Part shown: positions 1-64,000 of the stretch, piece by piece
Layout of the letters: every line of letters starts with the position of its first letter
Numbering within the stretch: the first letter of the stretch is position 1
Origin: Pelobacter seleniigenes DSM 18267
GTDB taxonomy: Bacteria > Desulfobacterota > Desulfuromonadia > Desulfuromonadales > Geopsychrobacteraceae
Assembly (NCBI RefSeq): GCF_000711225.1
Contig: NZ_JOMG01000002.1
Location: 1,190,501 to 1,254,500, forward strand
Direction of reading: 5' to 3'
Length of the DNA stretch: 64,000 bases
Made by a program: the position numbers and the translations under genes
Notes under the pieces: generated by a model
Databases searched by the model: none
What the model was told of the DNA's origin: nothing
Seen by the model: the letters and a program-made list of their open reading frames with translations, nothing else

Positions 1-207
1 CGATCTGGGTGATTCAGGTGTTTAAGCGCGATATTCCCCCGGCAACAGAGTCCGCCCTGGTTGGTTGGGAATTCGGGATCACCTTCAATTTTCAGAACTT
101 TATTGTCTTTGACGTAGGCTAGCACCCCGCAGTTCTGATGGCAGAAATAACAAGCCGACTTTTTTACTTCCACGCCTTCTTGATCCAAATCGATTTTTGT
201 ACTCATA
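1..207 (-). CDS. Molybdopterin oxidoreductase, N-terminal part (cut by window edge)
   Basis: Only the first 69 residues lie in the window; the gene continues beyond base 1. The N-terminus shows the [4Fe-4S] binding pattern of molybdopterin oxidoreductases, with CYFCHQNC near residues 19-26 followed about 30 residues later by a fourth cysteine in GLCCRG. The segment between them (KVLKIEGDPEFP) is the usual beta-hairpin of this domain. There is no twin-arginine signal, so the enzyme is probably cytoplasmic, as in acetylene hydratase and many formate dehydrogenases. The ATG at 207 follows an AGAGGG ribosome-binding site. Which substrate it acts on, and whether it carries Mo or W, cannot be told from this piece. 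Confidence 0.85.
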
Positions 208-743
208 GGCCCTCTCTTCAGCTCATCCGGTTTCTATAAAAAATGATCCTTCGCTGTTCGCCGCAAACTCGAGACGCCAGGAAGTTCCCATTTAAAAACC
301 AACAAATTGGGGAGAAACGACAGTCCCAAAATAAGGGCCGGAGATCATTCAGCTGCGTCTTCGACCCGCCGAGCAGCTAATTTTTGCAACATGCAGGCCA
401 AACTGATTTGAGGTTTTTGAGATCGGTTTCAGCAAGAACGCCAAAGCCGTTCTGCAGCGGAGGAAAAGCCGTTCCGGAAGTTTCCGCAAGGGACAAGAGA
501 ACCTCGCCAGGAAGCAAAGGAGGGGTGACGGAGGTCTCGCTAAAAAATCCTTTTTTGCGATCAAAGTTTCATTTTGAGAACTATCAAGCCTGCCGGAAAA
601 GACTTCGGTGAAAAACCTGGGCTCCTTCTCATAAATTCAACAATCGCAAAATTTCAGTAGTTATATCATTGCCTTATGTCTCCCTCTTCGCGCCGCAACA
701 GAATGACGGAGCCCAGCAAAGAGGCTTTCCACAAAAAACAAAA
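208..743. other. Intergenic, no convincing gene
   Basis: About 540 bases without a credible coding region; the short open frames here have no ribosome-binding site and no recognisable protein features. It should hold the promoter of the minus-strand molybdoenzyme gene. I looked for a sigma-54 promoter and found only a GG/GC pair with wrong spacing (263-279). A stretch around 460-500 (aaaagccgttccggaag) faintly resembles the palindromic element at 30572-30715. Confidence 0.4.
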
Positions 744-773
744 AACCCCGAAGCGTAAAGCTTAAACGGGGTT
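744..773 (-). terminator. Rho-independent terminator of the sigma-54 activator gene
   Basis: On the minus strand the 7-bp arms AACCCCG and CGGGGTT enclose a 16-base loop and run straight into TTTTTTGTTTTTTG. It lies about 45 bases after the stop codon at 817. Confidence 0.85.
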
Positions 774-816
774 GACTCATTTAATAAAAGTGTGAGTTGC
801 AAAAAAGAAAATCGGC

Positions 817-2973
817 CTAAACCACCTCGATTTTATACTCCTTGAGTTTTCGATACAGGGTCGAACGGCTCAGACCGACCATTTCCGCAGCCGTCGGAAT
901 ACAGTTGTTGGCACGCAGTAAAGCCGCTTCGATAGCAGCCTTTTCAATATTTTTCAAACAGAGCGTATCGTTGCCGAAACCACCGAAACGAGCGATTTCC
1001 TCGGCTTTGACCGGACTGGAGTCCATCAGGACATAGCGCGGCAGATTATGCGGTTCGATCCTTTTCCCGGAGGCCGTATTGATGGCATGATGCATGGCGT
1101 TCTGAAGCTGGCGGATATTGCCCGGCCAGCGGTATTCATTGATGATCCTATCGACTTCCGGGCTGATTTCAGGAACCTCCCAATTTTGCCGCTGACAATA
1201 ATTCTGGACAAACACATGGGCCAGCATGGAAACATCCCGCTGCCGTTCGCGCAGGGAAGGGATATAAACGGTCAGCACCGAAATCCGATAATAAAGGTCT
1301 TCACGGAAAGTCTTCTCTTCAACCATTTTCATCAGATCTTTATTGGTGGCCGCAAGCAGCCGGAAGTCGACTTCCTTATAGCGGTTGCCACCGACCCGCA
1401 TGACCTTTTTGTCCTGCAGCGTGCGCAGCAAAATAGCCTGATGTTCTAAAGGCATATCGCCGATTTCATCCAGGAACAGGGTGCCACCATGGGATAATTC
1501 AATCTTACCGGCCTTGCCGCAGCGCTCGGCCCCGGTAAAACTGCCCCCTTCATAGCCGAATAACTCACTGCCAACCAGCTCCCGCGGCAGGGCCGCGCAG
1601 TTGACGGCCATAAACGGTCCGTTGGGACGATAGGTGTTATGAATCGAATGGGCAAACAACTCTTTGCCGGTGCCGCTTTCACCGATCAGTAGGATATTTT
1701 CCGGTGATTCGGCAAAGCGCCGAGCCTGGCCAATCGCATTTTTAATTTCCGGGCTTTGCCCGAGGATATCCTCAAAAGTATAGGTCGCGGTGCGCCCCGT
1801 CCGGTTGCTCAGCTGGTTGGTCAATTTTTCACAGCTGATAAACTTCAGAATGACCACGTCCAGCTTCTTGGTATATTGATTCAATACCGGCCGTGCCGAA
1901 ATACGGTAGGCTTTGGCCTTGTTATTGCCGACTTTGACGCACTCCTCCAAGGTGAAATTATCACCCTTGGCGGAGCGCTCCATGATGGAGGATTCCGGAC
2001 TTAAAAATTCGCTGATGTTACGATTGCCGATATCTTCCGGCCGCACCTTGAAGATCCGAATCGCTTCGTTATTGATCTGCAGAATCCGGCCGTTTTTATC
2101 GACCGCCACCATCCCTTCGTCAATAAAAGCGAAGGACGCGGTCAGGGTTTTGTGGACACTGACCATCTTCTCCTTGGCGGTCTGCAGATTGTCTTTCAAG
2201 CGATCGATATCATGACAGGCTTTCTCGAATTCCCGGCCGGTATTGATCAGCTTCAGCTTGGTCTCAACCGAAGACGCCAGGGACGCAATCAAACCAAGGG
2301 TATGCAGATACAGATGGTTGATATTGTCGTCGTCCAAAGAGTCGATCAGGGGCGGACTCAAGATCACCAGAGCCGCCCCGACATTTCCGTCCGCCTCCAT
2401 GATCGGCGCTGCGGAGGCAATGCGGTTTTGCAGCGGGATACAGTAATTTTCCGGCCCCAGCAACTGGACCGGCCGTTTCAGACGAAAACACAGTTCATGA
2501 GCCGAAGTGCCCTCGTTCTTTTCATCGGCCAGTATGCCGATGCGCGACCCGGTCGCCAGGATTTCCGGCTCTTCCGCCCAGACCCCTTCATGAAGAAGGA
2601 TCAGCCCTGACTTATCGAACAGGTAAAAAAGATAACCGCAATCGGTCATCTGCTTTTTAAAGGGATCAATCAGGGAACTGGTGACGTCGATAAGCTGATG
2701 ATGCTTGTCCTGCACCGGGGAGAGTTTGTCTGTACAGGGAATGGTTGCAACTTTATGCGGATTGACGCCGAGCTTGCGGGAACGCATCCACGAAGCGGCG
2801 ACCTCCTGATCCATGCAGGGGTTCTGACTGGGATCATCCATGCGGTTGTTGAAGAAGTCCTCCTTGCAACGCAGAATCGCCTGCCATCGCTCTTTGGTCA
2901 GTTTTTCCCTGCCGGCGTGAGCAAAAAGAATCTGCGCTCCCAGGATATCAGAAATCTGTTCTTTCAAATCCAT
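817..2973 (-). CDS. AcoR-like sigma-54-dependent transcriptional activator
   Basis: A 718-residue enhancer-binding protein. The first ~60 residues (WQAILRCKEDF, then VAASWMRSRKLGVNP) and the following GAF domain (about 60-225) match the AcoR layout. A PAS domain follows (about 285-385). The AAA+ domain carries Walker A GESGTGKE near residue 430 and the sigma-54 contact loop as GSFTGAE (usual GAFTGA) near 476. A Fis-type helix-turn-helix ends the protein (GLSRSTLYRKLKEY). It should drive ATP-dependent open-complex formation by sigma-54 polymerase in response to a small molecule sensed by GAF or PAS. The start at 2973 is preferred over a farther upstream start because AAGGAG lies just ahead of it. 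A consensus sigma-54 promoter faces away at 3563. The ligand is unknown; AcoR itself responds to acetoin. Confidence 0.9.
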   Translation of the reverse strand: MDLKEQISDILGAQILFAHAGREKLTKERWQAILRCKEDFFNNRMDDPSQNPCMDQEVAASWMRSRKLGVNPHKVATIPCTDKLSPVQDKHHQLIDVTSSLIDPFKKQMTDCGYLFYLFDKSGLILLHEGVWAEEPEILATGSRIGILADEKNEGTSAHELCFRLKRPVQLLGPENYCIPLQNRIASAAPIMEADGNVGAALVILSPPLIDSLDDDNINHLYLHTLGLIASLASSVETKLKLINTGREFEKACHDIDRLKDNLQTAKEKMVSVHKTLTASFAFIDEGMVAVDKNGRILQINNEAIRIFKVRPEDIGNRNISEFLSPESSIMERSAKGDNFTLEECVKVGNNKAKAYRISARPVLNQYTKKLDVVILKFISCEKLTNQLSNRTGRTATYTFEDILGQSPEIKNAIGQARRFAESPENILLIGESGTGKELFAHSIHNTYRPNGPFMAVNCAALPRELVGSELFGYEGGSFTGAERCGKAGKIELSHGGTLFLDEIGDMPLEHQAILLRTLQDKKVMRVGGNRYKEVDFRLLAATNKDLMKMVEEKTFREDLYYRISVLTVYIPSLRERQRDVSMLAHVFVQNYCQRQNWEVPEISPEVDRIINEYRWPGNIRQLQNAMHHAINTASGKRIEPHNLPRYVLMDSSPVKAEEIARFGGFGNDTLCLKNIEKAAIEAALLRANNCIPTAAEMVGLSRSTLYRKLKEYKIEVV

Positions 2974-3562
2974 TTGCAGCTCTCCTTCCGCTATGAAGCG
3001 CTTGGGTTTCGCCTTTGATCCCACCTATTCAACTAATTGCAAACATCACGCCTGGAATCTGCACCAACAGCAGCGCCTAGCCAGCCTCCCTCCAACAACA
3101 CATTCAACCAAATAAAATAAGTAAAAGAGATATACTCATAAGCAAACATTATACCTTAACTCGCGTGACATCATATCATATCGGGAATTCTATACCAAAA
3201 TAAGAAAAGTAACACTTCTATTTGTGCGAAAACGCCTCCTGTCGGCCCTGAATTCAACCATTGTTTAAGGTAGCCGCCATGGCCGAACAGCACCAGCCGG
3301 CCGGAGATCCCCGATGAAAACCGTTGCAACGCCGCCCAGGACAATTCTCCCCCGAACAGCTGACAGCTGGACCAGCTTTTTGCCTGGCCCCAGGCAAATC
3401 CACCAACGGGTCACAACGTTGCAAATTGACACTTCAGCATCAGGAACGTCTCAAAATAATACAAAATCCCCCGCCGTTTTCGCCTCAGCCCGATCTCCGG
3501 GAAACGATTTCCATAGCGACTAGACCTCTCCAGGCAACTGTCTACATTGTGCCTGCAGACAG
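2974..3562. other. Divergent intergenic region with possible activator-binding sites
   Basis: No gene is supported here. It separates the minus-strand activator from the sigma-54 promoter at 3563 and is long enough to hold upstream activator sites. The word GTTGCAA occurs twice about 95 bases apart, near 3323 (inside the palindrome GTTGCAAC) and near 3417. Whether these are activator sites is a guess. Confidence 0.35.
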
Positions 3563-3577
3563 TGGCACCGTTTTTGC
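3563..3577 (+). promoter_or_regulatory. Sigma-54 (-24/-12) promoter
   Basis: The sequence reads TGGCAC, five bases, TTGC, which matches the -24/-12 consensus exactly. It lies 175 bases before the GNAT gene and in the same neighbourhood as a divergently transcribed sigma-54 activator. Transcription should start about a dozen bases downstream, near 3589, leaving a leader of roughly 165 bases. Confidence 0.75.
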
Positions 3578-3752
3578 TGAATCAATCTCCATGAACATTG
3601 GCCGAAACCTATGGAACAATCGGGAAGGACGATTTTTTACATTTATTATCAGCATGTTAAGCGATCTAACCGGAGCAGACAGGCGGCTTGAGAATGATCG
3701 CAGGTTGCGACATTCGCTGGTATTGATGAGACACCAACAACGGAATCAGCAT

Positions 3753-4241
3753 ATGGCTTATGAAATAAAACTGGCTGACAACGATGACGAACTCCCTCTT
3801 CAGGAGATAATGCTTGCCAGCGACATGGATCTGGTCGGCGATATCGAAGACCACGTCATCATCCGTGATGCAACCAGACTGTACGGCGGCGCGTTGCTCT
3901 ATCAGTTGGACCATGACCTGTTCCATCTGCTGACCATTGCGGTCAACGGCAGTCAACGGAGTGCCGGCCTCGGCAGCCGACTGCTGCAGAGGCTACTGCA
4001 CGAACCCTGGCAATACTGCTACGGCGGCAGCAAACCGGACACCGCCCACTTTCGGGTCACCACCGTGGCCCGGGGCAGCAGTCGAAACTTTTATTTGAAA
4101 AACGGCTTTTCAACCTGCTCCTTCAGGGAGCTGCAGCAGCCCTTTGCAAGCCAGTGTCAAAGCTGTCCGGACGACAGCAGCTGCCAGTCCGCAGCAATGA
4201 TCTTTGTTCACGACAACAGCACAACAACGGGAACAGCATGA
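3753..4241 (+). CDS. GNAT-like N-acetyltransferase with Cys-rich tail
   Basis: A 162-residue protein. The central part (LFHLLTIAVNGSQRSAGLGSRLL is the core, residues ~52-74) looks like the acetyl-CoA binding beta4-alpha3 region of GNAT enzymes, with the R/Q-x-x-G-x-G/A type loop as SAGLGS, and a late NFYLKNGF motif typical of the fold. The tail carries a cysteine cluster (QCQSCPDDSSCQ) that could bind metal. The open frame extends upstream, but an upstream start would precede or abut the predicted sigma-54 transcription start, so ATG 3753 is chosen; the ribosome-binding site is weak. Its stop overlaps the next start (ATGA), so it is translationally coupled to the hydrolase. Substrate unknown. 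Confidence 0.65.
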   Translation: MAYEIKLADNDDELPLQEIMLASDMDLVGDIEDHVIIRDATRLYGGALLYQLDHDLFHLLTIAVNGSQRSAGLGSRLLQRLLHEPWQYCYGGSKPDTAHFRVTTVARGSSRNFYLKNGFSTCSFRELQQPFASQCQSCPDDSSCQSAAMIFVHDNSTTTGTA

Positions 4242-5047
4242 ACAATGAAATAACCATTCTCGGCACCAGTGCCGGACCAGGCGTACCTTCTTTTTTCTGC
4301 GACTGTTGTGCCTGTCGGGAAGCAAGGCAGAATCCGGACCTGACCAGAACCCGTAGCGGCGCGTTGCTGCGCTCCGGGCTCCAGTGTGCCTTGATCGATT
4401 GTTCTCCGGACCTGCGCAGCCAACTGGTGCGGGAACAGATCGTCCGCATCGATGCGATTTTTCTGACCCATTGGCATTTTGATCACTTCGGCGGTCTGGG
4501 CGAACTGGAATATTATGTCAAACTCGACCGCAAAGAGCCGATCCCCTTCTATCTGCCGCCAAGCGCGGTCAGCAGATTCTCCGAGGCTTTTCCCGACATT
4601 CAGGAGATCTTTGCGGTCACCCCCTGGCAATTTTACCAGCCCTGTCGTTTTGCCGATTTCACGCTGACCCCCCTGCCGGCACGGCATGGTATTGAAACCG
4701 CCGGTTTTCTGATCGAAAGCGGGCAACGCAAACTGGCGTACTTCCCTGACACCGCTGGTCTAGATGATACACCCCAAAAGCTGCTGGGCAACCTCGACTG
4801 GTTCGTCTGCGATGCCACGTTCAGCCACGAAAACTGGTTTCCGGACAGCCATATGTCGCTGGCGCAGACGATCGCTCTCGGCAATCATCTTGGCGCCCAA
4901 GAAACCGTCCTGACCCATTTGGCCATGCATTACAGTCAACCGGTCACCACCAGCGATTTAAACAGCCTGATCGCTGCCGAGCCTCAGGTCCGGCTGGCGA
5001 CCGATGGCTTAACCTTTGAGTTTGAGCCGATAAGCGAGGGCGTATGA
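4238..5047 (+). CDS. Metallo-beta-lactamase-fold hydrolase, PhnP-like
   Basis: A 269-residue MBL-fold protein. The metal motif HWHFDHFGG (about residues 80-88) and later His/Asp positions (YFPDTAG, SHMSLAQT, THLAMHY) fit a two-metal hydrolase. Near the N-terminus CDCCACREAR resembles the extra zinc-binding cysteine cluster of PhnP and PqqB, and LGTSAGPGVPSFFC is the usual opening strand of that group. PhnP cleaves a cyclic phosphodiester of ribose phosphate, but no other phosphonate genes are nearby, so a PhnP function is not implied. The start overlaps the GNAT stop by four bases and its stop overlaps the next gene, indicating one operon. Confidence 0.8.
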   Translation: MNNEITILGTSAGPGVPSFFCDCCACREARQNPDLTRTRSGALLRSGLQCALIDCSPDLRSQLVREQIVRIDAIFLTHWHFDHFGGLGELEYYVKLDRKEPIPFYLPPSAVSRFSEAFPDIQEIFAVTPWQFYQPCRFADFTLTPLPARHGIETAGFLIESGQRKLAYFPDTAGLDDTPQKLLGNLDWFVCDATFSHENWFPDSHMSLAQTIALGNHLGAQETVLTHLAMHYSQPVTTSDLNSLIAAEPQVRLATDGLTFEFEPISEGV

Positions 5048-5640
5048 AGATATCTCTTGGAGCAGAAGCGCTGGCAATCCCCTCTCCGGTCTGGGTTGTC
5101 GGCAGTTACGGCAGCAATGAACAACCCAACATCATGGTTGTCGCCTGGGGAGCGATTTGCTGCACCACGCCACCTTGCATTTCCATTTCGGTAAAAAAGA
5201 CCCGTGCCACTTACGCCAATATCATGGATCACGGAGCCTTTACCATCAGCGTTCCCTCCCGCGACCACCTGGTTGAAACCGACTTTGCCGGGATGGTATC
5301 AGGGATCACGGCCGATAAATTTTCCGCGAGCGGCCTGACCGCGGCGCACAGCACCGTGGTCAATGCTCCCTATGTGCAGGACTTTCCCCTGATTCTGGAA
5401 TGCCAGCTGCTGCATATGCTCGACATCGGCTCGCATACCCAATTCATCGGGCAGATTCTGGATGTCAAAGCGGATGAACATACCCTTGGCGAGAACGGCC
5501 TCCCTTGCGCACAAAAAATCGATCCGCTGATCGGGAGTGCCTGCGAAAGAGCCTACTACGCCCTCGGTGAGTACCTGGAAGAAACCCGTTTGCTCGGTGG
5601 CAGTCTGTTGGAGCCACAGCTGGAAGAAGAGAATGATTGA
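5044..5640 (+). CDS. Flavoredoxin-like / flavin reductase family protein
   Basis: A 198-residue protein of the FMN-binding split-barrel flavin reductase family. Recognisable features are the N-terminal PVWVVGSYGSNEQPNIM and AWGAICCTTPP, which line the FMN pocket, the ISVKKTRATYANI helix start, and FTISVPSRD. Flavoredoxins of sulfate and metal reducers have this size. It may pass electrons between ferredoxin-like proteins and a flavin-dependent partner. It is translationally coupled to the hydrolase upstream (ATGA overlap) and followed 77 bases later by moaA. Confidence 0.8.
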   Translation: MKISLGAEALAIPSPVWVVGSYGSNEQPNIMVVAWGAICCTTPPCISISVKKTRATYANIMDHGAFTISVPSRDHLVETDFAGMVSGITADKFSASGLTAAHSTVVNAPYVQDFPLILECQLLHMLDIGSHTQFIGQILDVKADEHTLGENGLPCAQKIDPLIGSACERAYYALGEYLEETRLLGGSLLEPQLEEEND

Positions 5641-5717
5641 AATAATTTGAACCTTTCCTCTCTCGGTCGGCTCGTTCGCCAATTCCCGTCGGGCCGCAGC
5701 ATGAAAAGAGGTACAAC

Positions 5718-6698
5718 ATGAAACTGATCGATTCCTTCGGACGTCAAATTAACTATCTGCGCCTTTCTGTTACCGACCGCTGCAATCTGCGCTGCTTCTA
5801 CTGCATGCCGGAATCCGGGGTCGGCGCGTGCAGTCATGACGACATCCTCTCCTATGAAAAACTTCACCTCATTGCCGAAGCCGCCGTCGGTCTGGGAATT
5901 GAAAAAATCAGGATTACCGGCGGAGAGCCGCTGGTCCGGGAAGGAATCGTGCCGTTTTTAGCCCGCTTGTCCGGCATCCCCGGCTTGAATCACCTGGCCA
6001 TTTCGACCAACGGCCTGTTGTTGCCCAAAATGGCCAGGGATCTTTATTTTTCGGGTGTGCAACGCTTGAACATCAGCCTTGACTCCCTGCAGGACGACCG
6101 TTTCGCAACCATTACCCGCGGTGGCAAACTGAAAATGGTGCTGGAAGGATTGGATGCTGCAGAAAAAGCCGGTTTCCCGGCACCGAAAATCAATATCGTC
6201 GCGATGCGCGGCATCAACGACGACGAGATCTTCGACTTTGTGGAACTGACCCGGCAACGTGGCAATTCCATCCGCTTTATTGAATACATGCCGACCCTGA
6301 AGCAACCCGGCTGGCAGCGGCAATGGATCTCCGGCCAGGAAATTCTTGATCGGATCTCCACCCGCTACCCCCTCGAAGAAGCCGACAAAGGGGCCTACGC
6401 CGGGCCATCCAAGGATTTTCGCATCCCCGGCGCAAAAGGGACCATCGGCATCATTACCGCCGTCTCCGGACATTTCTGTGCCCAGTGCAACCGGATCAGA
6501 ATTACCTCGACGGGCAAGGCCAAGGGCTGCCTGTTCTCCGACCAGGAAATCGACCTCAATCCCTGGCTTGAGCGGGGCGACCGCGCCATGATCAGCCACC
6601 TGCTGGAAGAATCGGTCCTGAAAAAACCGAAACAGCATGGCATGTCCCTGGAAGGGTATGAGCACCATAATTTTGCCATGTCACAAATCGGGGGCTGA
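5718..6698 (+). CDS. moaA: GTP 3',8-cyclase MoaA (molybdopterin synthesis)
   Basis: A 326-residue radical SAM enzyme that makes 3',8-cyclo-GTP, the first step to pyranopterin in Moco/Wco synthesis. The N-terminal cluster motif is CNLRCFYC (residues 22-29) and ITGGEPL follows. The C-terminal substrate cluster is CAQCNRIR plus a further cysteine in KGCLFS, as in family members that bind GTP at a second [4Fe-4S] cluster. The chain ends in Gly-Gly, conserved in MoaA and needed for activity. AAAGAGG precedes the ATG. No other moa or moe genes are in the window, so placement here probably reflects demand for the cofactor by nearby molybdoenzymes. Confidence 0.96.
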   Translation: MKLIDSFGRQINYLRLSVTDRCNLRCFYCMPESGVGACSHDDILSYEKLHLIAEAAVGLGIEKIRITGGEPLVREGIVPFLARLSGIPGLNHLAISTNGLLLPKMARDLYFSGVQRLNISLDSLQDDRFATITRGGKLKMVLEGLDAAEKAGFPAPKINIVAMRGINDDEIFDFVELTRQRGNSIRFIEYMPTLKQPGWQRQWISGQEILDRISTRYPLEEADKGAYAGPSKDFRIPGAKGTIGIITAVSGHFCAQCNRIRITSTGKAKGCLFSDQEIDLNPWLERGDRAMISHLLEESVLKKPKQHGMSLEGYEHHNFAMSQIGG

Positions 6699-6799
6699 TG
6701 CCCCCTCAACCATCCGTAACAGTCGGAGCAAGAGTTGGTTTCGCCGCCGGCTAGAGTTTTTGTTAGCTTATTCTTCGCAGCCTTAAGAAAGGACAGTCG

Positions 6800-7174
6800 A
6801 TGTTTAAAAGTAAATTTGAGGACAACGAAGTCGATATTTCAATGAAGAGAGAAACCATTGAACAGCTCACCCAGAACGGGATCAACTACGTCGAAGTTTT
6901 CCGTCTGATCGAAAGCTTTGCCCAGAAGCTCCTGGTCACCAGGGAAGACACCGAACTGCGGATGGAAAACGAAGACACTCAGGCCACAATCGACATCACC
7001 ATTACCTGGGATCACGAAGCCAAAAAAGTCCATATCGACGTCCTGGATGTCAATCTCAACAAAATGACTCCGAAAGAGATGCCGAGCATGCCCAAAGGCT
7101 CCAAGGTGAATCTGGCTCAGTCCGGTGCCGAACCGAACCAGCAACCTGCTGTCGACCCGTCAAAATTGAACTGA
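6800..7174 (+). CDS. Small acidic protein of unknown function
   Basis: A 124-residue soluble protein with no family I recognise. The middle is predicted helix (YVEVFRLIESFAQKLL) followed by alternating beta-like segments (ELRMENEDTQATIDITITW, then KKVHIDVLDVNLNKM), and the C-terminal 30 residues are low-complexity and rich in Pro, Ser and Gln. AAAGGA lies nine bases ahead of the ATG, which supports real expression. It sits 101 bases after moaA and may belong to the same transcript. Confidence 0.65.
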   Translation: MFKSKFEDNEVDISMKRETIEQLTQNGINYVEVFRLIESFAQKLLVTREDTELRMENEDTQATIDITITWDHEAKKVHIDVLDVNLNKMTPKEMPSMPKGSKVNLAQSGAEPNQQPAVDPSKLN

Positions 7175-7205
7175 TTGCATCAGGAAGACACGGATCGGCA
7201 AACAC

Positions 7206-7934
7206 ATGTCCATTCAGCACCCAGTGACCAACCGCCAAGCGATCCTGCTGTTCGTTCAGGAGTATCGCAAGGAGCGGAAACGTTTCGGCTTCGGCAGCCA
7301 GATGGACCGTTCCATCCATCAAGCGCTGCTGTCCCGGACCTTTGCTGTGGTGCGCGAATTCCAAGACGTCGATATCCTCGTCGTCAAGAACGGCACGGTC
7401 CCGCTCCTGGACAACGCCATTGATCTGCCGGAACGCGGCCATGATTTTAACAGCCGCTTCAAATATGCCCTGGAGGACGCTTTTGCGCTGGGCTACCAGC
7501 GGATTGTCGCCGTCGGGGGCGATATCCCAACCCTGACGGCTGGCGATATCCGCCAGGCTTTGGCGCGGGAAGAATTGGTTATCGGGCCGACCTTTGACGG
7601 CGGTTTTTACCTGGCCGCCTTGACCCGGGCAGATATCCCCCTGTTCGATCACCTCCCCTGGCGGCAGCCCAATCTTTTCGAACAACTGCTGAACAGGCTG
7701 CAGACCTCTGCCCGGCCTTCCTACCAGCTGACCAGGCGCGGTGATATCGACCGCATCGCCGATGCACGACGGACCGCCAGCCTGCTCATCCGTCTGGTCC
7801 GCCAGTGGTGTGGCGCAGCTGCACATCGCCGGCGGTGCCATGCCTTGAACCAGACCCTGTTTCCTCCCAATCGCATTCCCGAACCGCTGTTCAGTTCCCT
7901 CCCACCACCAGCGCTGAACTTTTTGCCCCACTGA
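7206..7934 (+). CDS. DUF2064-like (TIGR04282-type) nucleotidyl/glycosyl-transferase-fold protein
   Basis: A 242-residue protein. The region VAVGGDIPTLTAGDIRQAL and VIGPTFDGGFYLAAL (about residues 100-140) matches the DUF2064 core, a GT-A type fold. The N-terminus (ILLFVQEYRKERKRFG) lacks the usual PGRVKTRL signature of this family, so it is divergent. The last ~45 residues are Arg/Pro-rich and fit the family poorly, which may mean a frameshift near the end or a dispensable tail. The ribosome-binding site is weak. A second, more typical DUF2064 protein lies at 60991-61830 beside a molybdoenzyme. Confidence 0.65.
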   Translation: MSIQHPVTNRQAILLFVQEYRKERKRFGFGSQMDRSIHQALLSRTFAVVREFQDVDILVVKNGTVPLLDNAIDLPERGHDFNSRFKYALEDAFALGYQRIVAVGGDIPTLTAGDIRQALAREELVIGPTFDGGFYLAALTRADIPLFDHLPWRQPNLFEQLLNRLQTSARPSYQLTRRGDIDRIADARRTASLLIRLVRQWCGAAAHRRRCHALNQTLFPPNRIPEPLFSSLPPPALNFLPH

Positions 7935-8312
7935 AATTTTCTCTGCCGCGGATCCGTTTCCCCGCCCTGCGCCCTGTTTAAAGTTTGCCCAGGAGAGTGC
8001 CTGCAACGGTCTGCGGCAAACGGATGAGTGCGCGCAAGCAGCCCGTCGTTTACCTAAACGGCCATTGCAGCAACTCTTCAGTGAACAGCAACCAGCTATC
8101 GGTCACGTCACGCTCATGACCCGCACTGGCGAGCAGGCCCTGGTCGCCAAATTCACCGGCAGCGAACCCAAGGCCAGGTTGAAAACTCAGCGAGCGCCAT
8201 GCTGATCTTGAATACGCGGGTGCAGACTAGCCCCGGCCGGCCGCAGCCGACTTATCGATTCTGCGAACCGGTTGCGCAATAGCAGTCACAACCGCCTTGA
8301 AAAGGATACGCC
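7935..8312. other. Intergenic, 378 bases
   Basis: No supported gene. Both strands have interrupted frames without ribosome-binding sites. It separates the DUF2064-like gene from the importer operon and probably contains that operon's promoter, but I could not pick out a clear -35/-10 or -24/-12 pair. Confidence 0.35.
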
Positions 8313-9272
8313 ATGAAAAATTCACACTATTTATTGCTTTTTGCCGGCCTGCTCGGGATACTCCTGACCGGCACCCCGCCAGCCGCCCGTGCCGCCACAG
8401 GCCCAAAAGCGCTAAGACTGGTCTATTCCCACAAAGTCTGTTACGAACCCTTCATTATTGCCAAGGCCAACGGCTATTTTGCGGAAGAGGGGCTCAAGGT
8501 CGAGGTTAAACTGGTCAACGGCGGCATCCTGGCGGCGGAAAGTCTGCTGACCGGTTCCGCGGATGTGGCCGCCATGGGCGATGCTCCTTTTCTGATCGCC
8601 GCCTCCCGCAGTAACACTGTCCGGTTGCTGTCCAGTTATGGCGGTGGCAGTAAAATGCACCGGGTCATCGCCCGCCGCAACATCACCGGCATTCAGCAGC
8701 TGGAAGGAGCCCGGGTCGGCATTCAGATGGGCTCCAGCACCTACGGAGCGTTTCTGGCCTGGTGCCAACAGGTCGGGCTGGAACCGGGCAAAATCCACTT
8801 TGTGTCCTTAAGTCCGCTGGATATGCCCCAGGCCATGCAGACCGGACAACTCGATGCCATGGCCGGCAGCGAACCCTGGCCCAGCAATGTCGAAGCCACG
8901 GCCGGCGCTCAAGTTCATGAACTGACCGATTTCAGTGCTCTGCACAACAGCTTTCCGCTGCTGGTGGCCGCTTCGGCAAACGCCCTGGAGCAACGCCGGG
9001 ATGATCTGGATGCCCTGCTGCGGGCGCTGGCCAAGGCGGTCCGTTTCATGGAACAGCAGCCGGACCAGGCGGTCAAAATCCTCGCCGCCGCCATTGGCCT
9101 GCCGGAGCCCCAGCAACGTCGTTGTACCTATCAGCTGGCCTGGGGGGTTGGCTTCACCCAACAGGATCATAACAGCTTGCTGATGACCGCCCGCGATCTG
9201 AAAAGCCTGGGCAAAATCGATCGTATTCCTGCAATCAGCGCCTACTTACAGACCGCCGCAGCTCAACCGTAA
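8313..9272 (+). CDS. ABC substrate-binding protein, NitT/TauT (NMT1) type
   Basis: A 319-residue periplasmic binding protein with a Sec signal peptide (hydrophobic LLLFAGLLGILLTG, cut likely after ARA near residue 29). The mature part has the NMT1/SsuA-type order: RLVYSHKVCYEPFIIAKANG, then YFAEEGLKVEVK, GSADVAAMGDAP, and an inner lobe with GARVGIQMGSSTYGAFL. Relatives bind nitrate, sulfonates, taurine or pyrimidines. AAGGAT precedes the ATG. Ten bases downstream begins the radical SAM fusion gene, and a second binding protein ends the operon at 14923, so this importer has two candidate receptors. The ligand cannot be inferred from sequence. Confidence 0.85.
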   Translation: MKNSHYLLLFAGLLGILLTGTPPAARAATGPKALRLVYSHKVCYEPFIIAKANGYFAEEGLKVEVKLVNGGILAAESLLTGSADVAAMGDAPFLIAASRSNTVRLLSSYGGGSKMHRVIARRNITGIQQLEGARVGIQMGSSTYGAFLAWCQQVGLEPGKIHFVSLSPLDMPQAMQTGQLDAMAGSEPWPSNVEATAGAQVHELTDFSALHNSFPLLVAASANALEQRRDDLDALLRALAKAVRFMEQQPDQAVKILAAAIGLPEPQQRRCTYQLAWGVGFTQQDHNSLLMTARDLKSLGKIDRIPAISAYLQTAAAQP

Positions 9273-9282
9273 GGATCAGACC

Positions 9283-12200
9283 ATGAGCTATTTTTCCCGT
9301 TATCAACCCCTTGAATTCGAGGGGACAACCATCTTTGTCGACCCGCTGCAACCGGACTGGTTTATCGCGTCCGAGCAGGCGACCGCAGCCATCAGTGCTG
9401 AGTTGGAGCAGCAGCCGTTAGTCCTGGATCAGGCGCAAAGCTATGCATTTGCCCAGCTGCAGGAACGCTTTTCCCACCAGCAGCAAACTCCATTGCGCGG
9501 CCGGGCCGAGGTCAAGCAACTGGCGGAGCTGAAAGAATGCTGGCTGCATATCACCAATCGCTGCAATATGCAGTGCAGCCATTGCCTGTTCGCATCCGGC
9601 GACGGAGATGCTGCCGAACTGCCCTATGAGGATTTGTGTGCGGCGGTCGATCAGGCCTATGCTCTGGGCTGCCGGATTTTTTATTTCACCGGCGGCGAGC
9701 CCCTCATCTACCCCCGTTTCAGCGAGATCTGCGAACGGATTCTGCAAGATGCCGCCTGCCATATCGTCATTCTCACCAACGGGCGGGCCTTGTCTTCCCT
9801 GGACTCCTGGCTTTCGCGCCAGGATCGCACCCGGTTGCATTTTCAGATCAGTATCGACGGCCTGCGGGAAAACCATGAAGCCCTGCGTGGCGCGGGCAGC
9901 TTTGCCGAATTGGAGCAGACCCTGCACCAGTTGCAGCAAACCGGGCTCAACGCAACCCTGTCCATGTCCGTCAATCGCAATAATGTTGAGGAGATGGTCG
10001 AAGTCGTCCGCTTTGCGGCCGAACACGGGATCAGCAACCTGCATTTCATGTGGCTGTTCATCAAGGGGAAGGCGGAGCAGAGCCTGTTTGTGCCACCGCA
10101 GGAGATTTTCCGTCACGCCTGTGCCGCCTACGAACTGGCGACCAGGCTGGACGTTACCATCGACAATTTCGATATCATGAAAAGCCAGGTTTTCAATTTT
10201 CCCGGCATCCGCATGGATCTGAGCAATTCCTGCTGGGAAAGCCTGACCGTCGGGCCTGATGGCAACATCTATCCGTCCCCGGCCAGCGTCTATGAATCCT
10301 CCCTGTGCTGCGGCCGCCTGGCCGACGGCCTGCGCCGGGTATGGACGGAAAGCCCGCTCATGGAGCAGATCCGCGCCCTGTCCGTGGTCAATTGCAACAG
10401 CCTGGCCGACGATCCGCTCAGGTTCCTGATCGGCGGCGGCGATCTGGATCACAGCTATATCTACGCGGGAGAATTCGTCGGCCAGGATCCCTACCTGCCC
10501 CTCTACCGCCAGCTGGCCCTGTACCTGCTCAGCCGGGAGGCGGAACAGAGCGCTGCCGCTGGCGCCATCGGTCTGCTCGCCCGGATGGGAGAACGGATCG
10601 AGGAATGCGACGAAAGCGGCTCCGAAGTCGGCCTGACCCATTCCAACTGCGTGCTCTCCCTTTCGGACCGTGACGGCCATGCCTCGATCAGATCCTTTTA
10701 TTCCCAGGCCGCGGACGAGGTAAATGAAGATATCGTTAACCCGGTTCATTATGAAACCGAGTTGATCGAGCATATCCCGGAAAGTTCTCGGGTACGCAGT
10801 TACGGCTGCGGCAGCCCGGTCATGGACAGTCGCCTGCAGGCCGGGGAAACCCTGGTCGACCTCGGTTCGGGAACCGGCGTGGAATGTTTTATTGCCGCCC
10901 GCCAGGTTGGCGCAACCGGCCAAGTCTACGGTATCGATATGTCCGACACCATGCTGGCCCGGGCGCGCAGTGCCGCCAGGCAGGTTGCCGAAAATCTGGG
11001 TTATGCCAATGTCGAATTCAAAAAAGGTTTTCTGGAGCAGATCCCCTTGCCCGCTGAGCACTGCAATGTGGTGATTTCCAACTGTGTCATCAACCTGTCT
11101 ATCAACAAACGCCGCACCTTCCAGGAAATCTTCCGGATTCTCAAACCCGGCGGACGCATCCTGATCTCGGACATCGTCACCGCGACCGATATCCCCCTGC
11201 ACATCCGTATCAACGAGAAACTGCGCGGCGAATGTATCGGCGGCGCCATGCATGAAAATGATCTATTCGGAATCCTCAGCGACTTCGGCTTTACAGAGGT
11301 CAGAATCGTCAAACGTTTCCTCTATCGCGAAGTCAAAGGCTACCCGTTTTATTCCCTGACCTATGAGGCGATCAAACCGGGGCCGAGTACCGCAACCAGC
11401 CTGATTTATCGTGGCCCCTTTGCCGGGGTGGTCACCGACAGCGGCCAGTTGATCAGCCGCGGCCAGACCACTCGGGTAGAACTGGCCCCCCACACCCGGC
11501 TGAGCGATGACTTCATGCTGCTGGATGATAAAGGCCGGGTCACCAACCTGGAACAGGAGATGAGTTGCTGCTGTCTGCCCGATTGCAACGCTGCGACCAC
11601 GTCGCGGCCGGAGGTCAAAAGCAGCCACAAGTCCGGCTGTATGATCTGCGGCAAACCGATCGTGATTCTGACCGAGCCGAAGGTCCTGGCCTGCCAGTAC
11701 TGCGGCCAGGAAAAACGGGTGGAGAGCTGTTGCGAAGACGGTCATTTCGTCTGCGATCAGTGCCATATTCATGCCGCTGCCGATATTATCACCAAGGCCT
11801 GCCTGACCACCAAAGAGAAGGATGTCATCGCCATTTTTAAGGAATTGCGCGCCCATCCTGATTTTCCGACCCATGGCCCCCATCATCACCCGATGATTCC
11901 GGGGATCCTGCTGGCCGCTTATCGCAATAACGGTGGCCAGATCAGCGACGAACAGATCATCACCGGGATTTCCCGCGGAATTCTGGTTCCGGGTGCGTCC
12001 TGCTCCTTCTTCGGCGTTGACGGTGCCGCCGTAGGGGTCGGGATTGCATTTTCAGTGATTATTGAAGCGTCTCCGTTTAAAGGAGAAACCCGCCAGGCGG
12101 TGCAGAAAATCGTTATCCGGGTTGCGCAGAAAATCGCCGAGCAGCCGTTCAGCCGCTGTTGTCAGCGCGACTGCTGGACGGCTCTCAAGGAGGCGGAACT

Positions 12201-12312
12201 GATCGCTGGGGAGATGTTGGAACACCCCATTCCCGCCCAGGCGGTGTTGCAATGTGAACAGTTCAGAAACACGGATCACTGCGCCGGCAAACGCTGCCCG
12301 CTGTTCCCATGA
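9283..12312 (+). CDS. Radical SAM - ArsM-like methyltransferase - DUF5714 fusion protein
   Basis: A 1009-residue multidomain protein. Residues 1-85 resemble a PqqD-like/RRE segment (FEGTTIFVDPLQPDWF). A radical SAM domain follows with CNMQCSHC (Cys 94, 98, 101) and FTGGEPL, then a SPASM-like part (CWESLTVGPDGNIYP). Residues ~490-710 are a class I methyltransferase with DLGSGTGVE near 526-534. It keeps the three cysteines that bind As(III) in ArsM: SYGCG (Cys509), SNCVINL (Cys601) and GECIGGA (Cys651). After a Cys-rich linker (SCCCLPDC), residues 786-1009 are a DUF5714 domain with CMICGK, CQYCGQE, CCEDGHFVCDQC, a His cluster GPHHHPMIPG and CCQRDC. The whole could add carbon groups and methyl groups to a metalloid or a thiol-bound metal, but the substrate is unknown. 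It overlaps the permease gene by ATGA. Confidence 0.85.
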   Translation: MSYFSRYQPLEFEGTTIFVDPLQPDWFIASEQATAAISAELEQQPLVLDQAQSYAFAQLQERFSHQQQTPLRGRAEVKQLAELKECWLHITNRCNMQCSHCLFASGDGDAAELPYEDLCAAVDQAYALGCRIFYFTGGEPLIYPRFSEICERILQDAACHIVILTNGRALSSLDSWLSRQDRTRLHFQISIDGLRENHEALRGAGSFAELEQTLHQLQQTGLNATLSMSVNRNNVEEMVEVVRFAAEHGISNLHFMWLFIKGKAEQSLFVPPQEIFRHACAAYELATRLDVTIDNFDIMKSQVFNFPGIRMDLSNSCWESLTVGPDGNIYPSPASVYESSLCCGRLADGLRRVWTESPLMEQIRALSVVNCNSLADDPLRFLIGGGDLDHSYIYAGEFVGQDPYLPLYRQLALYLLSREAEQSAAAGAIGLLARMGERIEECDESGSEVGLTHSNCVLSLSDRDGHASIRSFYSQAADEVNEDIVNPVHYETELIEHIPESSRVRSYGCGSPVMDSRLQAGETLVDLGSGTGVECFIAARQVGATGQVYGIDMSDTMLARARSAARQVAENLGYANVEFKKGFLEQIPLPAEHCNVVISNCVINLSINKRRTFQEIFRILKPGGRILISDIVTATDIPLHIRINEKLRGECIGGAMHENDLFGILSDFGFTEVRIVKRFLYREVKGYPFYSLTYEAIKPGPSTATSLIYRGPFAGVVTDSGQLISRGQTTRVELAPHTRLSDDFMLLDDKGRVTNLEQEMSCCCLPDCNAATTSRPEVKSSHKSGCMICGKPIVILTEPKVLACQYCGQEKRVESCCEDGHFVCDQCHIHAAADIITKACLTTKEKDVIAIFKELRAHPDFPTHGPHHHPMIPGILLAAYRNNGGQISDEQIITGISRGILVPGASCSFFGVDGAAVGVGIAFSVIIEASPFKGETRQAVQKIVIRVAQKIAEQPFSRCCQRDCWTALKEAELIAGEMLEHPIPAQAVLQCEQFRNTDHCAGKRCPLFP

Positions 12313-13175
12313 GTACGGTCGGCGACAAAACTCCCGGCGGGCTGCTGCAGGTTCCGACGCTGCAGCGGTCAAAGCCGAGCAACCGATGCTCTTATCGGAA
12401 CCTGCTGTTCAGTTGCGCGGCTTTGGGGCTGGTGGCATTGAGCTGGGAAACCGTTGCCCTGCTGGTGACCGGATTGCGCGGGGTGCCGTTCCCCACTCCC
12501 CTCGAGACCCTGCTGAAGTTATTCGCCATGTTGGCAGGAAAGCCGTTTCTCGATCATTCCATCTACAGCCATATCGGCACCAGCCTGGCCCGTTGGATCG
12601 GCGGGTTTCTGCTGGGCGGCAGCAGCGGAGCACTGCTGGGTATGGCTTGCGGCCGGTGGGATGCGGTTGAACGGCTGTTCATGCCGGCGATCCATGTTCT
12701 GCAGTTAATTCCGGGGTTGGCATGGATTCCCGTGGCCATTCTCATCTTCGGCCTCGGTGACGGTGCCACCCTGTTCATGATTGCGGTCACCGCCTTGGCG
12801 CCGGTCGCCATCAACGTGGCCGGCGGTGTCAAACGGGTCGATGAGATGTATATCCGCGCCGCACAAATGCTCGGTCTGAACAATCGCATGCTGTTTCTCA
12901 ATGTTCTGCTGCCCGGTGCCCTGCCGCATATTCTGAGCGGGCTGCGCATCGGCCTGGGCAACAGCTGGCGGGTGCTGGTTGCAGCGGAAATGATTGTCGG
13001 CAGCGGCACCGGCCTGGGTTACGCCATCATCCAGTCGCGTTGGACCCTCGACTATGCCGGGGCATTTGTCTGCATTGCCGTGATCTGCACCATCGGGTTG
13101 ATCGTCGAACGCGTGCTGTTTATCCCCCTGGAGAAAAGAACTGTTGAACTCTGGGGACTGAAAAGGGAGAGCTGA
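12309..13175 (+). CDS. ABC permease, NitT/TauT type
   Basis: A 288-residue inner-membrane permease of the SsuC/TauC family with about six membrane segments (first near residues 30-55, LLFSCAALGLVALSWETVAL region). The coupling-loop motif is present as AAQMLGLNNRMLFLNVLLPGALP, typical EAA...G...LP form, at about 180-205. Family length is normal. The gene overlaps the radical SAM fusion by four bases and is followed two bases after its stop by the ATPase, so all belong to one operon. Confidence 0.9.
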   Translation: MSTVGDKTPGGLLQVPTLQRSKPSNRCSYRNLLFSCAALGLVALSWETVALLVTGLRGVPFPTPLETLLKLFAMLAGKPFLDHSIYSHIGTSLARWIGGFLLGGSSGALLGMACGRWDAVERLFMPAIHVLQLIPGLAWIPVAILIFGLGDGATLFMIAVTALAPVAINVAGGVKRVDEMYIRAAQMLGLNNRMLFLNVLLPGALPHILSGLRIGLGNSWRVLVAAEMIVGSGTGLGYAIIQSRWTLDYAGAFVCIAVICTIGLIVERVLFIPLEKRTVELWGLKRES

Positions 13176-13177
13176 AC

Positions 13178-13960
13178 ATGCTGATTGAGGTCGCTGACGT
13201 CAGTAAAGCCTATCCGCAGCAGCAAGCCAGCCCGGCGCCAGCCATTGAAAACATTTCCTTCAGCATCGCCGCAGGGGAGTTCGTCTGTATCCTCGGCCCG
13301 AGCGGTTGCGGCAAATCGACCCTGCTCAACCTGATTGCCGGATTCATCCAACCGGACCGGGGGAGAATTAATTTCGCCGGGCAGCCGGTCCGCACCCCGG
13401 GTCCTGAGCGCGGCGTCGTCTTTCAAGAGGCAACCCTGTTCCCCTGGCTGAATATCCGCCAGAATATCGAACTGGGACTGAAAGCCGCCGGCATTCCGCG
13501 CGCCCGGCACCAGCAGATCGTCGCGGACAGCCTGGCCCAGGTCGATCTGAATTGCTCCGGGGAGGCCTATCCCCATCAACTCTCCGGCGGCATGAAGCAG
13601 CGAGTGGCCCTGGCCCGGGTGCTGGCCCTCAAACCCCGCCTGCTGCTGATGGATGAACCGTTCAGCGCCCTCGATGCCGAGACCCGCGAGCACCTTCAGG
13701 ACCAGCTTCTGCAGATCTGCGCCAACCAGCAACAGACGGTCCTGTTCGTCACCCACAGCGTGGAGGAAGCCGCCTACCTGGCTGATCGGGTCATTATCAT
13801 GGCCCAACCTCCAGCCAGCCTCTACAGCGAAGTCAGTATCCCGCGCGACCAGCCGCGCAGCCGGACGGCCAAAGAGCTGAGCATGACCATTCTCCGCCTG
13901 CGCACCACCCTCAAGGAATTGGCGAGGTTTGTCCCGGAACAAAAAGAAACAGATTATTGA
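13178..13960 (+). CDS. ABC transporter ATPase, NitT/TauT type
   Basis: A 260-residue ATP-binding subunit of the SsuB/TauB/NrtD group. Walker A is GPSGCGKST (about residues 40-48), the signature is LSGGMKQR, Walker B is LLLMDEPFSALD and the switch histidine is in FVTHSVEEA. The D-loop and Q-loop (VFQEATLFPWL) are also intact, so the subunit should be active. It is translated directly after the permease, with GGGAGAG as ribosome-binding site, and precedes the second binding protein. Confidence 0.93.
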   Translation: MLIEVADVSKAYPQQQASPAPAIENISFSIAAGEFVCILGPSGCGKSTLLNLIAGFIQPDRGRINFAGQPVRTPGPERGVVFQEATLFPWLNIRQNIELGLKAAGIPRARHQQIVADSLAQVDLNCSGEAYPHQLSGGMKQRVALARVLALKPRLLLMDEPFSALDAETREHLQDQLLQICANQQQTVLFVTHSVEEAAYLADRVIIMAQPPASLYSEVSIPRDQPRSRTAKELSMTILRLRTTLKELARFVPEQKETDY

Positions 13961-13975
13961 AAGGTTATTTTTGAA

Positions 13976-14923
13976 ATGAAACGTTTGTTGTTAACCATGC
14001 TGCTCAGTCTCGGCCTGCTCCACAGCGCCCAGGCCGCTGAAGAACTGGGCTTTGCCTATCAGGATCGCATTGCCGATGCCGCCAGCATCATTGCGGTCGA
14101 CCAGGGATTTTTCACAGAGTTCGGCGTTACTATCCAGCGGTACCGCTTTTCCAGCGGCGCCGCCACCGCAGAAGCCCTCTATTCAGGAGCGGCCGATATC
14201 GGCACCATGGGTGACACCGCCGCGTTGATCCTGCTGGCCCGCAATCCCGGCCTGACGATTCTGGCCAGCCATGGCGGCGGCGAAGGCCGCCATCGGCTTG
14301 TCACCCGTGCCGACCTGCAGTTGCACAGCCCGGCGGAACTGGCCGGTCTCACCCTGGCAGTCAAAAAAGGCACTTCAACCTACGGTGGTCTGCTCAGCTA
14401 TCTACAGGCTCATCAGCTCCCCTTAAGTTCGCTGAAACTGGTCGACATGCGACCGAGTGAGATGGCTCCGGCTCTGGCCGCAGGGTCGGTGGACATCATC
14501 TGTGCCAGCGAGCCGACACCGTCTTTGGCTGAGCAGCAAGGCGGCCACGCGTTTGACGATCTCGCCGGGCTGGGCAACGACTACCCCATTTTGTTGCTTG
14601 CCAGCAGCAGCTATGCCAGCCGGCACCCGCAGCAAATTGCCAACTTTCTCCGGGCCATGGCCAAAGCCGTCGACTTTATCAACAACAATCCCCGCCAGGC
14701 GGCCACCATCGTCGCCCGCAAAACCGGTTTGAGCGAAGAGCTGACCGACCGGGCGATGCAAAGACACGTCTATGCACTGAAGCTGGATACGAACACCCTG
14801 GCCAGTCTCAAGAAAACCGGCCAGATGTTGCTCAATGCAGGCAAGATACCCGCTCTGCCGGATCTGATCAAACGCAGCGCTCAGGAATATCTGGCCGCGG
14901 CACACCAACAGTCCGCTTTATAG
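13976..14923 (+). CDS. Second ABC substrate-binding protein, NitT/TauT (NMT1) type
   Basis: A 315-residue periplasmic binding protein with a Sec signal (MKRLLLTMLLSLGLL, cut near HSAQA). The mature domain runs FAYQDRIADAASIIAVDQG, FFTEFGVTIQRYR, YSGAADIGTMGDTA, TLAVKKGTSTYGGLL, in the same order as the protein at 8313, of which it is a distant paralogue. Both keep the GSST/GTSTYG segment. Two receptors for one permease suggest two related ligands or forms. It starts 16 bases after the ATPase stop and is the last gene of the operon. Confidence 0.88.
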   Translation: MKRLLLTMLLSLGLLHSAQAAEELGFAYQDRIADAASIIAVDQGFFTEFGVTIQRYRFSSGAATAEALYSGAADIGTMGDTAALILLARNPGLTILASHGGGEGRHRLVTRADLQLHSPAELAGLTLAVKKGTSTYGGLLSYLQAHQLPLSSLKLVDMRPSEMAPALAAGSVDIICASEPTPSLAEQQGGHAFDDLAGLGNDYPILLLASSSYASRHPQQIANFLRAMAKAVDFINNNPRQAATIVARKTGLSEELTDRAMQRHVYALKLDTNTLASLKKTGQMLLNAGKIPALPDLIKRSAQEYLAAAHQQSAL

Positions 14924-14965
14924 CGGGCACTTGCCAGAGCTTAACCCACGCGCCACCAGTGCCGA

Positions 14966-14989
14966 CCGGCTGGTGATTATTCCAGCCGG
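14966..14989. terminator. Hairpin between convergent genes
   Basis: CCGGCTGG and CCAGCCGG pair around an 8-base loop between the end of the importer operon and the end of yceH. Neither strand has a clear T-run after the stem, so its role as a bidirectional terminator is only likely. Confidence 0.45.
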
Positions 14990-14994
14990 CCGGC

Positions 14995-15639
14995 CTATTC
15001 AAACTGGGCCAGGAAGCGGGCAAACTGCTCTTGCAGGTCCGCCAGTTCCGCTTTCACCGCGGCCAGTTCCGTTTCCAGCTCAGTGAGTCGGTCCTGCCGA
15101 CTGCCGGTCACGATGTCCCCTGCAACCTGGCTTTCCGGCAGCGTTTCCAGCGCACTGAGCCGCTGGGCGTAACGATGCTCCTTGCGCCCGGGCTGACGCG
15201 GCAGCTGGATCACCAGCGCAGGGGTGCGCTCCTGCAGCCCCTGCAGCACCGCTTCCACAGCGGCCAGATCCGCAAAATTATGCAAGCGGTCGCAGCGGGT
15301 CCGCAGTTCGCCCGGGGTCTGCGGGCCGCGCAGCAGCAGGACCGCGAGAATCGCCTGTTCTTCCTCCTCTACTTTCAGCGCCCCGGGCAGGTTATGGCAA
15401 AAACGGACCGCCCGCACCCCCTCGGAAGATTTATAGCTGAGCTGTTCCTGGCGCAGTTCTTCCAACGCAGCGAGCACATCGTCATCGGTCAGGCTCAGCA
15501 CCGGATCACGATTCGATTTCTGGTTGCAGGCGCTGACCAGGGCATTGAGGGTCAACGGATAATACTCCGGTGTGGCCAGCTCTTTTTCAACCAGGCAACC
15601 CAGCACCCGGGCCGCATGGGGGGAAAGATCATAGTCCAT
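14995..15639 (-). CDS. yceH: YceH family protein (DUF480/UPF0502)
   Basis: A 214-residue winged-helix protein of the YceH family. The opening DYDLSPHAARVLGCLVEKE and TPEYYPLTLNALVSACNQKSNRDPV are diagnostic, followed by the second winged helix (ILAVLLLRGPQTPGELR). The C-terminal ~35 residues are coiled coil (LTELETELAAVKAELADLQEQFARF). Function in the cell is not established; a DNA-binding role is presumed from the fold. The start is set by GGGAGG seven bases ahead of the ATG at 15639. It is transcribed convergently with the importer operon and seems monocistronic. Confidence 0.9.
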   Translation of the reverse strand: MDYDLSPHAARVLGCLVEKELATPEYYPLTLNALVSACNQKSNRDPVLSLTDDDVLAALEELRQEQLSYKSSEGVRAVRFCHNLPGALKVEEEEQAILAVLLLRGPQTPGELRTRCDRLHNFADLAAVEAVLQGLQERTPALVIQLPRQPGRKEHRYAQRLSALETLPESQVAGDIVTGSRQDRLTELETELAAVKAELADLQEQFARFLAQFE

Positions 15640-15759
15640 GGCAAACCTCCCTGTGACAATATGGTGACAACTGAAACTGTTATTATGCCTTACAATAGCT
15701 TGGATTTTAGCTAAAGCGCTACCTAACATGTCCTTTAGCAGCCACAAGTTCACCGAATC

Positions 15760-15909
15760 GGTTGTTGAAAAACAACCTGCTGAGTCCATCGGCAGGCGAT
15801 CAAAGACAATGACACGTTTCTAACTTACTGAGTTTGTGAAGATGGGAAAATCGCGTTTTCCTCATCATGCTTGAAAAAGTTCCAGGATAGGCTTTTTCAA
15901 GAAACTGCC
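15760..15909 (+). repeat. Dispersed intergenic repeat, copy A (~150 bp)
   Basis: This 150-bp segment aligns base for base over its whole length with 22853-23002 and in shortened form with 55240-55312 (minus). Shared blocks include GTTGAAAAACA at the left end, GGCGATCAAA and CAATGAC inside, and CTTGAAAAAG followed by GGCTTTTTCAA at the right end, which form a hairpin. No open frame is present. It may be a mobile miniature element or a terminator-like intergenic repeat; it fills the gap upstream of lpxR. Confidence 0.75.
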
Positions 15910-15988
15910 AATAATTCAACCAAAGCTCTGATTATGACTCAAAGACAGTTATAATTCCTAGCAAAGAGGCTTTACTCAATGGAGAGCA

Positions 15989-17074
15989 ATGATGTTTCCA
16001 GTTCGCAGCGCTATCCGGAGAACCATCGTCGCAGCCAGTTTTTGTTGTGTCTTTTCAGCCATGACATGGGCTGCGACAGCAGAGCCGGACCAACAGGCCG
16101 CAAATCGGCGTGCCCCCCTGCAACACTACGATTACTTCGATATTTGGTCTGTCAATTGGGAAAACGATGCGGTGGTCGGAACCGACAAGGATTATACCAA
16201 CGGCTTCAAGGTGGCCGTGAGCACTCCTTTTGGTCATTTGGAAGAGTCCAGCCTGCCCCCCTGGAGCTATCCGGTTTTCGAACATCTTCCGGTACTCAGA
16301 ACTGCAGGAGGCCAGCGCGCACTGAGCCTGGCGATCGGACAGGAGATTTACAATCCTGACGATACCGACCGTAGCGAATTGATCAAGGATGACCGACCAT
16401 ACGCCGGCTTTACGTACCTCAGTGCCGGCTTTCATGCCCGCAGGGCGGAGCGTAAAGACTCCTGGTTGTTTATCCTCGGCCTCATCGGACCGGCATCAAA
16501 GGCCGAGGACATTCAGAACATGACTCATGACTTGCTCGGTGTCGACCGCACCATGGGTTGGGACCATCAACTCGGCAATGAAGTCACCGTTGATGCAGCC
16601 TTCGAAAGTCAATGGCGGCTTTGGTCATGTGCCCCCGCCCATGCTCTCGGCGTCGCTCTGATTCCCCACGCTGGAGTTCGACTCGGCACAGTCAGAACCT
16701 ATCTTAATGCCGGAACTGAGCTGCAGTTGGGCTGGAACCTCGCCAATAATTTTGCCAGCTGCCCATCCGCCGGGCAGGGTTGCGAGATCGACAGCACCTC
16801 AACGCTGTCGGCTCCCCAGACAAACCGCTTCCATTTTTTCATCACTGTGGACGGAAAAGCCGTTGCCCGGGATATTTTTCTTGACGGCAACACATTCCGG
16901 AACAGTCATAGCGTCGACAAGAAAAATTTTGTGACCGAATTCACAGGTGGATTTTCCTGGCAGGTCGGAAGAGCCAGAGTGACCTATGCTTATGTCTACC
17001 GAAGTAAAGAATTTACCACTCAGAAAGATAATCCAAGATACGGTTCGCTGACTGTTTCCTGGGCCTTTTGTTAG
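15989..17074 (+). CDS. lpxR: Lipid A 3'-O-deacylase, LpxR family
   Basis: A 361-residue outer-membrane beta-barrel enzyme that removes the 3'-acyloxyacyl group of lipid A. It has a signal peptide (VAASFCCVFSAMTWA, cut near ATA). The family start motif NWENDAVVGTDKDYTNGF (residues 57-73) contains the Asn-Asp pair and Thr of the active region, and DDRPYAGFTY and GWDHQLGNE follow as in LpxR/DUF2219. The chain ends in an aromatic strand (LTVSWAFC). GGAGAG precedes the ATG. The length is slightly above the Salmonella enzyme. No calcium or lipid A partner genes are nearby. The preceding sequence holds repeat copy A and a TATAAT-like -10. Confidence 0.85.
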   Translation: MMFPVRSAIRRTIVAASFCCVFSAMTWAATAEPDQQAANRRAPLQHYDYFDIWSVNWENDAVVGTDKDYTNGFKVAVSTPFGHLEESSLPPWSYPVFEHLPVLRTAGGQRALSLAIGQEIYNPDDTDRSELIKDDRPYAGFTYLSAGFHARRAERKDSWLFILGLIGPASKAEDIQNMTHDLLGVDRTMGWDHQLGNEVTVDAAFESQWRLWSCAPAHALGVALIPHAGVRLGTVRTYLNAGTELQLGWNLANNFASCPSAGQGCEIDSTSTLSAPQTNRFHFFITVDGKAVARDIFLDGNTFRNSHSVDKKNFVTEFTGGFSWQVGRARVTYAYVYRSKEFTTQKDNPRYGSLTVSWAFC

Positions 17075-17144
17075 TCAGTAATGACCTTCAGCTCAAGCCG
17101 GGCAAAACCTGGCCAAAAATTCATGAGCATGGCTGCTGATTCGC

Positions 17145-18905
17145 CTAGCGAAAGAATAGTTCCAAACCCAAAGCCTGGCGATCGGCAAGGTCGGGAATCC
17201 TGTGGCGCTGCCAACGCTTGAGAACCGGGAAGAACCAGCCGGTCAGGGGAATCAGGAGGAGCCGATCAACCAGCCGATAGTGGGCCTGGCGCCGCATGAA
17301 GGTACCGAACAGGGCGCCGGTGGTCACCCAGCGCAGCCGGAAAGGGGAAAAGTCGCATTCCACCTGCAAACCGGTCGGATGCTGAGCGTGATATTTCTGC
17401 AACCGGGCAGCGATCTTCTGCTCTCGCTTGGGTCCCCCCTTGCCAAGGTAGAAACGGCGTAACGTATAGAGCATCCGCAGGCTGTCCACTCCCAACTGCA
17501 GCCCGTCCTGCTCAACGCCAACCTGCTTGATCAACTGGCGCATCTGACCGATCAGGACCCGCTGCTGTTTATCGCTGCGACGGATCTCTTCGGGATCGTC
17601 CAGGTAGGCCCGAAACACCAGCCTCAAAGCCCGGTTGACGATCACCGTATCCCAGAAAATCCACAGCAAGGGCGGCACCCGCAGCCGCCGGAACCAGATT
17701 GGTTTGCAGGCAAAGGGGGCAAAGTACCAGAGCTGGTCGAGCAGCTGATCAAACAGCCCGACCAGTTCGATCACCCCCTCGACATCCTGGACGGGAAAAC
17801 GCTGCTGACAGAAGCGCCGGAGGATCTCTTCTGCCGATGCCGAAGAAGTAAACAACTGCAGGGCGGCGACGGCATTCAATTCGTTCCAGGGGGAGGAATT
17901 CTCCAGAAAGGTCAGCCGGTCAAAGTGGGACCAGCCCCCGGTCTGACACCAGACGCTGATCCCGCGCAGGGTCTCGCACCGGGCCAGTTGATCCCGGTAG
18001 GCCTGATACTGGTGACCGACGTAATTGGGGAAGGCGCCGAACCCTTCATATTCACGCCGGGCCTGGAGCTCGATAATCTGCTGATGCTGCGATTCAACAA
18101 TGCGGGGATTCAGGGGCAGATAGCGGAAGAAATCGGCCGTGCCGAATTTGCGCGAGACCACGAACGCGGGGGAATCGATAGCAGCGAACGCGCGCTTTTC
18201 AGTGGTTTCATTCCAGATCAGATCGCCGATGGCATAGGCTCCCAGGCCCCAGGTTCGAAAAACGAGTAATTTATTGTGCGCTTCAAAAACCGGCAGCGCT
18301 TCCTTCAGCCAGCGATTACACTGCCGAGGAGTGCGGATATGGAGGCGGCTTTTGAACAGCGATTCCACGTCGACACCATCCGCCTCGCCAATCCTGGTCA
18401 CCACGCCGGCCACCTCGGGAAACAGGTCGAACAGGCGCTCCAGCGCTTCGACAAACAGCTCGCGCAGACGCCGGTCAGCCCCGCGACCACGGACCCGGGC
18501 TTCGATAAAACGGTTCCAGAACATCAGGTCGGTGGTAATAAAAATCTGCAACCCGGCGGCGCGGGCAATGGCAAATACCCGCCGGAACAGTTGCTGGTAG
18601 GCATGGACAGTCCGGCTGAGCAGGTAAGGATAAAAATCGAACAGGGTGAGATGAGCCAGATCGTCAAAGGTGATGGCCGTATAGCCGATCTCGCGCACCC
18701 GCTGACAATAACCGGTCAGCTCAGTGCAGATTCGCTCGGCAATTTCAGCCGGGATCTGACCGTGCTGCTGCAGAGCATGTAACGGAGCTTTCGACCAGTT
18801 TTTCCTGGTCCCATCGATAAAAGGAGCAAAGAAGGGGGCAGCACCATCAATCATGAACAGATCGCGTTGCGCAACGGTATTCTGATCAGCAAGCTGATTC
18901 GGCAA
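17145..18905 (-). CDS. Large soluble protein, possible glycosidase-like TIM barrel
   Basis: A 586-residue protein without signal peptide. The central part has alternating beta/alpha segments (TAITFDDLAHLTLFDFYPY, LQIFITTDLMFW, VAGVVTRIGEADGVD, LLVFRTWGLGAYAIGDL) that look like a TIM barrel with acidic residues at strand ends (FDDL, RIGEADG), reminiscent of GH67-type alpha-glucuronidase barrels, but I cannot assign a family with confidence. The C-terminal third is helical and Arg-rich. The preferred start is TTG at 18905 because GGAG lies eight bases ahead; ATG 18854 is an alternative. It faces lpxR convergently. Function unknown. Confidence 0.55.
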   Translation of the reverse strand: MPNQLADQNTVAQRDLFMIDGAAPFFAPFIDGTRKNWSKAPLHALQQHGQIPAEIAERICTELTGYCQRVREIGYTAITFDDLAHLTLFDFYPYLLSRTVHAYQQLFRRVFAIARAAGLQIFITTDLMFWNRFIEARVRGRGADRRLRELFVEALERLFDLFPEVAGVVTRIGEADGVDVESLFKSRLHIRTPRQCNRWLKEALPVFEAHNKLLVFRTWGLGAYAIGDLIWNETTEKRAFAAIDSPAFVVSRKFGTADFFRYLPLNPRIVESQHQQIIELQARREYEGFGAFPNYVGHQYQAYRDQLARCETLRGISVWCQTGGWSHFDRLTFLENSSPWNELNAVAALQLFTSSASAEEILRRFCQQRFPVQDVEGVIELVGLFDQLLDQLWYFAPFACKPIWFRRLRVPPLLWIFWDTVIVNRALRLVFRAYLDDPEEIRRSDKQQRVLIGQMRQLIKQVGVEQDGLQLGVDSLRMLYTLRRFYLGKGGPKREQKIAARLQKYHAQHPTGLQVECDFSPFRLRWVTTGALFGTFMRRQAHYRLVDRLLLIPLTGWFFPVLKRWQRHRIPDLADRQALGLELFFR

Positions 18906-18941
18906 AACGTTTTCTCCAGCAAATAATAAACTGATTAATAC

Positions 18942-18986
18942 GAATCTTCCGCAAAGTCGGCTCCCCCTTTGCAAAAGGGGAGATTC
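18942..18986. repeat. REP-like palindrome
   Basis: CTCCCCCTTT and AAAAGGGGAG form a near-perfect stem with two bases between, and an outer GAATCT/AGATTC pair flanks it. Such C-run/G-run palindromes are typical intergenic repeats. It overlaps the 5' side of the unassigned gene ending at 17145. Confidence 0.45.
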
Positions 18987-19207
18987 TTCTGTAACGGGAG
19001 ATCAGTGCTAATCAGGTAAAATAAACAAGCCAATGTCACAATGGTGGGGCCTGTATGGAGGGTTTTTGTGAGGTTTCGGTGAGGATTCTGTTTGTTTTCC
19101 GGCAACCGCCGCAGTTGGAACACTGCGAATCAAGGGCTTCCGTTTTCGCCTCAACATGATAAGATCGTCTCTTCGAGCGCCGGATCAATACTGTTGCAGG
19201 AGTGTTC

Positions 19208-19969
19208 ATGAAAACTGACGTCAAACTCTGGCTGAAAAGCGAATACAGCTCATTTGATGCCAAACGGATCAAATTATTGGAGAAAATCGAGGAAACCGGC
19301 TCCATGTCGAAAGCTGCCAAGGTGGTCGGTATGAGCTACAAGGCAGCCTGGGATGCCATCGATAAGATGAACAACCTGGCCGAAGAACCGCTGGTGATCA
19401 AAGTGACCGGGGGCCGGCAGGGGGGCGGCTCGACCCTGACCCCGTTTGCCCGGGAACTGATCAAAACCTTTTACAACCTGGCCGAGGCCCGGGACCGGAC
19501 CCTGGAACAGCTGGAAGACGAAAAACGCACCGGCATCAGTTTCTTCATGGCCAGCACCAAGAACCTGTTCAGCTGTCATGTTCAGTCGATTGTGTCCGGC
19601 GATGTCAACGCCACGGTGGGGCTGAAATTACGCGGTGGGGATATGCTCGCGGCCGTCGTCACCCGGGACAGCGTCAAGCGACTGGGCCTGAACCAGGGCG
19701 ATCGGACCTATGCTCTGGTCCATGAAAGCAGTATCTCCCTGCTCAAAGGGGATGGCCGCAACCTTGCGGTCAGCGCCCGCAACCGGCTGTTCGGCAAAGT
19801 CAGCAGGATCACCTCCGCCGGCGTTTCCGCCGAAGTCGAAATCCGCCTGCCCGGCGGTCAGAACATCTATATCACCATGACCGCAGCCAGCATCGACTCC
19901 ATGGATCTACAGGAGGATCACGAGGTCACGGCGCTGTTTAAAGCCCAAAACGTCATGATTCTCAAATAG
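19208..19969 (+). CDS. modE: Molybdate-responsive regulator ModE
   Basis: A 253-residue regulator. Residues ~1-110 form the winged helix with IKLLEKIEETGSMSKAAK and MSYKAAWDAIDKMNN, followed by the diagnostic GGRQGGGSTLTPFARELI. Two TOBE/Mop domains follow (about 122-185 and 192-253; NLFSCHVQSIVSGDVNATV and NRLFGKVSRITSAGVSAEV), which bind molybdate or tungstate. In E. coli the loaded dimer represses modABC and activates moa genes. The ATG at 19208 has GGAG five bases upstream, so the GTG at 19202 is not used. ModE-like palindromes occur at 20216, 41443 and 54084, so this protein probably controls all three uptake systems. Confidence 0.95.
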   Translation: MKTDVKLWLKSEYSSFDAKRIKLLEKIEETGSMSKAAKVVGMSYKAAWDAIDKMNNLAEEPLVIKVTGGRQGGGSTLTPFARELIKTFYNLAEARDRTLEQLEDEKRTGISFFMASTKNLFSCHVQSIVSGDVNATVGLKLRGGDMLAAVVTRDSVKRLGLNQGDRTYALVHESSISLLKGDGRNLAVSARNRLFGKVSRITSAGVSAEVEIRLPGGQNIYITMTAASIDSMDLQEDHEVTALFKAQNVMILK

Positions 19970-20210
19970 ACCGCCACCTGCCAACAGCCGCTGCTGGCAG
20001 CCTCCTCGGCGGCCGCTATTGCTCCCCGGCCAAAGTGGCCTCCCATTCCAGCTCATTCGCCCCGGAAACTCCGCCCGGCGTGGTCGCGGGGTTCTGTGAC
20101 CGCGACTGCCGGACCCTCTGGTAACATCCTTCCAATTATCTTTTTTTATTAGGTTTTTATTGCCGACCCTTTTCATGGGATTGAGCACCCTGGAAACAAC
20201 AACATTTCTA
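19970..20210. other. modE-modA intergenic with GC-rich hairpin
   Basis: Just after the modE stop, TGCCAACAGC pairs with GCTGCTGGCA (one mismatch) and may terminate the modE transcript. No gene is seen. Confidence 0.4.
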
Positions 20211-20253
20211 TTGACATCGCTATTCTTGACGTTATACCTTTCGAAATATCGAA
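20211..20253 (+). promoter_or_regulatory. modA promoter with ModE-like operator
   Basis: TTGACA (20211-20216) and TATACC (20233-20238), 16 bases apart, give a plausible sigma-70 promoter. Over it lies CGTTATAC (20230-20237) followed after eight bases by AATATCG, an imperfect inverted repeat (5 of 7 pairs). The same order ATCGnTATTC then CGTTATAC occurs at the perfect palindrome at 41443, which supports a shared operator. An operator on the -10 fits repression by ModE. Confidence 0.55.
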
Positions 20254-20291
20254 ATTCTCTGTAGCCATCAAACCTGAAATGGAGCCTTGAA

Positions 20292-21059
20292 ATGTTTCGA
20301 AAACTTAGCTACCTGCTGCTGACCGCCTTACTGACCCTGCTCTGCAGTTCTCCGCTTTACGCTCAGGAAAAAGTCTACGTCTTTGCCGCTGCGTCTACCA
20401 CCAATGCGGTTCAGGAACTCATCGCCACCTATCGCCAGGAGAGTGGCACGACCGCCGAGTTCCTGACCTCTTTTGCGTCAAGCTCGACCCTGGCTCGTCA
20501 GATCGATGCCGGCGCCGATGCCAATATCTTTATCTCAGCCAACGTCAAATGGTATAAATGGCTGGCAGAGAAACAACTGGTCGAACCGGGAACGGATGCC
20601 ATCATGGCGGCCAATGCCCTGGTATTGATCGCCGGGCCGGAAAACCACGCAACCGTCAGCGACATCAAGCAGCTACCGGACTTGCTGGACAAAGGGTACC
20701 TGGCCATGGGCGATGCGACCCACGTCCCCGCAGGCATGTATGGTAAAGAAGCCCTTGATTATTACGGGTTATGGGATAAAATCCGCAAAAAGCTGGCGCA
20801 ATATCCCAACGTGCGGGTTGCTTTGAACGCTGTTGATACCGCCCAGGCCGATTTCGGGATCGTCTACAAAACCGACGCCATGCAGTCGAAAAAAGCGCGG
20901 ATCGTCTATACCTTCGCCCCTGAATCCCATACGCCGATCCGTTACCCGATCTGCGCGATTAAAGACAAAAAAACTGCTGAAACGGAAAAGTTCCTGCAGT
21001 TCATGAAAACCGCCAAAGCCAAATCAATTCTTGAAAAGTACGGATTTGTCGCTCAATGA
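20292..21059 (+). CDS. modA: Molybdate/tungstate-binding periplasmic protein ModA
   Basis: A 255-residue periplasmic oxyanion receptor. A Sec signal (LLTALLTLLCSSPLYA) is followed by the ModA opening KVYVFAAASTTNAVQEL, where Ser/Thr contact molybdate, then SFASSSTLARQIDAGADANIFISAN with the second Ser ligand, and later HVPAGMYGKEAL and AQADFGIVYKTDA. Length and motif order are standard. It starts the modABC operon, with its stop overlapping modB. Confidence 0.95.
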   Translation: MFRKLSYLLLTALLTLLCSSPLYAQEKVYVFAAASTTNAVQELIATYRQESGTTAEFLTSFASSSTLARQIDAGADANIFISANVKWYKWLAEKQLVEPGTDAIMAANALVLIAGPENHATVSDIKQLPDLLDKGYLAMGDATHVPAGMYGKEALDYYGLWDKIRKKLAQYPNVRVALNAVDTAQADFGIVYKTDAMQSKKARIVYTFAPESHTPIRYPICAIKDKKTAETEKFLQFMKTAKAKSILEKYGFVAQ

Positions 21060-21742
21060 CCTTATCAGCGGAAGAACTGGATGCCATCTGGCTGAGTATC
21101 AGGGTTGCCCTCTGGGCCGTCGCCATGGGAATCATTCCCGCAGTGCTCTGTGCGCTGCTGCTGGCCCGCTGCAGTTTTAAGGGCAAAACCCTGGTCGATG
21201 CGGCGATTCATCTTCCGCTGGTGGTTCCACCGGTCGTGACCGGCTATCTTTTGATTATCGCCCTGGGCCGGAATACCGTCCTCGGCGGATTCTTCGAAGC
21301 CATCGGTCTGCAATTTGCGTTTAACTGGAAAGGCGCGGTCCTGGCTTCATTGGTGATGAGCTTTCCGCTGATGGTCCGCGCTATCCGACTCTCTATCGAA
21401 GCCGTCGACACCGGTCTTGAATCAGCGGCCCGCACCCTTGGTGCGGGCCGTTTAAAGATTTTTTTGACCATCACCTTGCCGCTGTCGATTCCCGGTATCA
21501 TCACCGGCAGCGTGCTGGCCTTTGCCCGCAGCCTGGGCGAATTCGGCGCCACCATCACCTTTGTTTCCAATATCCCTGGCGAAACCCAGACCCTGCCGCT
21601 GGCCCTCTACTCCTTTACCCAGACTCCGGACGGCGAGGGGATGGCCGCCCGCCTTTGTGTCATCGCCATCATCATCTCCGTCACTGCCCTGGCCTGTTCC
21701 GAGGTCATCGCACGCCGGGCAGCCAAAAGGATCAGCGGATGA
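21056..21742 (+). CDS. modB: Molybdate ABC permease ModB
   Basis: A 228-residue inner-membrane permease with five to six membrane segments (for example LVVPPVVTGYLLIIALG). The coupling-loop motif reads ESAARTLGAGRLKIFLTITLPLSIPGI, of standard EAA form, and SLGEFGATITFVSNIPGETQTLPLALY is a ModB signature. The start overlaps modA and the stop overlaps modC, so the three are tightly coupled. Confidence 0.96.
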   Translation: MTLSAEELDAIWLSIRVALWAVAMGIIPAVLCALLLARCSFKGKTLVDAAIHLPLVVPPVVTGYLLIIALGRNTVLGGFFEAIGLQFAFNWKGAVLASLVMSFPLMVRAIRLSIEAVDTGLESAARTLGAGRLKIFLTITLPLSIPGIITGSVLAFARSLGEFGATITFVSNIPGETQTLPLALYSFTQTPDGEGMAARLCVIAIIISVTALACSEVIARRAAKRISG

Positions 21743-22788
21743 TCGATGTCAGTTTGAAAAAAGACTTCGGCGCGTTCAACATTGATGTCGCCTTTACCTC
21801 TGAAGCCACCGGCATTACTGTTCTGGCCGGCCCCTCAGGCTCTGGAAAAACCAGTATCATCAATATGATTGCCGGTCTGAGCAAACCAGATTCGGGACAT
21901 ATTTTCATCAATGATCGGCTACTTTTCGATTCCAGCACCAAGGTCGATTGCCCAATCCAGCAGCGCCGCTGCGGTTACATCTTTCAGGACGGTCGGCTGT
22001 TTCCCCATATGAGTGTGCGGCGCAACCTGCTCTACGCCAAGAATAGCGACTCTGCGCGGTTACCGGAAATCGCCAAGCTACTCGGCATCGCCCACCTGAT
22101 GGAGCGGATGCCGGGCAAACTCTCCGGTGGTGAAAAACAACGCGTCGCCATCGGCCGCGCCCTGCTGATGCGCCCGGAAGTCCTGCTCATGGACGAACCG
22201 CTCGCGTCCCTCGATCCGCAACGCAAGGACGAACTGCTCCCCTATATTGCCCGGCTGCCGGAGCATTTCAATATTCCAATCTTTTATGTCACCCACTCGC
22301 GGCGTGAAATCCTCCGCCTGAGCGACGAGTTGATCCGGATCGATAAAGGGCGCATCCAGAGCTCCGGCAAACCGACCGGGGAATACCTGGGCCTGGGGAC
22401 CGCTGAAACCGAGGGGGAATACCTGTCGGTGTTTGAATGCCGGATCGCTGACTACAACCCCGAGTATGGCGTGGTGAAGGCTGATTTTCCCGGCGGCAGC
22501 GTCTTCATCCTGGCCGGAGAAAGACCTGTCGAAAAAACCATCCGCGCGGCGATCAGGGCTTCGGATGTCACCGTCTCCCTGGAAAAACCGAGCCGAATCA
22601 GCACCCGGAATATTTTTTGCGGCAAGATTGTCAAGCTGGAAGAATCGACCACACGCAGCATTCTGGTCCACACCGACGCCGGGATTCCGATTGCCGCGCG
22701 CATTTCCAAAGCCTCCGCCGATCGACTGCAACTGGCCATCGGCAAAGACGTTTTCTTGCTGGTCAAGGCCGTTTCCATGACCTTCTGA
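21739..22788 (+). CDS. modC: Molybdate ABC ATPase ModC with C-terminal TOBE
   Basis: A 349-residue ATP-binding subunit. Walker A GPSGSGKTS lies near residue 30, the signature is LSGGEKQRVAIGRAL, Walker B VLLMDEPLASLD, and the switch histidine is in YVTHSRREI. The C-terminal ~65 residues (NIFCGKIVKLEESTTRSILV onward) form a TOBE/Mop domain that binds oxyanion and can inhibit transport when Mo is plentiful. The start is the ATG at 21739 overlapping the modB stop. This is the only ModC-type ATPase in the window and might also serve the ATPase-less ModAB-like pair at 52651-54068. Confidence 0.96.
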   Translation: MIDVSLKKDFGAFNIDVAFTSEATGITVLAGPSGSGKTSIINMIAGLSKPDSGHIFINDRLLFDSSTKVDCPIQQRRCGYIFQDGRLFPHMSVRRNLLYAKNSDSARLPEIAKLLGIAHLMERMPGKLSGGEKQRVAIGRALLMRPEVLLMDEPLASLDPQRKDELLPYIARLPEHFNIPIFYVTHSRREILRLSDELIRIDKGRIQSSGKPTGEYLGLGTAETEGEYLSVFECRIADYNPEYGVVKADFPGGSVFILAGERPVEKTIRAAIRASDVTVSLEKPSRISTRNIFCGKIVKLEESTTRSILVHTDAGIPIAARISKASADRLQLAIGKDVFLLVKAVSMTF

Positions 22789-22852
22789 GCGCTGCCGAAG
22801 GCGGATTTTTCCAAGAAAGTAGTTCATTTTCACTTGTCGCGCTGCTTTGGCA

Positions 22853-23002
22853 GGCGGTTGAAAAACAGCCTTCCGAGCCCATGGATGGGCGATCAAAATC
22901 AATGACGCCTTCCTAAATTATTGATTTTGCAAGGTGGAGGAAACAGCGCTTTTCTCCACCGGGCTTGAAAAAGACCAGGGATGGGCTTTTTCAATAACTT
23001 GT
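22853..23002 (+). repeat. Dispersed intergenic repeat, copy B (~150 bp)
   Basis: Same length and order of conserved blocks as 15760-15909: GGTTGAAAAACAGCC, GGGCGATCAAA, CAATGACGCC, then CTTGAAAAAG and GGGCTTTTTCAA, the last two pairing as a hairpin. It sits between modC and mop and could act as a transcription terminator separating them. Confidence 0.75.
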
Positions 23003-23050
23003 CAGCACAGACAAGTGACTTCAACCCAACCGAAAGATGAGGTATAAGTT

Positions 23051-23260
23051 ATGGAACTGAGTGCACGTAATGTTATCAAAGGAACCGTAAAAGCCATCGA
23101 TACCGGCGCCATCAATGTCGAAGTCACCATTGAAATCGCGCCCGGGCAGGAAATCACCTCAATCCTGACAAAGAAGTCCTGTGAACGCCTGGGTCTGGCA
23201 GTTGGCAAAGAAGCCTACGCCATTATCAAAGCATCGAACGTCATGCTGGGAACTGACTGA
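23051..23260 (+). CDS. mop: Molybdopterin/molybdate-binding protein Mop (molbindin)
   Basis: A 69-residue single TOBE-domain protein. ELSARNVIKGTVKAIDTGA, VEVTIEIAPGQEITSILT and VGKEAYAIIKASNVML are the standard strands of molbindins, which assemble into hexamers holding up to eight molybdate or tungstate ions as a store or buffer. AGATGAGGT lies upstream of the ATG. It follows modABC after repeat copy B and precedes the DUF1858 gene set by 118 bases. Confidence 0.93.
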   Translation: MELSARNVIKGTVKAIDTGAINVEVTIEIAPGQEITSILTKKSCERLGLAVGKEAYAIIKASNVMLGTD

Positions 23261-23378
23261 CCCGATTGAAGCCATGCGCACCCCCGGTTCACCCCGCCAA
23301 GGGGCCGAACCGGGAGTGCTCCTGCCGTTTGACGCCGTCCAACCTAACCGTATCACCCTTTGTGAAGAGGAGAAAACT

Positions 23379-24614
23379 ATGCAACCGGCTCTCGGCATGG
23401 ATCTGAAAATTGCTGAAATCATCGACCATTACCCGGCCACCCGGCAGGTCTTCACGGCCCACGGCCTTGCCTCACTGGTCAGTGAAGAAGGGCTGCGCGT
23501 GCTGGCCCCTTTTTTAACCCTGGCCACCGCTCTGCGCAGCCGCGGCATGGATCAGCAGGCTTTTCTCAAGCTGCTGGAGGAAGCCGTCCAGGCTGAACAG
23601 CCCCTTGAAGCACCCGGCCTCGACTCGGTTGCCGAACAGGGTGAACTGACCCTGCTGGCATTGATGCCCTGCGGACTCAAAGTCCCCTTCGGACGGGCGA
23701 TCAGCGCTTTTCTGACCGAGCTGAAACAGACCCGTGGTCTTGCGATCCGCTATGCTGTCGAGGGGAACGTCAACCAGGAACTCTCCTACTACCCGTACAT
23801 CAATACCCTGGAAACCGTCGACGAACTGCCCGACATCATCGTCTCCGCCGACTTCAACGCTTTTTACGGGCAGCGCTTTTATCAGCGCTTCGTTGCTGAT
23901 GGAACTCTGGTCGGCTACGGCACCCCCGACCCCGGGGCCGCTTTTCAGCAGGCCGCTATCCTTGATCCGCTGGGGGAATATGCGGTTTTGGGCGTCAACC
24001 CGCTGGTCATGGTCGCCAACCTTGATGAAATCGGTGATCGCCCTCTGCCAAGTGCCTGGCAGGATCTTATCGAACCCTGCTGGAATGAAAGCCTGACCCT
24101 GCGTGGAAGCAATGATTTCTACTGCCACGCGGTATTGCTTCCCTTTTACCAAAAACATGGGGAGGCGGGCCTCAGGAAGCTGGCCGCCAATGTCCTGCGC
24201 GGCCTGCACCCAGCCCAAATGGTCAAACAGATCGATGCCGGTGCTCCCGGCGCCATCTATGTGATGCCGGAATTCTTTGCCCATCGGGTGAAGAATCAGC
24301 AACGTATCAAGATTATCTGGCCTGCTGACGGCGCCCTGGCCAGTCCGGTTACCCTGCAGGTCAAACGCTCACGGGTTGCGGACCTGCAACCGGTGCTTGA
24401 CTACCTGACCGGCCCGGAATTGGCCGCAGCTTTAAACGGAGCCCGCTTCCCGGTGCCGTTCAAACAGATCGACGGCGAGGTTCAGGAACAACCGCTGCAG
24501 TGGCTGGGCTGGGATTTCTTACGTGGCAATGATCTGCTGACCGTCAACGCGGAGATCGACCGGGTCTTTCTGCCCCTGGTCGGCAGCGTGCTGCAGAAAG
24601 CTGCGGCACAATGA
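23379..24614 (+). CDS. DUF1858 domain fused to periplasmic-binding-protein-like domain (no signal peptide)
   Basis: A 411-residue protein. Residues 1-60 look like DUF1858 (DLKIAEIIDHYPATRQVFTAHGL), a small helical domain often found with Fe-S or metal proteins. The rest has the layout of an extracellular solute-binding protein: LLALMPCGLKVPFGRAISAFL, DIIVSADFNAFYGQRFYQRF, VMVANLDEI, YVMPEFFAHRVKN. There is no signal peptide or lipobox, so it should be cytoplasmic, which is odd for this fold. GAGGAG seven bases ahead fixes the ATG at 23379. It overlaps the GTPase gene by four bases. It may be a carrier that hands a metal or oxyanion to the two NTPases downstream; this is inference. Confidence 0.7.
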   Translation: MQPALGMDLKIAEIIDHYPATRQVFTAHGLASLVSEEGLRVLAPFLTLATALRSRGMDQQAFLKLLEEAVQAEQPLEAPGLDSVAEQGELTLLALMPCGLKVPFGRAISAFLTELKQTRGLAIRYAVEGNVNQELSYYPYINTLETVDELPDIIVSADFNAFYGQRFYQRFVADGTLVGYGTPDPGAAFQQAAILDPLGEYAVLGVNPLVMVANLDEIGDRPLPSAWQDLIEPCWNESLTLRGSNDFYCHAVLLPFYQKHGEAGLRKLAANVLRGLHPAQMVKQIDAGAPGAIYVMPEFFAHRVKNQQRIKIIWPADGALASPVTLQVKRSRVADLQPVLDYLTGPELAAALNGARFPVPFKQIDGEVQEQPLQWLGWDFLRGNDLLTVNAEIDRVFLPLVGSVLQKAAAQ

Positions 24615-25297
24615 AACTGGTGACCGTTGCCGGACCACCGTCCTGCGGCAAGACCTCGATTATCCTGCGCACTCTGGAACCGCTACGGGCGGCAGGAATG
24701 AAGATCGGGGTGATCAAATTCGACTGCCTGAGCAGCGACGATCACCTGCGCTACAGCAAGGCCGGCATTACCGTCAAAACCGGACTGGCCGGAGGGCTGT
24801 GCCCTGATCATTTCTTCATTGCCAATATCGAAGAAGCCGTCCAATGGGGGCAGCGCCAAGGCTTCGATCTGCTGCTCAGCGAAAGTGCGGGCCTCTGCAA
24901 CCGCTGCTCGCCGCACATCAAAGGGGTTCTGGCCCTCTGCGTCATCGATCATCTCAGCGGCGTCCATACCCCGCGAAAAATCGGCCCGATGCTGAAAAAT
25001 TCCGATGTCGTGGTCCTGACCAAGGGGGACATCGTTTCCCAGGCCGAACGCGAAGTCTTCGCCTTCCGGGTCCGCCAGGTCAATCCCCAGGCCGCGGTTT
25101 TGCCGGTCAACGGGCTGACCGGGCAGGGCAACCTGCTGCTCCAACGCCACCTCCAAAACGCTGCCGAAACCACCACCCTGACCGATATGCGGCTGCGCTT
25201 TACCATGCCGGCAGCGCTCTGCTCTTACTGTCTCGGCGAAACCCGCATCGGCCCCGACTGCCAGATCGGCAACATCAAAACCATGGATTTCTCATGA
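24611..25297 (+). CDS. HypB/CobW-like P-loop GTPase with cysteine motifs
   Basis: A 228-residue P-loop protein. Walker A is GPPSCGKTS (8-16). The Walker B-like region LLLSESAGLCNRCSPH places Cys-x2-Cys directly behind the strand, as in metallochaperone GTPases of the HypB/CobW type. TKGD (137-140) is the guanine-specificity motif. Near the C-terminus CSYC (204, 207) and a further Cys in GPDCQIG may bind a metal or cluster. HypB and relatives use GTP hydrolysis to insert Ni or other metals into enzymes. ATGA overlaps on both sides couple it to the DUF1858 protein and the ATPase, so the three likely act together. Target enzyme unknown. Confidence 0.75.
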   Translation: MKLVTVAGPPSCGKTSIILRTLEPLRAAGMKIGVIKFDCLSSDDHLRYSKAGITVKTGLAGGLCPDHFFIANIEEAVQWGQRQGFDLLLSESAGLCNRCSPHIKGVLALCVIDHLSGVHTPRKIGPMLKNSDVVVLTKGDIVSQAEREVFAFRVRQVNPQAAVLPVNGLTGQGNLLLQRHLQNAAETTTLTDMRLRFTMPAALCSYCLGETRIGPDCQIGNIKTMDFS

Positions 25298-26313
25298 ACC
25301 GTACTGCCCTGCTTCACCAACCACTGCAGCAGTTGCTCAGCGAACGCCCCTATCTGCACGATTTTTTCGCTGCCCTGGCGATTCCGCTGCCAGCAAAGGA
25401 GGTCTGCCTGGATGAGTTTCTGGCCGCCCAGTCCATGGATCATCTGGCGGAATTCGCCCTGACTCCAGAAACCCTGCGCGAGCAGTGCCTCGATTTTCTT
25501 GTCCAGATGGAGAAGCTGCAACAACAGGAGCAGGCCGGCATCCGCCGGATCACGGTCAAGGCCGGTCGCGACAAAAGCGGTTGTCCGGAGCAGCAGGACC
25601 TGGAACTGCAGGCCGGCGAGGTGGTCTGCGTGGTCGGTCCGACCGGCTCGGGGAAGAGCCGCCTGCTCGCCGACATCGAATGCCTGGCGCAACGGGATAC
25701 CCCGTCCGGCCGCCAGATCCTCATTGATGGGGCGGTTCCCGACGAAGAGCTGCGCCTGTCCGGAGAACAGCAGCTGATCGCCCAGCTATCCCAGAACATG
25801 AACTTTGTCATGGATCTAACGGTTCGGGAATTTATCACCATGCACGCGGAAAGCCGGCTGATCACTGATGTCGCCGACCGGGTTGAGCAGATCTTCACCA
25901 CCGCCGTCGACCTGGCCGGGGAGCCCTTTACCCTGGACACGCCGGTGACCGCCCTGTCCGGCGGTCAATCGCGAGCGTTGATGATCGCCGATGTCGCCTG
26001 CCTCAGCGCTTCGCCCATTGTGCTCATTGATGAAATCGAAAATGCCGGGGTGGATCGGCTACGCGCCCTGGAACTGCTGGTCAAAAAAGAAAAGATCGTG
26101 CTGATGGCGACCCACGACCCGCTCCTGGCCCTGTCCGGAGATCGCCGCCTGGTCATCCGCAACGGCGGTATCGCCGCGATTATTGCGACCAGTGCCGAGG
26201 AACGAGCCGGGGTTGCCCAGCTGCAGGCCCTCGACCGGAAGCTGGCCCGCCTGCGCAACCAGGTCCGGCATGGCGAGCGGATCGTCTTCGACCTCCAGGA
26301 ACTCGGCAACTGA
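25294..26313 (+). CDS. ABC-type ATPase without permease partner
   Basis: A 339-residue protein. The first ~85 residues are helical (LLSERPYLHDFFAALAIP, CLDEFLAAQSMDHLAEFAL) and unlike a membrane domain; they slightly resemble the DUF1858 type of helical module. The ABC domain has Walker A GPTGSGKSR (~115), signature LSGGQSRALMIADVA (~222), Walker B IVLIDEIENAGVD and ATHDP. The D-loop region reads ENAGVDR, departing from SALD, as seen in non-transport ABC proteins. No permease gene is nearby. It is the last gene of the three-gene set and overlaps the GTPase by four bases. Confidence 0.75.
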   Translation: MNRTALLHQPLQQLLSERPYLHDFFAALAIPLPAKEVCLDEFLAAQSMDHLAEFALTPETLREQCLDFLVQMEKLQQQEQAGIRRITVKAGRDKSGCPEQQDLELQAGEVVCVVGPTGSGKSRLLADIECLAQRDTPSGRQILIDGAVPDEELRLSGEQQLIAQLSQNMNFVMDLTVREFITMHAESRLITDVADRVEQIFTTAVDLAGEPFTLDTPVTALSGGQSRALMIADVACLSASPIVLIDEIENAGVDRLRALELLVKKEKIVLMATHDPLLALSGDRRLVIRNGGIAAIIATSAEERAGVAQLQALDRKLARLRNQVRHGERIVFDLQELGN

Positions 26314-26492
26314 TCCGGAAAACTGCTGCTCCCTCCAGCTTTTCCCTAAATATGGGTTTTGCCCCCATCATTCTTCCACTTGTGCCATAATTTATCGGTA
26401 CAACACTCCTTCGGGGAACAACCGCATGACCACCACCCCCGGAACCGTCTGGACTGGTTTTATCTTCATCACCAACAGGAAGGATGCTTTTT

Positions 26493-29129
26493 ATGTTCAA
26501 ATCGCCGGACCCTTTACACCAGGAGATTCAACAGCTGGGAGCGTTGCTGGGGCAAACCATCGCCCGCGACAAAACCCGGGACATGGTTGAAAAAATAGAA
26601 CAGATCAGGGAATTGGGAAAATCCTCGCGCAGCGGAGAGGTTGAAGCCTTTGAGCCGTTGTTGCAAAAACTCGAAGCAAGCAGCGATGAGGATCTGTTTG
26701 TGTTCGCCCGGGCCTTCTCCAAATTTCTCAACCTGGCCAATATTGCCGAACAGGAATTTTTCAATACTGATGAGGGGGAGAAGCTGCTGGCCAGCACCAA
26801 TGACGCCAATGTCTTCGGCGCCGGGCTGATCAGCAAATTAACAGGCAGCGGGATCGATCCGGTGCGGATTCGTCAGGCCATTGAGGACCTCCATATCGAC
26901 CTGGTGCTGACCGCCCACCCGACCGAGATCCTCCGCCGCAGCATGATCCAGAAATACAACGAGATCAACCACTGCCTGCGTGAAAAACCCTTCGGCACCA
27001 GTAATCCGACCACCACCCGGCGACTGGAAGACCTGTTGACCCAGAGCTGGTATTCCAACGAGATCCGCTCCCAGCGTCCGACCCCGGTGGATGAGGCCAA
27101 GTGGGGCTTTGCCGTCATCGAACAACCGCTCTGGAATGCCGTGCCACGGTTTGTCAAAGGGCTCAAAAACAAGATTCATGAACAACTCGGCATCAGCCTG
27201 CCGCAAAGCTTCTGTCCGATCCGTTTTTCGTCCTGGATGGGCGGCGACCGCGACGGTAATCCTTTTGTCACCGCCAAAGCCACCGAAACGGTTTTGTTGC
27301 GCGCCCGCTGGCAGGCGGCCGAACTCTTTCTGCGCGACCTGCGCCTGCTCATCGACGAAATGTCCATGTCCAAGGCCAGCCCGGAACTCATCGCCGCAAC
27401 CGAGCAGGCCGAAGAACCGTATCGTTATGTCCTTAAACAGCTCAGAACCCTGTTGAACGACAGCCGCAATGAACTGGAAAAAAGACTGAAAACCGGCGAA
27501 TGGGATGAATCCCTGGTCATTAAAAGTAACGCCCAGCTCCTTGAGCCACTGGAGCTGCTCTATCGTTCCCTCATTGAATGCAACATGGCCCCGGTCGCCA
27601 ACGGCCGCCTCCTCGACACCCTGATTCGCGCCCGCTGTTTCGGCATTTTCCTGGTCCGTCTCGACATCCGTCAGCATTCGGAACTGCATGCCCAGGCCAT
27701 TGATGAGATCACTCAGGCTATCGGCCTGGGACGTTATCTGGACTGGAACGAACAGCAGAAGCAGGAATTTTTGAAGAACGAACTGAAAAGCAATCGCCGG
27801 CTGTTGCCCATCGACTGGCAGCCCAGCCCGGAAACCAGTGAAGTTCTTGAGACCCTGCGCTTGCTCGCCCACCAGGACCGGGAATGCCTGGGAATCTACA
27901 TCATCTCCATGGCCAGTGAAGTTTCCGATGTGCTGGCGGTGCAGCTGCTCCTCAAAGCGGCCGGGGTCCCTTTCAAATTGCCCATTGCCCCGCTCTTCGA
28001 AACCCTGGACGATCTCAACCATGCCGAGCAGGTCTGTGCCGACCTGTTTGCCTGCCCCGACTATAAGACCTACATGGGGGAACACCAGTATGTCATGGTC
28101 GGCTACAGCGATTCGGCCAAAGACGCCGGGGTCCTCTCAGCAGCCTGGGCCCAGTATGAAGCCCAGGAGAACCTGGTCCGACTCTGTGCCCAACACGGCA
28201 TCAAACTGACCTTGTTCCATGGCCGCGGCGGTACCATCGGCCGCGGCGGCGGCCCGGCCCACTCGGCGATCTTGTCGCAGCCGCCCGGCTCCCTCAAGGG
28301 TGGCTTCCGGGTCACCGAGCAGGGCGAGACCATCCGAATGAAATTCGGCACTACCAAAGTTGCGCAGAAGAGTCTGGCGCTGTATGCCGATGCGATCCTT
28401 GAAGCGCTGTTGATGCCGCCCCCGCAGCCCAAACCGGAATGGCGTCAGATCATGCGGCAGCTGTCGGCCAAGGCCTGCCAGCACTACCGCAGCTATGTCC
28501 GCGACAACAAGGACTTTGTCCGTTATTTCCGCCAGGCCACCCCAGAGCAGGAGCTCGCCCAGCTGCCCCTCGGCAGCCGTCCGTCAAAGCGGAAAAAAGA
28601 TGACAGTATTGAAAGCCTGAGAGCGATTCCGTGGATTTTTGCATGGGCACAGAACCGGCTGGTCCTGCCAGCCTGGCTGGGAGCAGCTCAGGCGATCAAG
28701 GAGTTGGACGCGGAAGGGGAAGGGCAGACTATTCAGGAGATGACTCGGCAATGGCCGTTCTTTTCAAGCCGTTTGAGCATGCTGGAAATGGTTCTGACCA
28801 AAGCCGATATCACGATTTCGGCGATCTACGAAAAGCACCTGGTTGAAGCCTCGTTGCATGACATCGGCGCGGCCCTGCGTAAACAATATCAAGCGGATCT
28901 CGATTTTCTGCTCAACTTCTCCGGCCGCGATTCACTGATGCATGACGCACCTTGGAATCTGGCCTCCATCAGACGGCGGGCGTCTTACCTGGCCCCCTTG
29001 CACATGATGCAGATCGTGCTGCTCAAACGCTACCGGGCGGTCCCCGAAATGGACAATCAGCACATCCTGACCCAGGCGATGATGATCACCATCGCCGGCA
29101 TTGCCGCAGGGGTCAGAAATACCGGCTAA
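26493..29129 (+). CDS. ppc: Phosphoenolpyruvate carboxylase
   Basis: An 878-residue enzyme that carboxylates PEP to oxaloacetate, feeding C4 intermediates. Catalytic motifs are LVLTAHPTEILRRS (His near residue 140), SWMGGDRDGNPFVTA, GYSDSAKDAGVLSA and FHGRGGTIGRGGGP, and the chain ends RNTG as in the bacterial family. The ATG at 26493 is chosen because AGGAAGG lies nine bases ahead; the in-frame ATG at 26484 abuts that site. The gene appears monocistronic and unrelated to its metal-related neighbours. Confidence 0.97.
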   Translation: MFKSPDPLHQEIQQLGALLGQTIARDKTRDMVEKIEQIRELGKSSRSGEVEAFEPLLQKLEASSDEDLFVFARAFSKFLNLANIAEQEFFNTDEGEKLLASTNDANVFGAGLISKLTGSGIDPVRIRQAIEDLHIDLVLTAHPTEILRRSMIQKYNEINHCLREKPFGTSNPTTTRRLEDLLTQSWYSNEIRSQRPTPVDEAKWGFAVIEQPLWNAVPRFVKGLKNKIHEQLGISLPQSFCPIRFSSWMGGDRDGNPFVTAKATETVLLRARWQAAELFLRDLRLLIDEMSMSKASPELIAATEQAEEPYRYVLKQLRTLLNDSRNELEKRLKTGEWDESLVIKSNAQLLEPLELLYRSLIECNMAPVANGRLLDTLIRARCFGIFLVRLDIRQHSELHAQAIDEITQAIGLGRYLDWNEQQKQEFLKNELKSNRRLLPIDWQPSPETSEVLETLRLLAHQDRECLGIYIISMASEVSDVLAVQLLLKAAGVPFKLPIAPLFETLDDLNHAEQVCADLFACPDYKTYMGEHQYVMVGYSDSAKDAGVLSAAWAQYEAQENLVRLCAQHGIKLTLFHGRGGTIGRGGGPAHSAILSQPPGSLKGGFRVTEQGETIRMKFGTTKVAQKSLALYADAILEALLMPPPQPKPEWRQIMRQLSAKACQHYRSYVRDNKDFVRYFRQATPEQELAQLPLGSRPSKRKKDDSIESLRAIPWIFAWAQNRLVLPAWLGAAQAIKELDAEGEGQTIQEMTRQWPFFSSRLSMLEMVLTKADITISAIYEKHLVEASLHDIGAALRKQYQADLDFLLNFSGRDSLMHDAPWNLASIRRRASYLAPLHMMQIVLLKRYRAVPEMDNQHILTQAMMITIAGIAAGVRNTG

Positions 29130-29144
29130 GCGGTGCTCCATCCT

Positions 29145-29175
29145 CCGGGCAGGCGGTTCTCGGCCGCCTGCCCGG
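29145..29175. terminator. Hairpin between ppc and eamA-type gene
   Basis: A perfect 12-bp stem CCGGGCAGGCGG / CCGCCTGCCCGG with a 7-base loop between convergent genes. No T-run follows on the plus strand, so termination may be weak or bidirectional. Confidence 0.6.
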
Positions 29176-29199
29176 ACGTAATAAAATCAGGCCCAAAGG

Positions 29200-30144
29200 T
29201 TACTGCCCGGCAGAGCGTTTCGTAGCGGGAAACAGGAGCAGTGCCAGCGCTGCAAAAATCAGCACCAGGCCACAGCTCACCAGCATCGTCATCCGTTCAC
29301 CAACCACCAGAATTCCCAGCAGGGTTGCAACCAGCGGTTCGGCCAGGGTCAGAGTCACCGCTGTCGAGGTTTTCACCCCGGCCAGCCCCTTGGCAAACAG
29401 CCAATAGGACAAAGCCGTTGCAATCAAACCTAAATGAAGAATCACCAGCCAGCCGTTCGGCTGGATCAGCCACTGCAGATCACATTGCCAGAGCAGCGGC
29501 AGCAAAAAAATAGCTCCCAGGCAGGTCACCGCAGCAGTCGCGTCGGCCGGAGCCTGCCGCCGCACCAATAGCCCCATCAGCAGGGTATAAAACGCATAGG
29601 AAAACCCCGCCACCAGTGCAACCAGCACACCCACGGCTTCAACCTGCAGGTTGCCGGAGTCCAGCACCAGCAGCAGACAACCACTGAAAGCCAGGGCGGT
29701 CGACAGATACCAGCGCCGCTCCGGAGTACGCCGCCAGAGCAGGTACTCGAGCAAGCCGGCAAAGACCGGTGCCGAGCCCATGGCGACAATGGTCCCGACT
29801 GCGACGCCGGTCGCGTTCATCGCCCAGAAGCTGCTGAGCTGATAAAGGGCAATGAACAGGCCCGCGGAGAGGGTGATCCGCACCGGCCAGGAACGCAGTT
29901 GGATGCCACCGCGCCACAGGGAGCCACTCAACAAAGCCAGCCCGGCCACGCTCATTCTCAGCGCGGCAATCGCCACCGGGGTACTTGCTGGCGGGGCCAG
30001 CGCCTGGGCCGTTCCCGTGGTTCCCCACAGCATCGCTGCCGCCAGCACCAGCCAGGGGCCACCGGCACTGCCGCAGAACCGATTGCCAAAGGCAACATTC
30101 ATCCCGTCCCTGCCGACCAGCTTCATTTCGGTGTGCCGCCGCAT
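29200..30144 (-). CDS. EamA/DMT-family transporter
   Basis: A 314-residue inner-membrane protein with about ten hydrophobic segments in two EamA repeats; LVLAAAMLWGTTGTAQAL opens the first and AFYTLLMGLLVRR joins the second. The last repeat keeps the conserved ALSYWLFAKGLAGV and LTLAEPLVATLLGILVVGE. Such proteins export metabolites or amino acids; the substrate is not evident. GGAGG seven bases ahead supports the start at 30144. Confidence 0.9.
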   Translation of the reverse strand: MRRHTEMKLVGRDGMNVAFGNRFCGSAGGPWLVLAAAMLWGTTGTAQALAPPASTPVAIAALRMSVAGLALLSGSLWRGGIQLRSWPVRITLSAGLFIALYQLSSFWAMNATGVAVGTIVAMGSAPVFAGLLEYLLWRRTPERRWYLSTALAFSGCLLLVLDSGNLQVEAVGVLVALVAGFSYAFYTLLMGLLVRRQAPADATAAVTCLGAIFLLPLLWQCDLQWLIQPNGWLVILHLGLIATALSYWLFAKGLAGVKTSTAVTLTLAEPLVATLLGILVVGERMTMLVSCGLVLIFAALALLLFPATKRSAGQ

Positions 30145-30173
30145 ACCCCATCCTCCGAGCCAATACAGAAAAA

Positions 30174-30210
30174 AAGAGACCACCCCGCTATGCTCTCAGG
30201 GTGGCCTCTT
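30174..30210 (-). terminator. Rho-independent terminator of the zinc-ribbon gene
   Basis: On the minus strand AAGAGGCCACCC pairs with GGGTGGTCTCTT (one mismatch) and is followed by TTTTTCTG. It lies about 30 bases after the stop of the small gene at 30239-30379. Confidence 0.8.
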
Positions 30211-30238
30211 TCATATTCCCGAATTCATCCACTCGAGA

Positions 30239-30379
30239 TTATTTGTCTTCTTTTTTCTGATCAAGAGGGGTTTTACAGAACGGGCAAATCTTTTGCTTCA
30301 CGCCACCTAAAGAAGCAAGTTTCTTTCCACATTTAGGGCATTCCTGGGCCTTCTCAACTCCACCTGGGCGAAAACACAT
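30239..30379 (-). CDS. Small zinc-ribbon protein (46 residues)
   Basis: A 46-residue open frame with two Cys-x2-Cys knuckles, CPKCGKK and CPFCKTP, spaced 16 residues apart, and the opening MCFRPGGVEKAQ that I associate with a family of tiny zinc-ribbon proteins in anaerobes. GGAG lies eight bases ahead of the ATG and a clear terminator follows, so it is a complete monocistronic gene. A 19-bp palindrome lies 33 bases upstream (30412-30430). Function is unknown; a zinc-ribbon this short is likely an adaptor or metal-buffering protein. Confidence 0.8.
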   Translation of the reverse strand: MCFRPGGVEKAQECPKCGKKLASLGGVKQKICPFCKTPLDQKKEDK

Positions 30380-30411
30380 AATGATCTCCTTGGCTGATAA
30401 CGATTAGATTG

Positions 30412-30430
30412 CAATCGATTCGATCGATTG
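30412..30430 (-). promoter_or_regulatory. 19-bp palindrome upstream of the zinc-ribbon gene
   Basis: CAATCGAT and ATCGATTG flank TCG symmetrically. It lies 33 bases ahead of the small zinc-ribbon gene in its promoter region and could be a dimeric repressor operator. No matching site was seen elsewhere in the window. Confidence 0.4.
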
Positions 30431-30442
30431 ATGAAAATAAGC

Positions 30443-30505
30443 GTGACTGCCCGCTCTCTGTGTAGTGGTAGCGAGAGAAGAAAGCGGTTCGGAGCGGGCA
30501 GTCAC
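30443..30505. repeat. Perfect 14-bp inverted repeat with 35-base loop
   Basis: GTGACTGCCCGCTC (30443-30456) is the exact reverse complement of 30492-30505. Neither gene end lies next to it, so it is not an obvious terminator. It may be a small structured RNA or a repeat remnant. Confidence 0.55.
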
Positions 30506-30571
30506 AACCTGCGATTTCCGAGATCTTTCGGCGGACTCGAAGGATCCCGGAATTCACTCCAAAAAACATCC

Positions 30572-30715
30572 CAGTTAGTTGCCATCCGGAAACTGCCGAA
30601 GGGCAACGGCTAAGTTCTCAGATTGGAAACGAGCACTTTTTCGTTGTGGCAAGAAAACCCGCAGATTGGCACCGCCACAGCGGAAAAGGGCCGTTTCCGG
30701 ATGAAAACCAGTTAA
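30572..30715. repeat. Palindromic element with CATCCGGAAAC core
   Basis: The left end (CAGTTAGTTGCCATCCGGAA...) recurs inverted at 30689-30715, where the complement reads CATCCGGAAACGGCC preceded by TTAACTGGTT. The same left end, with two changes in 23 bases, occurs at 51651-51673. Nothing in the interior looks coding. Confidence 0.5.
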
Positions 30716-31154
30716 ATCCGACAGGAAACCAAAACCCCGGCGGATTACACGACAACATGCCATCCCTATAAAGCAAATAGAATGCCACAATACCCGGACG
30801 ATCCTAAAAAGGACGGCTTTCATCATTTTTCAAAGCGGATGCCCCCGTCTTAACAGCCCAAGTCCGGACAGGTCGTTCAGACCACCGCATAACAGATCTT
30901 TTCTCATTATTATTCAGCATCTTACAGGGTTCGATCCAAACTGAGCCAGGAGCTGTCCGGTACGCCAGCAAACCTTTTTCAACTGGACTTGGATCCCCTG
31001 CAACGATATTTTCCTTCACACCGGTCAACCCTACCCCTGAACCAATTTCATATATGGACGAAAGGGCAGCAGCGTCTCATTTTGAGTTTGCTCTGGCCGC
31101 CTCTGGTCGCCCCGCTTTTGCCAGCGCATTCCGTCCCGAACCATCACAATGCCG
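30716..31154. other. Intergenic, no gene seen
   Basis: About 440 bases downstream of the TonB operon with no ribosome-binding site or open frame I can support, and no clear terminator for the operon ending at 31155. Confidence 0.4.
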
Positions 31155-32477
31155 TCAATTCAACCCCTGCAGCTTACTTATTGCGGCCAATGCCGCCTGC
31201 CGTTGATCTTTATTGGCGGCAGCATTGTCAAATGCGCTCAAACTGGCCGTAAGATCTTCGCTCTGCCAGGCAGCATAACCGGCCATCAGCCAGGCCTGGC
31301 CGACATATTGGCCCTGCTGGCGAGCAACTTGCCGGTAAGTGGCTGCCGCTTCGGCATAGCGTCCCAGGGAATACAGCAGGTCCGCTTTTGCCATCAGTAA
31401 ATCACCATCTTCAGTGGTGGGAGCATAGTGCTGTAATTGTTGCAAGGCACGGGTCTCCTGGCCCAGCTGCCGATAGGCCAGAACCAGCTTACGAAGAATT
31501 TTCGGATCTGGCTGTTCATCCAGCAGACGGTGATATTCCGCCAAGGCCTGGCTGGGAATATTCAGCTGCAGATTGAGATCAGCCCAAAGTTTTTTCTCAT
31601 TTTCGGACAACGGGGACAGAAACCGGTAAATGGTCAATGCCGCCAGGGCTTCTTCATCATTGTCTCCGGCCAGTTCGATTTGGCTCAGGGTCTTCCACCA
31701 TTTTGCGCAGGTGCAGTTTTCATGGGTGAGTCTTTTGGCATAGCTCCGGGCTTCGCTTTGCATGCCAAGCTGCAGATACTGACAAAGCAGAACTTCCTGC
31801 CACTTCATTCTGGCCTCACCGGAGGTTGCCGTGACCAGATCCTGCAAAAAAGGCAGCGCCCGGCGGCCCTGCCCGGCCGCCAGCAGAGCCTGAACATAGT
31901 GCTCTTGCCAGGCCAGCGGGAGCTGCTGCGTCTGCTGCTCAAACAACTGGTCGAACTGGCGTACCGCATCCTCATAGCGTTTGGCCAGGAGCAGGGAAAC
32001 CGCGGCATAATAGCGATTATCCGCAGCATGATCACCATCCCGTCCGGCCACAGCCAGAAAACAGCGCGCCGCATCATCATACTGGTGCAGTTCGTAATAA
32101 CTTTTGGCCAGGTTTTGCCAGTCCGCGACAAAAGCACTGTTTTTTTTCAATGCCTGCTCATAGGCCCGGGCGGCCTGCCGGTATTGCTGTTGCAGCAGAT
32201 AACAGTTGCCCAGGGAATAATCGATCAACGGATGATCATAACCGCGAGAAGAGAGTTTTTTAGGCTGATCGGCAGGAGTTGTCCCCTGCTGCTGGAAATT
32301 TTCCAGCAGCGCAATAGCCCGGGAATAATCCTGACGCTCCATCAGCTTGGAGACTTTTGCCAGGACCAGCCGCACCCGCACCGGAATGGCATCAAAAGGG
32401 TCTTCCGCATACACCATGGGCCCCTGCACCAAGGGCAGAAAGGTGGCCAGAGCCGTTAGCAGAATTATTTTTTTCAT
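31155..32477 (-). CDS. TPR-repeat periplasmic protein of the TonB operon
   Basis: A 440-residue exported protein (signal IILLTALATFLPLVQG, cut near VYA) built of tetratricopeptide-type helical pairs: DYSRAIALLENFQQQG, DYSLGNCYLLQQQYRQAARAYEQALK, AFVADWQNLAKSYYEL, YYAAVSLLLAKRYEDAVRQF, SLGRYAEAAATYRQVARQQG. A TPR protein closes the TonB2-type operons of Vibrio and Shewanella relatives, where it probably scaffolds the envelope complex. GGAGG lies ahead of the ATG at 32477. It is the last gene of the operon. Confidence 0.85.
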   Translation of the reverse strand: MKKIILLTALATFLPLVQGPMVYAEDPFDAIPVRVRLVLAKVSKLMERQDYSRAIALLENFQQQGTTPADQPKKLSSRGYDHPLIDYSLGNCYLLQQQYRQAARAYEQALKKNSAFVADWQNLAKSYYELHQYDDAARCFLAVAGRDGDHAADNRYYAAVSLLLAKRYEDAVRQFDQLFEQQTQQLPLAWQEHYVQALLAAGQGRRALPFLQDLVTATSGEARMKWQEVLLCQYLQLGMQSEARSYAKRLTHENCTCAKWWKTLSQIELAGDNDEEALAALTIYRFLSPLSENEKKLWADLNLQLNIPSQALAEYHRLLDEQPDPKILRKLVLAYRQLGQETRALQQLQHYAPTTEDGDLLMAKADLLYSLGRYAEAAATYRQVARQQGQYVGQAWLMAGYAAWQSEDLTASLSAFDNAAANKDQRQAALAAISKLQGLN

Positions 32478-32545
32478 GGTGCCTCCTTCCATACTTTGCG
32501 TCCGCACCGCGCGCCGGACGGCTTGTTACACCCGGGATCCCGCAA

Positions 32546-33265
32546 CTACTTGAGGACAAAACGGATCGTTGTTTCCGCCCAGCTGCTGACAGCGACCCCG
32601 TCAATGGTGCCGGGGCGAAAACGCCAGCTGGAAACACAGTGGATGACACTCTCCTCGAACACCTCCGCTGGCTTGGCGTCGACAATGCTGATGTTTTCGA
32701 CCCGGCCTTCCTTATTGACAATAAACCTGACCCGGACTGCGCCTTCGATACGACGTTGCTTGGCATAAAACGGATAAAGGGGTTGTTGCCGAGCCAAAGC
32801 CATCAGAGGTTGATCCAGATCGCCGACGTCGAACACCTCCGGAACAGCAAAATCCCCAACTGATTCGGGGAATGTTGCCGCTGGCAAGTCGGGAACCATG
32901 GGCAGATCCGTAAGCTGCGGGTTCAGTGCCAAAGGAAGCGTCAATGACTGCGCCTGCAATGGTTGAAAAGCTCGCTTCGGAAGCGCCTTGACCGCTTCAG
33001 ACCTGCTGCTCTCAGGCTTGGGTCGCTGCTGGCGTTCTGGCGGTGATGGCGGCGGCGACAAACGGATCACGGCGATTGGTTCCACAACCTGAGGCGACAG
33101 AATCGGTGCAGAGCCCGGATGCAGAGCAAGCGGCAGCACGGCAAACAGCAGAAAGGTCATGCCAATGGCAACAGCCCCCGCTTCCAGTTTGCTACAGCAC
33201 AGTTGCAGCAGCGCTCTATTCCGACAGGCGTGAACCAACTCAAGTCGCCGATCATTGCCCGGCAT
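32546..33265 (-). CDS. tonB: TonB family energy-transducing protein
   Basis: A 239-residue protein with one N-terminal membrane anchor (AVAIGMTFLLFAVLPLAL, about 30-50), a Pro/Arg-rich spacer (PPPSPPERQQRPKPESSRSE) and a C-terminal TonB domain of about 85 residues (QQPLYPFYAKQRRIEGAVRV, VNKEGRVENISIVDAKPAEVFEES, SWRFRPGTIDG). It spans the periplasm and transmits proton-motive force to TonB-dependent receptors. The neighbouring ExbB/ExbD genes complete the motor. Confidence 0.93.
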   Translation of the reverse strand: MPGNDRRLELVHACRNRALLQLCCSKLEAGAVAIGMTFLLFAVLPLALHPGSAPILSPQVVEPIAVIRLSPPPSPPERQQRPKPESSRSEAVKALPKRAFQPLQAQSLTLPLALNPQLTDLPMVPDLPAATFPESVGDFAVPEVFDVGDLDQPLMALARQQPLYPFYAKQRRIEGAVRVRFIVNKEGRVENISIVDAKPAEVFEESVIHCVSSWRFRPGTIDGVAVSSWAETTIRFVLK

Positions 33266-33286
33266 CGGAATTCTCCTGCAAGATCA

Positions 33287-33700
33287 TCAGTGGGGTTGCT
33301 GCGCGGCCAACGCGACATTTCTGGCTCCGGCCTGGCGACAGCCGTCCATCACCTGGATGGCAATTCCCGTATTGCTGTCACGATCAGCCACCACGACCAC
33401 GCTGCCGTCGGGATTTTCCGCCAGGGCGCGTTCGACATTGGCCCGCACCGCGCGGAGATCGATTTCCCGATGATCCATGTAAATCCGGTTCTGCGGGGTG
33501 ATCGCGAGCAGAATGTTGGTTTTATTCTGACTGACTGCGCTGGCGGCAGACGGCCGGTTGACCTCGACTCCTGTTTCTTTGACAAAGGAGGTTGTGACCA
33601 GAAAAAAAATCAGCAGAATAAACACCATATCGATAAGCGGCGCCATGTTCAGATCCGCCTGAGCGCGCTTTCCTCTTCTTTGTCCGGCAATATCGATCAT
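33287..33700 (-). CDS. exbD: ExbD/TolR-type motor protein
   Basis: A 137-residue protein with one membrane segment (APLIDMVFILLIFFLVTTSF) carrying the essential Asp of the ExbD/TolR family, and a periplasmic domain with the usual NILLAITPQNRIYMDHREIDL and VVVVADRDSNTGIAIQVMDG. The ATG at 33700 follows GGAAG; longer in-frame starts lack a ribosome-binding site. It works with the ExbB proteins encoded just upstream in the operon. Confidence 0.95.
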   Translation of the reverse strand: MIDIAGQRRGKRAQADLNMAPLIDMVFILLIFFLVTTSFVKETGVEVNRPSAASAVSQNKTNILLAITPQNRIYMDHREIDLRAVRANVERALAENPDGSVVVVADRDSNTGIAIQVMDGCRQAGARNVALAAQQPH

Positions 33701-33713
33701 TGCTCTTCCGTTC

Positions 33714-34325
33714 TCAATGCAGATGCCGCTTAAGACAATAGCCAAACAGGGTCAGACGCTGTTGCAGAGTTCCGGCCCGCCGCTCCAGAAAACCTTTCAT
33801 GTACAGCCCGGGGATGGCTATCAGCAAGCCGCTCTGGGTGGTGATCAGGGCCTCCGAGATTCCACTGGCCAAAGCTCGGGCATTGCCGGTGCCGAACAGG
33901 GCCAGCACATCAAAGGTCGTCATCATCCCGGTGACCGTTCCCAGCAGTCCCAGCAGCGGGGCAACCGTTGCCAAAACCCCGATTAAAGGCAGACAGGCGG
34001 TCACCCGGCGACTGTGCTTGGCCACCAGGGCATCAAGCAACGGACCATCCTCAGCGGGATTTTTCCGGCGGGTGATAAATTCCCCCACCAGAACCGCGCT
34101 GAGCCCCTGGCCGTCGCGAACAGTGGGCAACCGATTTTCACGAATGTGCACAAGAGCCTCAGCCAAGGGCATTTTGCGCCGTTGCAGACGACGGAAAAAC
34201 AGCACCCGATCGATAATCAGAAACCACATCAACAGACACACCGCGAGCAGAGGAATCATGGTTATCCCCCCGCTCGCCAGGTAGTTCTCCAACGGTAGCA
34301 GGGTTTCAGTGAACCAGGCCGACAT
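33714..34325 (-). CDS. exbB: ExbB/TolQ-type proton channel protein (second copy)
   Basis: A 203-residue inner-membrane protein with three membrane segments: ITMIPLLAVCLLMWFLIIDR, LPLIGVLATVAPLLGLLGTV and ISEALITTQSGLLIAIPGL. The motif APLLGLLGTVTGMMTTF is diagnostic of ExbB/TolQ. Its start overlaps the end of the preceding, longer ExbB paralogue, the pairing seen in TonB2/TtpC-type operons. It forms the channel with ExbD. Confidence 0.93.
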   Translation of the reverse strand: MSAWFTETLLPLENYLASGGITMIPLLAVCLLMWFLIIDRVLFFRRLQRRKMPLAEALVHIRENRLPTVRDGQGLSAVLVGEFITRRKNPAEDGPLLDALVAKHSRRVTACLPLIGVLATVAPLLGLLGTVTGMMTTFDVLALFGTGNARALASGISEALITTQSGLLIAIPGLYMKGFLERRAGTLQQRLTLFGYCLKRHLH

Positions 34326-34330
34326 GAAGG

Positions 34331-35761
34331 TCACCGATTTTTCTGTACGATGTTGACCAGAGCCACAGCTTTTTCCTCCAATTGCGCGATTGAGTTGTCA
34401 ACGGCCCGCCCCAGCAGGGTATGCGCCAGCATTATGGGGATGGCGACGGAGAGCCCGAGCATGGTCGTCACCAGGGCGACCGAGATCCCGCCCGACATCA
34501 TCCGGGGATCACCAGTACCGAATTGGGTCATGATCTGAAACGTGTCAATCATGCCGGTCACCGTCCCGAGCAACCCCAACAAGGGAGCGATTGCCGCCAG
34601 CATGCCCAAGGTTGCCAGGAAGCGTTCCAGGGGCGGGATTTCCTTGAGGATCGCCTCCTGGAGGACATCTTCCATATCCTCCCGGGACGCCGTATGGCTG
34701 TTGAGCCCGGCTTGCAGAACCCGGGCGACCGGCTTGTTCAGCAACGGGGTACACAGATCTTTGCAGGCCGGCCAGTCCCGCTGTGCCACCAGGTCTTCCA
34801 GCTGCCGGATCAGGATGTCGCCATTGCACCGCTTACGCACCAGAAACAACACCCGTTCGCCACTCAGCACGATGCCCACAACCAGGATCGCCAGAATTGG
34901 CCAGACCAGCAGGCCCCCACGCTGGATCTGCTGCCACAGACTGAGCCTGTGCGTGAGCTGCTGCAGCGCCGCACCGCGCGCCACATCAACGGGAACGGCA
35001 ACGCTTTCGCCTTGCAGATAGTCCCGGATCTGGCGTTGCTGACGACTGTTCGGCAGGCGCGACAAAGCATAAAGATGACTCCCGGCGGCAGAATAGTTGA
35101 GGAACCCGACTTCACCATCATGCTGATAAATGGCAGTGAAGGGGCCGAGAGTCAAAACCTGAACCTGTGCCTCATGACCGGAGCGATCGACAATCCCGGC
35201 CTGCGTCAGGGCAACTTCGCCGCTGCTGCTCAGCTGGGTGAAGATCAGCTCGACCAGTTGGCGGATATCCGTCATCCCCGGAAAATGAGTCTGCCCCGCG
35301 ATTTGTTCCAGCAAAGAGAGATCCGGATGAGCGACCCCGCTCTGCAGATTGTCGCGGACCAGGGCCGTGACATCCTTGGCGTTCAGACGGATCACCCCGA
35401 CGGCTTCGCGGACCATGCTGTCGGCAGTGGCCAGCTGGGAACTCAGCCGTTGCTCCTGTTCAGCCAGATCACGGTTCTGCTTATCCAGTGTCCGAGTCCT
35501 TTGTTGCAACTGCTGGAGCTGCTGCTGCAGATCCTCCATGGCTTTGGTCAGCGTTGCTCTGTCGCCGCTGATCTGTTCCCGACTCTGCTGTTCCTCCAGC
35601 TGGGCAGCCTGCCGGTCGGCCGCAGCCTGCTCCTCCAACTGGCGGCGCTGCTCAAGAACCTGACGTTGCAGCGCTCTCATCTCCTCGGCAAGCCCTCGCG
35701 GCGCAGGCAGCACGGCAGAAACGGCAAGAACGGCGATCAGGATAAGCAGTCCTCGCCTCAT
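34331..35761 (-). CDS. TtpC-like long ExbB with periplasmic coiled coil
   Basis: A 476-residue protein. It has a signal peptide (LLILIAVLAVSAVLPAPRGLA), then a long coiled coil (about 26-115, many EQ and LQQ repeats), a mixed domain, and from about 290 an ExbB module with GGLLVWPILAILVVGIVLSGE, APLLGLLGTVTGMIDTF and VTTMLGLSVAIPIML. This is the layout of TtpC of Vibrio TonB2 systems, which is needed besides ExbB for transport of certain ligands. Its start overlaps the DUF3450 stop by four bases. Confidence 0.9.
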   Translation of the reverse strand: MRRGLLILIAVLAVSAVLPAPRGLAEEMRALQRQVLEQRRQLEEQAAADRQAAQLEEQQSREQISGDRATLTKAMEDLQQQLQQLQQRTRTLDKQNRDLAEQEQRLSSQLATADSMVREAVGVIRLNAKDVTALVRDNLQSGVAHPDLSLLEQIAGQTHFPGMTDIRQLVELIFTQLSSSGEVALTQAGIVDRSGHEAQVQVLTLGPFTAIYQHDGEVGFLNYSAAGSHLYALSRLPNSRQQRQIRDYLQGESVAVPVDVARGAALQQLTHRLSLWQQIQRGGLLVWPILAILVVGIVLSGERVLFLVRKRCNGDILIRQLEDLVAQRDWPACKDLCTPLLNKPVARVLQAGLNSHTASREDMEDVLQEAILKEIPPLERFLATLGMLAAIAPLLGLLGTVTGMIDTFQIMTQFGTGDPRMMSGGISVALVTTMLGLSVAIPIMLAHTLLGRAVDNSIAQLEEKAVALVNIVQKNR

Positions 35762-36534
35762 GGCCGCACCAAACGCCCCAGCGGCAGGCTGACCAACTCA
35801 ACCGCCCGCCGTTTTGCGCCGATTTCGAAAACAGTCCGGATACTGCTGGTGTAAGTCGCCGGCAATGGCTGCCACTGCTGTTCGGCAAGATTGAAAAAAC
35901 CACAACTCTGCTCATCCAGGGTCTGGTAATAGAGGGCCAGCCGGCCGAGGCGGAAGATATTCACCAGGGTCGGCTGGCCAGACAGGGCAATGGTATCCCG
36001 TGTCACCTCAATGGTGCGGCCATAGTCGACCTCAACCAGCAGGGTTTCCATGGTCTTCCGCAGTTTTTCATTGAGCGGGGTCGCTCCATCGTCCAGAATC
36101 TGCCCCAGCCGCTCCAGTCGCTGATTCCGCTCTGTGGCCAGAAACGGTAGATCCCCCTGATAGAAAGCCCGCAGCCGCACCAGGATATCCTGCAGCAAAG
36201 GCTCCAGCTGGGCAGTGATCTGAGCAATCTGTTCCAACTCTGCGCTCTTCTCCGCAACCTTGTCCTGCAAAGCGCCATGTTCCTGCTGCAGTTGCTGATA
36301 ATGCTCCTGCAAAGCCTGCAACTCCTTCTGCACCTGTTCATAACGGGCCAGTTGTTGCTGTTTTTCCTGCCGCCATTGCTCTTCCTGTTTCTGCACCCCC
36401 TGGCGAATGTCGATCGCCTGTTCCACCGGTTTTTCGATCTTCCTGCCGACCGAATCATCCAGCGCCTGTACAGCCCTTGGACTCAGCAGCCCCGCCAGGA
36501 ACAATCCCAAGGCTATGCCCCTGAATATCCGCAA
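35758..36534 (-). CDS. DUF3450 periplasmic protein of the TonB operon
   Basis: A 258-residue exported protein of the DUF3450 family, which regularly precedes TtpC/ExbB/ExbD/TonB genes. After the signal peptide (FRGIALGLFLAGLLSPRAVQA) comes a coiled coil (about 35-110) and a beta-rich end (TLVNIFRLGRLALYYQTLDEQS, FFNLAEQQWQPLP). The TTG at 36534 is taken as start because GGAGG sits five bases ahead and the signal peptide follows directly; no ATG is in frame nearby. Probably an accessory part of the TonB complex. Confidence 0.82.
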   Translation of the reverse strand: MRIFRGIALGLFLAGLLSPRAVQALDDSVGRKIEKPVEQAIDIRQGVQKQEEQWRQEKQQQLARYEQVQKELQALQEHYQQLQQEHGALQDKVAEKSAELEQIAQITAQLEPLLQDILVRLRAFYQGDLPFLATERNQRLERLGQILDDGATPLNEKLRKTMETLLVEVDYGRTIEVTRDTIALSGQPTLVNIFRLGRLALYYQTLDEQSCGFFNLAEQQWQPLPATYTSSIRTVFEIGAKRRAVELVSLPLGRLVRP

Positions 36535-36589
36535 AACATCCTCCGTCAAAACACGTTTCCTGCTCTCGAGCGCAAGCAACTTAACCGGG

Positions 36590-37438
36590 TTATTCCCCCA
36601 CGACCCGTCGTAACGGGCTCGCCGGGTTCCGCGACCGAGTAAGGGTACCCGCCAAAGAGTTCCCCCGCTGCAGGGCCTCCGGAATGCAGACCACGCCGCC
36701 GGCAACCGCGCAGACATCAACCTGAGCGTTATAAAGCGCAGACAGGTTCTGCCGGCAGACAACCTTGTGTGCCGGGCCGTCGGCCAGAATTTTCCCTTCT
36801 TTCAGCATCACCACCCGGTCCGAGATCCAGAGGGCGTGATCCGGGTAATGGGTGGTTTTAATAAAGGTGTAACCACTGGCCGCCAGTTCGGCTATCCGGC
36901 TGAGCAAACGGATCTGATGACCGTAATCAAGCCCGTTGACCGGTTCGTCCATCACGAAAATTTCCGCACCCTGGGTCAATGCCCGCGCAATCAGGGTCAG
37001 CTGGCGTTCGCCACCGCTGATCTCCGTGTAGGGCCGTTCCCCAAGATGGGCGATGCCCATCCGTTCCAAAGCTTCGCGAGCGATTTTTTCGTCGCTTTTG
37101 CTGTAGCTGAAAAACATCCCTTTGTGCGACATGCGCCCCATCAAGACGATGTCAAGAACGCTGTAGCCAAAAGCCATCCGGTGCACCTGCGGCACGTAGG
37201 CAACGTTCCTGGCCAATTGTTTGGCGCTGAAAGCGTCAATCCGGCGGCCGTTCAACCGGACCTGCCCCCGGAGGGGCTTGAACAGTCCGAGCAGCAGTTT
37301 AAGCAGGGTGGTTTTGCCGCTGCCGTTCGGCCCCAGCAAGGCCACGACCTCACCGCTTTCAACCCGCATGGAGATATCGTCAAGAACCGGTTGGTCGGTG
37401 TAGCCAAAACTTAACTGATCGATCTCTATCAGGGACAT
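36590..37438 (-). CDS. ABC ATPase, FecE/BtuD/MolC-like
   Basis: A 282-residue ATP-binding subunit of the vitamin B12/siderophore/molybdate (type II) importer group. Walker A is GPNGSGKTT (~36-44), signature ISGGERQLTLIARAL, Walker B IFVMDEPVNGLDYG, switch HY in KTTHYPDHA. The segment VAYVPQVHRMAFGYSVLDIVLMGR is the usual Q-loop region of FecE/BtuD. The final ~20 residues are unlike the family and may be a tail. It serves the permease at 39358 and the binding protein at 40374, with the receptor gene between them. Confidence 0.92.
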   Translation of the reverse strand: MSLIEIDQLSFGYTDQPVLDDISMRVESGEVVALLGPNGSGKTTLLKLLLGLFKPLRGQVRLNGRRIDAFSAKQLARNVAYVPQVHRMAFGYSVLDIVLMGRMSHKGMFFSYSKSDEKIAREALERMGIAHLGERPYTEISGGERQLTLIARALTQGAEIFVMDEPVNGLDYGHQIRLLSRIAELAASGYTFIKTTHYPDHALWISDRVVMLKEGKILADGPAHKVVCRQNLSALYNAQVDVCAVAGGVVCIPEALQRGNSLAGTLTRSRNPASPLRRVVGE

Positions 37439-37478
37439 GCGCCCTCCTTACCCGTGTCGCAGGGAAAACCGCTGGCCA

Positions 37479-39353
37479 TCAGAAGCGATAGTTGATTCCG
37501 GCATAAACCTGCAGGGGGTCCTGAATAAAATAGTCGTTCTCTTCCTGAAACAGATTGTCCGAACCGGCATAGACCTTCAGGCTGTCCGTCAGCTGTTTGC
37601 TGAGGTACAGGCTCACCAGGTCATAGCCATCCAGCTTGCCCCCGGAACCGTCCTCACAATTGCCGAAATAGAGATAGCGGAGCTGACTTTCGATGTCGAC
37701 CAATGGCACCTGCCAGGTCACAGCCACTTCCCCTTTCCATTCCGGCTCGCCGGCCAGGTCCTTGCCGGTGTCTTTATTTTCAGACTGCAGCCAGGTGCCC
37801 TGGACGGAAAGGTCAAGCCGGCGGCTCAGGGTCAGGCCGGTTTCCAGCTCCAGGCCATAGGTCGTCGCCTTGTTGACATTCTGGTATTCATAGGTCCGGC
37901 TGCTGCCGGAGGCACCGACCTGGACCAGGTCGATCAGGTCTTCGACACGGTTATGGAAGTAGACCAGCTGGCCGCGCACGCGCTGATTATGCAACTCCGC
38001 ACCGGCTTCAAAACTGTCCGAGGTTTCCGGATCGAGATCCTCATTGCCCAGGTAAAGGTCCTTGCCCTGGCGGCGGTACACCTGCCCGTACAGCTCATCA
38101 AGAGTCGCAGCCCGAAAGCCCTGGCCGTAACCGGCCCAGAGCTTACCCGAGGGGATAAATACGCTGGCAACAAGCCGCGGAGTCACCTGAGAGCCGGAGT
38201 TTGCATAGTCATCAAAGCGCAAGCTGCCGACCAGATTCAGCCAGGCGTTCGGGGACCAGTCAAACTGACCGTACATGGCTTTGATCTGGTCGGATTTGTG
38301 ATCGTCGTCATAACTGGAGAGCTGATCCCCTTCCAAGGTTTCCCAACGCAGTTCACCTCCGGCGGTCAGGGTCAGACCGTTCACCACCTGATAAGAACCC
38401 CGGGTTTCCAACTGCAGCAGTTCGCGTTGGTTTTCATCGGCATTACCCGAAGGAGCAGTCGGCGAAAACTGATACGAACCCTTGCTCTGGTTGCCGTAAA
38501 CCCTGACCATGGCGCGGTACGGGGTATCTGCAGCCAATTCGTACTGCAGGTAACCGCCAATCCGTTTTTCATCCCCGGCGCGCTTCCGTTCGGCATTCAT
38601 ATAATAGCGCTGCCCATCACGCTGGAATTCGCCCCATTCGCCACCCAGCGACAGGACCTGGCCCGAAGCCAGATCAACTGCCGCCCGGGTATAGACCGTA
38701 TCAAGCTGGGTGTCATCCACCTCCTGACCGGGCTCAGCGGCGTCATCCCAACCATCCTGCTTGCCATGGGCCGCCGCAATGGTGGCCCGCAACGGACCTG
38801 CGGCAGTACCCACCTGCCCCTGGAGTGACTGCTCCGCAGCCAAGCCAACCCCGCCGCGGGCATCAACAGCCGCTTCGGTCTGCCGCGGTGGCTGGCTGGT
38901 GATGATATTGATCACCCCGCCGGCCGCTTCGCTGCCGTACAGGGCCGATCCCGGACCGCGGACGATTTCGATATGGTCGATCAGCAGCACCGGAATTTGT
39001 TTAAGATCAACGATGGCGTTGTAGCCGCCGGTGATCCTGCGCCCATCCAGCAGGATCAGGGTATGCCCGCCGCCCATGCCCCGGATGGATGCTTCCCGGC
39101 TTCTCCCGGTACCGGTCATGACATTGATCCCGGCGGCATGCTGCAGCACATCGGCAACGTCTTCGGCCGCCAGTTGGACAATCTGTTCATGAGTGATCAC
39201 CTGGATTGTGCCGGTCGCGCTGTTAAGCGGCTGTTCGGTCATGGTTGCGGTCACCACCAGTGGCGCCAGCTGCTGAGGATCACTGGCATTTGCGGTTACC
39301 GGGGCGACCAACAGCAGCCCCCCGAGAAGAGTGGCAAAACATCGAATATTCAT
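37479..39353 (-). CDS. TonB-dependent outer-membrane receptor (first)
   Basis: A 624-residue BtuB-like receptor. The signal peptide (CFATLLGGLLLVAPVTANA) precedes a TonB box (APLVVTATM), the plug domain (TIQVITHEQI, GINVMTGTGRSREASIRGM, IEIVRGPGSALYGSEAAGGVINII) and a 22-strand barrel region ending in an aromatic strand (LQVYAGINYRF). It lies inside an operon with a type II ABC importer and its own TonB-ExbBD motor, all downstream of a ModE-type palindrome, so its ligand may be molybdate, tungstate or a chelate of them rather than B12; this is inferred from context only. Confidence 0.93.
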   Translation of the reverse strand: MNIRCFATLLGGLLLVAPVTANASDPQQLAPLVVTATMTEQPLNSATGTIQVITHEQIVQLAAEDVADVLQHAAGINVMTGTGRSREASIRGMGGGHTLILLDGRRITGGYNAIVDLKQIPVLLIDHIEIVRGPGSALYGSEAAGGVINIITSQPPRQTEAAVDARGGVGLAAEQSLQGQVGTAAGPLRATIAAAHGKQDGWDDAAEPGQEVDDTQLDTVYTRAAVDLASGQVLSLGGEWGEFQRDGQRYYMNAERKRAGDEKRIGGYLQYELAADTPYRAMVRVYGNQSKGSYQFSPTAPSGNADENQRELLQLETRGSYQVVNGLTLTAGGELRWETLEGDQLSSYDDDHKSDQIKAMYGQFDWSPNAWLNLVGSLRFDDYANSGSQVTPRLVASVFIPSGKLWAGYGQGFRAATLDELYGQVYRRQGKDLYLGNEDLDPETSDSFEAGAELHNQRVRGQLVYFHNRVEDLIDLVQVGASGSSRTYEYQNVNKATTYGLELETGLTLSRRLDLSVQGTWLQSENKDTGKDLAGEPEWKGEVAVTWQVPLVDIESQLRYLYFGNCEDGSGGKLDGYDLVSLYLSKQLTDSLKVYAGSDNLFQEENDYFIQDPLQVYAGINYRF

Positions 39354-39357
39354 AAAA

Positions 39358-40377
39358 TTAACCCCATCCCTTTCGTGTCCTGGCCAGGACAAAGGCAAAA
39401 AATGGTATGCCGATTAAAGACGTCAGAATGCCAATAGGAATCTCAACAGAAAACAACAGCCGGGCGATATCGTCGGCAATCACCAGGTAAGTGGCACCGA
39501 CCAGGGCCGCTGCGGGCAGCAGCAACCGGTTGTCCGGGCCAACCATCATGCGCGCGATGTGGGGAATCAACAGGCCGACCCAGCCGATGATCCCGCCCAG
39601 AATAACGGTCAGCGCACTGATAATGGTGGCCAGAAAAATGAAGATCAGGCGCAGCAGGGTCACATTGACCCCCAGGGAGCGTGCTTCTTCATCGCCCATA
39701 CTCATGACGTTGAGATACCCGGACAGGGCCAGCAGAAGCAAAATTCCCGCCACCATCGGCAGGCTGACCGTCAGCACGGTCCGGGCATCGGTTGCGGACA
39801 GTCCGCCCATCAGCCAATAGACGATCGCCGGCAATTGCTCGTAAGGATCGGCCAGATATTTGACCACAGAAAGCAAAGCCGTAAACATGGCGCCGCTGAT
39901 AATACCGCCCAATATCAGCATCAGCAGACGATCACCACGATTGATCAAGGCCAGGCTCAGGGCGATCGTTACGGCCAGCAAGCCGCAGGAGAAAGCGCCC
40001 AATTGCACGATCAGCCAGCTTTTGCCGGCAATCATGCCGACCGCCGCACCAAAGGAGGCTCCGGACAAAACCCCGAGGACCCCGGGAGAGACCAGCGGAT
40101 TGATAAACATCGACTGGAAAACCACCCCGGCCACGGATAATGAAGCGCCGATTAGAAGCGCAGCGACAATCCGCGGCAGGCGGATATCCATAAGAATATT
40201 CTCGAGCACCTGCATCCGGCTTATATCGATATCCGCACTCTGCTGGCCAAGCAGATGAGTGCTGAAGTACAGCTGCAGATCGGCCAGCGAAAGAGGATAA
40301 CGTCCCAGCAGCATCGACAGCAAAACGGTCGCCACCAGCACAACCAGCATCACGACCAGAACCGTCGGGGCCTTCAT
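39358..40377 (-). CDS. FecCD/BtuC/MolB-like ABC permease
   Basis: A 339-residue inner-membrane permease with about ten membrane segments. The family marker GRYPLSLADLQ near the start, IRLPRIVAALLIGASLSVAG, then VSPGVLGVLSGASFGAA, GGIIGWVGLLIPHIARMMVGPDNR and SVEIPIGILTSLIGIPFFAFVL are the standard FecCD motifs. Overlap with the binding-protein gene (ATGA at 40374-40377) shows co-translation. Haemophilus MolB, a molybdate permease, belongs to this family. Confidence 0.95.
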   Translation of the reverse strand: MKAPTVLVVMLVVLVATVLLSMLLGRYPLSLADLQLYFSTHLLGQQSADIDISRMQVLENILMDIRLPRIVAALLIGASLSVAGVVFQSMFINPLVSPGVLGVLSGASFGAAVGMIAGKSWLIVQLGAFSCGLLAVTIALSLALINRGDRLLMLILGGIISGAMFTALLSVVKYLADPYEQLPAIVYWLMGGLSATDARTVLTVSLPMVAGILLLLALSGYLNVMSMGDEEARSLGVNVTLLRLIFIFLATIISALTVILGGIIGWVGLLIPHIARMMVGPDNRLLLPAAALVGATYLVIADDIARLLFSVEIPIGILTSLIGIPFFAFVLARTRKGWG

Positions 40378-41399
40378 GGTTGCAGCAACTGTCTGGCCTG
40401 GCCCGCGGACAGCGTGACATCCAGAAATGCCTGATAAAAATTCTGGACTTCAACCACCAGGGCAGCGTTATCAGGCTGCTGAAAAAGCACACCCTGCAAC
40501 CATTTCAAGCCGAGCAGACGCATAAAAGAGGGGGGCCGATCAAACCAGTTGAAGGGTTGTTTGGGAATTTTGTAAATCCGCCCATCCTGGACCGCTTTAA
40601 TACTGCTCCAGCGTGGATCGGTCCTGACCGTCCGGTAAAATTCATCATCATGGGTGAGGATAATCTGCGGCGCATATTGCAGCACCTGCTCCAGCGACAC
40701 CGTCACCTGGCCGCGATTGCTTTTATCCGTGCAATGATGAACATTCACCGCACCGCTCAGGGGGATCAACTGCGCATGAATGGAACTGTCGCATTCCGTC
40801 TGCAGACCTTGCGGACCTTCCGCATAATAAACCCGCAGTCTGGTCCCGACCTGCCCGTTGCGAACCGCCGCCGCTTCGGCCAGCATCCGCTCCGTATAGC
40901 GGGCCAGCATCTCGCCCCGTTCTTCAAGCCCGAACAAGCGGCCCAAAAAACGATAAGCGGCCGGGTAATCGGATAATTTTTCGACAAAGACGTAAACCAC
41001 CGGTATATGCAACGGCCCCAGAGCCTTTTCGATTTTCTCATTGGTTGCCGAAGGACCCCAGGAACAGTTCAGGATAATATCGGGCTTGACCCGCAGCAGA
41101 ACCTCAAGATTGGAGACATTCCCCTGCCCAAACCAGCCGCCCAGGATCGGCTTGTCCAGATAACTTTTTTTCAGATAAGGCTTCTCATTGGCCGATGGCA
41201 GCGTGTTGAGCCCCGCGACCAGCTCAGGACTCAGCGAATAGGCCAGGTAGGTCGCTATCGGCGAAGTTCCGTAGATGCTTTTGATCTGCTCGGGCACCTC
41301 CAGCCGACGATTGAACATATCGACCAGCTGACGAGCTTCTGCCTGGCCGCAGCAACCCAGCAACACAACCAGAACCAAAAAAAAGTAACCCCGTCTCAT
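40374..41399 (-). CDS. Class III (BtuF/MolA-like) substrate-binding protein
   Basis: A 341-residue binding protein with signal peptide (YFFLVLVVLLGCCGQAEA; LLGCCG could be a lipobox). It has the two-lobe layout of FepB/BtuF proteins: LEVPEQIKSIYGTSPIATYLAY, LEVLLRVKPDIILNCSWGP, IPVVYVFVEKLSDY, then LEQVLQYAPQIILTHDDEFY and WSSIKAVQDGRIYKIP. MolA of Haemophilus is a molybdate/tungstate binder with this fold. It is the first gene after a perfect ModE-type inverted repeat at 41443, the main reason to suspect an oxyanion or metal-chelate ligand. Confidence 0.9.
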   Translation of the reverse strand: MRRGYFFLVLVVLLGCCGQAEARQLVDMFNRRLEVPEQIKSIYGTSPIATYLAYSLSPELVAGLNTLPSANEKPYLKKSYLDKPILGGWFGQGNVSNLEVLLRVKPDIILNCSWGPSATNEKIEKALGPLHIPVVYVFVEKLSDYPAAYRFLGRLFGLEERGEMLARYTERMLAEAAAVRNGQVGTRLRVYYAEGPQGLQTECDSSIHAQLIPLSGAVNVHHCTDKSNRGQVTVSLEQVLQYAPQIILTHDDEFYRTVRTDPRWSSIKAVQDGRIYKIPKQPFNWFDRPPSFMRLLGLKWLQGVLFQQPDNAALVVEVQNFYQAFLDVTLSAGQARQLLQP

Positions 41400-41442
41400 G
41401 GCCTCATCCCTCTCATGTGTTCATGGAAAACATCGATATTCA

Positions 41443-41471
41443 AATCGTTATACTTATTAGATATAACGATT
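41443..41471 (-). promoter_or_regulatory. ModE-type operator, perfect inverted repeat
   Basis: AATCGTTATA and TATAACGATT are exact reverse complements separated by nine bases. This resembles the CGTTATA/TATAACG half-sites of the E. coli ModE box. The site lies 44 bases ahead of the first gene of the minus-strand importer-TonB operon and about 340 bases before the divergent receptor gene. An extra half-site-like ATCGATATT lies at 41432-41440. modE itself is at 19208. Confidence 0.7.
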
Positions 41472-41629
41472 GATATACCAAATCGGCTCCTGTCGTCAAG
41501 CAGGAAACTGCTCAAATAGTCCAAGAATAAAGGCAGTTATCAAAACCAACCAAGCCCGAGTGATTCTGCTTGTCTTTCGATATTCTTTTTGCTATTCCAT
41601 AAAAAATAATGAACTGTCTCCCTTTACGG

Positions 41630-41783
41630 CCTCTGCCACAGCGCTTGCTTCCGGGTGTTTTTTCACCGCTGATCAACTCCGTGCAGGGTTGACAACTGTC
41701 TTGCCGTCACAGAGGTACTGCCACACCAACTCGCCGTTACGCCATTGCCCGCCTGTCAGAGCGAACAGGCCGCAGTGGCTTTT
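41630..41783 (+). promoter_or_regulatory. Structured leader with terminator-like hairpin before TonB receptor
   Basis: CCTCTG (41630-41635) can pair with CAGAGG (41710-41715) around inner stems such as GGTG-T6-CACC. Next comes a strong two-part hairpin, GCCATTGC-cc-GCCTGT with ACAGGC-c-GCAGTGGC (41741-41779, one mismatch), followed by TTTT. The receptor start with AAGGAGG lies just downstream, so the hairpin could attenuate transcription. I could not match it to a known riboswitch class; cobalamin-box sequences are absent. Confidence 0.45.
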
Positions 41784-41812
41784 GTCATCTGTCTGTTAAG
41801 GAGGTTGTTTCA

Positions 41813-43837
41813 ATGAGCAAAGGGATTGTTTCAATTCTGGGTCTGTTCATGATGATGGTTGCGGGTTCGGTTTTGCCTGCTGCGGCCGCGGAATCGCCGA
41901 CCAATGGCGATGTGTTTACCCTGGGAGAAGTCATCGTCAGCGAAGAGAAGCAGGCTGTCGACCTGGCCACGACCGTGACCGAAATCACGGCCGAGGATAT
42001 CAAGGCCCGGAGCGCCCAGACCGTTGCCGATGCGCTGGAGATGTTACCCGGGGTTGACGTTGAAAAGGGGGGAAAAGGCCAATCGTACGTCAGGGTGCGT
42101 GGTTTTGATCAGGGCGATCTGAAAGTCCTGATCGACGGCATTCCGGTGTACGAACAGTACTTCCGCGATCTGGACCTGGCTCAGTTTCCGGTCGCGGCCA
42201 TCTCAAAAATCACCGTCACCAAAGGAGCTTCATCCGTTTTGTACGGAGCCAACACGATGGGCGGCGTCATCAACATCATCACCAAAAAAGCCGGCGCCAA
42301 ACCGACCTACGAAGTGGACACCGAGTGGGGTGATTACGGCACGCAAAGTTACACCCTCAACACCGGCGCCAAATCCGGAGATTTCAGCTACTGGTTGACC
42401 TATAACTTCAGCCAGTCAGATGCCTATAACCTTGCGGACGATTTCGATCCGGCCGACGGGTTCAACGGCACCCATACTGTCAACGGGACACATTTTCAGG
42501 AAGATGGCGGCAGCCGTGATGACAGCGGCTATATCAGAAGGATGATCAACGCCAAGCTGGGCTGGGAACCGACTGACGAGACCAGTGTCTTTCTGACCTT
42601 TGACTACCACAACAATGCCAAGGGGATACCGGTTCGGACCTGGACCTTCAGCGACTGGGAGCAATGGACCCTGGGACTGGTCGGCGAAACCCGCGCTACC
42701 GATTGGCTGAAACTCAAAGGCCGGGTCTATTACATGGATTTTGCAGACACCATCCACGAGACAGCCACCGCGGCTTCCGGCCTGCTCGGCAAAAAATATC
42801 ATCAGTTCTACGATTCGTCCTATGACAACTACACTGCCGGTTCCGAAGTTCAGGCCTTTATCAACGCGGGACAACACAACTATATCAAGTTGGGCCTGAA
42901 CTTCACCCTCGACCACCATGAACAAAAAGAGATCCCCATCGGCTCGAGCAGCTGGGAAGATACCGGCACCTTCGAGGCTCAGACCTATTCTATTTCGGCA
43001 GAGGACGAAATCAGCGTCAACAAATGGCTCTCCATTGTCGTTGGCGCCAGCTATGACTATTTCAAACCTGAAGTCAAGGACTCCCCGGACGAAGACGGCG
43101 AGATCGCAACCGACCATGCCGACAGCGTCAATCCGCAGATCGGTGCCGTCGTCACTTTAAGTGAAAAAACCACGCTGCATGCATCCATCGGCAAAAAAAC
43201 CCGTTTTCCGCATCTGAAGGAACTCTATACCTCAAGTATCGTCACCGGCAACCCCGGGCTTGATCCGCAGCAAACCATCGCTTATGAAATCGGCGCCGAC
43301 CAGCGCTTCACTGATCGCCTGAACGGATCGATCGCCTACTTCTATAATGATATCAGCGATCTGATCGACACCACTACTGACTCTGAGGGCAACAAATATT
43401 ATGTCAATATCAATGACGCGACCATTCAGGGGCTGGAGCTGGCCCTCGATTTTGCCGTGACCCGGAACTTTTCCAGCGGGGTCAATTACACCTATATGAA
43501 CACCAAGGATGACAGCACCGGCAAGGAGCTGTACAACCGCCCGCGCCATCGGGCCAACCTTGACCTGCGCTATCGTTTCCCGTTCGGCCTGAGTACCAGT
43601 GCCCAGGGCTCCTATGTCGCCCGGCAGTTCTATGAACACCAGACCACCTATGCGCGAACCCGGGCAACCAACTATTTCCTGCTCAGCGCGCGCCTCGAAC
43701 AGGAACTCGGCCGCATCTGGGGAGTTGAAGGCAGAATCTATGTGGCCGGGCAGAACCTGACCGATAAATACTATGTCGAAGACGGGGAATTAACCGCTGG
43801 TCGGACCGTCATCGCCGGCCTGAATTTCCGCTATTGA
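41813..43837 (+). CDS. TonB-dependent outer-membrane receptor (second)
   Basis: A 674-residue receptor. Signal peptide IVSILGLFMMMVAGSVLPAAAA, a TonB box-like EVIVSEE, plug motifs (ATTVTEITAEDI, VADALEMLPGVDVEKGGKG, ITVTKGASSVLYGANTMGGVINII) and a long barrel with typical Asp-rich loops, ending AGRTVIAGLNFRY. It resembles siderophore or metal-chelate receptors (CirA/FepA style), but the ligand is not evident. AAGGAGG lies ahead of the ATG. It diverges from the ModE-box operon, has a possible attenuator leader, and is followed by an AraC-type regulator. Confidence 0.93.
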   Translation: MSKGIVSILGLFMMMVAGSVLPAAAAESPTNGDVFTLGEVIVSEEKQAVDLATTVTEITAEDIKARSAQTVADALEMLPGVDVEKGGKGQSYVRVRGFDQGDLKVLIDGIPVYEQYFRDLDLAQFPVAAISKITVTKGASSVLYGANTMGGVINIITKKAGAKPTYEVDTEWGDYGTQSYTLNTGAKSGDFSYWLTYNFSQSDAYNLADDFDPADGFNGTHTVNGTHFQEDGGSRDDSGYIRRMINAKLGWEPTDETSVFLTFDYHNNAKGIPVRTWTFSDWEQWTLGLVGETRATDWLKLKGRVYYMDFADTIHETATAASGLLGKKYHQFYDSSYDNYTAGSEVQAFINAGQHNYIKLGLNFTLDHHEQKEIPIGSSSWEDTGTFEAQTYSISAEDEISVNKWLSIVVGASYDYFKPEVKDSPDEDGEIATDHADSVNPQIGAVVTLSEKTTLHASIGKKTRFPHLKELYTSSIVTGNPGLDPQQTIAYEIGADQRFTDRLNGSIAYFYNDISDLIDTTTDSEGNKYYVNINDATIQGLELALDFAVTRNFSSGVNYTYMNTKDDSTGKELYNRPRHRANLDLRYRFPFGLSTSAQGSYVARQFYEHQTTYARTRATNYFLLSARLEQELGRIWGVEGRIYVAGQNLTDKYYVEDGELTAGRTVIAGLNFRY

Positions 43838-43844
43838 GCACAAC

Positions 43845-43873
43845 TTGCCCGGCGCTGGTGCAGCGCCGGGCAA
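43845..43873 (+). terminator. Hairpin after the second TonB receptor
   Basis: A perfect 12-bp stem TTGCCCGGCGCT / AGCGCCGGGCAA with a 5-base loop begins eight bases after the receptor stop. No T-run follows, so termination efficiency is uncertain. Confidence 0.65.
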
Positions 43874-43916
43874 GGCAGATCTTGTCAAGGGGCACCGGAC
43901 TGGTTATATTTCCAGC

Positions 43917-44720
43917 ATGGTACAAAACCGTTTCATATCCAACCCGGCCGTCCCCTGGGTCGAGGTCCGCCGGACCGAGCACAGCGAGGCGAGCTACAAG
44001 GACCATTCCCACCCGGAACTCTCGGTCGGGGCGGTGACCCACGGCAGCACCCGGTTGAAAGTCCGGGGCCGGGAAGAACTGCTCAGCAACGACTCGCTGG
44101 TGATCATCGCGCCACACGCCGTGCACAGCTGCAATCCGCACAGCGGACCTAGGTCGTATCTGATGGTCTACTTTGCCGACGCTTGGTGCCACGCCTTGTT
44201 GCGCGAGTTGGGCGGGACTGCGCAAGACCTCCGCTTGCCCGACTGGCATGTGATCAAGGATGCCGAACTGTTTACGCGCCTGACCGGGTTGGTCGAGGGG
44301 CTGGAGAAAGCCAACTTTGCCTTGCAGACTTCGGAACAGTGGACCCAGTTTGGCGGGGATTTACTCGTTGCAGCAACGTGCCGACAGCACCCGGAACAGG
44401 CCGAGCCGCCGCAGGTCATCAACGCGACCAAGACCTATCTGAGCCGTTCCCTGGAGCACAACCTGACCCTGCAACAGCTGGCCGACCGGGTTGGTTATAA
44501 CCCCTACACCCTGCTGCGCTGTTTCAAAAAGAATGTCGGCCTGACCCCGCACGAATACCTGCTCAATCTGCGCATCGCCAAAGCCAAGGAGCTGCTCCGG
44601 GACGGCCTGGCCCCGGCCGCGGTCGCCGCGGAGACCGGCTTCGTCGATCAGAGTCATTTTCATCGCACCTTCCGCCAGTTCGTCGCGGCTACCCCGCGGC
44701 AGTACCAGCTGCGCTCCTGA
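43917..44720 (+). CDS. AraC-family transcriptional regulator
   Basis: A 267-residue regulator. The N-terminal cupin-like ligand domain (SYKDHSHPELSVGAVTHGST, then HAVHSCNP) is followed by two helix-turn-helix motifs: NLTLQQLADRVGYNPYTLLRCFKKNVG and LAPAAVAAETGFVDQSHFHRTF, ending TPRQYQLRS. It is typical of AraC proteins that control an adjacent LysE/RhtB exporter, here 66 bases downstream. Whether it also acts on the TonB receptor upstream is unknown. ATG 43917 starts the cupin domain; farther upstream frames run through the hairpin. Confidence 0.93.
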   Translation: MVQNRFISNPAVPWVEVRRTEHSEASYKDHSHPELSVGAVTHGSTRLKVRGREELLSNDSLVIIAPHAVHSCNPHSGPRSYLMVYFADAWCHALLRELGGTAQDLRLPDWHVIKDAELFTRLTGLVEGLEKANFALQTSEQWTQFGGDLLVAATCRQHPEQAEPPQVINATKTYLSRSLEHNLTLQQLADRVGYNPYTLLRCFKKNVGLTPHEYLLNLRIAKAKELLRDGLAPAAVAAETGFVDQSHFHRTFRQFVAATPRQYQLRS

Positions 44721-44786
44721 AAAAAGTCAATTCGATACAATATCTGTTCGTGGTTAGCCGCTACACTCCCGGTCAAAGGAGTGTCT

Positions 44787-45410
44787 ATGTCCATCGATCT
44801 GGTTGAATTCAGTACCCTTGCTCTGGCTCATTTCGTTGCCCTGCTCAGCCCCGGGCCGGATTTCATTTTAATCATGGGCAGCTCGTTTAAATACGGCTGT
44901 CGGCAAACCTTTGCGGCCTGTCTGGGGATCGCCTTGGCCAACGGGGTTTACATCCTGCTCGCCATCGGCGGGTTCAGTATACTCAGGGAAAACCTGCTGC
45001 TTTTTTGGGTCATGAAACTGGCCGCAGCCGGTTACCTGTTCTACCTGGGAGCGTTGCTGATCAAATCAACGGCGGGCACGATCGATTATAACGGCAGCGG
45101 GGTCGGTATTGTGAAGATCGGTTTTACCCGCATGTTGGGGCGGGGGTTCATGTCTGCGATCCTCAATCCTAAAAATGCCATTTTCTATTTGAGCCTGATG
45201 GCCCTGATCGTCTCCCAGCAAACGCCGGTCAGCAACCAGCTGTTGTACGGGCTGTGGATGGTCGGTGCGGTCCTGTGCTGGGATGTGCTGGTGTCCTGGA
45301 GTATTGGCAATCCCGCCGTCCGCAAGGGCCTGGCGGCCTACAGTTGGCAGATCGAGCGGGGCTCAGGCCTGGTGCTGATGGTGGTGGGCGGGTTTATCAT
45401 TCTCAAGTGA
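44787..45410 (+). CDS. LysE/RhtB-family exporter
   Basis: A 207-residue inner-membrane protein with about six membrane segments. It carries the family motif FVALLSPGPDFILIMGSSFKYG near the start, IALANGVYILLAIGG, and FMSAILNPKNAIFYLSL. Family members export amino acids and related compounds. AAAGGAG precedes the ATG at 44787. Its 3' end overlaps the convergent radical SAM gene by 48 bases. Confidence 0.92.
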   Translation: MSIDLVEFSTLALAHFVALLSPGPDFILIMGSSFKYGCRQTFAACLGIALANGVYILLAIGGFSILRENLLLFWVMKLAAAGYLFYLGALLIKSTAGTIDYNGSGVGIVKIGFTRMLGRGFMSAILNPKNAIFYLSLMALIVSQQTPVSNQLLYGLWMVGAVLCWDVLVSWSIGNPAVRKGLAAYSWQIERGSGLVLMVVGGFIILK

Positions 45411-46187
45411 GGACCCCAGCAGCAACGTTCCGCAGCCGCCCTCAAGCTGTTGCCGCCAGCGATTGGCGCGGCGGACATGGATACCGCGCTGACGCAGCAG
45501 GGTATGGATATGATCGGCCTGGTCAGGGGCCGGGCTGTAAAAAGAAGATCCCGGCACCGGATTACAAAAAAGCAGGTGCAGGGTCAGCTCCGGAAAGGGG
45601 TACAGCCAGCCGCACAGAGCTTCCAGCTCGGCCGGCTGATCGTTCACCCCCGCCAGCAGCAGATAGTTCACCCCCAGTCGGCGGCGCTGGCGACCGCTCA
45701 AATGGGGCCAGCACTGCGCCAGGCACTCCCGCAACGGGGCAAGGCCGGGACCTTTGGGGAGCAGCCTCTGATAGGTTGCCGCGCGGCCGGCATGCAGGGA
45801 AAACATGACCCCGTTGTGGGGCAGGCGCAACAGCTCGGCAATCCCTGTTAAAGGCATACCGGTGGTGGTCAGGGACACCGGTAGCCGTTGCTGCCCGCAG
45901 GCAGTGATGAACCGGCTGACGTTGGCCAGGTTCTGCAGCGGTTCGCCAATTCCGGAAATGGTCAGCCGCTGCGGCTCAATTCCGGCCCGGCGACAGGTAT
46001 CGAGCTGTAAAAATAATTCTTCGCAAGTCAGGTTGCGGCGCAAACCATGCCGCCCGGATGCACAGAACGGGCAGGCCATGGCACAGCCGGCCTGACTGGA
46101 CAGGCAGAGCGTGCCGCTGCCATACCAGACCGCTTCCACCTGCAGACCATCCTGCAATGAAATCAAAAATTTTCGGTTGCTTTCCAT
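45363..46187 (-). CDS. Short RlmN/Cfr-like radical SAM methyltransferase
   Basis: A 274-residue radical SAM protein. TLCLSSQAGCAMACPFCASG (C28, then C35-C39-C42) and GRHGLRRNLT match RlmN/Cfr, which methylate an adenosine C2 or C8 of RNA. Near the C-terminus EGGCGTLLL supplies the Cys that would carry the methylene. Both special cysteines of the mechanism thus appear present. It is about 80-100 residues shorter than RlmN, lacking the N-terminal RNA-binding domain, so the substrate may differ. ATG 46187 is chosen for GGGAAG upstream; ATG 46247 is possible. It stands alone on the minus strand. Confidence 0.8.
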   Translation of the reverse strand: MESNRKFLISLQDGLQVEAVWYGSGTLCLSSQAGCAMACPFCASGRHGLRRNLTCEELFLQLDTCRRAGIEPQRLTISGIGEPLQNLANVSRFITACGQQRLPVSLTTTGMPLTGIAELLRLPHNGVMFSLHAGRAATYQRLLPKGPGLAPLRECLAQCWPHLSGRQRRRLGVNYLLLAGVNDQPAELEALCGWLYPFPELTLHLLFCNPVPGSSFYSPAPDQADHIHTLLRQRGIHVRRANRWRQQLEGGCGTLLLGSSLENDKPAHHHQHQA

Positions 46188-46593
46188 CGCTGCTTCCCGG
46201 CCAGTCCCAATCTCATAATTCCCCTTGTTGACCCTGTCAGGAATCATTGAATAGGGCTAACCGGGAAGTCAATCCGAAAAGCGCGCGCTCTTTAAGCCCG
46301 ACCGGCACCCCTCATTCTGAATATATAAAGAATAGACCGGATCCTCAGTATCGGCCCAGGGCCTTCGGCTACTCCGAAGGCGCGACTCCAATAACAGGGC
46401 AGCAAAAACCCTGCTGCAGGGGGTCGTTCCAAACGCAAAAAGTCCAGCCACAGAAAAAAAATCAACAACGCACAGTCAGCACCCTTTGTCCCAAAAGTTT
46501 GCGAGCCATGAAGCTGTAGCGGTTCGCACCGCAAAGACCTGGGACAGCCCCCGTGCGGGGACAGTCCCGGTTTTGCTGCCATCTGCTCTTAAA
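46188..46593. other. Intergenic with a REP-like palindrome
   Basis: No gene is supported. It holds GGGACAGCCCCCG (46541-46553) followed after two bases by an imperfect complement ending in CAGTCCC, a form common in REP elements, which could also terminate the operon ending at 46594. A smaller stem, GCCTTCGG/CCGAAGGC, lies near 46360. Confidence 0.4.
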
Positions 46594-47412
46594 CTAGCGC
46601 CATTCCCCTTTGTCCCAGTAAATGATTGCCCAGCGAATAACCCTGGGCTCTGGCAGCCGCAACTTGCCCTGGTAAGAAACCAGTTCGGTCATTAAATATT
46701 CCTGCAGCCGCGTTCTCTCATCCGCCGTCAATTCCCCAATCTTGGCCGCCGTGACCGCTATGGCTTCATCGAGATCGTCATAACTGTTCCAGACCGTATT
46801 GGTGATAAAAGAGACGTTAGCATAAATTCCCATTTCATGAAGAATATTATAGAGATAGATATAATCGGGGCCGTTGGCGAGCGGACGCCCGATAGCCTGG
46901 TAGACGCGCTTGTCATGGGGGCCATCGCCGACCATGGCGGTCACATAGACTTGTCGCCGGGCCGCTTGGTTCAGTTTACTGAGCGCCGCGGGAAGGTCAC
47001 TGACCGCCAGCGAACGCGAGGCAATGGCCACGTCGTGACGGCCGACCCCAAGGGAGTCCCAGTCATCCTCCCAGCGGCCGTGAATCGTGGTGATATTGTC
47101 CACCCCCTGTTCAACACAGCCCTGCTGCAACAGTTCGAGCATGGTTGGGGAGAAATCGAGGGCAGTGATCAAAGCGACTTGCTTTGCCAATGGCAAGGCC
47201 AGGTTCCCGCAACCGCAACCCACATCAAGAACACTCCAATGAGGTTGCAGTTGCATGAAGCGAATGAAATCTTCTGCGTATTCTGTCTTGGCCACCTGGT
47301 GTTTTCTGAATTCGGGTGCGCGTTTGTCCCAAAAGGAAGGGGTGTTTCGTACGGCATTTTTTCTTTGCGAGCGAGCCCACTGCTCGGCCCAATGCGTGAC
47401 GGCAGTATTCAT
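46594..47412 (-). CDS. Class I SAM-dependent methyltransferase (operon end)
   Basis: A 272-residue methyltransferase. SAM-binding motif I is LDVGCGCGNLALPLA (about residue 60), the acidic post-I residue is in ITALDFSPTMLELL, and ASRSLAVSDLPAALSKL corresponds to motif IV-V. The N-terminal ~45 residues are basic and the C-terminal 100 mixed (NVSFITNTVWNSYDDLDEAI). The substrate is not evident. GAAGGA lies nine bases ahead of the ATG. It is the last gene of the minus operon that begins with ModA/ModB-like proteins and 114 bases after the preceding methyltransferase. Confidence 0.85.
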   Translation of the reverse strand: MNTAVTHWAEQWARSQRKNAVRNTPSFWDKRAPEFRKHQVAKTEYAEDFIRFMQLQPHWSVLDVGCGCGNLALPLAKQVALITALDFSPTMLELLQQGCVEQGVDNITTIHGRWEDDWDSLGVGRHDVAIASRSLAVSDLPAALSKLNQAARRQVYVTAMVGDGPHDKRVYQAIGRPLANGPDYIYLYNILHEMGIYANVSFITNTVWNSYDDLDEAIAVTAAKIGELTADERTRLQEYLMTELVSYQGKLRLPEPRVIRWAIIYWDKGEWR

Positions 47413-47525
47413 ACGATGCGATCCTTCAGTTGATGATGTTCTAACTGACCTGCGTTGTTCGAGCCCTTTAGAAGAGAGAAACAACGCTTTTTCCCATGTT
47501 GCCGCTTCCCGGCAGGATGCTGAAT

Positions 47526-48197
47526 TTACCTTGATGCCTGTAAACCTTCCGCAGGTAAGCCGTTGTCACATTTCCTGATGATGATCCACAAACCGATCTC
47601 ATCATTACGCAAGACGGTGTAATTTCTGATTCCGGCACGGCTCAGGGCAGAGGCGAAACGGGCCTGCATTTCCGGTCCCAGGTTGCGTCGAATTTTCGCG
47701 GAAAACGACTCTTTTCCCTCGGTCGGTTTTGCTTCCATCCTGGCAATGATCTCGTCCATGACCTGCTGGGAGCCAAAGCCACCGCCGATATAGGCCCACC
47801 CGCCGGGAGCGAGAATACGTTCGATTTCCTGCAGGGATTTTTCCAGATGTTCCCAGAAAAAGATCGACCCCCGGCTGACGGCCAGGTCGACGGCTCCATC
47901 CGCCAGATCGATATTGGCGACATCTCCGCATTGCAGGCTGAAACGCCCGGCCAGCTGTTGTTCCGCCATTTTCTCCGCAGCCAGCTCAAGCATCTGTGGA
48001 TACTCATCGTAGAAGAGCATCTGCAGCCGGGTCTTCTGCAACAGGGCACAACCCAAGGCTCCGGTTCCGCAACCGAGGTCGATGCAGGTTCCGGTGGTTT
48101 TACCGGTCGCGGCAATGATCTGCTCGGCAAGCAGGGGATATAACGGAGCAAAAACCTCTTTTTCGATTTTGCTGAACTTATTGCCGTCAATTTTCAT
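47526..48197 (-). CDS. Class I SAM-dependent methyltransferase, SRGS type (1)
   Basis: A 223-residue methyltransferase with CIDLGCGTGALGCALL (motif I, ~38), MLFYDEYPQMLELA and the block SRGSIFFWEHLEKSLQEIER followed by PGGWAYIGGGFG. The same block occurs in the product of 50382-51020 (SRGSVPFWDKLE... PGGRAYIGGGMG), so the two are paralogues within one operon. The C-terminal FGSQ/NLGP segment is a likely substrate cap. Substrate unknown; context suggests work on a small metal ligand or cofactor. Confidence 0.88.
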   Translation of the reverse strand: MKIDGNKFSKIEKEVFAPLYPLLAEQIIAATGKTTGTCIDLGCGTGALGCALLQKTRLQMLFYDEYPQMLELAAEKMAEQQLAGRFSLQCGDVANIDLADGAVDLAVSRGSIFFWEHLEKSLQEIERILAPGGWAYIGGGFGSQQVMDEIIARMEAKPTEGKESFSAKIRRNLGPEMQARFASALSRAGIRNYTVLRNDEIGLWIIIRKCDNGLPAEGLQASR

Positions 48198-48225
48198 GCT
48201 GCTCAGATCCTTTCACTCCCGGCAA

Positions 48226-49392
48226 TTATTGGATCTTCCCAGACCGGTGAACAACGCCCAAGGTGCCCTGATTGTAATGATTGCGTGAAAAACATTCGAT
48301 GCACAGATCGGCACCCGCGACCATGTGCATGGCCATACTTTTATTGCCAACGGCGATACTGCGGCCGGGATAGTCGTCACCGATGGTCCCGCCGGGCAGA
48401 GCTTTGAAATATCCGGACAGCGGGTAGCGATTGGTTTTCAGTTCGCGCAGATGAAACAGATACCCCGGCGGATATTCATGCAACCGATGGCGACCCGAGG
48501 TGATGGCCAGCAACTGCGCATCGCTGGGTTCGTAACTGAACCAATCCAGGGTATTGGCGCAGGGAGTGTACGGCCAGGGGAAATCGTCTTCGCCAACCCC
48601 TTCCAGAATAATCAGCGCCATAGGCCGCCCCTGCTGCAAACCGTCATCTATAACCTGTCGCAACCCGGTGAGCTCAGTGACCGGTTGCGGGCTGTAGCAG
48701 GGCAGTTCAGGAGCTGCCAGCGGCACCATGGCCGGTTTGCGCATGGTGCATCCCAGCCCCTTGAAGGCATAGCCGGGTTCCGCCACGAGCAGATAATCGG
48801 AAAGCAATTCCGGCTCGGGACAGGGTTCGGCAAACAGCTGCTGGTACGCCGTCCTGGCAACCACCCGCTGAATATGTGGATGCCGTCGCAGCCAGGCCAG
48901 ATCATGCTCACTCGGCTCGTGAACTCCGCCATAGCGGGCCGACCAATGGGGTGAGACCCCGATCCCGTCCAGCCTGCTGATATCAATAAAACCCTGCGTC
49001 GGCATCACCCCACCCCGGCCGATGATCACTGCCGTCATCCCCGTTTGCTCAAGAAAGCTCTCAACTTCACGACGCAACTCGGCCATGATCCGCTTTTTTT
49101 CTGCACCGCTCAGACTGGCAATCCGGGTTGCAAAATACTGCTCGGCATAGGTCAGCAAGACAAATCCGGGATGATACCCCCGGACCAGCGCAAGGGCGGT
49201 CTCGGTCACCCAGCGATTGCTGCCGCCATCCAGGTCCCCCGGATAGGGATGGTCGGCCAGAATCCTGCGCAACAGCCTGAGCGCTGCATTATCCGCGGTC
49301 GATTTGGCCCCAGTCCGCAGCTCAAACTGATTCTGCCACTGCCGGGCGTCAATAATGGCGACGCTGTCACTGCTTTCAGACGTTGCTGCCAT
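48226..49392 (-). CDS. Conserved protein of unknown function (388 residues)
   Basis: A 388-residue soluble protein I do not recognise. Notable parts are ALVRGYHPGFVLLTYAEQYF, a segment TAVIIGRGGVMPTQGFIDISR, ALIILEGVGEDDFPWPYTP with acidic residues, and the C-terminus SMAMHMVAGADLCIECFSRNHYNQG. It has several His, Asp and Cys residues that could bind metal but no named motif. AGGAG six bases ahead sets the ATG at 49392, which overlaps the end of the radical SAM gene by 17 bases, so the two are probably co-translated. It lies between a radical SAM enzyme and a methyltransferase, which suggests a biosynthetic step. Confidence 0.7.
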   Translation of the reverse strand: MAATSESSDSVAIIDARQWQNQFELRTGAKSTADNAALRLLRRILADHPYPGDLDGGSNRWVTETALALVRGYHPGFVLLTYAEQYFATRIASLSGAEKKRIMAELRREVESFLEQTGMTAVIIGRGGVMPTQGFIDISRLDGIGVSPHWSARYGGVHEPSEHDLAWLRRHPHIQRVVARTAYQQLFAEPCPEPELLSDYLLVAEPGYAFKGLGCTMRKPAMVPLAAPELPCYSPQPVTELTGLRQVIDDGLQQGRPMALIILEGVGEDDFPWPYTPCANTLDWFSYEPSDAQLLAITSGRHRLHEYPPGYLFHLRELKTNRYPLSGYFKALPGGTIGDDYPGRSIAVGNKSMAMHMVAGADLCIECFSRNHYNQGTLGVVHRSGKIQ

Positions 49393-50368
49393 GATCTCTC
49401 CTATAAAGCCTGATCGGCCGCCGGCATTGCGGACAGCGACCATCTGCAAGTTTCGCCTGTTGCAGTTGGTCGCCGCCACAACCGAGGCTGAAGCGCTCAA
49501 TGACCGGGATACCGCAATCCGGGCAGAGGGTGTTGACCCACTCTGAGCCGACAAAATTGTGAAAATACAGATAGGGCAGAACCCGGCGCGCCTTCTCCAA
49601 CTCGCCATTGATCTTGTCAATATTGGGGTAGGCGGCCCCCTTCATCCCGTCTTCGGGCAGCAGACGCAAGACATGCCAGGGAATCTCCGGGTCAACCCCG
49701 GCGATAAACGCAACGATCTCGTCCAGTTCATGATCGTTTAATCCCTGGATGACCGGGGTGGTGATCTCGACATGGCGATGAGCCGCCAGGGCTTTAATGT
49801 TGCGCAGAATCGGTTTCACAGAGGGGATACCGATATAACGGCGATGAAATTCATCATTGAGCCCCTTCAGACTGATATTGAAAAAAGAGAACACCCTCGC
49901 CAGCAGTTCGGTCGCTTCGGGCGTGCTGTAACCGTTGGTCAAACAGCCCAGTGCGATCCCGGCAGCATGGGCCTCGGCGGCCAGCCGCTGCAGACTCGGT
50001 AAAGACACGGTTGGTTCGTTGACATCAAAAACGATGCTGGTGCATTTCAGCTTGCGGGCTAGCGTCACCAGCCGCTGTGCGCTAAGCTGATACATTTTGT
50101 CCTGCTGGCAAGCCGGGTCCTGCTTGGCGACAAAGGCATTCGAGCAGTAGTTGCAGCGGAAATTACAGCTGCTGGTGCCGATCACCAGGCACTGGCTGCC
50201 CGGCTGGACATGGTAGAACAGGGTCGACTCAATCCTGACCGTTTCATAAGTGCTCCAACGATCCGGAAAACGCTCCTGAACGACCCCATCCTCGGCATAA
50301 TACATCCGGCAGCGACCATAGTGCTCCACACCAAGCTCGCAGCGCCATTCGCAATAAGAACATCGCAT
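49376..50368 (-). CDS. Radical SAM protein, PFL-activase/AmmeMemoRadiSam-like
   Basis: A 330-residue radical SAM enzyme. An N-terminal cysteine set (MRCSYCEWRCELGVEHYGRC spans residues 1-20) precedes the cluster motif CNFRCNYC (~69-76), then FDVNEPTVSLPSLQRL and ISLKGLNDEFHRRYIG. The C-terminal end is zinc-ribbon-like (LCPDCGIPVIE and RCPQCRRPI). This layout fits COG1180-type activases and the AmmeMemoRadiSam group. No glycyl-radical partner is nearby, so it likely acts on a small molecule. Starts at GTG 50443 and ATG 50368 are possible; the ATG is taken because it begins at the first Cys motif. Confidence 0.85.
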   Translation of the reverse strand: MRCSYCEWRCELGVEHYGRCRMYYAEDGVVQERFPDRWSTYETVRIESTLFYHVQPGSQCLVIGTSSCNFRCNYCSNAFVAKQDPACQQDKMYQLSAQRLVTLARKLKCTSIVFDVNEPTVSLPSLQRLAAEAHAAGIALGCLTNGYSTPEATELLARVFSFFNISLKGLNDEFHRRYIGIPSVKPILRNIKALAAHRHVEITTPVIQGLNDHELDEIVAFIAGVDPEIPWHVLRLLPEDGMKGAAYPNIDKINGELEKARRVLPYLYFHNFVGSEWVNTLCPDCGIPVIERFSLGCGGDQLQQAKLADGRCPQCRRPIRLYRRDHGSNV

Positions 50369-50381
50369 TTCGTTTATCCGA

Positions 50382-51020
50382 TCATCTGTTATGGCCGGCA
50401 CTGCCCACAGCCTTGCCGAACTCAATCCAGGTTCCGTCGTCACTGTGACTGACGCTAAAACCTCGAATTCCCGCAGTGCCTAAAGCCTGTTCATAAACCC
50501 CGCGTTCACGCCGTGGGATGGCCGGCTTGCGATACCCCCGCCGAGGTTCAAAGTGGCGAGCCTTTTGCTGCAAGCTGTCCCAGAGCCCGGGTGGTCCCAT
50601 GCCGCCGCCAATATAGGCCCGCCCGCCCGGTTTCAAAACCCGATGCAGTTCCGCAAAAGCGGTTTCCAGCTTGTCCCAGAACGGGACCGACCCGCGACTG
50701 ACAATCAGCTCCACAGAGCTGTCCGCCAGAGGAATATTCTGGACCGGAGCCTGAACGATCTGAGCACGATCCCTCAGCGCGAAGCGGGCAATGTTCTTTT
50801 CTGCACAGCCGAGCATGTCAGCCGACTGGTCGAGAAAAATAAAGCTGAGCTCGCTTATCGGGGCCAGAGCCAGTCCCAGATACCCGCCGCCGCAGCCGAC
50901 ATCTAGGCACACTCCCCGGTAAATGCCGGTTTTTTCCAGAATCCTGACCGCGTAATAGGCATAAACCGGGGCATTCACGTTGATGGCTTCATCATCATAG
51001 GTCTGCGCATCCATGAGCAT
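50382..51020 (-). CDS. Class I SAM-dependent methyltransferase, SRGS type (2)
   Basis: A 212-residue methyltransferase with LDVGCGGGYLGLAL (motif I, ~40), FIFLDQSADMLGCAE and VSRGSVPFWDKLETAFAEL plus PGGRAYIGGGMGPPG, close to the block in 47526-48197. The C-terminal SVSHSDDGTWIEFGK matches the final strand of the fold. It lies just before the radical SAM gene (13 bases from its ATG) and after FmdE in transcription order. Substrate unknown. Confidence 0.88.
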   Translation of the reverse strand: MLMDAQTYDDEAINVNAPVYAYYAVRILEKTGIYRGVCLDVGCGGGYLGLALAPISELSFIFLDQSADMLGCAEKNIARFALRDRAQIVQAPVQNIPLADSSVELIVSRGSVPFWDKLETAFAELHRVLKPGGRAYIGGGMGPPGLWDSLQQKARHFEPRRGYRKPAIPRRERGVYEQALGTAGIRGFSVSHSDDGTWIEFGKAVGSAGHNR

Positions 51021-51046
51021 TGAAATACCCCCGTCAACCGGCCGTG

Positions 51047-51631
51047 CTAGCAGGTTTCCAGATCAAGAAGCTGATAATAATCACGCTGTTCGAAACAGCC
51101 GCGGCACAGGGTTTCCCCATCCTGCTCAATATCCCGGCCATCCATCACTCCTTCTCCGCAGCGGGCGCAGGGCACTCGGCGCAAGGGTTTGCCCGGCAGA
51201 TCTTCGGGCCGTAGCGCGACCGTGACCTCATGAATAGAAAACAGCTCCTGGTCAGCGACACTGCTAAAATCAGGCAGCGGCTCGGCGTCGGAACGCTTGG
51301 CCATATCGGTCGCGACCCGGACGGAGCGCCCGGACTCCAGGTTGATAAAGGTCGCAGCCATCTTGCCGTAATCACGAATCTTCATCGTCCGCTTACCCGG
51401 GCGGCAGCCGGTCAGAGCCATAATGGCATCCGTTGCACAACGATCGATCTCGACATAGACCATAAGCTTTTTGCGGTCCGCTCCGGTGGGATCGCTGATG
51501 CCGATCCGGCTCAGACCGCACATGGTCATCCGGGTACCGATTTCGATCCCGGCACAGATATCACCATGAAAGGCCCCGGCAATTTTGAGCAAGGCCTGAT
51601 AATCGTTACAGTGCTCCTTGTACTGTTCCAT
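51047..51631 (-). CDS. FmdE-family protein with C-terminal zinc ribbon
   Basis: A 194-residue protein. Residues ~10-150 are the FmdE domain (GDICAGIEIGTRM, RCATDAIMALTGCRPGKRTMKIRDYGKMAATFI), first noted with tungsten/molybdenum formylmethanofuran dehydrogenases but present in many bacteria without them. The C-terminus is a zinc ribbon (CARCGEGVMDG and LCRGCF). FmdE domains often sit with Mo/W enzyme or molybdate transport genes, which fits this operon. The ATG at 51631 is preferred because AAAGGA is eight bases ahead; the one at 51640 abuts it. Confidence 0.88.
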   Translation of the reverse strand: MEQYKEHCNDYQALLKIAGAFHGDICAGIEIGTRMTMCGLSRIGISDPTGADRKKLMVYVEIDRCATDAIMALTGCRPGKRTMKIRDYGKMAATFINLESGRSVRVATDMAKRSDAEPLPDFSSVADQELFSIHEVTVALRPEDLPGKPLRRVPCARCGEGVMDGRDIEQDGETLCRGCFEQRDYYQLLDLETC

Positions 51632-51667
51632 CGCGCACATCCTTTAACAGTCAGTTAGTTGTCATCT

Positions 51668-51720
51668 GGAAACTAATTCGTTGGCCTCCGGAGTTTCCGG
51701 ATGCCAACGAATTAATTTCC
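51668..51720. repeat. Long hairpin overlapping a stop codon inside the operon
   Basis: An 18-bp stem (17 of 18 paired; GGAAACTAATTCGTTGGC left arm) encloses an inner TCCGG stem. It spans the stop codon of the DUF364 gene and could stabilise or partly terminate the upstream transporter mRNA, setting different levels for the downstream enzymes. The outer part 51651-51673 matches the element at 30572. Confidence 0.6.
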
Positions 51721-52644
51721 ACGAACCGGCTGCAGACCCAGCTGAGCCAATCTGGACGGGTTGAAAACATTCAGTTTTTTCATACAGCTGCCAAGCAAGT
51801 GATAGCCGCCGCCCCCTTCGCCAAGGACGTCCAAGGCCCGCTGTGGAGCCGTCACCACCGCAGTACCCACGGCAGCAACATTGCGGGCGAACAAGGCATC
51901 CGGAATAAACCCGGCACTCGGCCCAACCACCACCACCGCAACGCTTGGCGGGGTCAGCGCAAGTAATTCGGCAATCGAACCATTCGCCACGGCAGCCCCG
52001 GTAAAGACCGCTGTTTCGCACTTGGCCAGTTGCTCCGGCAGCTGCGCCGAAGAATAAAAGGTTCCCCAACCGGCCTCGGCCTCCTGCTGCGTCGCTGCTT
52101 TCTTATCGATAATGGCAACCGCGCCGGGATTAAGTTGCTTGATATGCTTGAGCAGCGGAATAATGGCGCCGACCAGGCAGATCTTGCGCCCGGTGAACAG
52201 GGCCTCAAATGCCGACAAGTCGGCATCGGGACTCACCTGGTAGCAACCGCCGGTCAATAACGGAACCGACAGGGCATTCAATGTGGCCAGCCGGATAACC
52301 TCGGCAAACGGCGATATCATCTGATTCAGCAGGATATCGGCGACCGCAGCGCCCTGATAGCGCGTCATGGGTTCTTTGAGGATGTGCTGGCTGGCCCGGT
52401 CGATCAGCTCCGGCGGGGTATAAGCGATTCCTCCGCAGCCGTTGGACAGTTTGATGCCGGTAAAAAAAACCCCGACCGTTAACTTTGCGACAGTCCACCC
52501 GGCCAGTTGGGGTTGCAGCTGCTGCAACAGGGTCACAGTTTCAGCGATGATGCCCGGTGTCGCGCAATCCGCTAACGTCTCGCTGGTGGTCTTGGTCGCC
52601 GGCAAACCCCCTTTGCGGCATGGATGATATTGAGGCTCGCCCAT
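51712..52644 (-). CDS. DUF364 (putative heavy-metal chelation) protein
   Basis: A 310-residue protein. The N-terminal half carries a DUF4213-like start (VGVFFTGIKLSNGCGGIAYTP), the C-terminal half a Rossmann-like DUF364 domain (ICLVGAIIPLLKHIKQL, AVFTGAAVANGSIAELLAL, VVVVGPSAGFIPDALFARNV). Pfam describes the family as putative heavy-metal chelation; no enzyme activity is established. It occupies the place where a ModC ATPase would be expected after the ModA- and ModB-like genes, seven bases downstream of the permease. A second DUF364 protein is at 59110-59856. Confidence 0.82.
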   Translation of the reverse strand: MGEPQYHPCRKGGLPATKTTSETLADCATPGIIAETVTLLQQLQPQLAGWTVAKLTVGVFFTGIKLSNGCGGIAYTPPELIDRASQHILKEPMTRYQGAAVADILLNQMISPFAEVIRLATLNALSVPLLTGGCYQVSPDADLSAFEALFTGRKICLVGAIIPLLKHIKQLNPGAVAIIDKKAATQQEAEAGWGTFYSSAQLPEQLAKCETAVFTGAAVANGSIAELLALTPPSVAVVVVGPSAGFIPDALFARNVAAVGTAVVTAPQRALDVLGEGGGGYHLLGSCMKKLNVFNPSRLAQLGLQPVRGN

Positions 52645-52650
52645 AACCGC

Positions 52651-53355
52651 TTATCCCGGCGTATCGCTGGAAAGCTTTCTGATACTGGCAAATAGCAGCA
52701 GGGAAAAGCCAAACAGCAGTAGACAGAGGGCGGTCGCCCGCTCAAAATCGCCATCGTAGACAGCGTTAAACACTTCCAGGGAGAGGGTGTTGGTCTTGCC
52801 GATGATATTGCCCCCCAGCATCAGGGTGATGCCAACTTCCCCCAGGGAGCGCCCCAGGCCAAGGGCCAGCCCTGAAAAGATGCTTTTTTTGATACCGGGG
52901 AGGGTGACATGGCAGAAGGTCAGCAAACGGCCGCGCCCCAGAGTATAAGAGGCCTCAACCAGATCATTGCCAAAGGTTTTGATGGCAGCCTGAACCGGTT
53001 TGACCACCAGGGGTAACCCGGCGATGAAAGCCGCAATGACGATGCCCGGGAAGGAGAAGACGATTTCTATCCCCAGCTGATCATTCAAAAAACCGCCCAG
53101 GGGGCTCATCCGCCCCAGCACCACCAGCAGCAGATAACCGGTGGCAATGGGCGGGAAGATCAGCGGAAAGGTGACCAGGCTCTCGGTGATCGCGCGGCCG
53201 GGCGTTTGTGCCCCGGCCAAATAGCAGGCCAGGGGAATACCGGCCAGCAGCTGCAGGGCCAGGGCATAGAGGCAAATTTTTGCGGTCAGTCCCAGCGAGA
53301 ACAAAACCGGCTCGGAACTGTAAACCTGCCACCAATTGGTGACGAACTCGCTCAT
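52651..53355 (-). CDS. ModB/TupB-like ABC permease
   Basis: A 234-residue inner-membrane permease with five to six membrane segments (ICLYALALQLLAGIPLACYLA, FPLIFPPIATGYLLLVVLG). The coupling loop is EASYTLGRGRLLTFCHVTLPGIKK and SLGEVGITLMLGGNI matches ModB-type permeases. It overlaps the binding-protein gene by four bases. No ATPase follows in the operon, so it would have to borrow one, for example ModC at 21739. Confidence 0.92.
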   Translation of the reverse strand: MSEFVTNWWQVYSSEPVLFSLGLTAKICLYALALQLLAGIPLACYLAGAQTPGRAITESLVTFPLIFPPIATGYLLLVVLGRMSPLGGFLNDQLGIEIVFSFPGIVIAAFIAGLPLVVKPVQAAIKTFGNDLVEASYTLGRGRLLTFCHVTLPGIKKSIFSGLALGLGRSLGEVGITLMLGGNIIGKTNTLSLEVFNAVYDGDFERATALCLLLFGFSLLLFASIRKLSSDTPG

Positions 53356-54068
53356 AGCCCTGCGGCCAACTTGTTCGCCTGCATGGCCTCGCTCTGCAGC
53401 AGGTGGGTGAATACCCCGACTTCTGTTTTTTCCTCGCAGCCGGTGATGATCCCGGCCACGATCTCGATCGGCTCGAACCCGCTGGTCAATTCCAGCATTG
53501 AGCCGAACTTGTCCCGGTTAGCCAGGGCGAAACTCATATTGACGAAGGCCGCATCGACCTCACCGCTGATCGCATAGGCCCCGCTGCGTGGCACCGTACC
53601 GACGGTCATCACTTTGGAGAGAACCTGCTGATACTGAGGCTGGCTGAGGATCTGCCGGGCCGCCCGCCCATAAATGGCTTTACTGCCATCCGGGGTCGCG
53701 ATCCTGGCGAACTCGGCCTTTTTCAGATCATCCAGGCCGGTCAGCGTCAACCCCTTTCGGGTGACCAGCACCGGGCGCCCCTGGCCAATGGCGAGGAAAG
53801 AACCGATGGGCAGACCGTGACTGGCAAGATACGCTTTGTCGCCGACCACGACACAGATCCCGCCCCCCTGTTTGATCTGGGCGGTCACCTGCCCCATGTT
53901 GCCATAGATGCGCTCAATCTTTTGTCCGGATTGGTCCTGGTAGAGGGTTGCCCAACCCTCGACGAATTTTTTATAGCCGGCCCCGGCTGCGGTCCTCAGA
54001 ACCTCGGCCTGAAGAGTTGAGCAAAACAACAACAAGAAGCAGATTAATGCCGGGATGATTCTTTTCAT
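53352..54068 (-). CDS. ModA-like periplasmic binding protein
   Basis: A 238-residue periplasmic receptor with Sec signal (IIPALICFLLLFCSTLQA). The mature N-terminus LRTAAGAGYKKFVEGWATLY and IYGNMGQVTAQIKQGGGICVVVGDKAYL resemble ModA, though the Ser ligands of ModA (AAAS, SSG) are replaced by AAGAG and GNMGQ, so the bound species may differ from bare molybdate. Further motifs are FARIATPDGSKAIYGRAARQIL and GEVDAAFVNMSFAL. It is first in the operon and preceded by a ModE-like site at 54084. Confidence 0.85.
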   Translation of the reverse strand: MKRIIPALICFLLLFCSTLQAEVLRTAAGAGYKKFVEGWATLYQDQSGQKIERIYGNMGQVTAQIKQGGGICVVVGDKAYLASHGLPIGSFLAIGQGRPVLVTRKGLTLTGLDDLKKAEFARIATPDGSKAIYGRAARQILSQPQYQQVLSKVMTVGTVPRSGAYAISGEVDAAFVNMSFALANRDKFGSMLELTSGFEPIEIVAGIITGCEEKTEVGVFTHLLQSEAMQANKLAAGL

Positions 54069-54083
54069 CAGCGTCCTCCCCTA

Positions 54084-54124
54084 TCTCGATATTATTTTAT
54101 TGAATAACGTTTGGTATAACGAAT
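54084..54124 (-). promoter_or_regulatory. ModE-like operator upstream of the ModAB-like operon
   Basis: TCTCGATATT and AATAACGTTT lie nine bases apart as imperfect inverted repeats (CGnTATT paired with AATAACG), the same spacing as the perfect site at 41443. A further half-site TATAACGAAT follows at 54115. It starts 16 bases ahead of the first gene. Confidence 0.5.
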
Positions 54125-54225
54125 TTTGCTTGTTGTCAAGCACAAAGAAGCATCTCCAGCCGGTGGCAACAGGACACCGCGACCGGCTCTTTGCAAACCA
54201 GGAAAAGGACCAAGTTGAATAAAAA

Positions 54226-54247
54226 AACCACCTGGGAGCAGGTGGTT
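54226..54247 (-). terminator. Rho-independent terminator of modD
   Basis: On the minus strand AACCACCTG pairs with CAGGTGGTT around a 4-base loop and runs into TTTTTATTC. It lies about 30 bases after the modD stop. Confidence 0.88.
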
Positions 54248-54277
54248 ATGGTTGGCTGGTCAATCGATGAAGCAAGC

Positions 54278-55207
54278 TTAAGACAGGCAAATCAAGCCCA
54301 GTAACAACGCGCTGCTGGGCTTGATAAGGGTCGCAAAATCGTGCCTTGGTGAGCACATCGATAAGGGCTGATCCTCCGGCTCAATAAGGGCGGAGATATC
54401 GGCCGGCTTGCCAAAATACATCCACGAGGTCACCAGCATATCCACGCCGGTGGCGGCATAGGCCGCCGCATTATCGGCATTGATCCCGCCGGCCGCACCG
54501 ATCACCAGCGCCGGGAAGCGATCCCGCAGGGCGCTGACCACCTGCTGCGCGGTTGCCGGTGAACATTTGTCCAACTGGATGATATCCGCGCCATGGGCCG
54601 CCATCAGTTCGGCCTGTTCCAGGCATTCAACCTCGACCCCGATCTTCTTTTCGCGGGCCGCCCGCTTAATGGCCGGTAGCCGACCGAGAAACTGCTCCAG
54701 GCCGATCAGGTTGTAATGATGGGGGAAAATCAGCACCGTCTCCCCCAACCCCAGGCGATGCGGAACCCCGCCCCCGGCCAGCAGCGCCTGTTGCGACAAT
54801 CTGCGCCCGCCGGGAAAAGCTTTCCGGGTCCCGCAGACCAACACATCCCCGTGCTGGCGGGCCTGGCCAACCAACTGCGCGGTCCGGGTGGCGATCCCCG
54901 AGGCATATTCAAGAATATTCAGGGCCACCCGCCAGCCGGAATGGATCATGCCGCCGTTCCCCCGCGCCCGCAGGATCGGGTCACCTGGCTGCAGCAGGCT
55001 CCCTTCGCTGCTCAGGCTCTCGATCTCGGCACCGAGTTTGGCAAAGACCGCCGCCGCTTCGGCAACACCGCTCAGTACGGTCTGGTTGCGCGCGGTAAAA
55101 CTGATCCGCGCGGCAGCCCGATCCACCTCCAGCAGATGGGAGGTCAGATCAAGCCCGGGCACGTCCTCTTCAATCCAGCGTTCAATGGTCGAATCCGGGA
55201 TAAACAT
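54278..55207 (-). CDS. modD: ModD, molybdenum-associated pyrophosphorylase-like protein
   Basis: A 309-residue protein of the nicotinate-nucleotide pyrophosphorylase (QAPRTase) fold. It matches ModD: IERWIEEDVPGLDLTSHLL, GGGVPHRLGLGETVLIFPHHYN, IGVEVECLEQAELMAAHGADIIQLDK and IGAAGGINADNAAAYAATGVDMLVTS. ModD is linked to molybdate operons, but its reaction is not established. ATG 55207 is favoured by AGGAG six bases ahead. It is probably cotranscribed with the aminotransferase upstream and ends at a clear terminator. Confidence 0.9.
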   Translation of the reverse strand: MFIPDSTIERWIEEDVPGLDLTSHLLEVDRAAARISFTARNQTVLSGVAEAAAVFAKLGAEIESLSSEGSLLQPGDPILRARGNGGMIHSGWRVALNILEYASGIATRTAQLVGQARQHGDVLVCGTRKAFPGGRRLSQQALLAGGGVPHRLGLGETVLIFPHHYNLIGLEQFLGRLPAIKRAAREKKIGVEVECLEQAELMAAHGADIIQLDKCSPATAQQVVSALRDRFPALVIGAAGGINADNAAAYAATGVDMLVTSWMYFGKPADISALIEPEDQPLSMCSPRHDFATLIKPSSALLLGLICLS

Positions 55208-55239
55208 CAACTACTCCTGTCAGGATAGCGGCACTATCA

Positions 55240-55312
55240 GGTCAGTGAAAAAGCCCATCCTCGGCCTTTTTCAAGCCCGGCCATGGGCTCACCAAGCTGT
55301 TTTTCAGCGGCC
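55240..55312 (-). repeat. Dispersed intergenic repeat, short copy C
   Basis: Read on the minus strand it joins the left end of copies A and B (CTGAAAAACAGC, GAGCCCATGG) directly to their right end (GGGCTTGAAAAAG, GATGGGCTTTTTCA), lacking the ~75-base middle. Its first bases supply the aminotransferase stop codon, so it inserted at, or grew into, the 3' end of that gene. Confidence 0.65.
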
Positions 55313-56539
55313 GGCTATTTTCAATTTTTCTCGAGTCGCAGCACCAGCCTGGGCCGCCAGCTGTTCTGCCAGGACCTCGCCAAGAATCTTGATCGCCTTG
55401 GTCAGTACGGTTTCATCAAACATGGTGAAATTCAACCGCATGGTCGCCAGCCCTTCCCCGACATGGGAATAGAAATAGCGCCCGGGCACAAACGCGACAT
55501 TGCGCCGGATCGCTTCCTGGTAAGCCTGGTCCAGATCAAATCCCTCCGGCCCCTCGGCCCAGAGGAACATCCCACCTTGCGGTCGAGTCCAACGGAATTG
55601 TTTGGGGAAATAACGATCCAGAGCCGCCAGCATCGCCTGCTGGCGCGGCCGGTACAGGTCGATGATCTTGGGCAGGTGCTCCTTGAGGTAACCGCCGTTC
55701 AGGTACTCGGCGGCCAGCGCCTGGTTGAAGGTACTGGTGTGGAGATCAACGCCCTGCTTGCTCAAGACCAGCCAACGCTGAATCGGGGCCGGAGCGGCCA
55801 GGTAGCCGATCCGCAAACCCGGCGCGAAGATTTTCGACAAAGTCCCTGCATAAATAACGTTATCAGGGGCCAGGCTTTTGATTGTAGGAATCTGCGTACC
55901 CTGATAACGGAGATCACTATAGGGATCGTCTTCAAACAGCAGCGCGCCATGGCGCTGCAGAATCTCGGCAATCTGGACCCGCCGCGCCAGGGGCAGGGTC
56001 CGGCCGGTGGGGTTCTGAAAGGTCGGCACCAGATAGATGAATTTCACCTTGTGGCAACGCAGGACCTCCTCCAAAGACTCGGGCATCACCCCGTCATCAT
56101 CGGTTTCCAGGCGGACATATTCGGGCTGATAAGGATTGAAGGCCTGCAGCGCGCCCAGGTAGGTCGGCGCTTCGACCGCAACCTTGCTCCCCTTGCCGAT
56201 CAATATTTTGCCGATGGCATCCAGACCACCCTGGGAACCGCTGGAAATAATAATCTCCTCCCGGGTCAGGAAAATTCCCTTCTGCTTCAAATACTCGGCC
56301 AGAGCCGAGCGAAGTGGCAGAAAGCCTTCGGTCAGGTCGTACTGAAATGCCAATGCACCGTATTTCTTCAGGACCACCGCGGTCAGTTCCTCGATGAGAT
56401 CCATGGGAAAGCTTTGCGGAGCCGGAATCCCTCCGGCCAGGGAGATCATCCCGGGTTGGGACACAACTTTAAGAATTTCGCGGATGGCACTTGCCGACAT
56501 TCCAGTGGTGCGGTCGGCAAGCAAAGACTCATAGTCCAT
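55304..56539 (-). CDS. PLP-dependent class I/II aminotransferase (2-aminoadipate type)
   Basis: A 411-residue aminotransferase of the LysN/MocR-like group. ISLAGGIPAPQSFP at the start, QYDLTEGFLPLRSALAEYL, VPTFQNPTGRTL, FEDDPYSDLRY and the PLP lysine in GTLSKIFAPGLRIGY are diagnostic. It lacks the GntR DNA-binding domain of MocR, so it is an enzyme for 2-aminoadipate, aromatic or branched amino acids. CAGGAG lies ahead of the ATG. It precedes modD by ~100 bases containing repeat copy C; the link to molybdenum is positional only. Confidence 0.9.
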   Translation of the reverse strand: MDYESLLADRTTGMSASAIREILKVVSQPGMISLAGGIPAPQSFPMDLIEELTAVVLKKYGALAFQYDLTEGFLPLRSALAEYLKQKGIFLTREEIIISSGSQGGLDAIGKILIGKGSKVAVEAPTYLGALQAFNPYQPEYVRLETDDDGVMPESLEEVLRCHKVKFIYLVPTFQNPTGRTLPLARRVQIAEILQRHGALLFEDDPYSDLRYQGTQIPTIKSLAPDNVIYAGTLSKIFAPGLRIGYLAAPAPIQRWLVLSKQGVDLHTSTFNQALAAEYLNGGYLKEHLPKIIDLYRPRQQAMLAALDRYFPKQFRWTRPQGGMFLWAEGPEGFDLDQAYQEAIRRNVAFVPGRYFYSHVGEGLATMRLNFTMFDETVLTKAIKILGEVLAEQLAAQAGAATREKLKIAGR

Positions 56540-57131
56540 GATTGATTATTCTCCTGCGACAGCCTCATCAGCTGATTTCAATTTGGAAACCTGTATTTAT
56601 TTGGATATCACGCGGAAAGAATTTGGAAAAGTGGTTTTTTGCCATTGCACAGAATTTATTCTGGGAGCTACTAAAAGTTCGTCAACGGACACTGACACCC
56701 TCAGATCTTGCGGCGTTCGATACCACGGACTATGACATGTTGTAATAATCCAGGCAGATCTATGCGTGCATGGCGTGGCATAAATTCAACCTTACTCAGA
56801 ATATCAAAATATCAACAACGTCCCCTTTTTCACACGCAAAGCGTCATCCTTTAACAGCTCGTAAATCTCCTGCTGTTCGTTCCCACGTGCCGTGACGTGA
56901 TAAAAAGCATTGGATATTGGATGCGTAACGGTCTAGCCATAATCGATGTCCCCTCTCTGCTGGATCAGTCAAAACAGCTCCATTTAATGAACGCCCCCTT
57001 GCTCCTACTGTCATGCCCGGTTGTTTCACAGAAGCCCGTTTACTGTTGCATCCTTTCGAACAGCTGATAATATCGAATTTCAATTTTGCCCGGCACTTGC
57101 TATCCGATTACTTTTCCCTAGATGCTGTTTC
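56540..57131. other. Intergenic, with possible gene remnant
   Basis: About 590 bases with no intact gene. One plus-strand frame, roughly 56620-56745, reads as the end of a protein (WELLKVRQRTLTPSDLAAFD, stop at 56745) but has no credible start, so it may be the 3' remnant of a lost gene. Base composition is more AT-rich than its surroundings. Confidence 0.35.
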
Positions 57132-58703
57132 ATGATTCAACTACTTGATATCAGGACCCTGTTCGCGGTCTGGTCTGTTCTCTGCTCTGTCCTTACATTT
57201 AATCTGTCAATGTTTTGGTTTTACAACCGTGAAGAAAAAGGTGCTGGCTGGTGGGCTCTGGCCATGTTGACAACAACATGTGGCTCTTTTCTGCTCGCAT
57301 TTCAAGGTTTTTTGCCGTCTTTCATTTCAATTGTCCTTGCCAACACTCTGTTCATTTTGGGCTGGTCTTTGTTCTGCACAGGATTACGAAAATTCTTTCT
57401 CCTAAAAAAAGGGCTCGCCTGGGAGATAGCCCCTGTTCTGGTTTTGATCGGTTCGTTTCTGTATTACACCTATGCGCATCCTGATCTAGCCATCAGAATA
57501 TGGATCTTTTCGATCCTGCTGTGTATTGCATCTTTTCGCTGTTTTTACCTGCTGCTAGATAGGTCCGAAACCGGTCTGAAAATGAGGAGTATTTCAGTCG
57601 GATACGCCAGCTTGTTTCTCGCTATTTTCTTCCTTATCAGAACTGTTTTGACCTTCTTTGACATCGGAACTCCCCAAGCCCAGTCATTTCTGTCCCCAAA
57701 CGTCGTCACAGTCATCATGATGTTCATCCTTATCGGTGGATATGTTTCATTGACCATCGGATTAATCTCTCTTCCCGGGCAGCAAAGCAGGAATAAACTT
57801 CATGTAACGACCCTTAATCTGGAGAAGGCCAACCTGAAACTGCAGCAGAGCAAAGAATCCTTCCGCAATCTGACTGATAACGCAGTTGAAGGAATCGCGG
57901 TCGTACAGAACAAGCGGCTCGTATACTTAAATCCGCGCATGTGTGAAATGACCGGCTACGATAAGGACTCACTCCTGAATCTGGAATCCTTTTTGCCTCT
58001 CATCGCTGCCGAAGCAAGAGAGACTATGATGACCAATTATCTGAAGCGACTCGGCGGTGAAGCCGCACCAAATCGATACGAAAGTCTCTTTCTTAAACGT
58101 GATGGCACCATCTATCCGATTGAGCTCACAGGTGTGCTGATCAGCTGGAATGGAAGCCCGGCAACCCTGAACATCGTTTCTGATATCAGCGAACGCAAGG
58201 CTGCAGAAGAGAAGGTGCGGTTTATGGCTCTTCACGATAATCTGACGGGTTTGCCCAACCGCTATCTGTTACAGGAACGCCTTGAAAGGGCTCTCTCTAT
58301 GGCCCGTCGAACCAAACAGCCCCTGGCCCTGCTCTTTATGGATCTGAACGGTTTCAAGCAGGTTAATGACACCCACGGTCATGATGTGGGAGACATGCTG
58401 CTTAAGGGCGTTGCAGACCGGTTGCAGACACTGATGCGGGATTCAGATACTCTGGCGCGTATGGGCGGTGACGAGTTTGTTCTTCTGCTTCCCCAGATAA
58501 ACGGCCGGTCAGGCGTTGATATCCTGATGTCACGAATCGACGAGTCACTGCGACCCCCCTTTCAGTTCGGTTCTCTGAAAGTGCAGAGCAGCGCCAGTGT
58601 TGGTTGTGCGCTATACCCCGAGCACGGGAACACCGAAGAGGAACTTTTGAGTGCAGCTGACAAGAAAATGTACAACGTCAAACATCTAAAAAGAAAATTT
58701 TAA
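57132..58703 (+). CDS. Membrane PAS-GGDEF diguanylate cyclase
   Basis: A 523-residue signalling protein. About seven membrane segments fill residues 10-215 (FAVWSVLCSVLTFNLSMFWF, ISIVLANTLFILGWSLF and others). A short coiled coil leads into a PAS domain (NLTDNAVEGIAVVQNKRLVY onward, ~250-365) and a GGDEF domain from ~375 with DNLTGLPNRYLLQERLE, DLNGFKQVNDTHGHDVGD and active-site MGGDEFVLLLP. An I-site-like RxxD is not obvious. It would make cyclic di-GMP in response to an unknown signal. It stands alone. Confidence 0.92.
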   Translation: MIQLLDIRTLFAVWSVLCSVLTFNLSMFWFYNREEKGAGWWALAMLTTTCGSFLLAFQGFLPSFISIVLANTLFILGWSLFCTGLRKFFLLKKGLAWEIAPVLVLIGSFLYYTYAHPDLAIRIWIFSILLCIASFRCFYLLLDRSETGLKMRSISVGYASLFLAIFFLIRTVLTFFDIGTPQAQSFLSPNVVTVIMMFILIGGYVSLTIGLISLPGQQSRNKLHVTTLNLEKANLKLQQSKESFRNLTDNAVEGIAVVQNKRLVYLNPRMCEMTGYDKDSLLNLESFLPLIAAEARETMMTNYLKRLGGEAAPNRYESLFLKRDGTIYPIELTGVLISWNGSPATLNIVSDISERKAAEEKVRFMALHDNLTGLPNRYLLQERLERALSMARRTKQPLALLFMDLNGFKQVNDTHGHDVGDMLLKGVADRLQTLMRDSDTLARMGGDEFVLLLPQINGRSGVDILMSRIDESLRPPFQFGSLKVQSSASVGCALYPEHGNTEEELLSAADKKMYNVKHLKRKF

Positions 58704-59109
58704 CCACCCTCCTTTTAAAGCTTTTACCAAAGTGTTGAGAGCTATAGGACGTATGCAAGGTAATCACTAAGCCTTAACATCGCTGTCGTTATTAAACCTG
58801 TTCACGAGAAACCATAGGGGCCGCACCTGATTCTGCCCCTGCAATTTTGGACGATGGCTGCAAACGATTCCCTTATTTCAGAAAACTTCAGGACTCTCTG
58901 TCAATTTCAAACCCTAACTCAATGACAAGACCGGCCTGCCTTGTATGGAGTAAAAATATCCGCCAAAATAAGCTCCTGCCATAATACACATCTTAATCGT
59001 TATCTTCTCCCTTCCCCCCTTGGCATTCTTACCACCAGGGGCTATTATTTTCTCTCGCCCTTGTTCATCCACCACAACCACTTGCTGAACACTCTGAGAG
59101 GGACTTGTC
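58704..59109. other. Intergenic, no gene seen
   Basis: About 400 bases. A minus-strand open frame ending near 58914 has no ribosome-binding site and no recognisable features. A lone ModE-like half-site AATCGTTAT occurs near 58994 without a partner arm. Confidence 0.35.
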
Positions 59110-59856
59110 ATGTTTCATCAGCTGAAATCTTCATTTACCGAAATAGCCCGTGAAAACGGCCTGCTCGAAAGCGACATCAACATCACCGCCAAAAAATTGA
59201 GTACCGTCGAAGCCATTGGCGAGACCGAGCGCCGGGACTTTCCTCTGCTGCAGGGGAAAGAGAGTTTGATCCAAGCGGAATTCAAAGGCGCGCTGGGGCA
59301 GTCTTTTACGGATATGCCGATGAATTTCACAGGCAAAATCAGCGCTATTCTCAACCTGGAACTCCGTCACAATGGGGAAAGAGCCTTGTTTATCGCGACC
59401 CTGAATGCGGTGATGCGTTATCTGGGTAAGGCAGACAGAACCGTACACTGCAAAAACCAGGAACCGGAGCTCTGTGCCCGGGAAATTGCCGCAAAGGTTC
59501 TTGAACAGCACGGCAGCGGTGTCAGGGTTGGGATTATCGGTTTTCAACCGGCCATCATCGATAATTTCTGTCAACTCCTTGGCCCAGAAAAGGTCAGGGT
59601 GACGGATCTTGATCAGGATAATATCGGCAAGGAAAAATACGGCGTGCAGATCTGGGACGGAGCCAGCCGGGGAGAAGAGATTTTCCAGGCCTGTGACGTT
59701 CTGCTGGCGACCGGCTCAACCATCGTCAACAATTCTCTTCCGCAACTGCTCAGCCATGCGGAAACCTATCACAAGCCTCTTTATTTTTTCGGCACAACCA
59801 TCGCTGCAGCCGCGGCACTGCTCAACTTGAACAGACTCTGTCTCCAGGCAGCCTAG
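59110..59856 (+). CDS. DUF364-like (Rossmann, putative metal chelation) protein
   Basis: A 248-residue protein of the DUF364 type. The C-terminal half shows VRVGIIGFQPAIIDNFCQLL, VRVTDLDQDNIG and DVLLATGSTIVNNSLPQLL, comparable to the end of 51712-52644. The N-terminal half includes a conserved-looking FTGKISAILNLELRHNGERALFIATLNAVMRYLG (split here for reading: FTGKISAILNLE and ALFIATLNAVMRYLG). Two cysteines in HCKNQEPELCAREI could ligate metal. It is monocistronic with a strong terminator at 59899. Function unknown. Confidence 0.75.
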   Translation: MFHQLKSSFTEIARENGLLESDINITAKKLSTVEAIGETERRDFPLLQGKESLIQAEFKGALGQSFTDMPMNFTGKISAILNLELRHNGERALFIATLNAVMRYLGKADRTVHCKNQEPELCAREIAAKVLEQHGSGVRVGIIGFQPAIIDNFCQLLGPEKVRVTDLDQDNIGKEKYGVQIWDGASRGEEIFQACDVLLATGSTIVNNSLPQLLSHAETYHKPLYFFGTTIAAAAALLNLNRLCLQAA

Positions 59857-59898
59857 GCTTCAACAGCCTGGCAGGACCGGATCATGACCCGGATATGG

Positions 59899-59939
59899 AC
59901 AGTGCCGATCCCTTAACGGAATCGGCACTGTCTTTTTTT
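59899..59939 (+). terminator. Rho-independent terminator after the DUF364-like gene
   Basis: AGTGCCGAT and ATCGGCACT form a 9-bp stem (59901-59929) followed by GTC and a run of seven T residues. Confidence 0.92.
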
Positions 59940-60011
59940 CAAGCTATTTTGAGAGTTCTATTTCGCGGATGTTAGATACCCGGTGGCAGTCGGCAATAGC
60001 CGCCCCACAAC

Positions 60012-60998
60012 TCAGATATTGGGCGGCAAGTAGATCTTGTTCCGCGAATCCGTAATCGCCTTCTGGCCGAGCTTCTGCAACCCCTTGATCAGTTCCGACA
60101 TCTGTGCCCGCGGGACGCCCATGAACATCAGGTCATCGCTGACGTCCGAACTGGCCCGACAACCGTAACAGCCGAAGGAAATATTGAACTTCTGGCTGGT
60201 ATAGGGGAGCAGGGTGGTCTCCACACACTGGGCATTGTAGCCGCTGGCGTGGAAATCGAAACGATGCCCGGTGTAATAGGCGGCGCTCATGCAGAGCCAC
60301 ATGATCTGTTCCGGATTGGCGATAATGGCGATCACGTCGGGGGTGGCCGCCGCGTTGTGCAGCGGTGTCACCAGGGTCGCCTTGGTGGAGCGTTCCGGCA
60401 GGCGCGGCCGTTCCTTGATCATCTGCCGGGCCGCCTCCATGGAATCCAGCTTGCGGAAATGGATATACATTTCGCCGCTGGCCAGTTTGGGCGGGATTTC
60501 CGTCAAACCAAGGATATGGGTGCCATCCGGACAGGCATGACATTGGGCCGGCATGAGCAGGGATTTGCCGCGCCGAGCCATCATCAGGGATTGACAAAAG
60601 CGAAGCTTGACCCTTGGAATGGCCACATCGGGAAGCGCTTGATCCTGACGAATCAGTGAAATCGCCACTGGGTTCCAGCGCAAACGCAGGGTATCGAAGA
60701 GGACTTGGTGCCACTCCCGATACAGCTCGCGTTCTTCATCCGGCAACGGAGGAGCGCTCGGCTGAACCTGTTGCTTCCGGAGCTCGGCCTCGGCGTGATT
60801 CTCTATAATCTCAATGGCATTGACCGGACATTGGCCGACACAGGTGTCGCAGGCCCAGCACTCCGTCTCCCGCACCGGGCTGGCAATTTTGTGCTGGTCA
60901 GCCGCGATCTGCTGTAATTCGAAAACATCCACCGGACAGAAATTGACGCACATCCCACAGCCGGTGCAGCGTTGCTGGTTAACCCGGACTTCAGGCAT
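60012..60998 (-). CDS. 2x[4Fe-4S] ferredoxin - DUF169 protein
   Basis: A 328-residue protein. The first ~70 residues form a two-cluster ferredoxin domain (CTGCGMCVNFCPVDVF and CWACDTCVGQCPVNAIE). The rest is DUF169 (CQSLMMARRGKSLLMPAQCHAC, FRKLDSMEAARQMIKERP, IANPEQIMWLCMSAAYYTGHR, SFGCYGCRASSDVSDDLMFMG), a family of unknown role with conserved cysteines. It is the third gene of an operon whose first gene is a molybdoenzyme, so it may be its electron partner or a maturation factor. It overlaps the DUF2064 gene by eight bases. Confidence 0.85.
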   Translation of the reverse strand: MPEVRVNQQRCTGCGMCVNFCPVDVFELQQIAADQHKIASPVRETECWACDTCVGQCPVNAIEIIENHAEAELRKQQVQPSAPPLPDEERELYREWHQVLFDTLRLRWNPVAISLIRQDQALPDVAIPRVKLRFCQSLMMARRGKSLLMPAQCHACPDGTHILGLTEIPPKLASGEMYIHFRKLDSMEAARQMIKERPRLPERSTKATLVTPLHNAAATPDVIAIIANPEQIMWLCMSAAYYTGHRFDFHASGYNAQCVETTLLPYTSQKFNISFGCYGCRASSDVSDDLMFMGVPRAQMSELIKGLQKLGQKAITDSRNKIYLPPNI

Positions 60999-61830
60999 CG
61001 ATCAACTCCCGCGGATCATGGTCGCTGTTGGGGGGGGTACAAACCGCCAGCCCGACTTCTGCAGCCCAGGCCAGGAACCGTTGGGGAACCACCACCTCGG
61101 GTTGAAAACGGCTGGTATATTGCTGCGAATGGGCCAGGCTCAACGCATGGGCCAGGTCCTCGGTATTGTCGATATCAGCTACCGTCTCCAGGGCGGCCAC
61201 CGGGATATTGCCTGCTTCACAGATGTTGATGATCGCATCCAGGGCGGAGACGCCGTCAGTATTGTAAAAGACCCCTTCGAAATCCATCGGCGTTTTACTG
61301 GTCATCCCGACCAGAGAGACACCACATGCCTGGCAGGGGCAATGCACCAGCCCCAGCCCTGACTCCTCGGCCCCAAAACGTCTCAACCAGCGAAAAGCCT
61401 GCATGATATTGTTGGTGGTCATCTGCGGCTGGTCACCGCCGATGGCCACAGCACTGGCATAACCACGCGCCCAGAGTTGCTGAAACGAATCGTTGAAATG
61501 TTCGTTGAAGTTGCTCCCCTGGTCGGCAATGAAGTGAAGGGGTACATCGCTTTCAATTTCGGCAAAAATCTCTTTAAGGCGGGGATGATCAGCGGCAGGG
61601 GTGGCACAGACAAAGAAATCATAGCTGTCCTGCCCGTTGCTGACTTCACTCTGCAACAGTTCAAGAGCCCGGAACCCGACCTCGGCCGTGTCGAGCATCA
61701 CCGCCCGATAAAGATCGGCGGCCTCTTCCGGTGTAAAAATACCACCGGCCTCTTTGGTCAGGCGGGTTTTGGTCAGCCCGGGGGTCGGGACTTTGGTGAA
61801 AAAAATCAGCGCGTGCTTTTGACTGCTCAT
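60991..61830 (-). CDS. DUF2064 (TIGR04282) family GT-A-like protein
   Basis: A 279-residue protein. The opening ALIFFTKVPTPGLTKTRLT carries the family signature (PG-x-x-KTRL), and later AVAIGGDQPQMTTNNIMQAF and MDFEGVFYNTDGVSALDAI match the GT-A like core. The family is often called rSAM-associated transferase 1; its reaction is not established, nucleotidyl or glycosyl transfer being likely. It starts 13 bases after the molybdoenzyme stop with AGGAG upstream, so it is co-expressed with the enzyme. Confidence 0.88.
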   Translation of the reverse strand: MSSQKHALIFFTKVPTPGLTKTRLTKEAGGIFTPEEAADLYRAVMLDTAEVGFRALELLQSEVSNGQDSYDFFVCATPAADHPRLKEIFAEIESDVPLHFIADQGSNFNEHFNDSFQQLWARGYASAVAIGGDQPQMTTNNIMQAFRWLRRFGAEESGLGLVHCPCQACGVSLVGMTSKTPMDFEGVFYNTDGVSALDAIINICEAGNIPVAALETVADIDNTEDLAHALSLAHSQQYTSRFQPEVVVPQRFLAWAAEVGLAVCTPPNSDHDPRELIDA

Positions 61831-61843
61831 AATTAGTGCTCCT

Positions 61844-64000
61844 TTAGGCTTCGGACAGGCTACAGTTCTCAGAAAGGTCCGATTTTTCACTGTCAACCGG
61901 ATAGATCCGGCACGGGATATCATTATATTTCCACTGGCCGAGGAGGGGATCGGCGTCCTCAATATCAGCCTGGGTCAGCAGGTTGGCATTGGCCTCGAAC
62001 AGGCCGCCCAGGTGTGGTTCGGTCAGGTCCTGGTCCGGGAACCACCAGCCGTAGTCCACGTTCACCACCTGTTCTTTCATGGCACAGATTTTCAAGGTGA
62101 ATTTTGCCCGGCCGCGAGCGGTTTCCACATACACCTCCTGGCCGTCGACAAAACCCAGATCACTTGCGGTTTCCAGACTGATTTCAGCTTCCGGCTGTTG
62201 ATTATTCTTTTTCAGCGTCTGCAGCTGGCGGAAGGACGAAGCCCAGTAGGGCTGCTTGCGCCCGCCACTGATCAGGGTCAGGGGAAATTCCGCGGTTGGT
62301 TTGGCACAGGCCTGATGCTGCGGCAGCGGTTCGGCACCGAGTTCGGCAAGCAGTTCGGAATACAGTTCGACTTTTCCGCTGACCGTTGCAAAGCCAGGCT
62401 GTCCTGCTTGCTGCAGCTGTTCATGCTTGCCGTAGCTGGGCGGTGGACAATAGAGTCCGGTCTGGCAGAAACCGGCCCAATCCATACCCAGAGGGGCGAC
62501 GATATCCTCAAGGCTGTCGGTAAAGGTTTGCCAAGGCCACTCCCGGTTCTGACCGCAGCGAATCCCGAGGTCTCGCCAGAAGGCGAAATCGGTGCGCCGC
62601 TCGAACAGCGGTTCGATTGCTGCCGGTCCGCCATAGGCGAGGTTGGCAACACCGGCATTGGTCTGCAACACCGGTCTTTCCAGGCTGCCGGCCATGGGCA
62701 GGACATAATCGCTGAGGGCGGTGACCGGGTTGTGAAACAGCTCAAGGGAGACACTCAGCTCAAGGTTGCGCAGCGCGCGCTCGATCAGCCGGCTGTCCGC
62801 CTGGGACAATAGCGGGTTGCTACCACTGACGATCATGGCCCGGATCGGATACGGCACACCGTTCAGCATGGCCCGCCAGACCAGGTTCGGCTGGGCCGAG
62901 GTCAGATAGCGGGCCGGCAACCGCTTGCCGTGTTTCATGGTTTCCTGCGTCAATCGCTCGTAACCGGCATAACTCTGCAGGAGAATCCGCTCCCGCCCGA
63001 GCTGCTTGCTGCGCTGCTCTGCGCTGAGCCGTTCGGTCAATTCCAGATCGATTTCCGGGATATAATCGGGCCGTTCCGAGACCAGCGAGGCTCCGCGCCG
63101 GTCGACATTGCCGGTCACCCCCTTGAGGCAGGCGATGCCGCGGTGAACCTGCATGCTGTTGGCGCCGATCTGGTCGATGCCTCGACCGTGAAAAATCGAG
63201 GCCGGCCGGGCCTGGCCATAACTGCGGGCAGCGGCAATGATCTGTGCGGCGGGAATTCCGGTCAGCTCGGCGGTATGGGTCGGGGTATAAGCCCGCACCC
63301 GGTCGCGCAGCTGGCTGAAACCATGACACCATTGTTCGATAAAAGCCGCGTCGATCAACTGCTCGTTAATAATCACCTGCAGTAAACCGAGGGCCAGGGC
63401 CGCGTCGCTGCCCGGGCGCGGGGCCAACCACTGGGTGGCCAAGGCAGCGGTTCGGGTGCGGCGTGGATCGACGACGATCAGCGGTTTGCCGGTTCTGCTG
63501 TAGGCAAGGACCGTGCGCCAGAACAGGGAATTGTCCGATTCAGCCGGATTGACGCCCCAGAGAATCAGACATTCGGTGGTCTCCGGGTCGATTTCGTTTT
63601 CGAGGGGCCAGCCGAAGGTCAGGCTGTTGACCCAGATCGAGGGATTCCAGCAGATCTGACCGATCCCCATATTATTCGGACTGCCGAACAGGTTCAGGAA
63701 GCGATGCAGGGGCCAGAAGGTGGTATGCGGTCCACCGATGGAGGTGGCCAGGGTTTCGCCGCCGAATTGCGCTTTCAACTCCAGCAGGCGTTCAGCGATC
63801 TCGTCGAGGGCATCTTCCCAGCTGATCTGTTGCCACTGGCCGCTGCCGCGCTCCCCTTTGCGCTTCAGCGGATAATTGATCCGTTCCGGATGATACAAGA
63901 ATTCCACATTGCTATGGAAACGCCGGCAACCATTAACAATACCCTCATTATATGGATATCTTTCAGGGTCAGGCTTTATTTTAACTATTTTATTGCCTTC
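61844..64000 (-). CDS. Molybdopterin (Mo/W) oxidoreductase, acetylene-hydratase-like group, 5' end outside the window
   Basis: 718 residues are visible and the frame stays open to base 64000, so the true start and the first three cluster cysteines lie outside; the fourth is the Cys in NGCRR. Conserved parts are ISWEDALDEIAERL, RFLNLFGSPNNMG, IGQICWNPS, where the Cys is at the position of the metal ligand of acetylene hydratase (Cys141), VVDPRRTRTA, LGLLQVIINEQLIDAAFIEQ and the C-terminal molydopterin dinucleotide domain (TLISGGRKQPYWASSF, VYVETARGRAKF, VNVDYGWWFPDQD). The fold group includes acetylene hydratase, polysulfide and thiosulfate reductases and transhydroxylase; substrate unknown. 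It heads an operon with DUF2064 and ferredoxin-DUF169 genes. Confidence 0.92.
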   Translation of the reverse strand, partial: EGNKIVKIKPDPERYPYNEGIVNGCRRFHSNVEFLYHPERINYPLKRKGERGSGQWQQISWEDALDEIAERLLELKAQFGGETLATSIGGPHTTFWPLHRFLNLFGSPNNMGIGQICWNPSIWVNSLTFGWPLENEIDPETTECLILWGVNPAESDNSLFWRTVLAYSRTGKPLIVVDPRRTRTAALATQWLAPRPGSDAALALGLLQVIINEQLIDAAFIEQWCHGFSQLRDRVRAYTPTHTAELTGIPAAQIIAAARSYGQARPASIFHGRGIDQIGANSMQVHRGIACLKGVTGNVDRRGASLVSERPDYIPEIDLELTERLSAEQRSKQLGRERILLQSYAGYERLTQETMKHGKRLPARYLTSAQPNLVWRAMLNGVPYPIRAMIVSGSNPLLSQADSRLIERALRNLELSVSLELFHNPVTALSDYVLPMAGSLERPVLQTNAGVANLAYGGPAAIEPLFERRTDFAFWRDLGIRCGQNREWPWQTFTDSLEDIVAPLGMDWAGFCQTGLYCPPPSYGKHEQLQQAGQPGFATVSGKVELYSELLAELGAEPLPQHQACAKPTAEFPLTLISGGRKQPYWASSFRQLQTLKKNNQQPEAEISLETASDLGFVDGQEVYVETARGRAKFTLKICAMKEQVVNVDYGWWFPDQDLTEPHLGGLFEANANLLTQADIEDADPLLGQWKYNDIPCRIYPVDSEKSDLSENCSLSEA

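Follow-up and report, generated by a model that had tools for sequence, protein, structure and literature searches.

A putative molybdenum/tungsten-responsive operon of Pelobacter seleniigenes encoding a radical SAM protein and an apparently new protein family

A nine-gene operon on the minus strand of Pelobacter seleniigenes DSM 18267 very probably has a role in the acquisition or assimilation of molybdenum or tungsten (Mo/W), as judged from its sequence and context. Two of its products, a radical SAM protein and a 388-residue protein that we call P7, are a conserved unit in other genomes, mostly accompanied by an FecCD-type importer and at times by the methyltransferase MT3, FmdE or DUF364. 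The pair is apparently undescribed, and P7 is apparently a new family. It appears somewhat more probable than otherwise that the operon belongs to a Mo/W-responsive acquisition system in which the radical SAM protein and P7 act on an imported complex or ligand, because a rare predicted ModE-type operator is common to the operon, modABC and a TonB/FecCD-type importer, because anaerobes of several phyla maintain the pair close to MolA/BtuF-like importers, and because a Moco/Tuco riboswitch precedes the pair in five Gram-positive loci.

Mo/W uptake by anaerobes is mostly described as import of the oxyanions through Mod, Wtp, Tup or Mol transporters. The presence of a radical SAM protein and a new family under Mo/W sensors in several phyla implies chemical steps that lie between metal import and the cofactor, and the operon points to an undescribed step in microbial Mo/W acquisition. 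We know of no earlier case of radical SAM chemistry in this process; if the proposal is right, this would be the first known to us, and FmdE and DUF364, two old orphan families, would gain a function and a testable home. Relatives with adjoining riboswitches, WtpA or nitrogenase allow a direct test.

The operon and its gene products

The window, that is, the whole stretch of 64,000 nucleotides analysed, contains all nine genes of the operon proposed in a previous sequence-only reading (46594–54068), and their families were matched by profile (Table 1). The order is ModA-like, ModB-like, DUF4213/DUF364, FmdE, MT1, radical SAM, P7, MT2 and MT3, with intergenic gaps of -4, 6, 71, 26, 13, -17, 28 and 113 bases. 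These sizes make a single transcript down to MT2 plausible, and MT3 may be partly separate from it. From the sequence, ATG 50368 is the probable start codon of the radical SAM gene and ATG 47412 that of MT3. DUF364 (PF04016) is matched with 107.5 bits against a curated cut-off of 23, together with a DUF4213 domain; FmdE (PF02663) with 101.6 bits against 22.9, together with a DksA/TraR zinc finger; and Radical_SAM with 75.7 bits. MT1 and MT2 share 39% identity; the SRGS motif was spotted by eye.

Table 1. Features of the operon and related features of the window
Feature	Coordinates	Strand	Remarks
ModE, full-length	19202..19969	+	TIGR00637 100.8 bits > 98.5; Mop 117.2 > 55
Predicted ModE-type operator of modABC	20218..20251	+	
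Canonical modABC	20292..22788	+	holds the genome's only over-cut-off ModC
FecE/BtuD-type ATPase, likely partner importer	36590..37438	-	under every NCBIfam cut-off shown
TonB-dependent receptor	37479..39398	-	by eye and by matches in common with the receptor at 41813
FecCD/BtuC-type permease	39358..40377	-	under NCBIfam cut-offs
BtuF-fold binding protein	40374..41399	-	six PDB matches including MolA HI_1472, none the B12 protein
Predicted ModE-type operator between importer and TonB receptor	41434..41468	+	
TonB-dependent receptor	41813..43837	+	under NCBIfam cut-offs
MT3, class I methyltransferase	46594..47412	-	related genes at 6/29 P7 loci
MT2, class I methyltransferase	47526..48197	-	39% identity to MT1
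P7, 388 aa	48226..49392	-	near-constant radical SAM neighbour
Radical SAM protein	49376..50368	-	CX3CX2C plus N-terminal and C-terminal cysteine motifs
MT1, class I methyltransferase	50382..51020	-	
FmdE-family protein	51047..51640	-	zinc finger at C-terminal end
DUF4213+DUF364 protein	51712..52644	-	Pfam
ModB-like permease	52651..53355	-	EAA-type coupling loop EASYTLGRG, by eye
ModA-like binding protein, divergent clade	53352..54068	-	22% identity with canonical ModA of the window
Predicted ModE-type operator of the operon	54087..54121	-	direct repeat CGTTATACCAAACGTTATTC at 54102-54121 and palindrome at 54087-54109
ModD, upstream neighbour of the operon	54278..55210	-	TIGR01334 226.6 bits > cut-off 178.85

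The operon resembles ModABC systems in the ModA-like and ModB-like genes at its head, the adjoining ModD and its ModE-type operator. It differs from them in lacking an ATPase, in a ModA of a divergent clade (SBP_bac_11/ModA-like), and in that ModA and ModB both fall under their family cut-offs (TIGR01256, 39.5 bits against 62.5; TIGR02141, 174.9 bits, just under 182.6). Searches with Pfam and NCBIfam profiles found no ATPase or ModC among the nine proteins, as had been claimed. The weight placed on this absence appears too great, since relatives of this ModAB vary and a ModC can be shared. In the 11 ModA neighbourhoods collected, ten of which were mapped (L096, of 3.4 kb, was left out), relatives of the operon ModAB occur with ModC and ModD in L091, L092, L094 and L095, and without a directly adjoining ModC in L086–L089. 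The genome has a single ModC over the cut-off (21745–22779 of the window, within the canonical modABC), which the operon ModAB probably borrows. Table 6 of PMC545781 contains a modAB2 entry.

The exact nine-gene order was found in this genome only among those examined. With respect to conservation of the neighbourhood, the nine-gene unit fails, and the radical SAM–P7 core stands (27/29 loci). No published description of the gene set was found in the open PMC literature, a coverage from which subscription journals mostly fall outside.

ModE-type operators and riboswitches

The ModE-like site reported ahead of the operon is retained as a predicted operator, its pattern being common to the modABC promoter and the BtuF/TonB region. 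The motif was noticed by comparison of promoters and then searched genome-wide, and is therefore post hoc. The direct-repeat core is matched exactly four times in the whole genome (5.09 Mb); one of these matches precedes modABC, one lies in the BtuF/TonB intergenic region, and one precedes the operon. The palindrome CGNTATWC-N6..12-ATAWCG has three occurrences in the window, one at each of these locations. With up to one mismatch allowed, the direct repeat has 13 sites in the genome compared to 8 for a reversed control pattern, and therefore only the exact-match class is informative. The E. coli ModE consensus gave nothing above chance in the window (best match at 13/20 positions, 3 sites against 2.3 expected).

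Across 31 P7 loci the direct repeat is matched once, with 1 mismatch, in L046. A palindrome of the form CGNTAT-N11/12-ATANCG was matched 5 times in P7 loci totalling 511 kb (L018 twice, and L024, L042 and L047 once each), compared to 1 match in 400 kb of controls. The sites of L018 and L024 are likely of ModE type because they are positioned before TonB, ModE and ModE-like genes, and those of L042 and L047 were left out of the likely sites.

The proposed tie to Mo/W is supported in relatives by riboswitches, ModE and ModD neighbours, WtpA and Mo nitrogenase. RF01055 (Moco/Tuco) lies directly upstream of the radical SAM–P7 operon in L032, L033, L035, L038 and L047, all Gram-positive. Rfam scans covered 27 P7 loci as loci and all 29 P7 genomes; L036, L041, L042 and L044 were not among the scanned loci, and their genomes gave no RF01055. 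All nine copies in the 27 scanned loci are without the P3 stem, and the class without P3 has been proposed to respond to the tungsten cofactor (PMC2408646). RF01055 was found neither in 12 of the 29 P7 genomes nor in the 64-kb window. RF01055 copies also precede DUF364 or FmdE genes of the same orientation, at distances of 0.3 to 1.6 kb, for example in G410 (C264, C13), G402 (C110) and G412 (C103). L033 encodes a tungstate-binding WtpA (TIGR03730, 286.8 bits > 242.75), and L018 the Mo nitrogenase NifHDK, over the cut-offs. An AFOR-family enzyme is encoded in all 29 other P7 genomes and was not found in that of P. seleniigenes, in which W is less likely than Mo for this reason.

The radical SAM–P7 core and its neighbours

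A radical SAM protein was identified by profile search of all ORFs in 27 of 29 P7 loci of other genomes, from several phyla. In an alignment of 25 radical SAM proteins, without the P7-fused forms (which scored <200 bits), the CX3CX2C cysteines (C68, C72 and C75) are kept in at least 95%, and the N-terminal and C-terminal cysteine motifs are also conserved. The best NCBIfam model of the operon protein, TIGR04337, suggests a likeness to AmmeMemoRadiSam systems, in which the radical SAM protein is partnered by Memo and AMMECR1. However, the score of 117.3 bits is below the cut-off of 220, neither Memo nor AMMECR1 matched any of the nine proteins at E 0.001, and the partner here is P7, which has no Pfam family.

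At E 0.001, nothing in Pfam, NCBIfam or the PDB resembles P7 in sequence, and its weaker matches are scattered and unrelated (best Pfam E 0.022, for 3/31 members; best PDB E 0.18). It has no match in plasmids, and none of the 16 further listed genomes from its host's family, order or class contains it. Its predicted fold is confident and, within residues 8–253, partially matches the alkaline phosphatase superfamily (phosphonoacetate hydrolase, ENPP; VIA-align Z 10.4, rmsd 3.6, 220 residues), with neither a sequence match nor any Foldseek match at E ≤0.001. A circularly permuted phosphatase fold was considered; modelled by itself, the C-terminal third had a pLDDT of 43.8, too low to be usable. 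On the predicted model, P7 is possibly a remodelled phosphatase-like fold. By eye, a GxG occupies the possible place of a DH metal motif.

The commonest neighbours of the radical SAM–P7 pair at the 29 P7 loci are importer components: BtuF-like (22), FecCD (19) and FecE (18). DUF364 (7), TonB receptors (7), MT3 (6), FmdE (5), ModE-like (4) and ModD (2) follow, and none of these, nor a radical SAM gene, was matched in 20 control regions, hand-picked from five P7 genomes before inspection. A BtuF-like gene was not seen in 7/29 loci and FecCD in 10/29, some of which are short contigs. A ModA of the operon clade is near P7 in 0/29 other loci, a ModB in 1/29, and methyltransferases of the MT1/MT2 type in 1/29. 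The counts are HMM matches on all ORFs, used because P7 of L012 and L024 had been overlooked by a greedy choice of ORFs, which also made chimeric frames (e.g. L047). Bit thresholds were set by us; a single HMM round was used for FecE, ModC, MT1/2, radical SAM and MT3, and ModB was seeded from the canonical ModB. L041 and L042, second P7 copies of genomes already counted, were excluded from the 29 loci, and L042 also from alignment A2; L045 and L049, with partial P7 matches, entered only the ORF map and ORF clustering.

The importers resemble MolBC-A, the type II molybdate/tungstate importer of Haemophilus, in their BtuF-fold binding protein, FecCD-type permease and FecE-type ATPase. To our knowledge, the described MolBC-A system includes no radical SAM protein, P7, methyltransferase, FmdE or DUF364, and the present system also occurs with TonB receptors. 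Among relatives of solved structure, MolA HI_1472 ranks third for each of the two binding proteins tried, those of the window and L032, behind chains whose PDB entries name them iron-complex or periplasmic binding proteins. The L032 protein scores 120.7 bits with MolA, compared to at most 51.8 with the B12-binding BtuF. MolA binds molybdate and tungstate (PMC4031551). Relatives of the receptor at 41813..43837, 47% identical, adjoin fused radical SAM–P7 genes in L015 and L016.

Possible roles of the radical SAM–P7 pair

In the mechanism that we envisage, a shortage of Mo (or W) would lead the cell to make the receptors, importers and cytosolic operon enzymes, and a metal complex would then be imported. 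The radical SAM protein and P7, aided by the methyltransferases, FmdE and DUF364, would alter the complex or its organic ligand, and the metal would reach cofactor synthesis, by analogy with ChuW and haem. ChuW is an anaerobic radical SAM enzyme that opens imported haem. The likeness to its operon would be one of logic only, a radical SAM protein encoded with TonB/FecCD-type import of a chelate, and the present operon would be regulated by Mo/W rather than iron.

Once a Mo/W role is granted, processing of an imported complex is a tentative assignment, a little short of an even chance. A radical SAM protein in L020 counts for it, since its C-terminal region matches our in-house BtuF profile at 85 bits; Pfam recognises Radical_SAM only, and the binding-protein part of this fusion rests on the in-house profile. 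Counting against it, three methyltransferases are more in keeping with synthesis than with dismantling, and the P7 genes of L027 (by eye) and L033 (Pfam) are followed by MATE transporters, as expected of a ligand exporter. A broader formulation, held with less than even confidence, is that a TonB/MolA-type importer takes up an organic Mo/W complex, either a metallophore or a scavenged pterin cofactor, whose ligand the radical SAM protein and P7 make or dismantle, with the methyltransferases, FmdE and DUF364 as further pathway enzymes; this would be an undescribed pathway in anaerobes of several phyla.

The MATE transporters would also suit a somewhat unlikely alternative, in which the enzymes would synthesise a small metallophore for Mo/W, to be exported and then taken up again through TonB/FecCD. 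TonB receptors (7/29) and ExbB-type proteins (3/29) at P7 loci are consistent with such a cycle, as are three methyltransferases and a radical SAM protein in one operon and, elsewhere in the window, one LysE and one EamA-like transporter, the latter recognised by eye. However, the operons of L032, L035 and L038 carry the importer, radical SAM protein and P7 alone, and no exporter was recognised by eye in clusters of unassigned ORFs common to at least three P7 loci.

We regard as unlikely an intracellular role, in which the enzymes modify the pterin of the Mo/W cofactor or deliver metal to it. Regulation by riboswitches of a class that responds to the cofactor itself would agree with this role, as would the RF01055 copies upstream of DUF364 or FmdE genes; additionally, the structure paper on DUF364 suggests a flavin or pterin derivative (PMC2954201). 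Against it, an importer is the commonest neighbour of the radical SAM–P7 pair, and the predicted ModE-type operator in P. seleniigenes points to a molybdate signal.

Salvage of corrinoids or haem is very improbable: the permease, ATPase and receptor take their best NCBIfam names from B12, corrinoid and haem families, each under cut-off, but Mo/W riboswitches and ModE-type operators are present instead, and the PDB matches of the window binding protein include no B12 protein. Corrinoid salvage was set aside because neither the window nor the 27 scanned P7 loci gave a cobalamin riboswitch scoring over the gathering threshold. A chance run of unrelated genes, which the unique nine-gene order and the missing P7 in the 16 related genomes might suggest, is scarcely credible and is refuted for the radical SAM–P7 core, given the operator in common and a radical SAM protein at 27/29 P7 loci compared to 0/20 controls.

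The operon and its radical SAM–P7 pair

All nine minus-strand genes described by the sequence-only reading were located and, except for P7, assigned to families. Neighbouring genes overlap or are separated by 6 to 71 bases, apart from a 113-base gap ahead of the gene for MT3, the third class I methyltransferase, and a ModD gene (TIGR01334, over cut-off) is directly upstream of the operon. No T run was seen at the predicted hairpin, and a search of the window and nine further genomic stretches found no second copy of its 11-base arm. The 477-aa protein of the separate three-gene set has no NCBIfam match.

Features of the window and of related neighbourhoods (window positions unless a locus or contig is named)
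Feature	Location	Strand	Content
Nine-gene operon	46594-54068	minus	ModA-like, ModB-like, DUF4213/DUF364, FmdE + zinc finger, MT1, radical SAM, P7, MT2, MT3
Inverted repeat	51675-51713		AATTCGTTGGC ... GCCAACGAATT; DUF364/FmdE intergenic; strong predicted hairpin
ModE gene	19202-19969		
Exact operator sites			before modABC; BtuF/TonB receptor intergenic; before nine-gene operon; C1:533986 (own genome)
SsuABC-kind importer	8313-14923		with 1009-aa protein resembling radical SAM fused to ArsM-like methyltransferase (by eye)
Three-gene set	23181-26313		477-aa protein, HypB-like GTPase, ABC ATPase; relatives also together in P7 locus L018
Second DUF364 region	59110-64000		second DUF364 protein (plus), ferredoxin-DUF169 protein, DUF2064 protein, molybdopterin oxidoreductase
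Exoprotein cluster	L063 (C1:524500-543500), 128-9507		by eye: large filamentous-haemagglutinin-like (two-partner-secretion-like) exoprotein, ShlB-like transporter, TonB-, ExbB-, ModA-like proteins
P7 and TrmO_N (methyltransferase domain)	L046:9926-12088		one open frame
TrmO_N fused to FmdE match	L027:8790-9605; L028:13867-14697		in P7 neighbourhoods
Radical SAM protein	L020:10778-12619		near MT3-radical SAM-P7-DUF364; C-terminal part matched by custom BtuF profile, 85 bits
NTPase_1-family protein	L030:11150-11623		after P7 (PF03266, 37.9 bits)
Frame equal in length and place to the last	L037, about 8490		
Tandem P7 copies (two)	L047:7700-11182		after radical SAM gene

P7, a 388-aa protein, belongs to no family and was for that reason chosen as the search probe. 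Its best Pfam E-value is 0.022 (over 31 members) and its best PDB sequence E-value 0.18. Invariant residues in an alignment of 31 members include W19, P51-G52-D53, D164, N280, H356, D362, E366 and C367. With an AlphaFold model (pLDDT 88.3, pTM 0.90), Foldseek found nothing in the PDB at E 0.001 (best ENPP6, 0.011), and VIA-align, which re-ranks Foldseek's own list, placed phosphonoacetate hydrolase first (Z 10.4, rmsd of 3.6 for 220 residues). A distant, remodelled alkaline-phosphatase-like fold is thus possible for P7. The radical SAM protein scores 117.3 bits against TIGR04337, well under the cut-off of 220, and has no PDB sequence relatives at E 0.001. Its alignment (25 sequences, P7-fused forms left out) conserves CX3CX2C together with four N-terminal and four C-terminal cysteines.

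P7 occurs in 7 of 395 phylum-sample genomes, in one of them (G028) as a short weak match, and is absent from the other 16 genomes listed for this organism's family, order or class. A scan of genome contigs yielded 33 P7 loci (L045 and L049 partial), and neighbours were counted by HMM searches over 29 loci, one per genome, against 20 control regions. Conservation of the neighbourhood, proposed earlier as a check, holds for the radical SAM–P7 pair (27/29 loci; the exceptions, L021 and L022, lie on contigs starting just before P7); DUF364 recurs in 7/29 and FmdE in 5/29. The two genes lie on one strand, at most 200 bases apart, in 23 loci; in the remaining four the pair is fused or escaped the ORF selection, and a single open frame covers both in L014, L015 and L016. 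Importer genes accompany the pair (BtuF-like 22, FecCD 19, FecE 18), as do TonB receptor (7), MT3 (6), ModE-like (4), ExbB (3) and ModD (2) genes; each counted family, radical SAM included, was found in none of the control regions. For the radical SAM protein of L020 with the BtuF-profile match, Pfam reports Radical_SAM alone and no binding-protein domain.

Probable control by molybdenum and tungsten

The suggested tie to Mo or W is upheld by ModE-type operators here and RF01055 (Moco/Tuco) riboswitches in relatives. As had been claimed, a ModE-like site precedes the operon, a predicted operator whose pattern is common to the modABC and BtuF/TonB sites. The motif is post hoc, since it was first spotted by promoter comparison, and the genome-wide search was its test: CGNTATWC-N4-CGNTATWC has exactly four exact copies in 5.09 Mb, and the palindrome CGNTATWC-N6..12-ATAWCG has three in the 64-kb window, at the modABC, BtuF/TonB and operon sites. 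The fourth exact site has a one-mismatch copy 355 bases away. Downstream of both lies the exoprotein cluster, whose ModA paralogue is 71% identical to the operon ModA and which might obtain Mo by way of a secreted protein.

In L032, L033, L035, L038 and L047 (tandem in the last), RF01055 precedes the first radical SAM–P7 operon gene by 13 to 365 bases. It is found in 17 of the 29 P7 genomes, in 1 to 16 copies each, including copies upstream of DUF364 or FmdE genes (e.g. G410:C264, G410:C13, G412:C103, G402:C110). Scanning of 27 P7 loci gave nine copies, none of them with the P3 hairpin; three of these copies (two in L019, one in L028) sit away from the P7 operon. Regulski et al. (PMC2408646) assigned the P3-less class to the tungsten cofactor. 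Most other copies in P7 genomes also look P3-less, judged by length, so the absence of P3 speaks of the organisms as much as of P7.

Many AFOR-family enzymes are tungsten enzymes. The family is present in 29/29 P7 genomes, compared to 234/297 phylum-sample genomes; L033 encodes a WtpA over the TIGR03730 cut-off, and L018 combines ModE, ModD and Mod genes with the Mo nitrogenase NifHDK (over cut-offs). The system may therefore serve either metal. As its own 5.1 Mb genome has no AFOR-family match, Mo is the likelier in this organism. Against the Haemophilus molybdate/tungstate binding protein MolA (HI_1472), the binding protein of L032 reaches 120.7 bits, compared to at most 51.8 against B12-binding BtuF. 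The window's binding protein scores 51.9 bits against MolA, with no B12 protein among its PDB matches at E 0.001. For both, MolA is outscored by solved iron-complex or periplasmic binding proteins (as deposited). FmdE (26/29 P7 genomes, 296/395 phylum sample) and DUF364 (25/29, 174/395) allow loose comparisons, because the 29 P7 genomes cover several phyla; inside the phylum sample, P7 genomes carry them in 6/7 and 7/7 cases. An earlier study (PMC2954201) connected DUF364 with genes for the transport of Mo, W, V and Fe.

Proposed role

There is earlier work on the importer types, on FmdE and DUF364, and on ModE sites and Moco/Tuco riboswitches. Our searches of open-access PMC papers gave no description of the radical SAM–P7 pair and its Mo/W place, in agreement with the sequence-only reading, which knew of no such system. 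Our first choice is that an imported metal complex, or its ligand, would be acted on in the cytosol by the radical SAM–P7 system; we prefer this because of the import linkage, the two independent Mo/W control systems and the L020 radical SAM protein with its BtuF-profile match. Close behind is the proposal that these genes would instead make the ligand, kept because the operon has three methyltransferases and MATE transporters adjoin P7 in L027 and L033. Cofactor modification would come third.

The importer without an ATPase

The operon holds no ModC, as described; its ModA and ModB score under their NCBIfam cut-offs, and this ModA shares 22% identity with the canonical one in the window. Relatives of this ModA occur in 15/395 phylum-sample genomes (E 1e-12), and ten neighbourhoods were mapped. 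Four (L091, L092, L094, L095) have ModC-ModA-ModB-ModD in one direction; in L093, a convergent ModC-like gene and a relative of the window's second DUF364 protein adjoin ModAB; no ModC directly adjoins ModAB in L086-L089; and in L090 ModA is next to a ModC-like frame (ModB not resolved in the map). ModA was positioned in L090 and L092 by similarity search, not ORF map. Since ModAB relatives occur with or without an adjoining ModC, and the single ModC over cut-off in the whole genome is that of the window's modABC operon, the absent ATPase is a local arrangement and not a new transporter type. A Desulfovibrio modAB2 entry appears in Table 6 of PMC545781.
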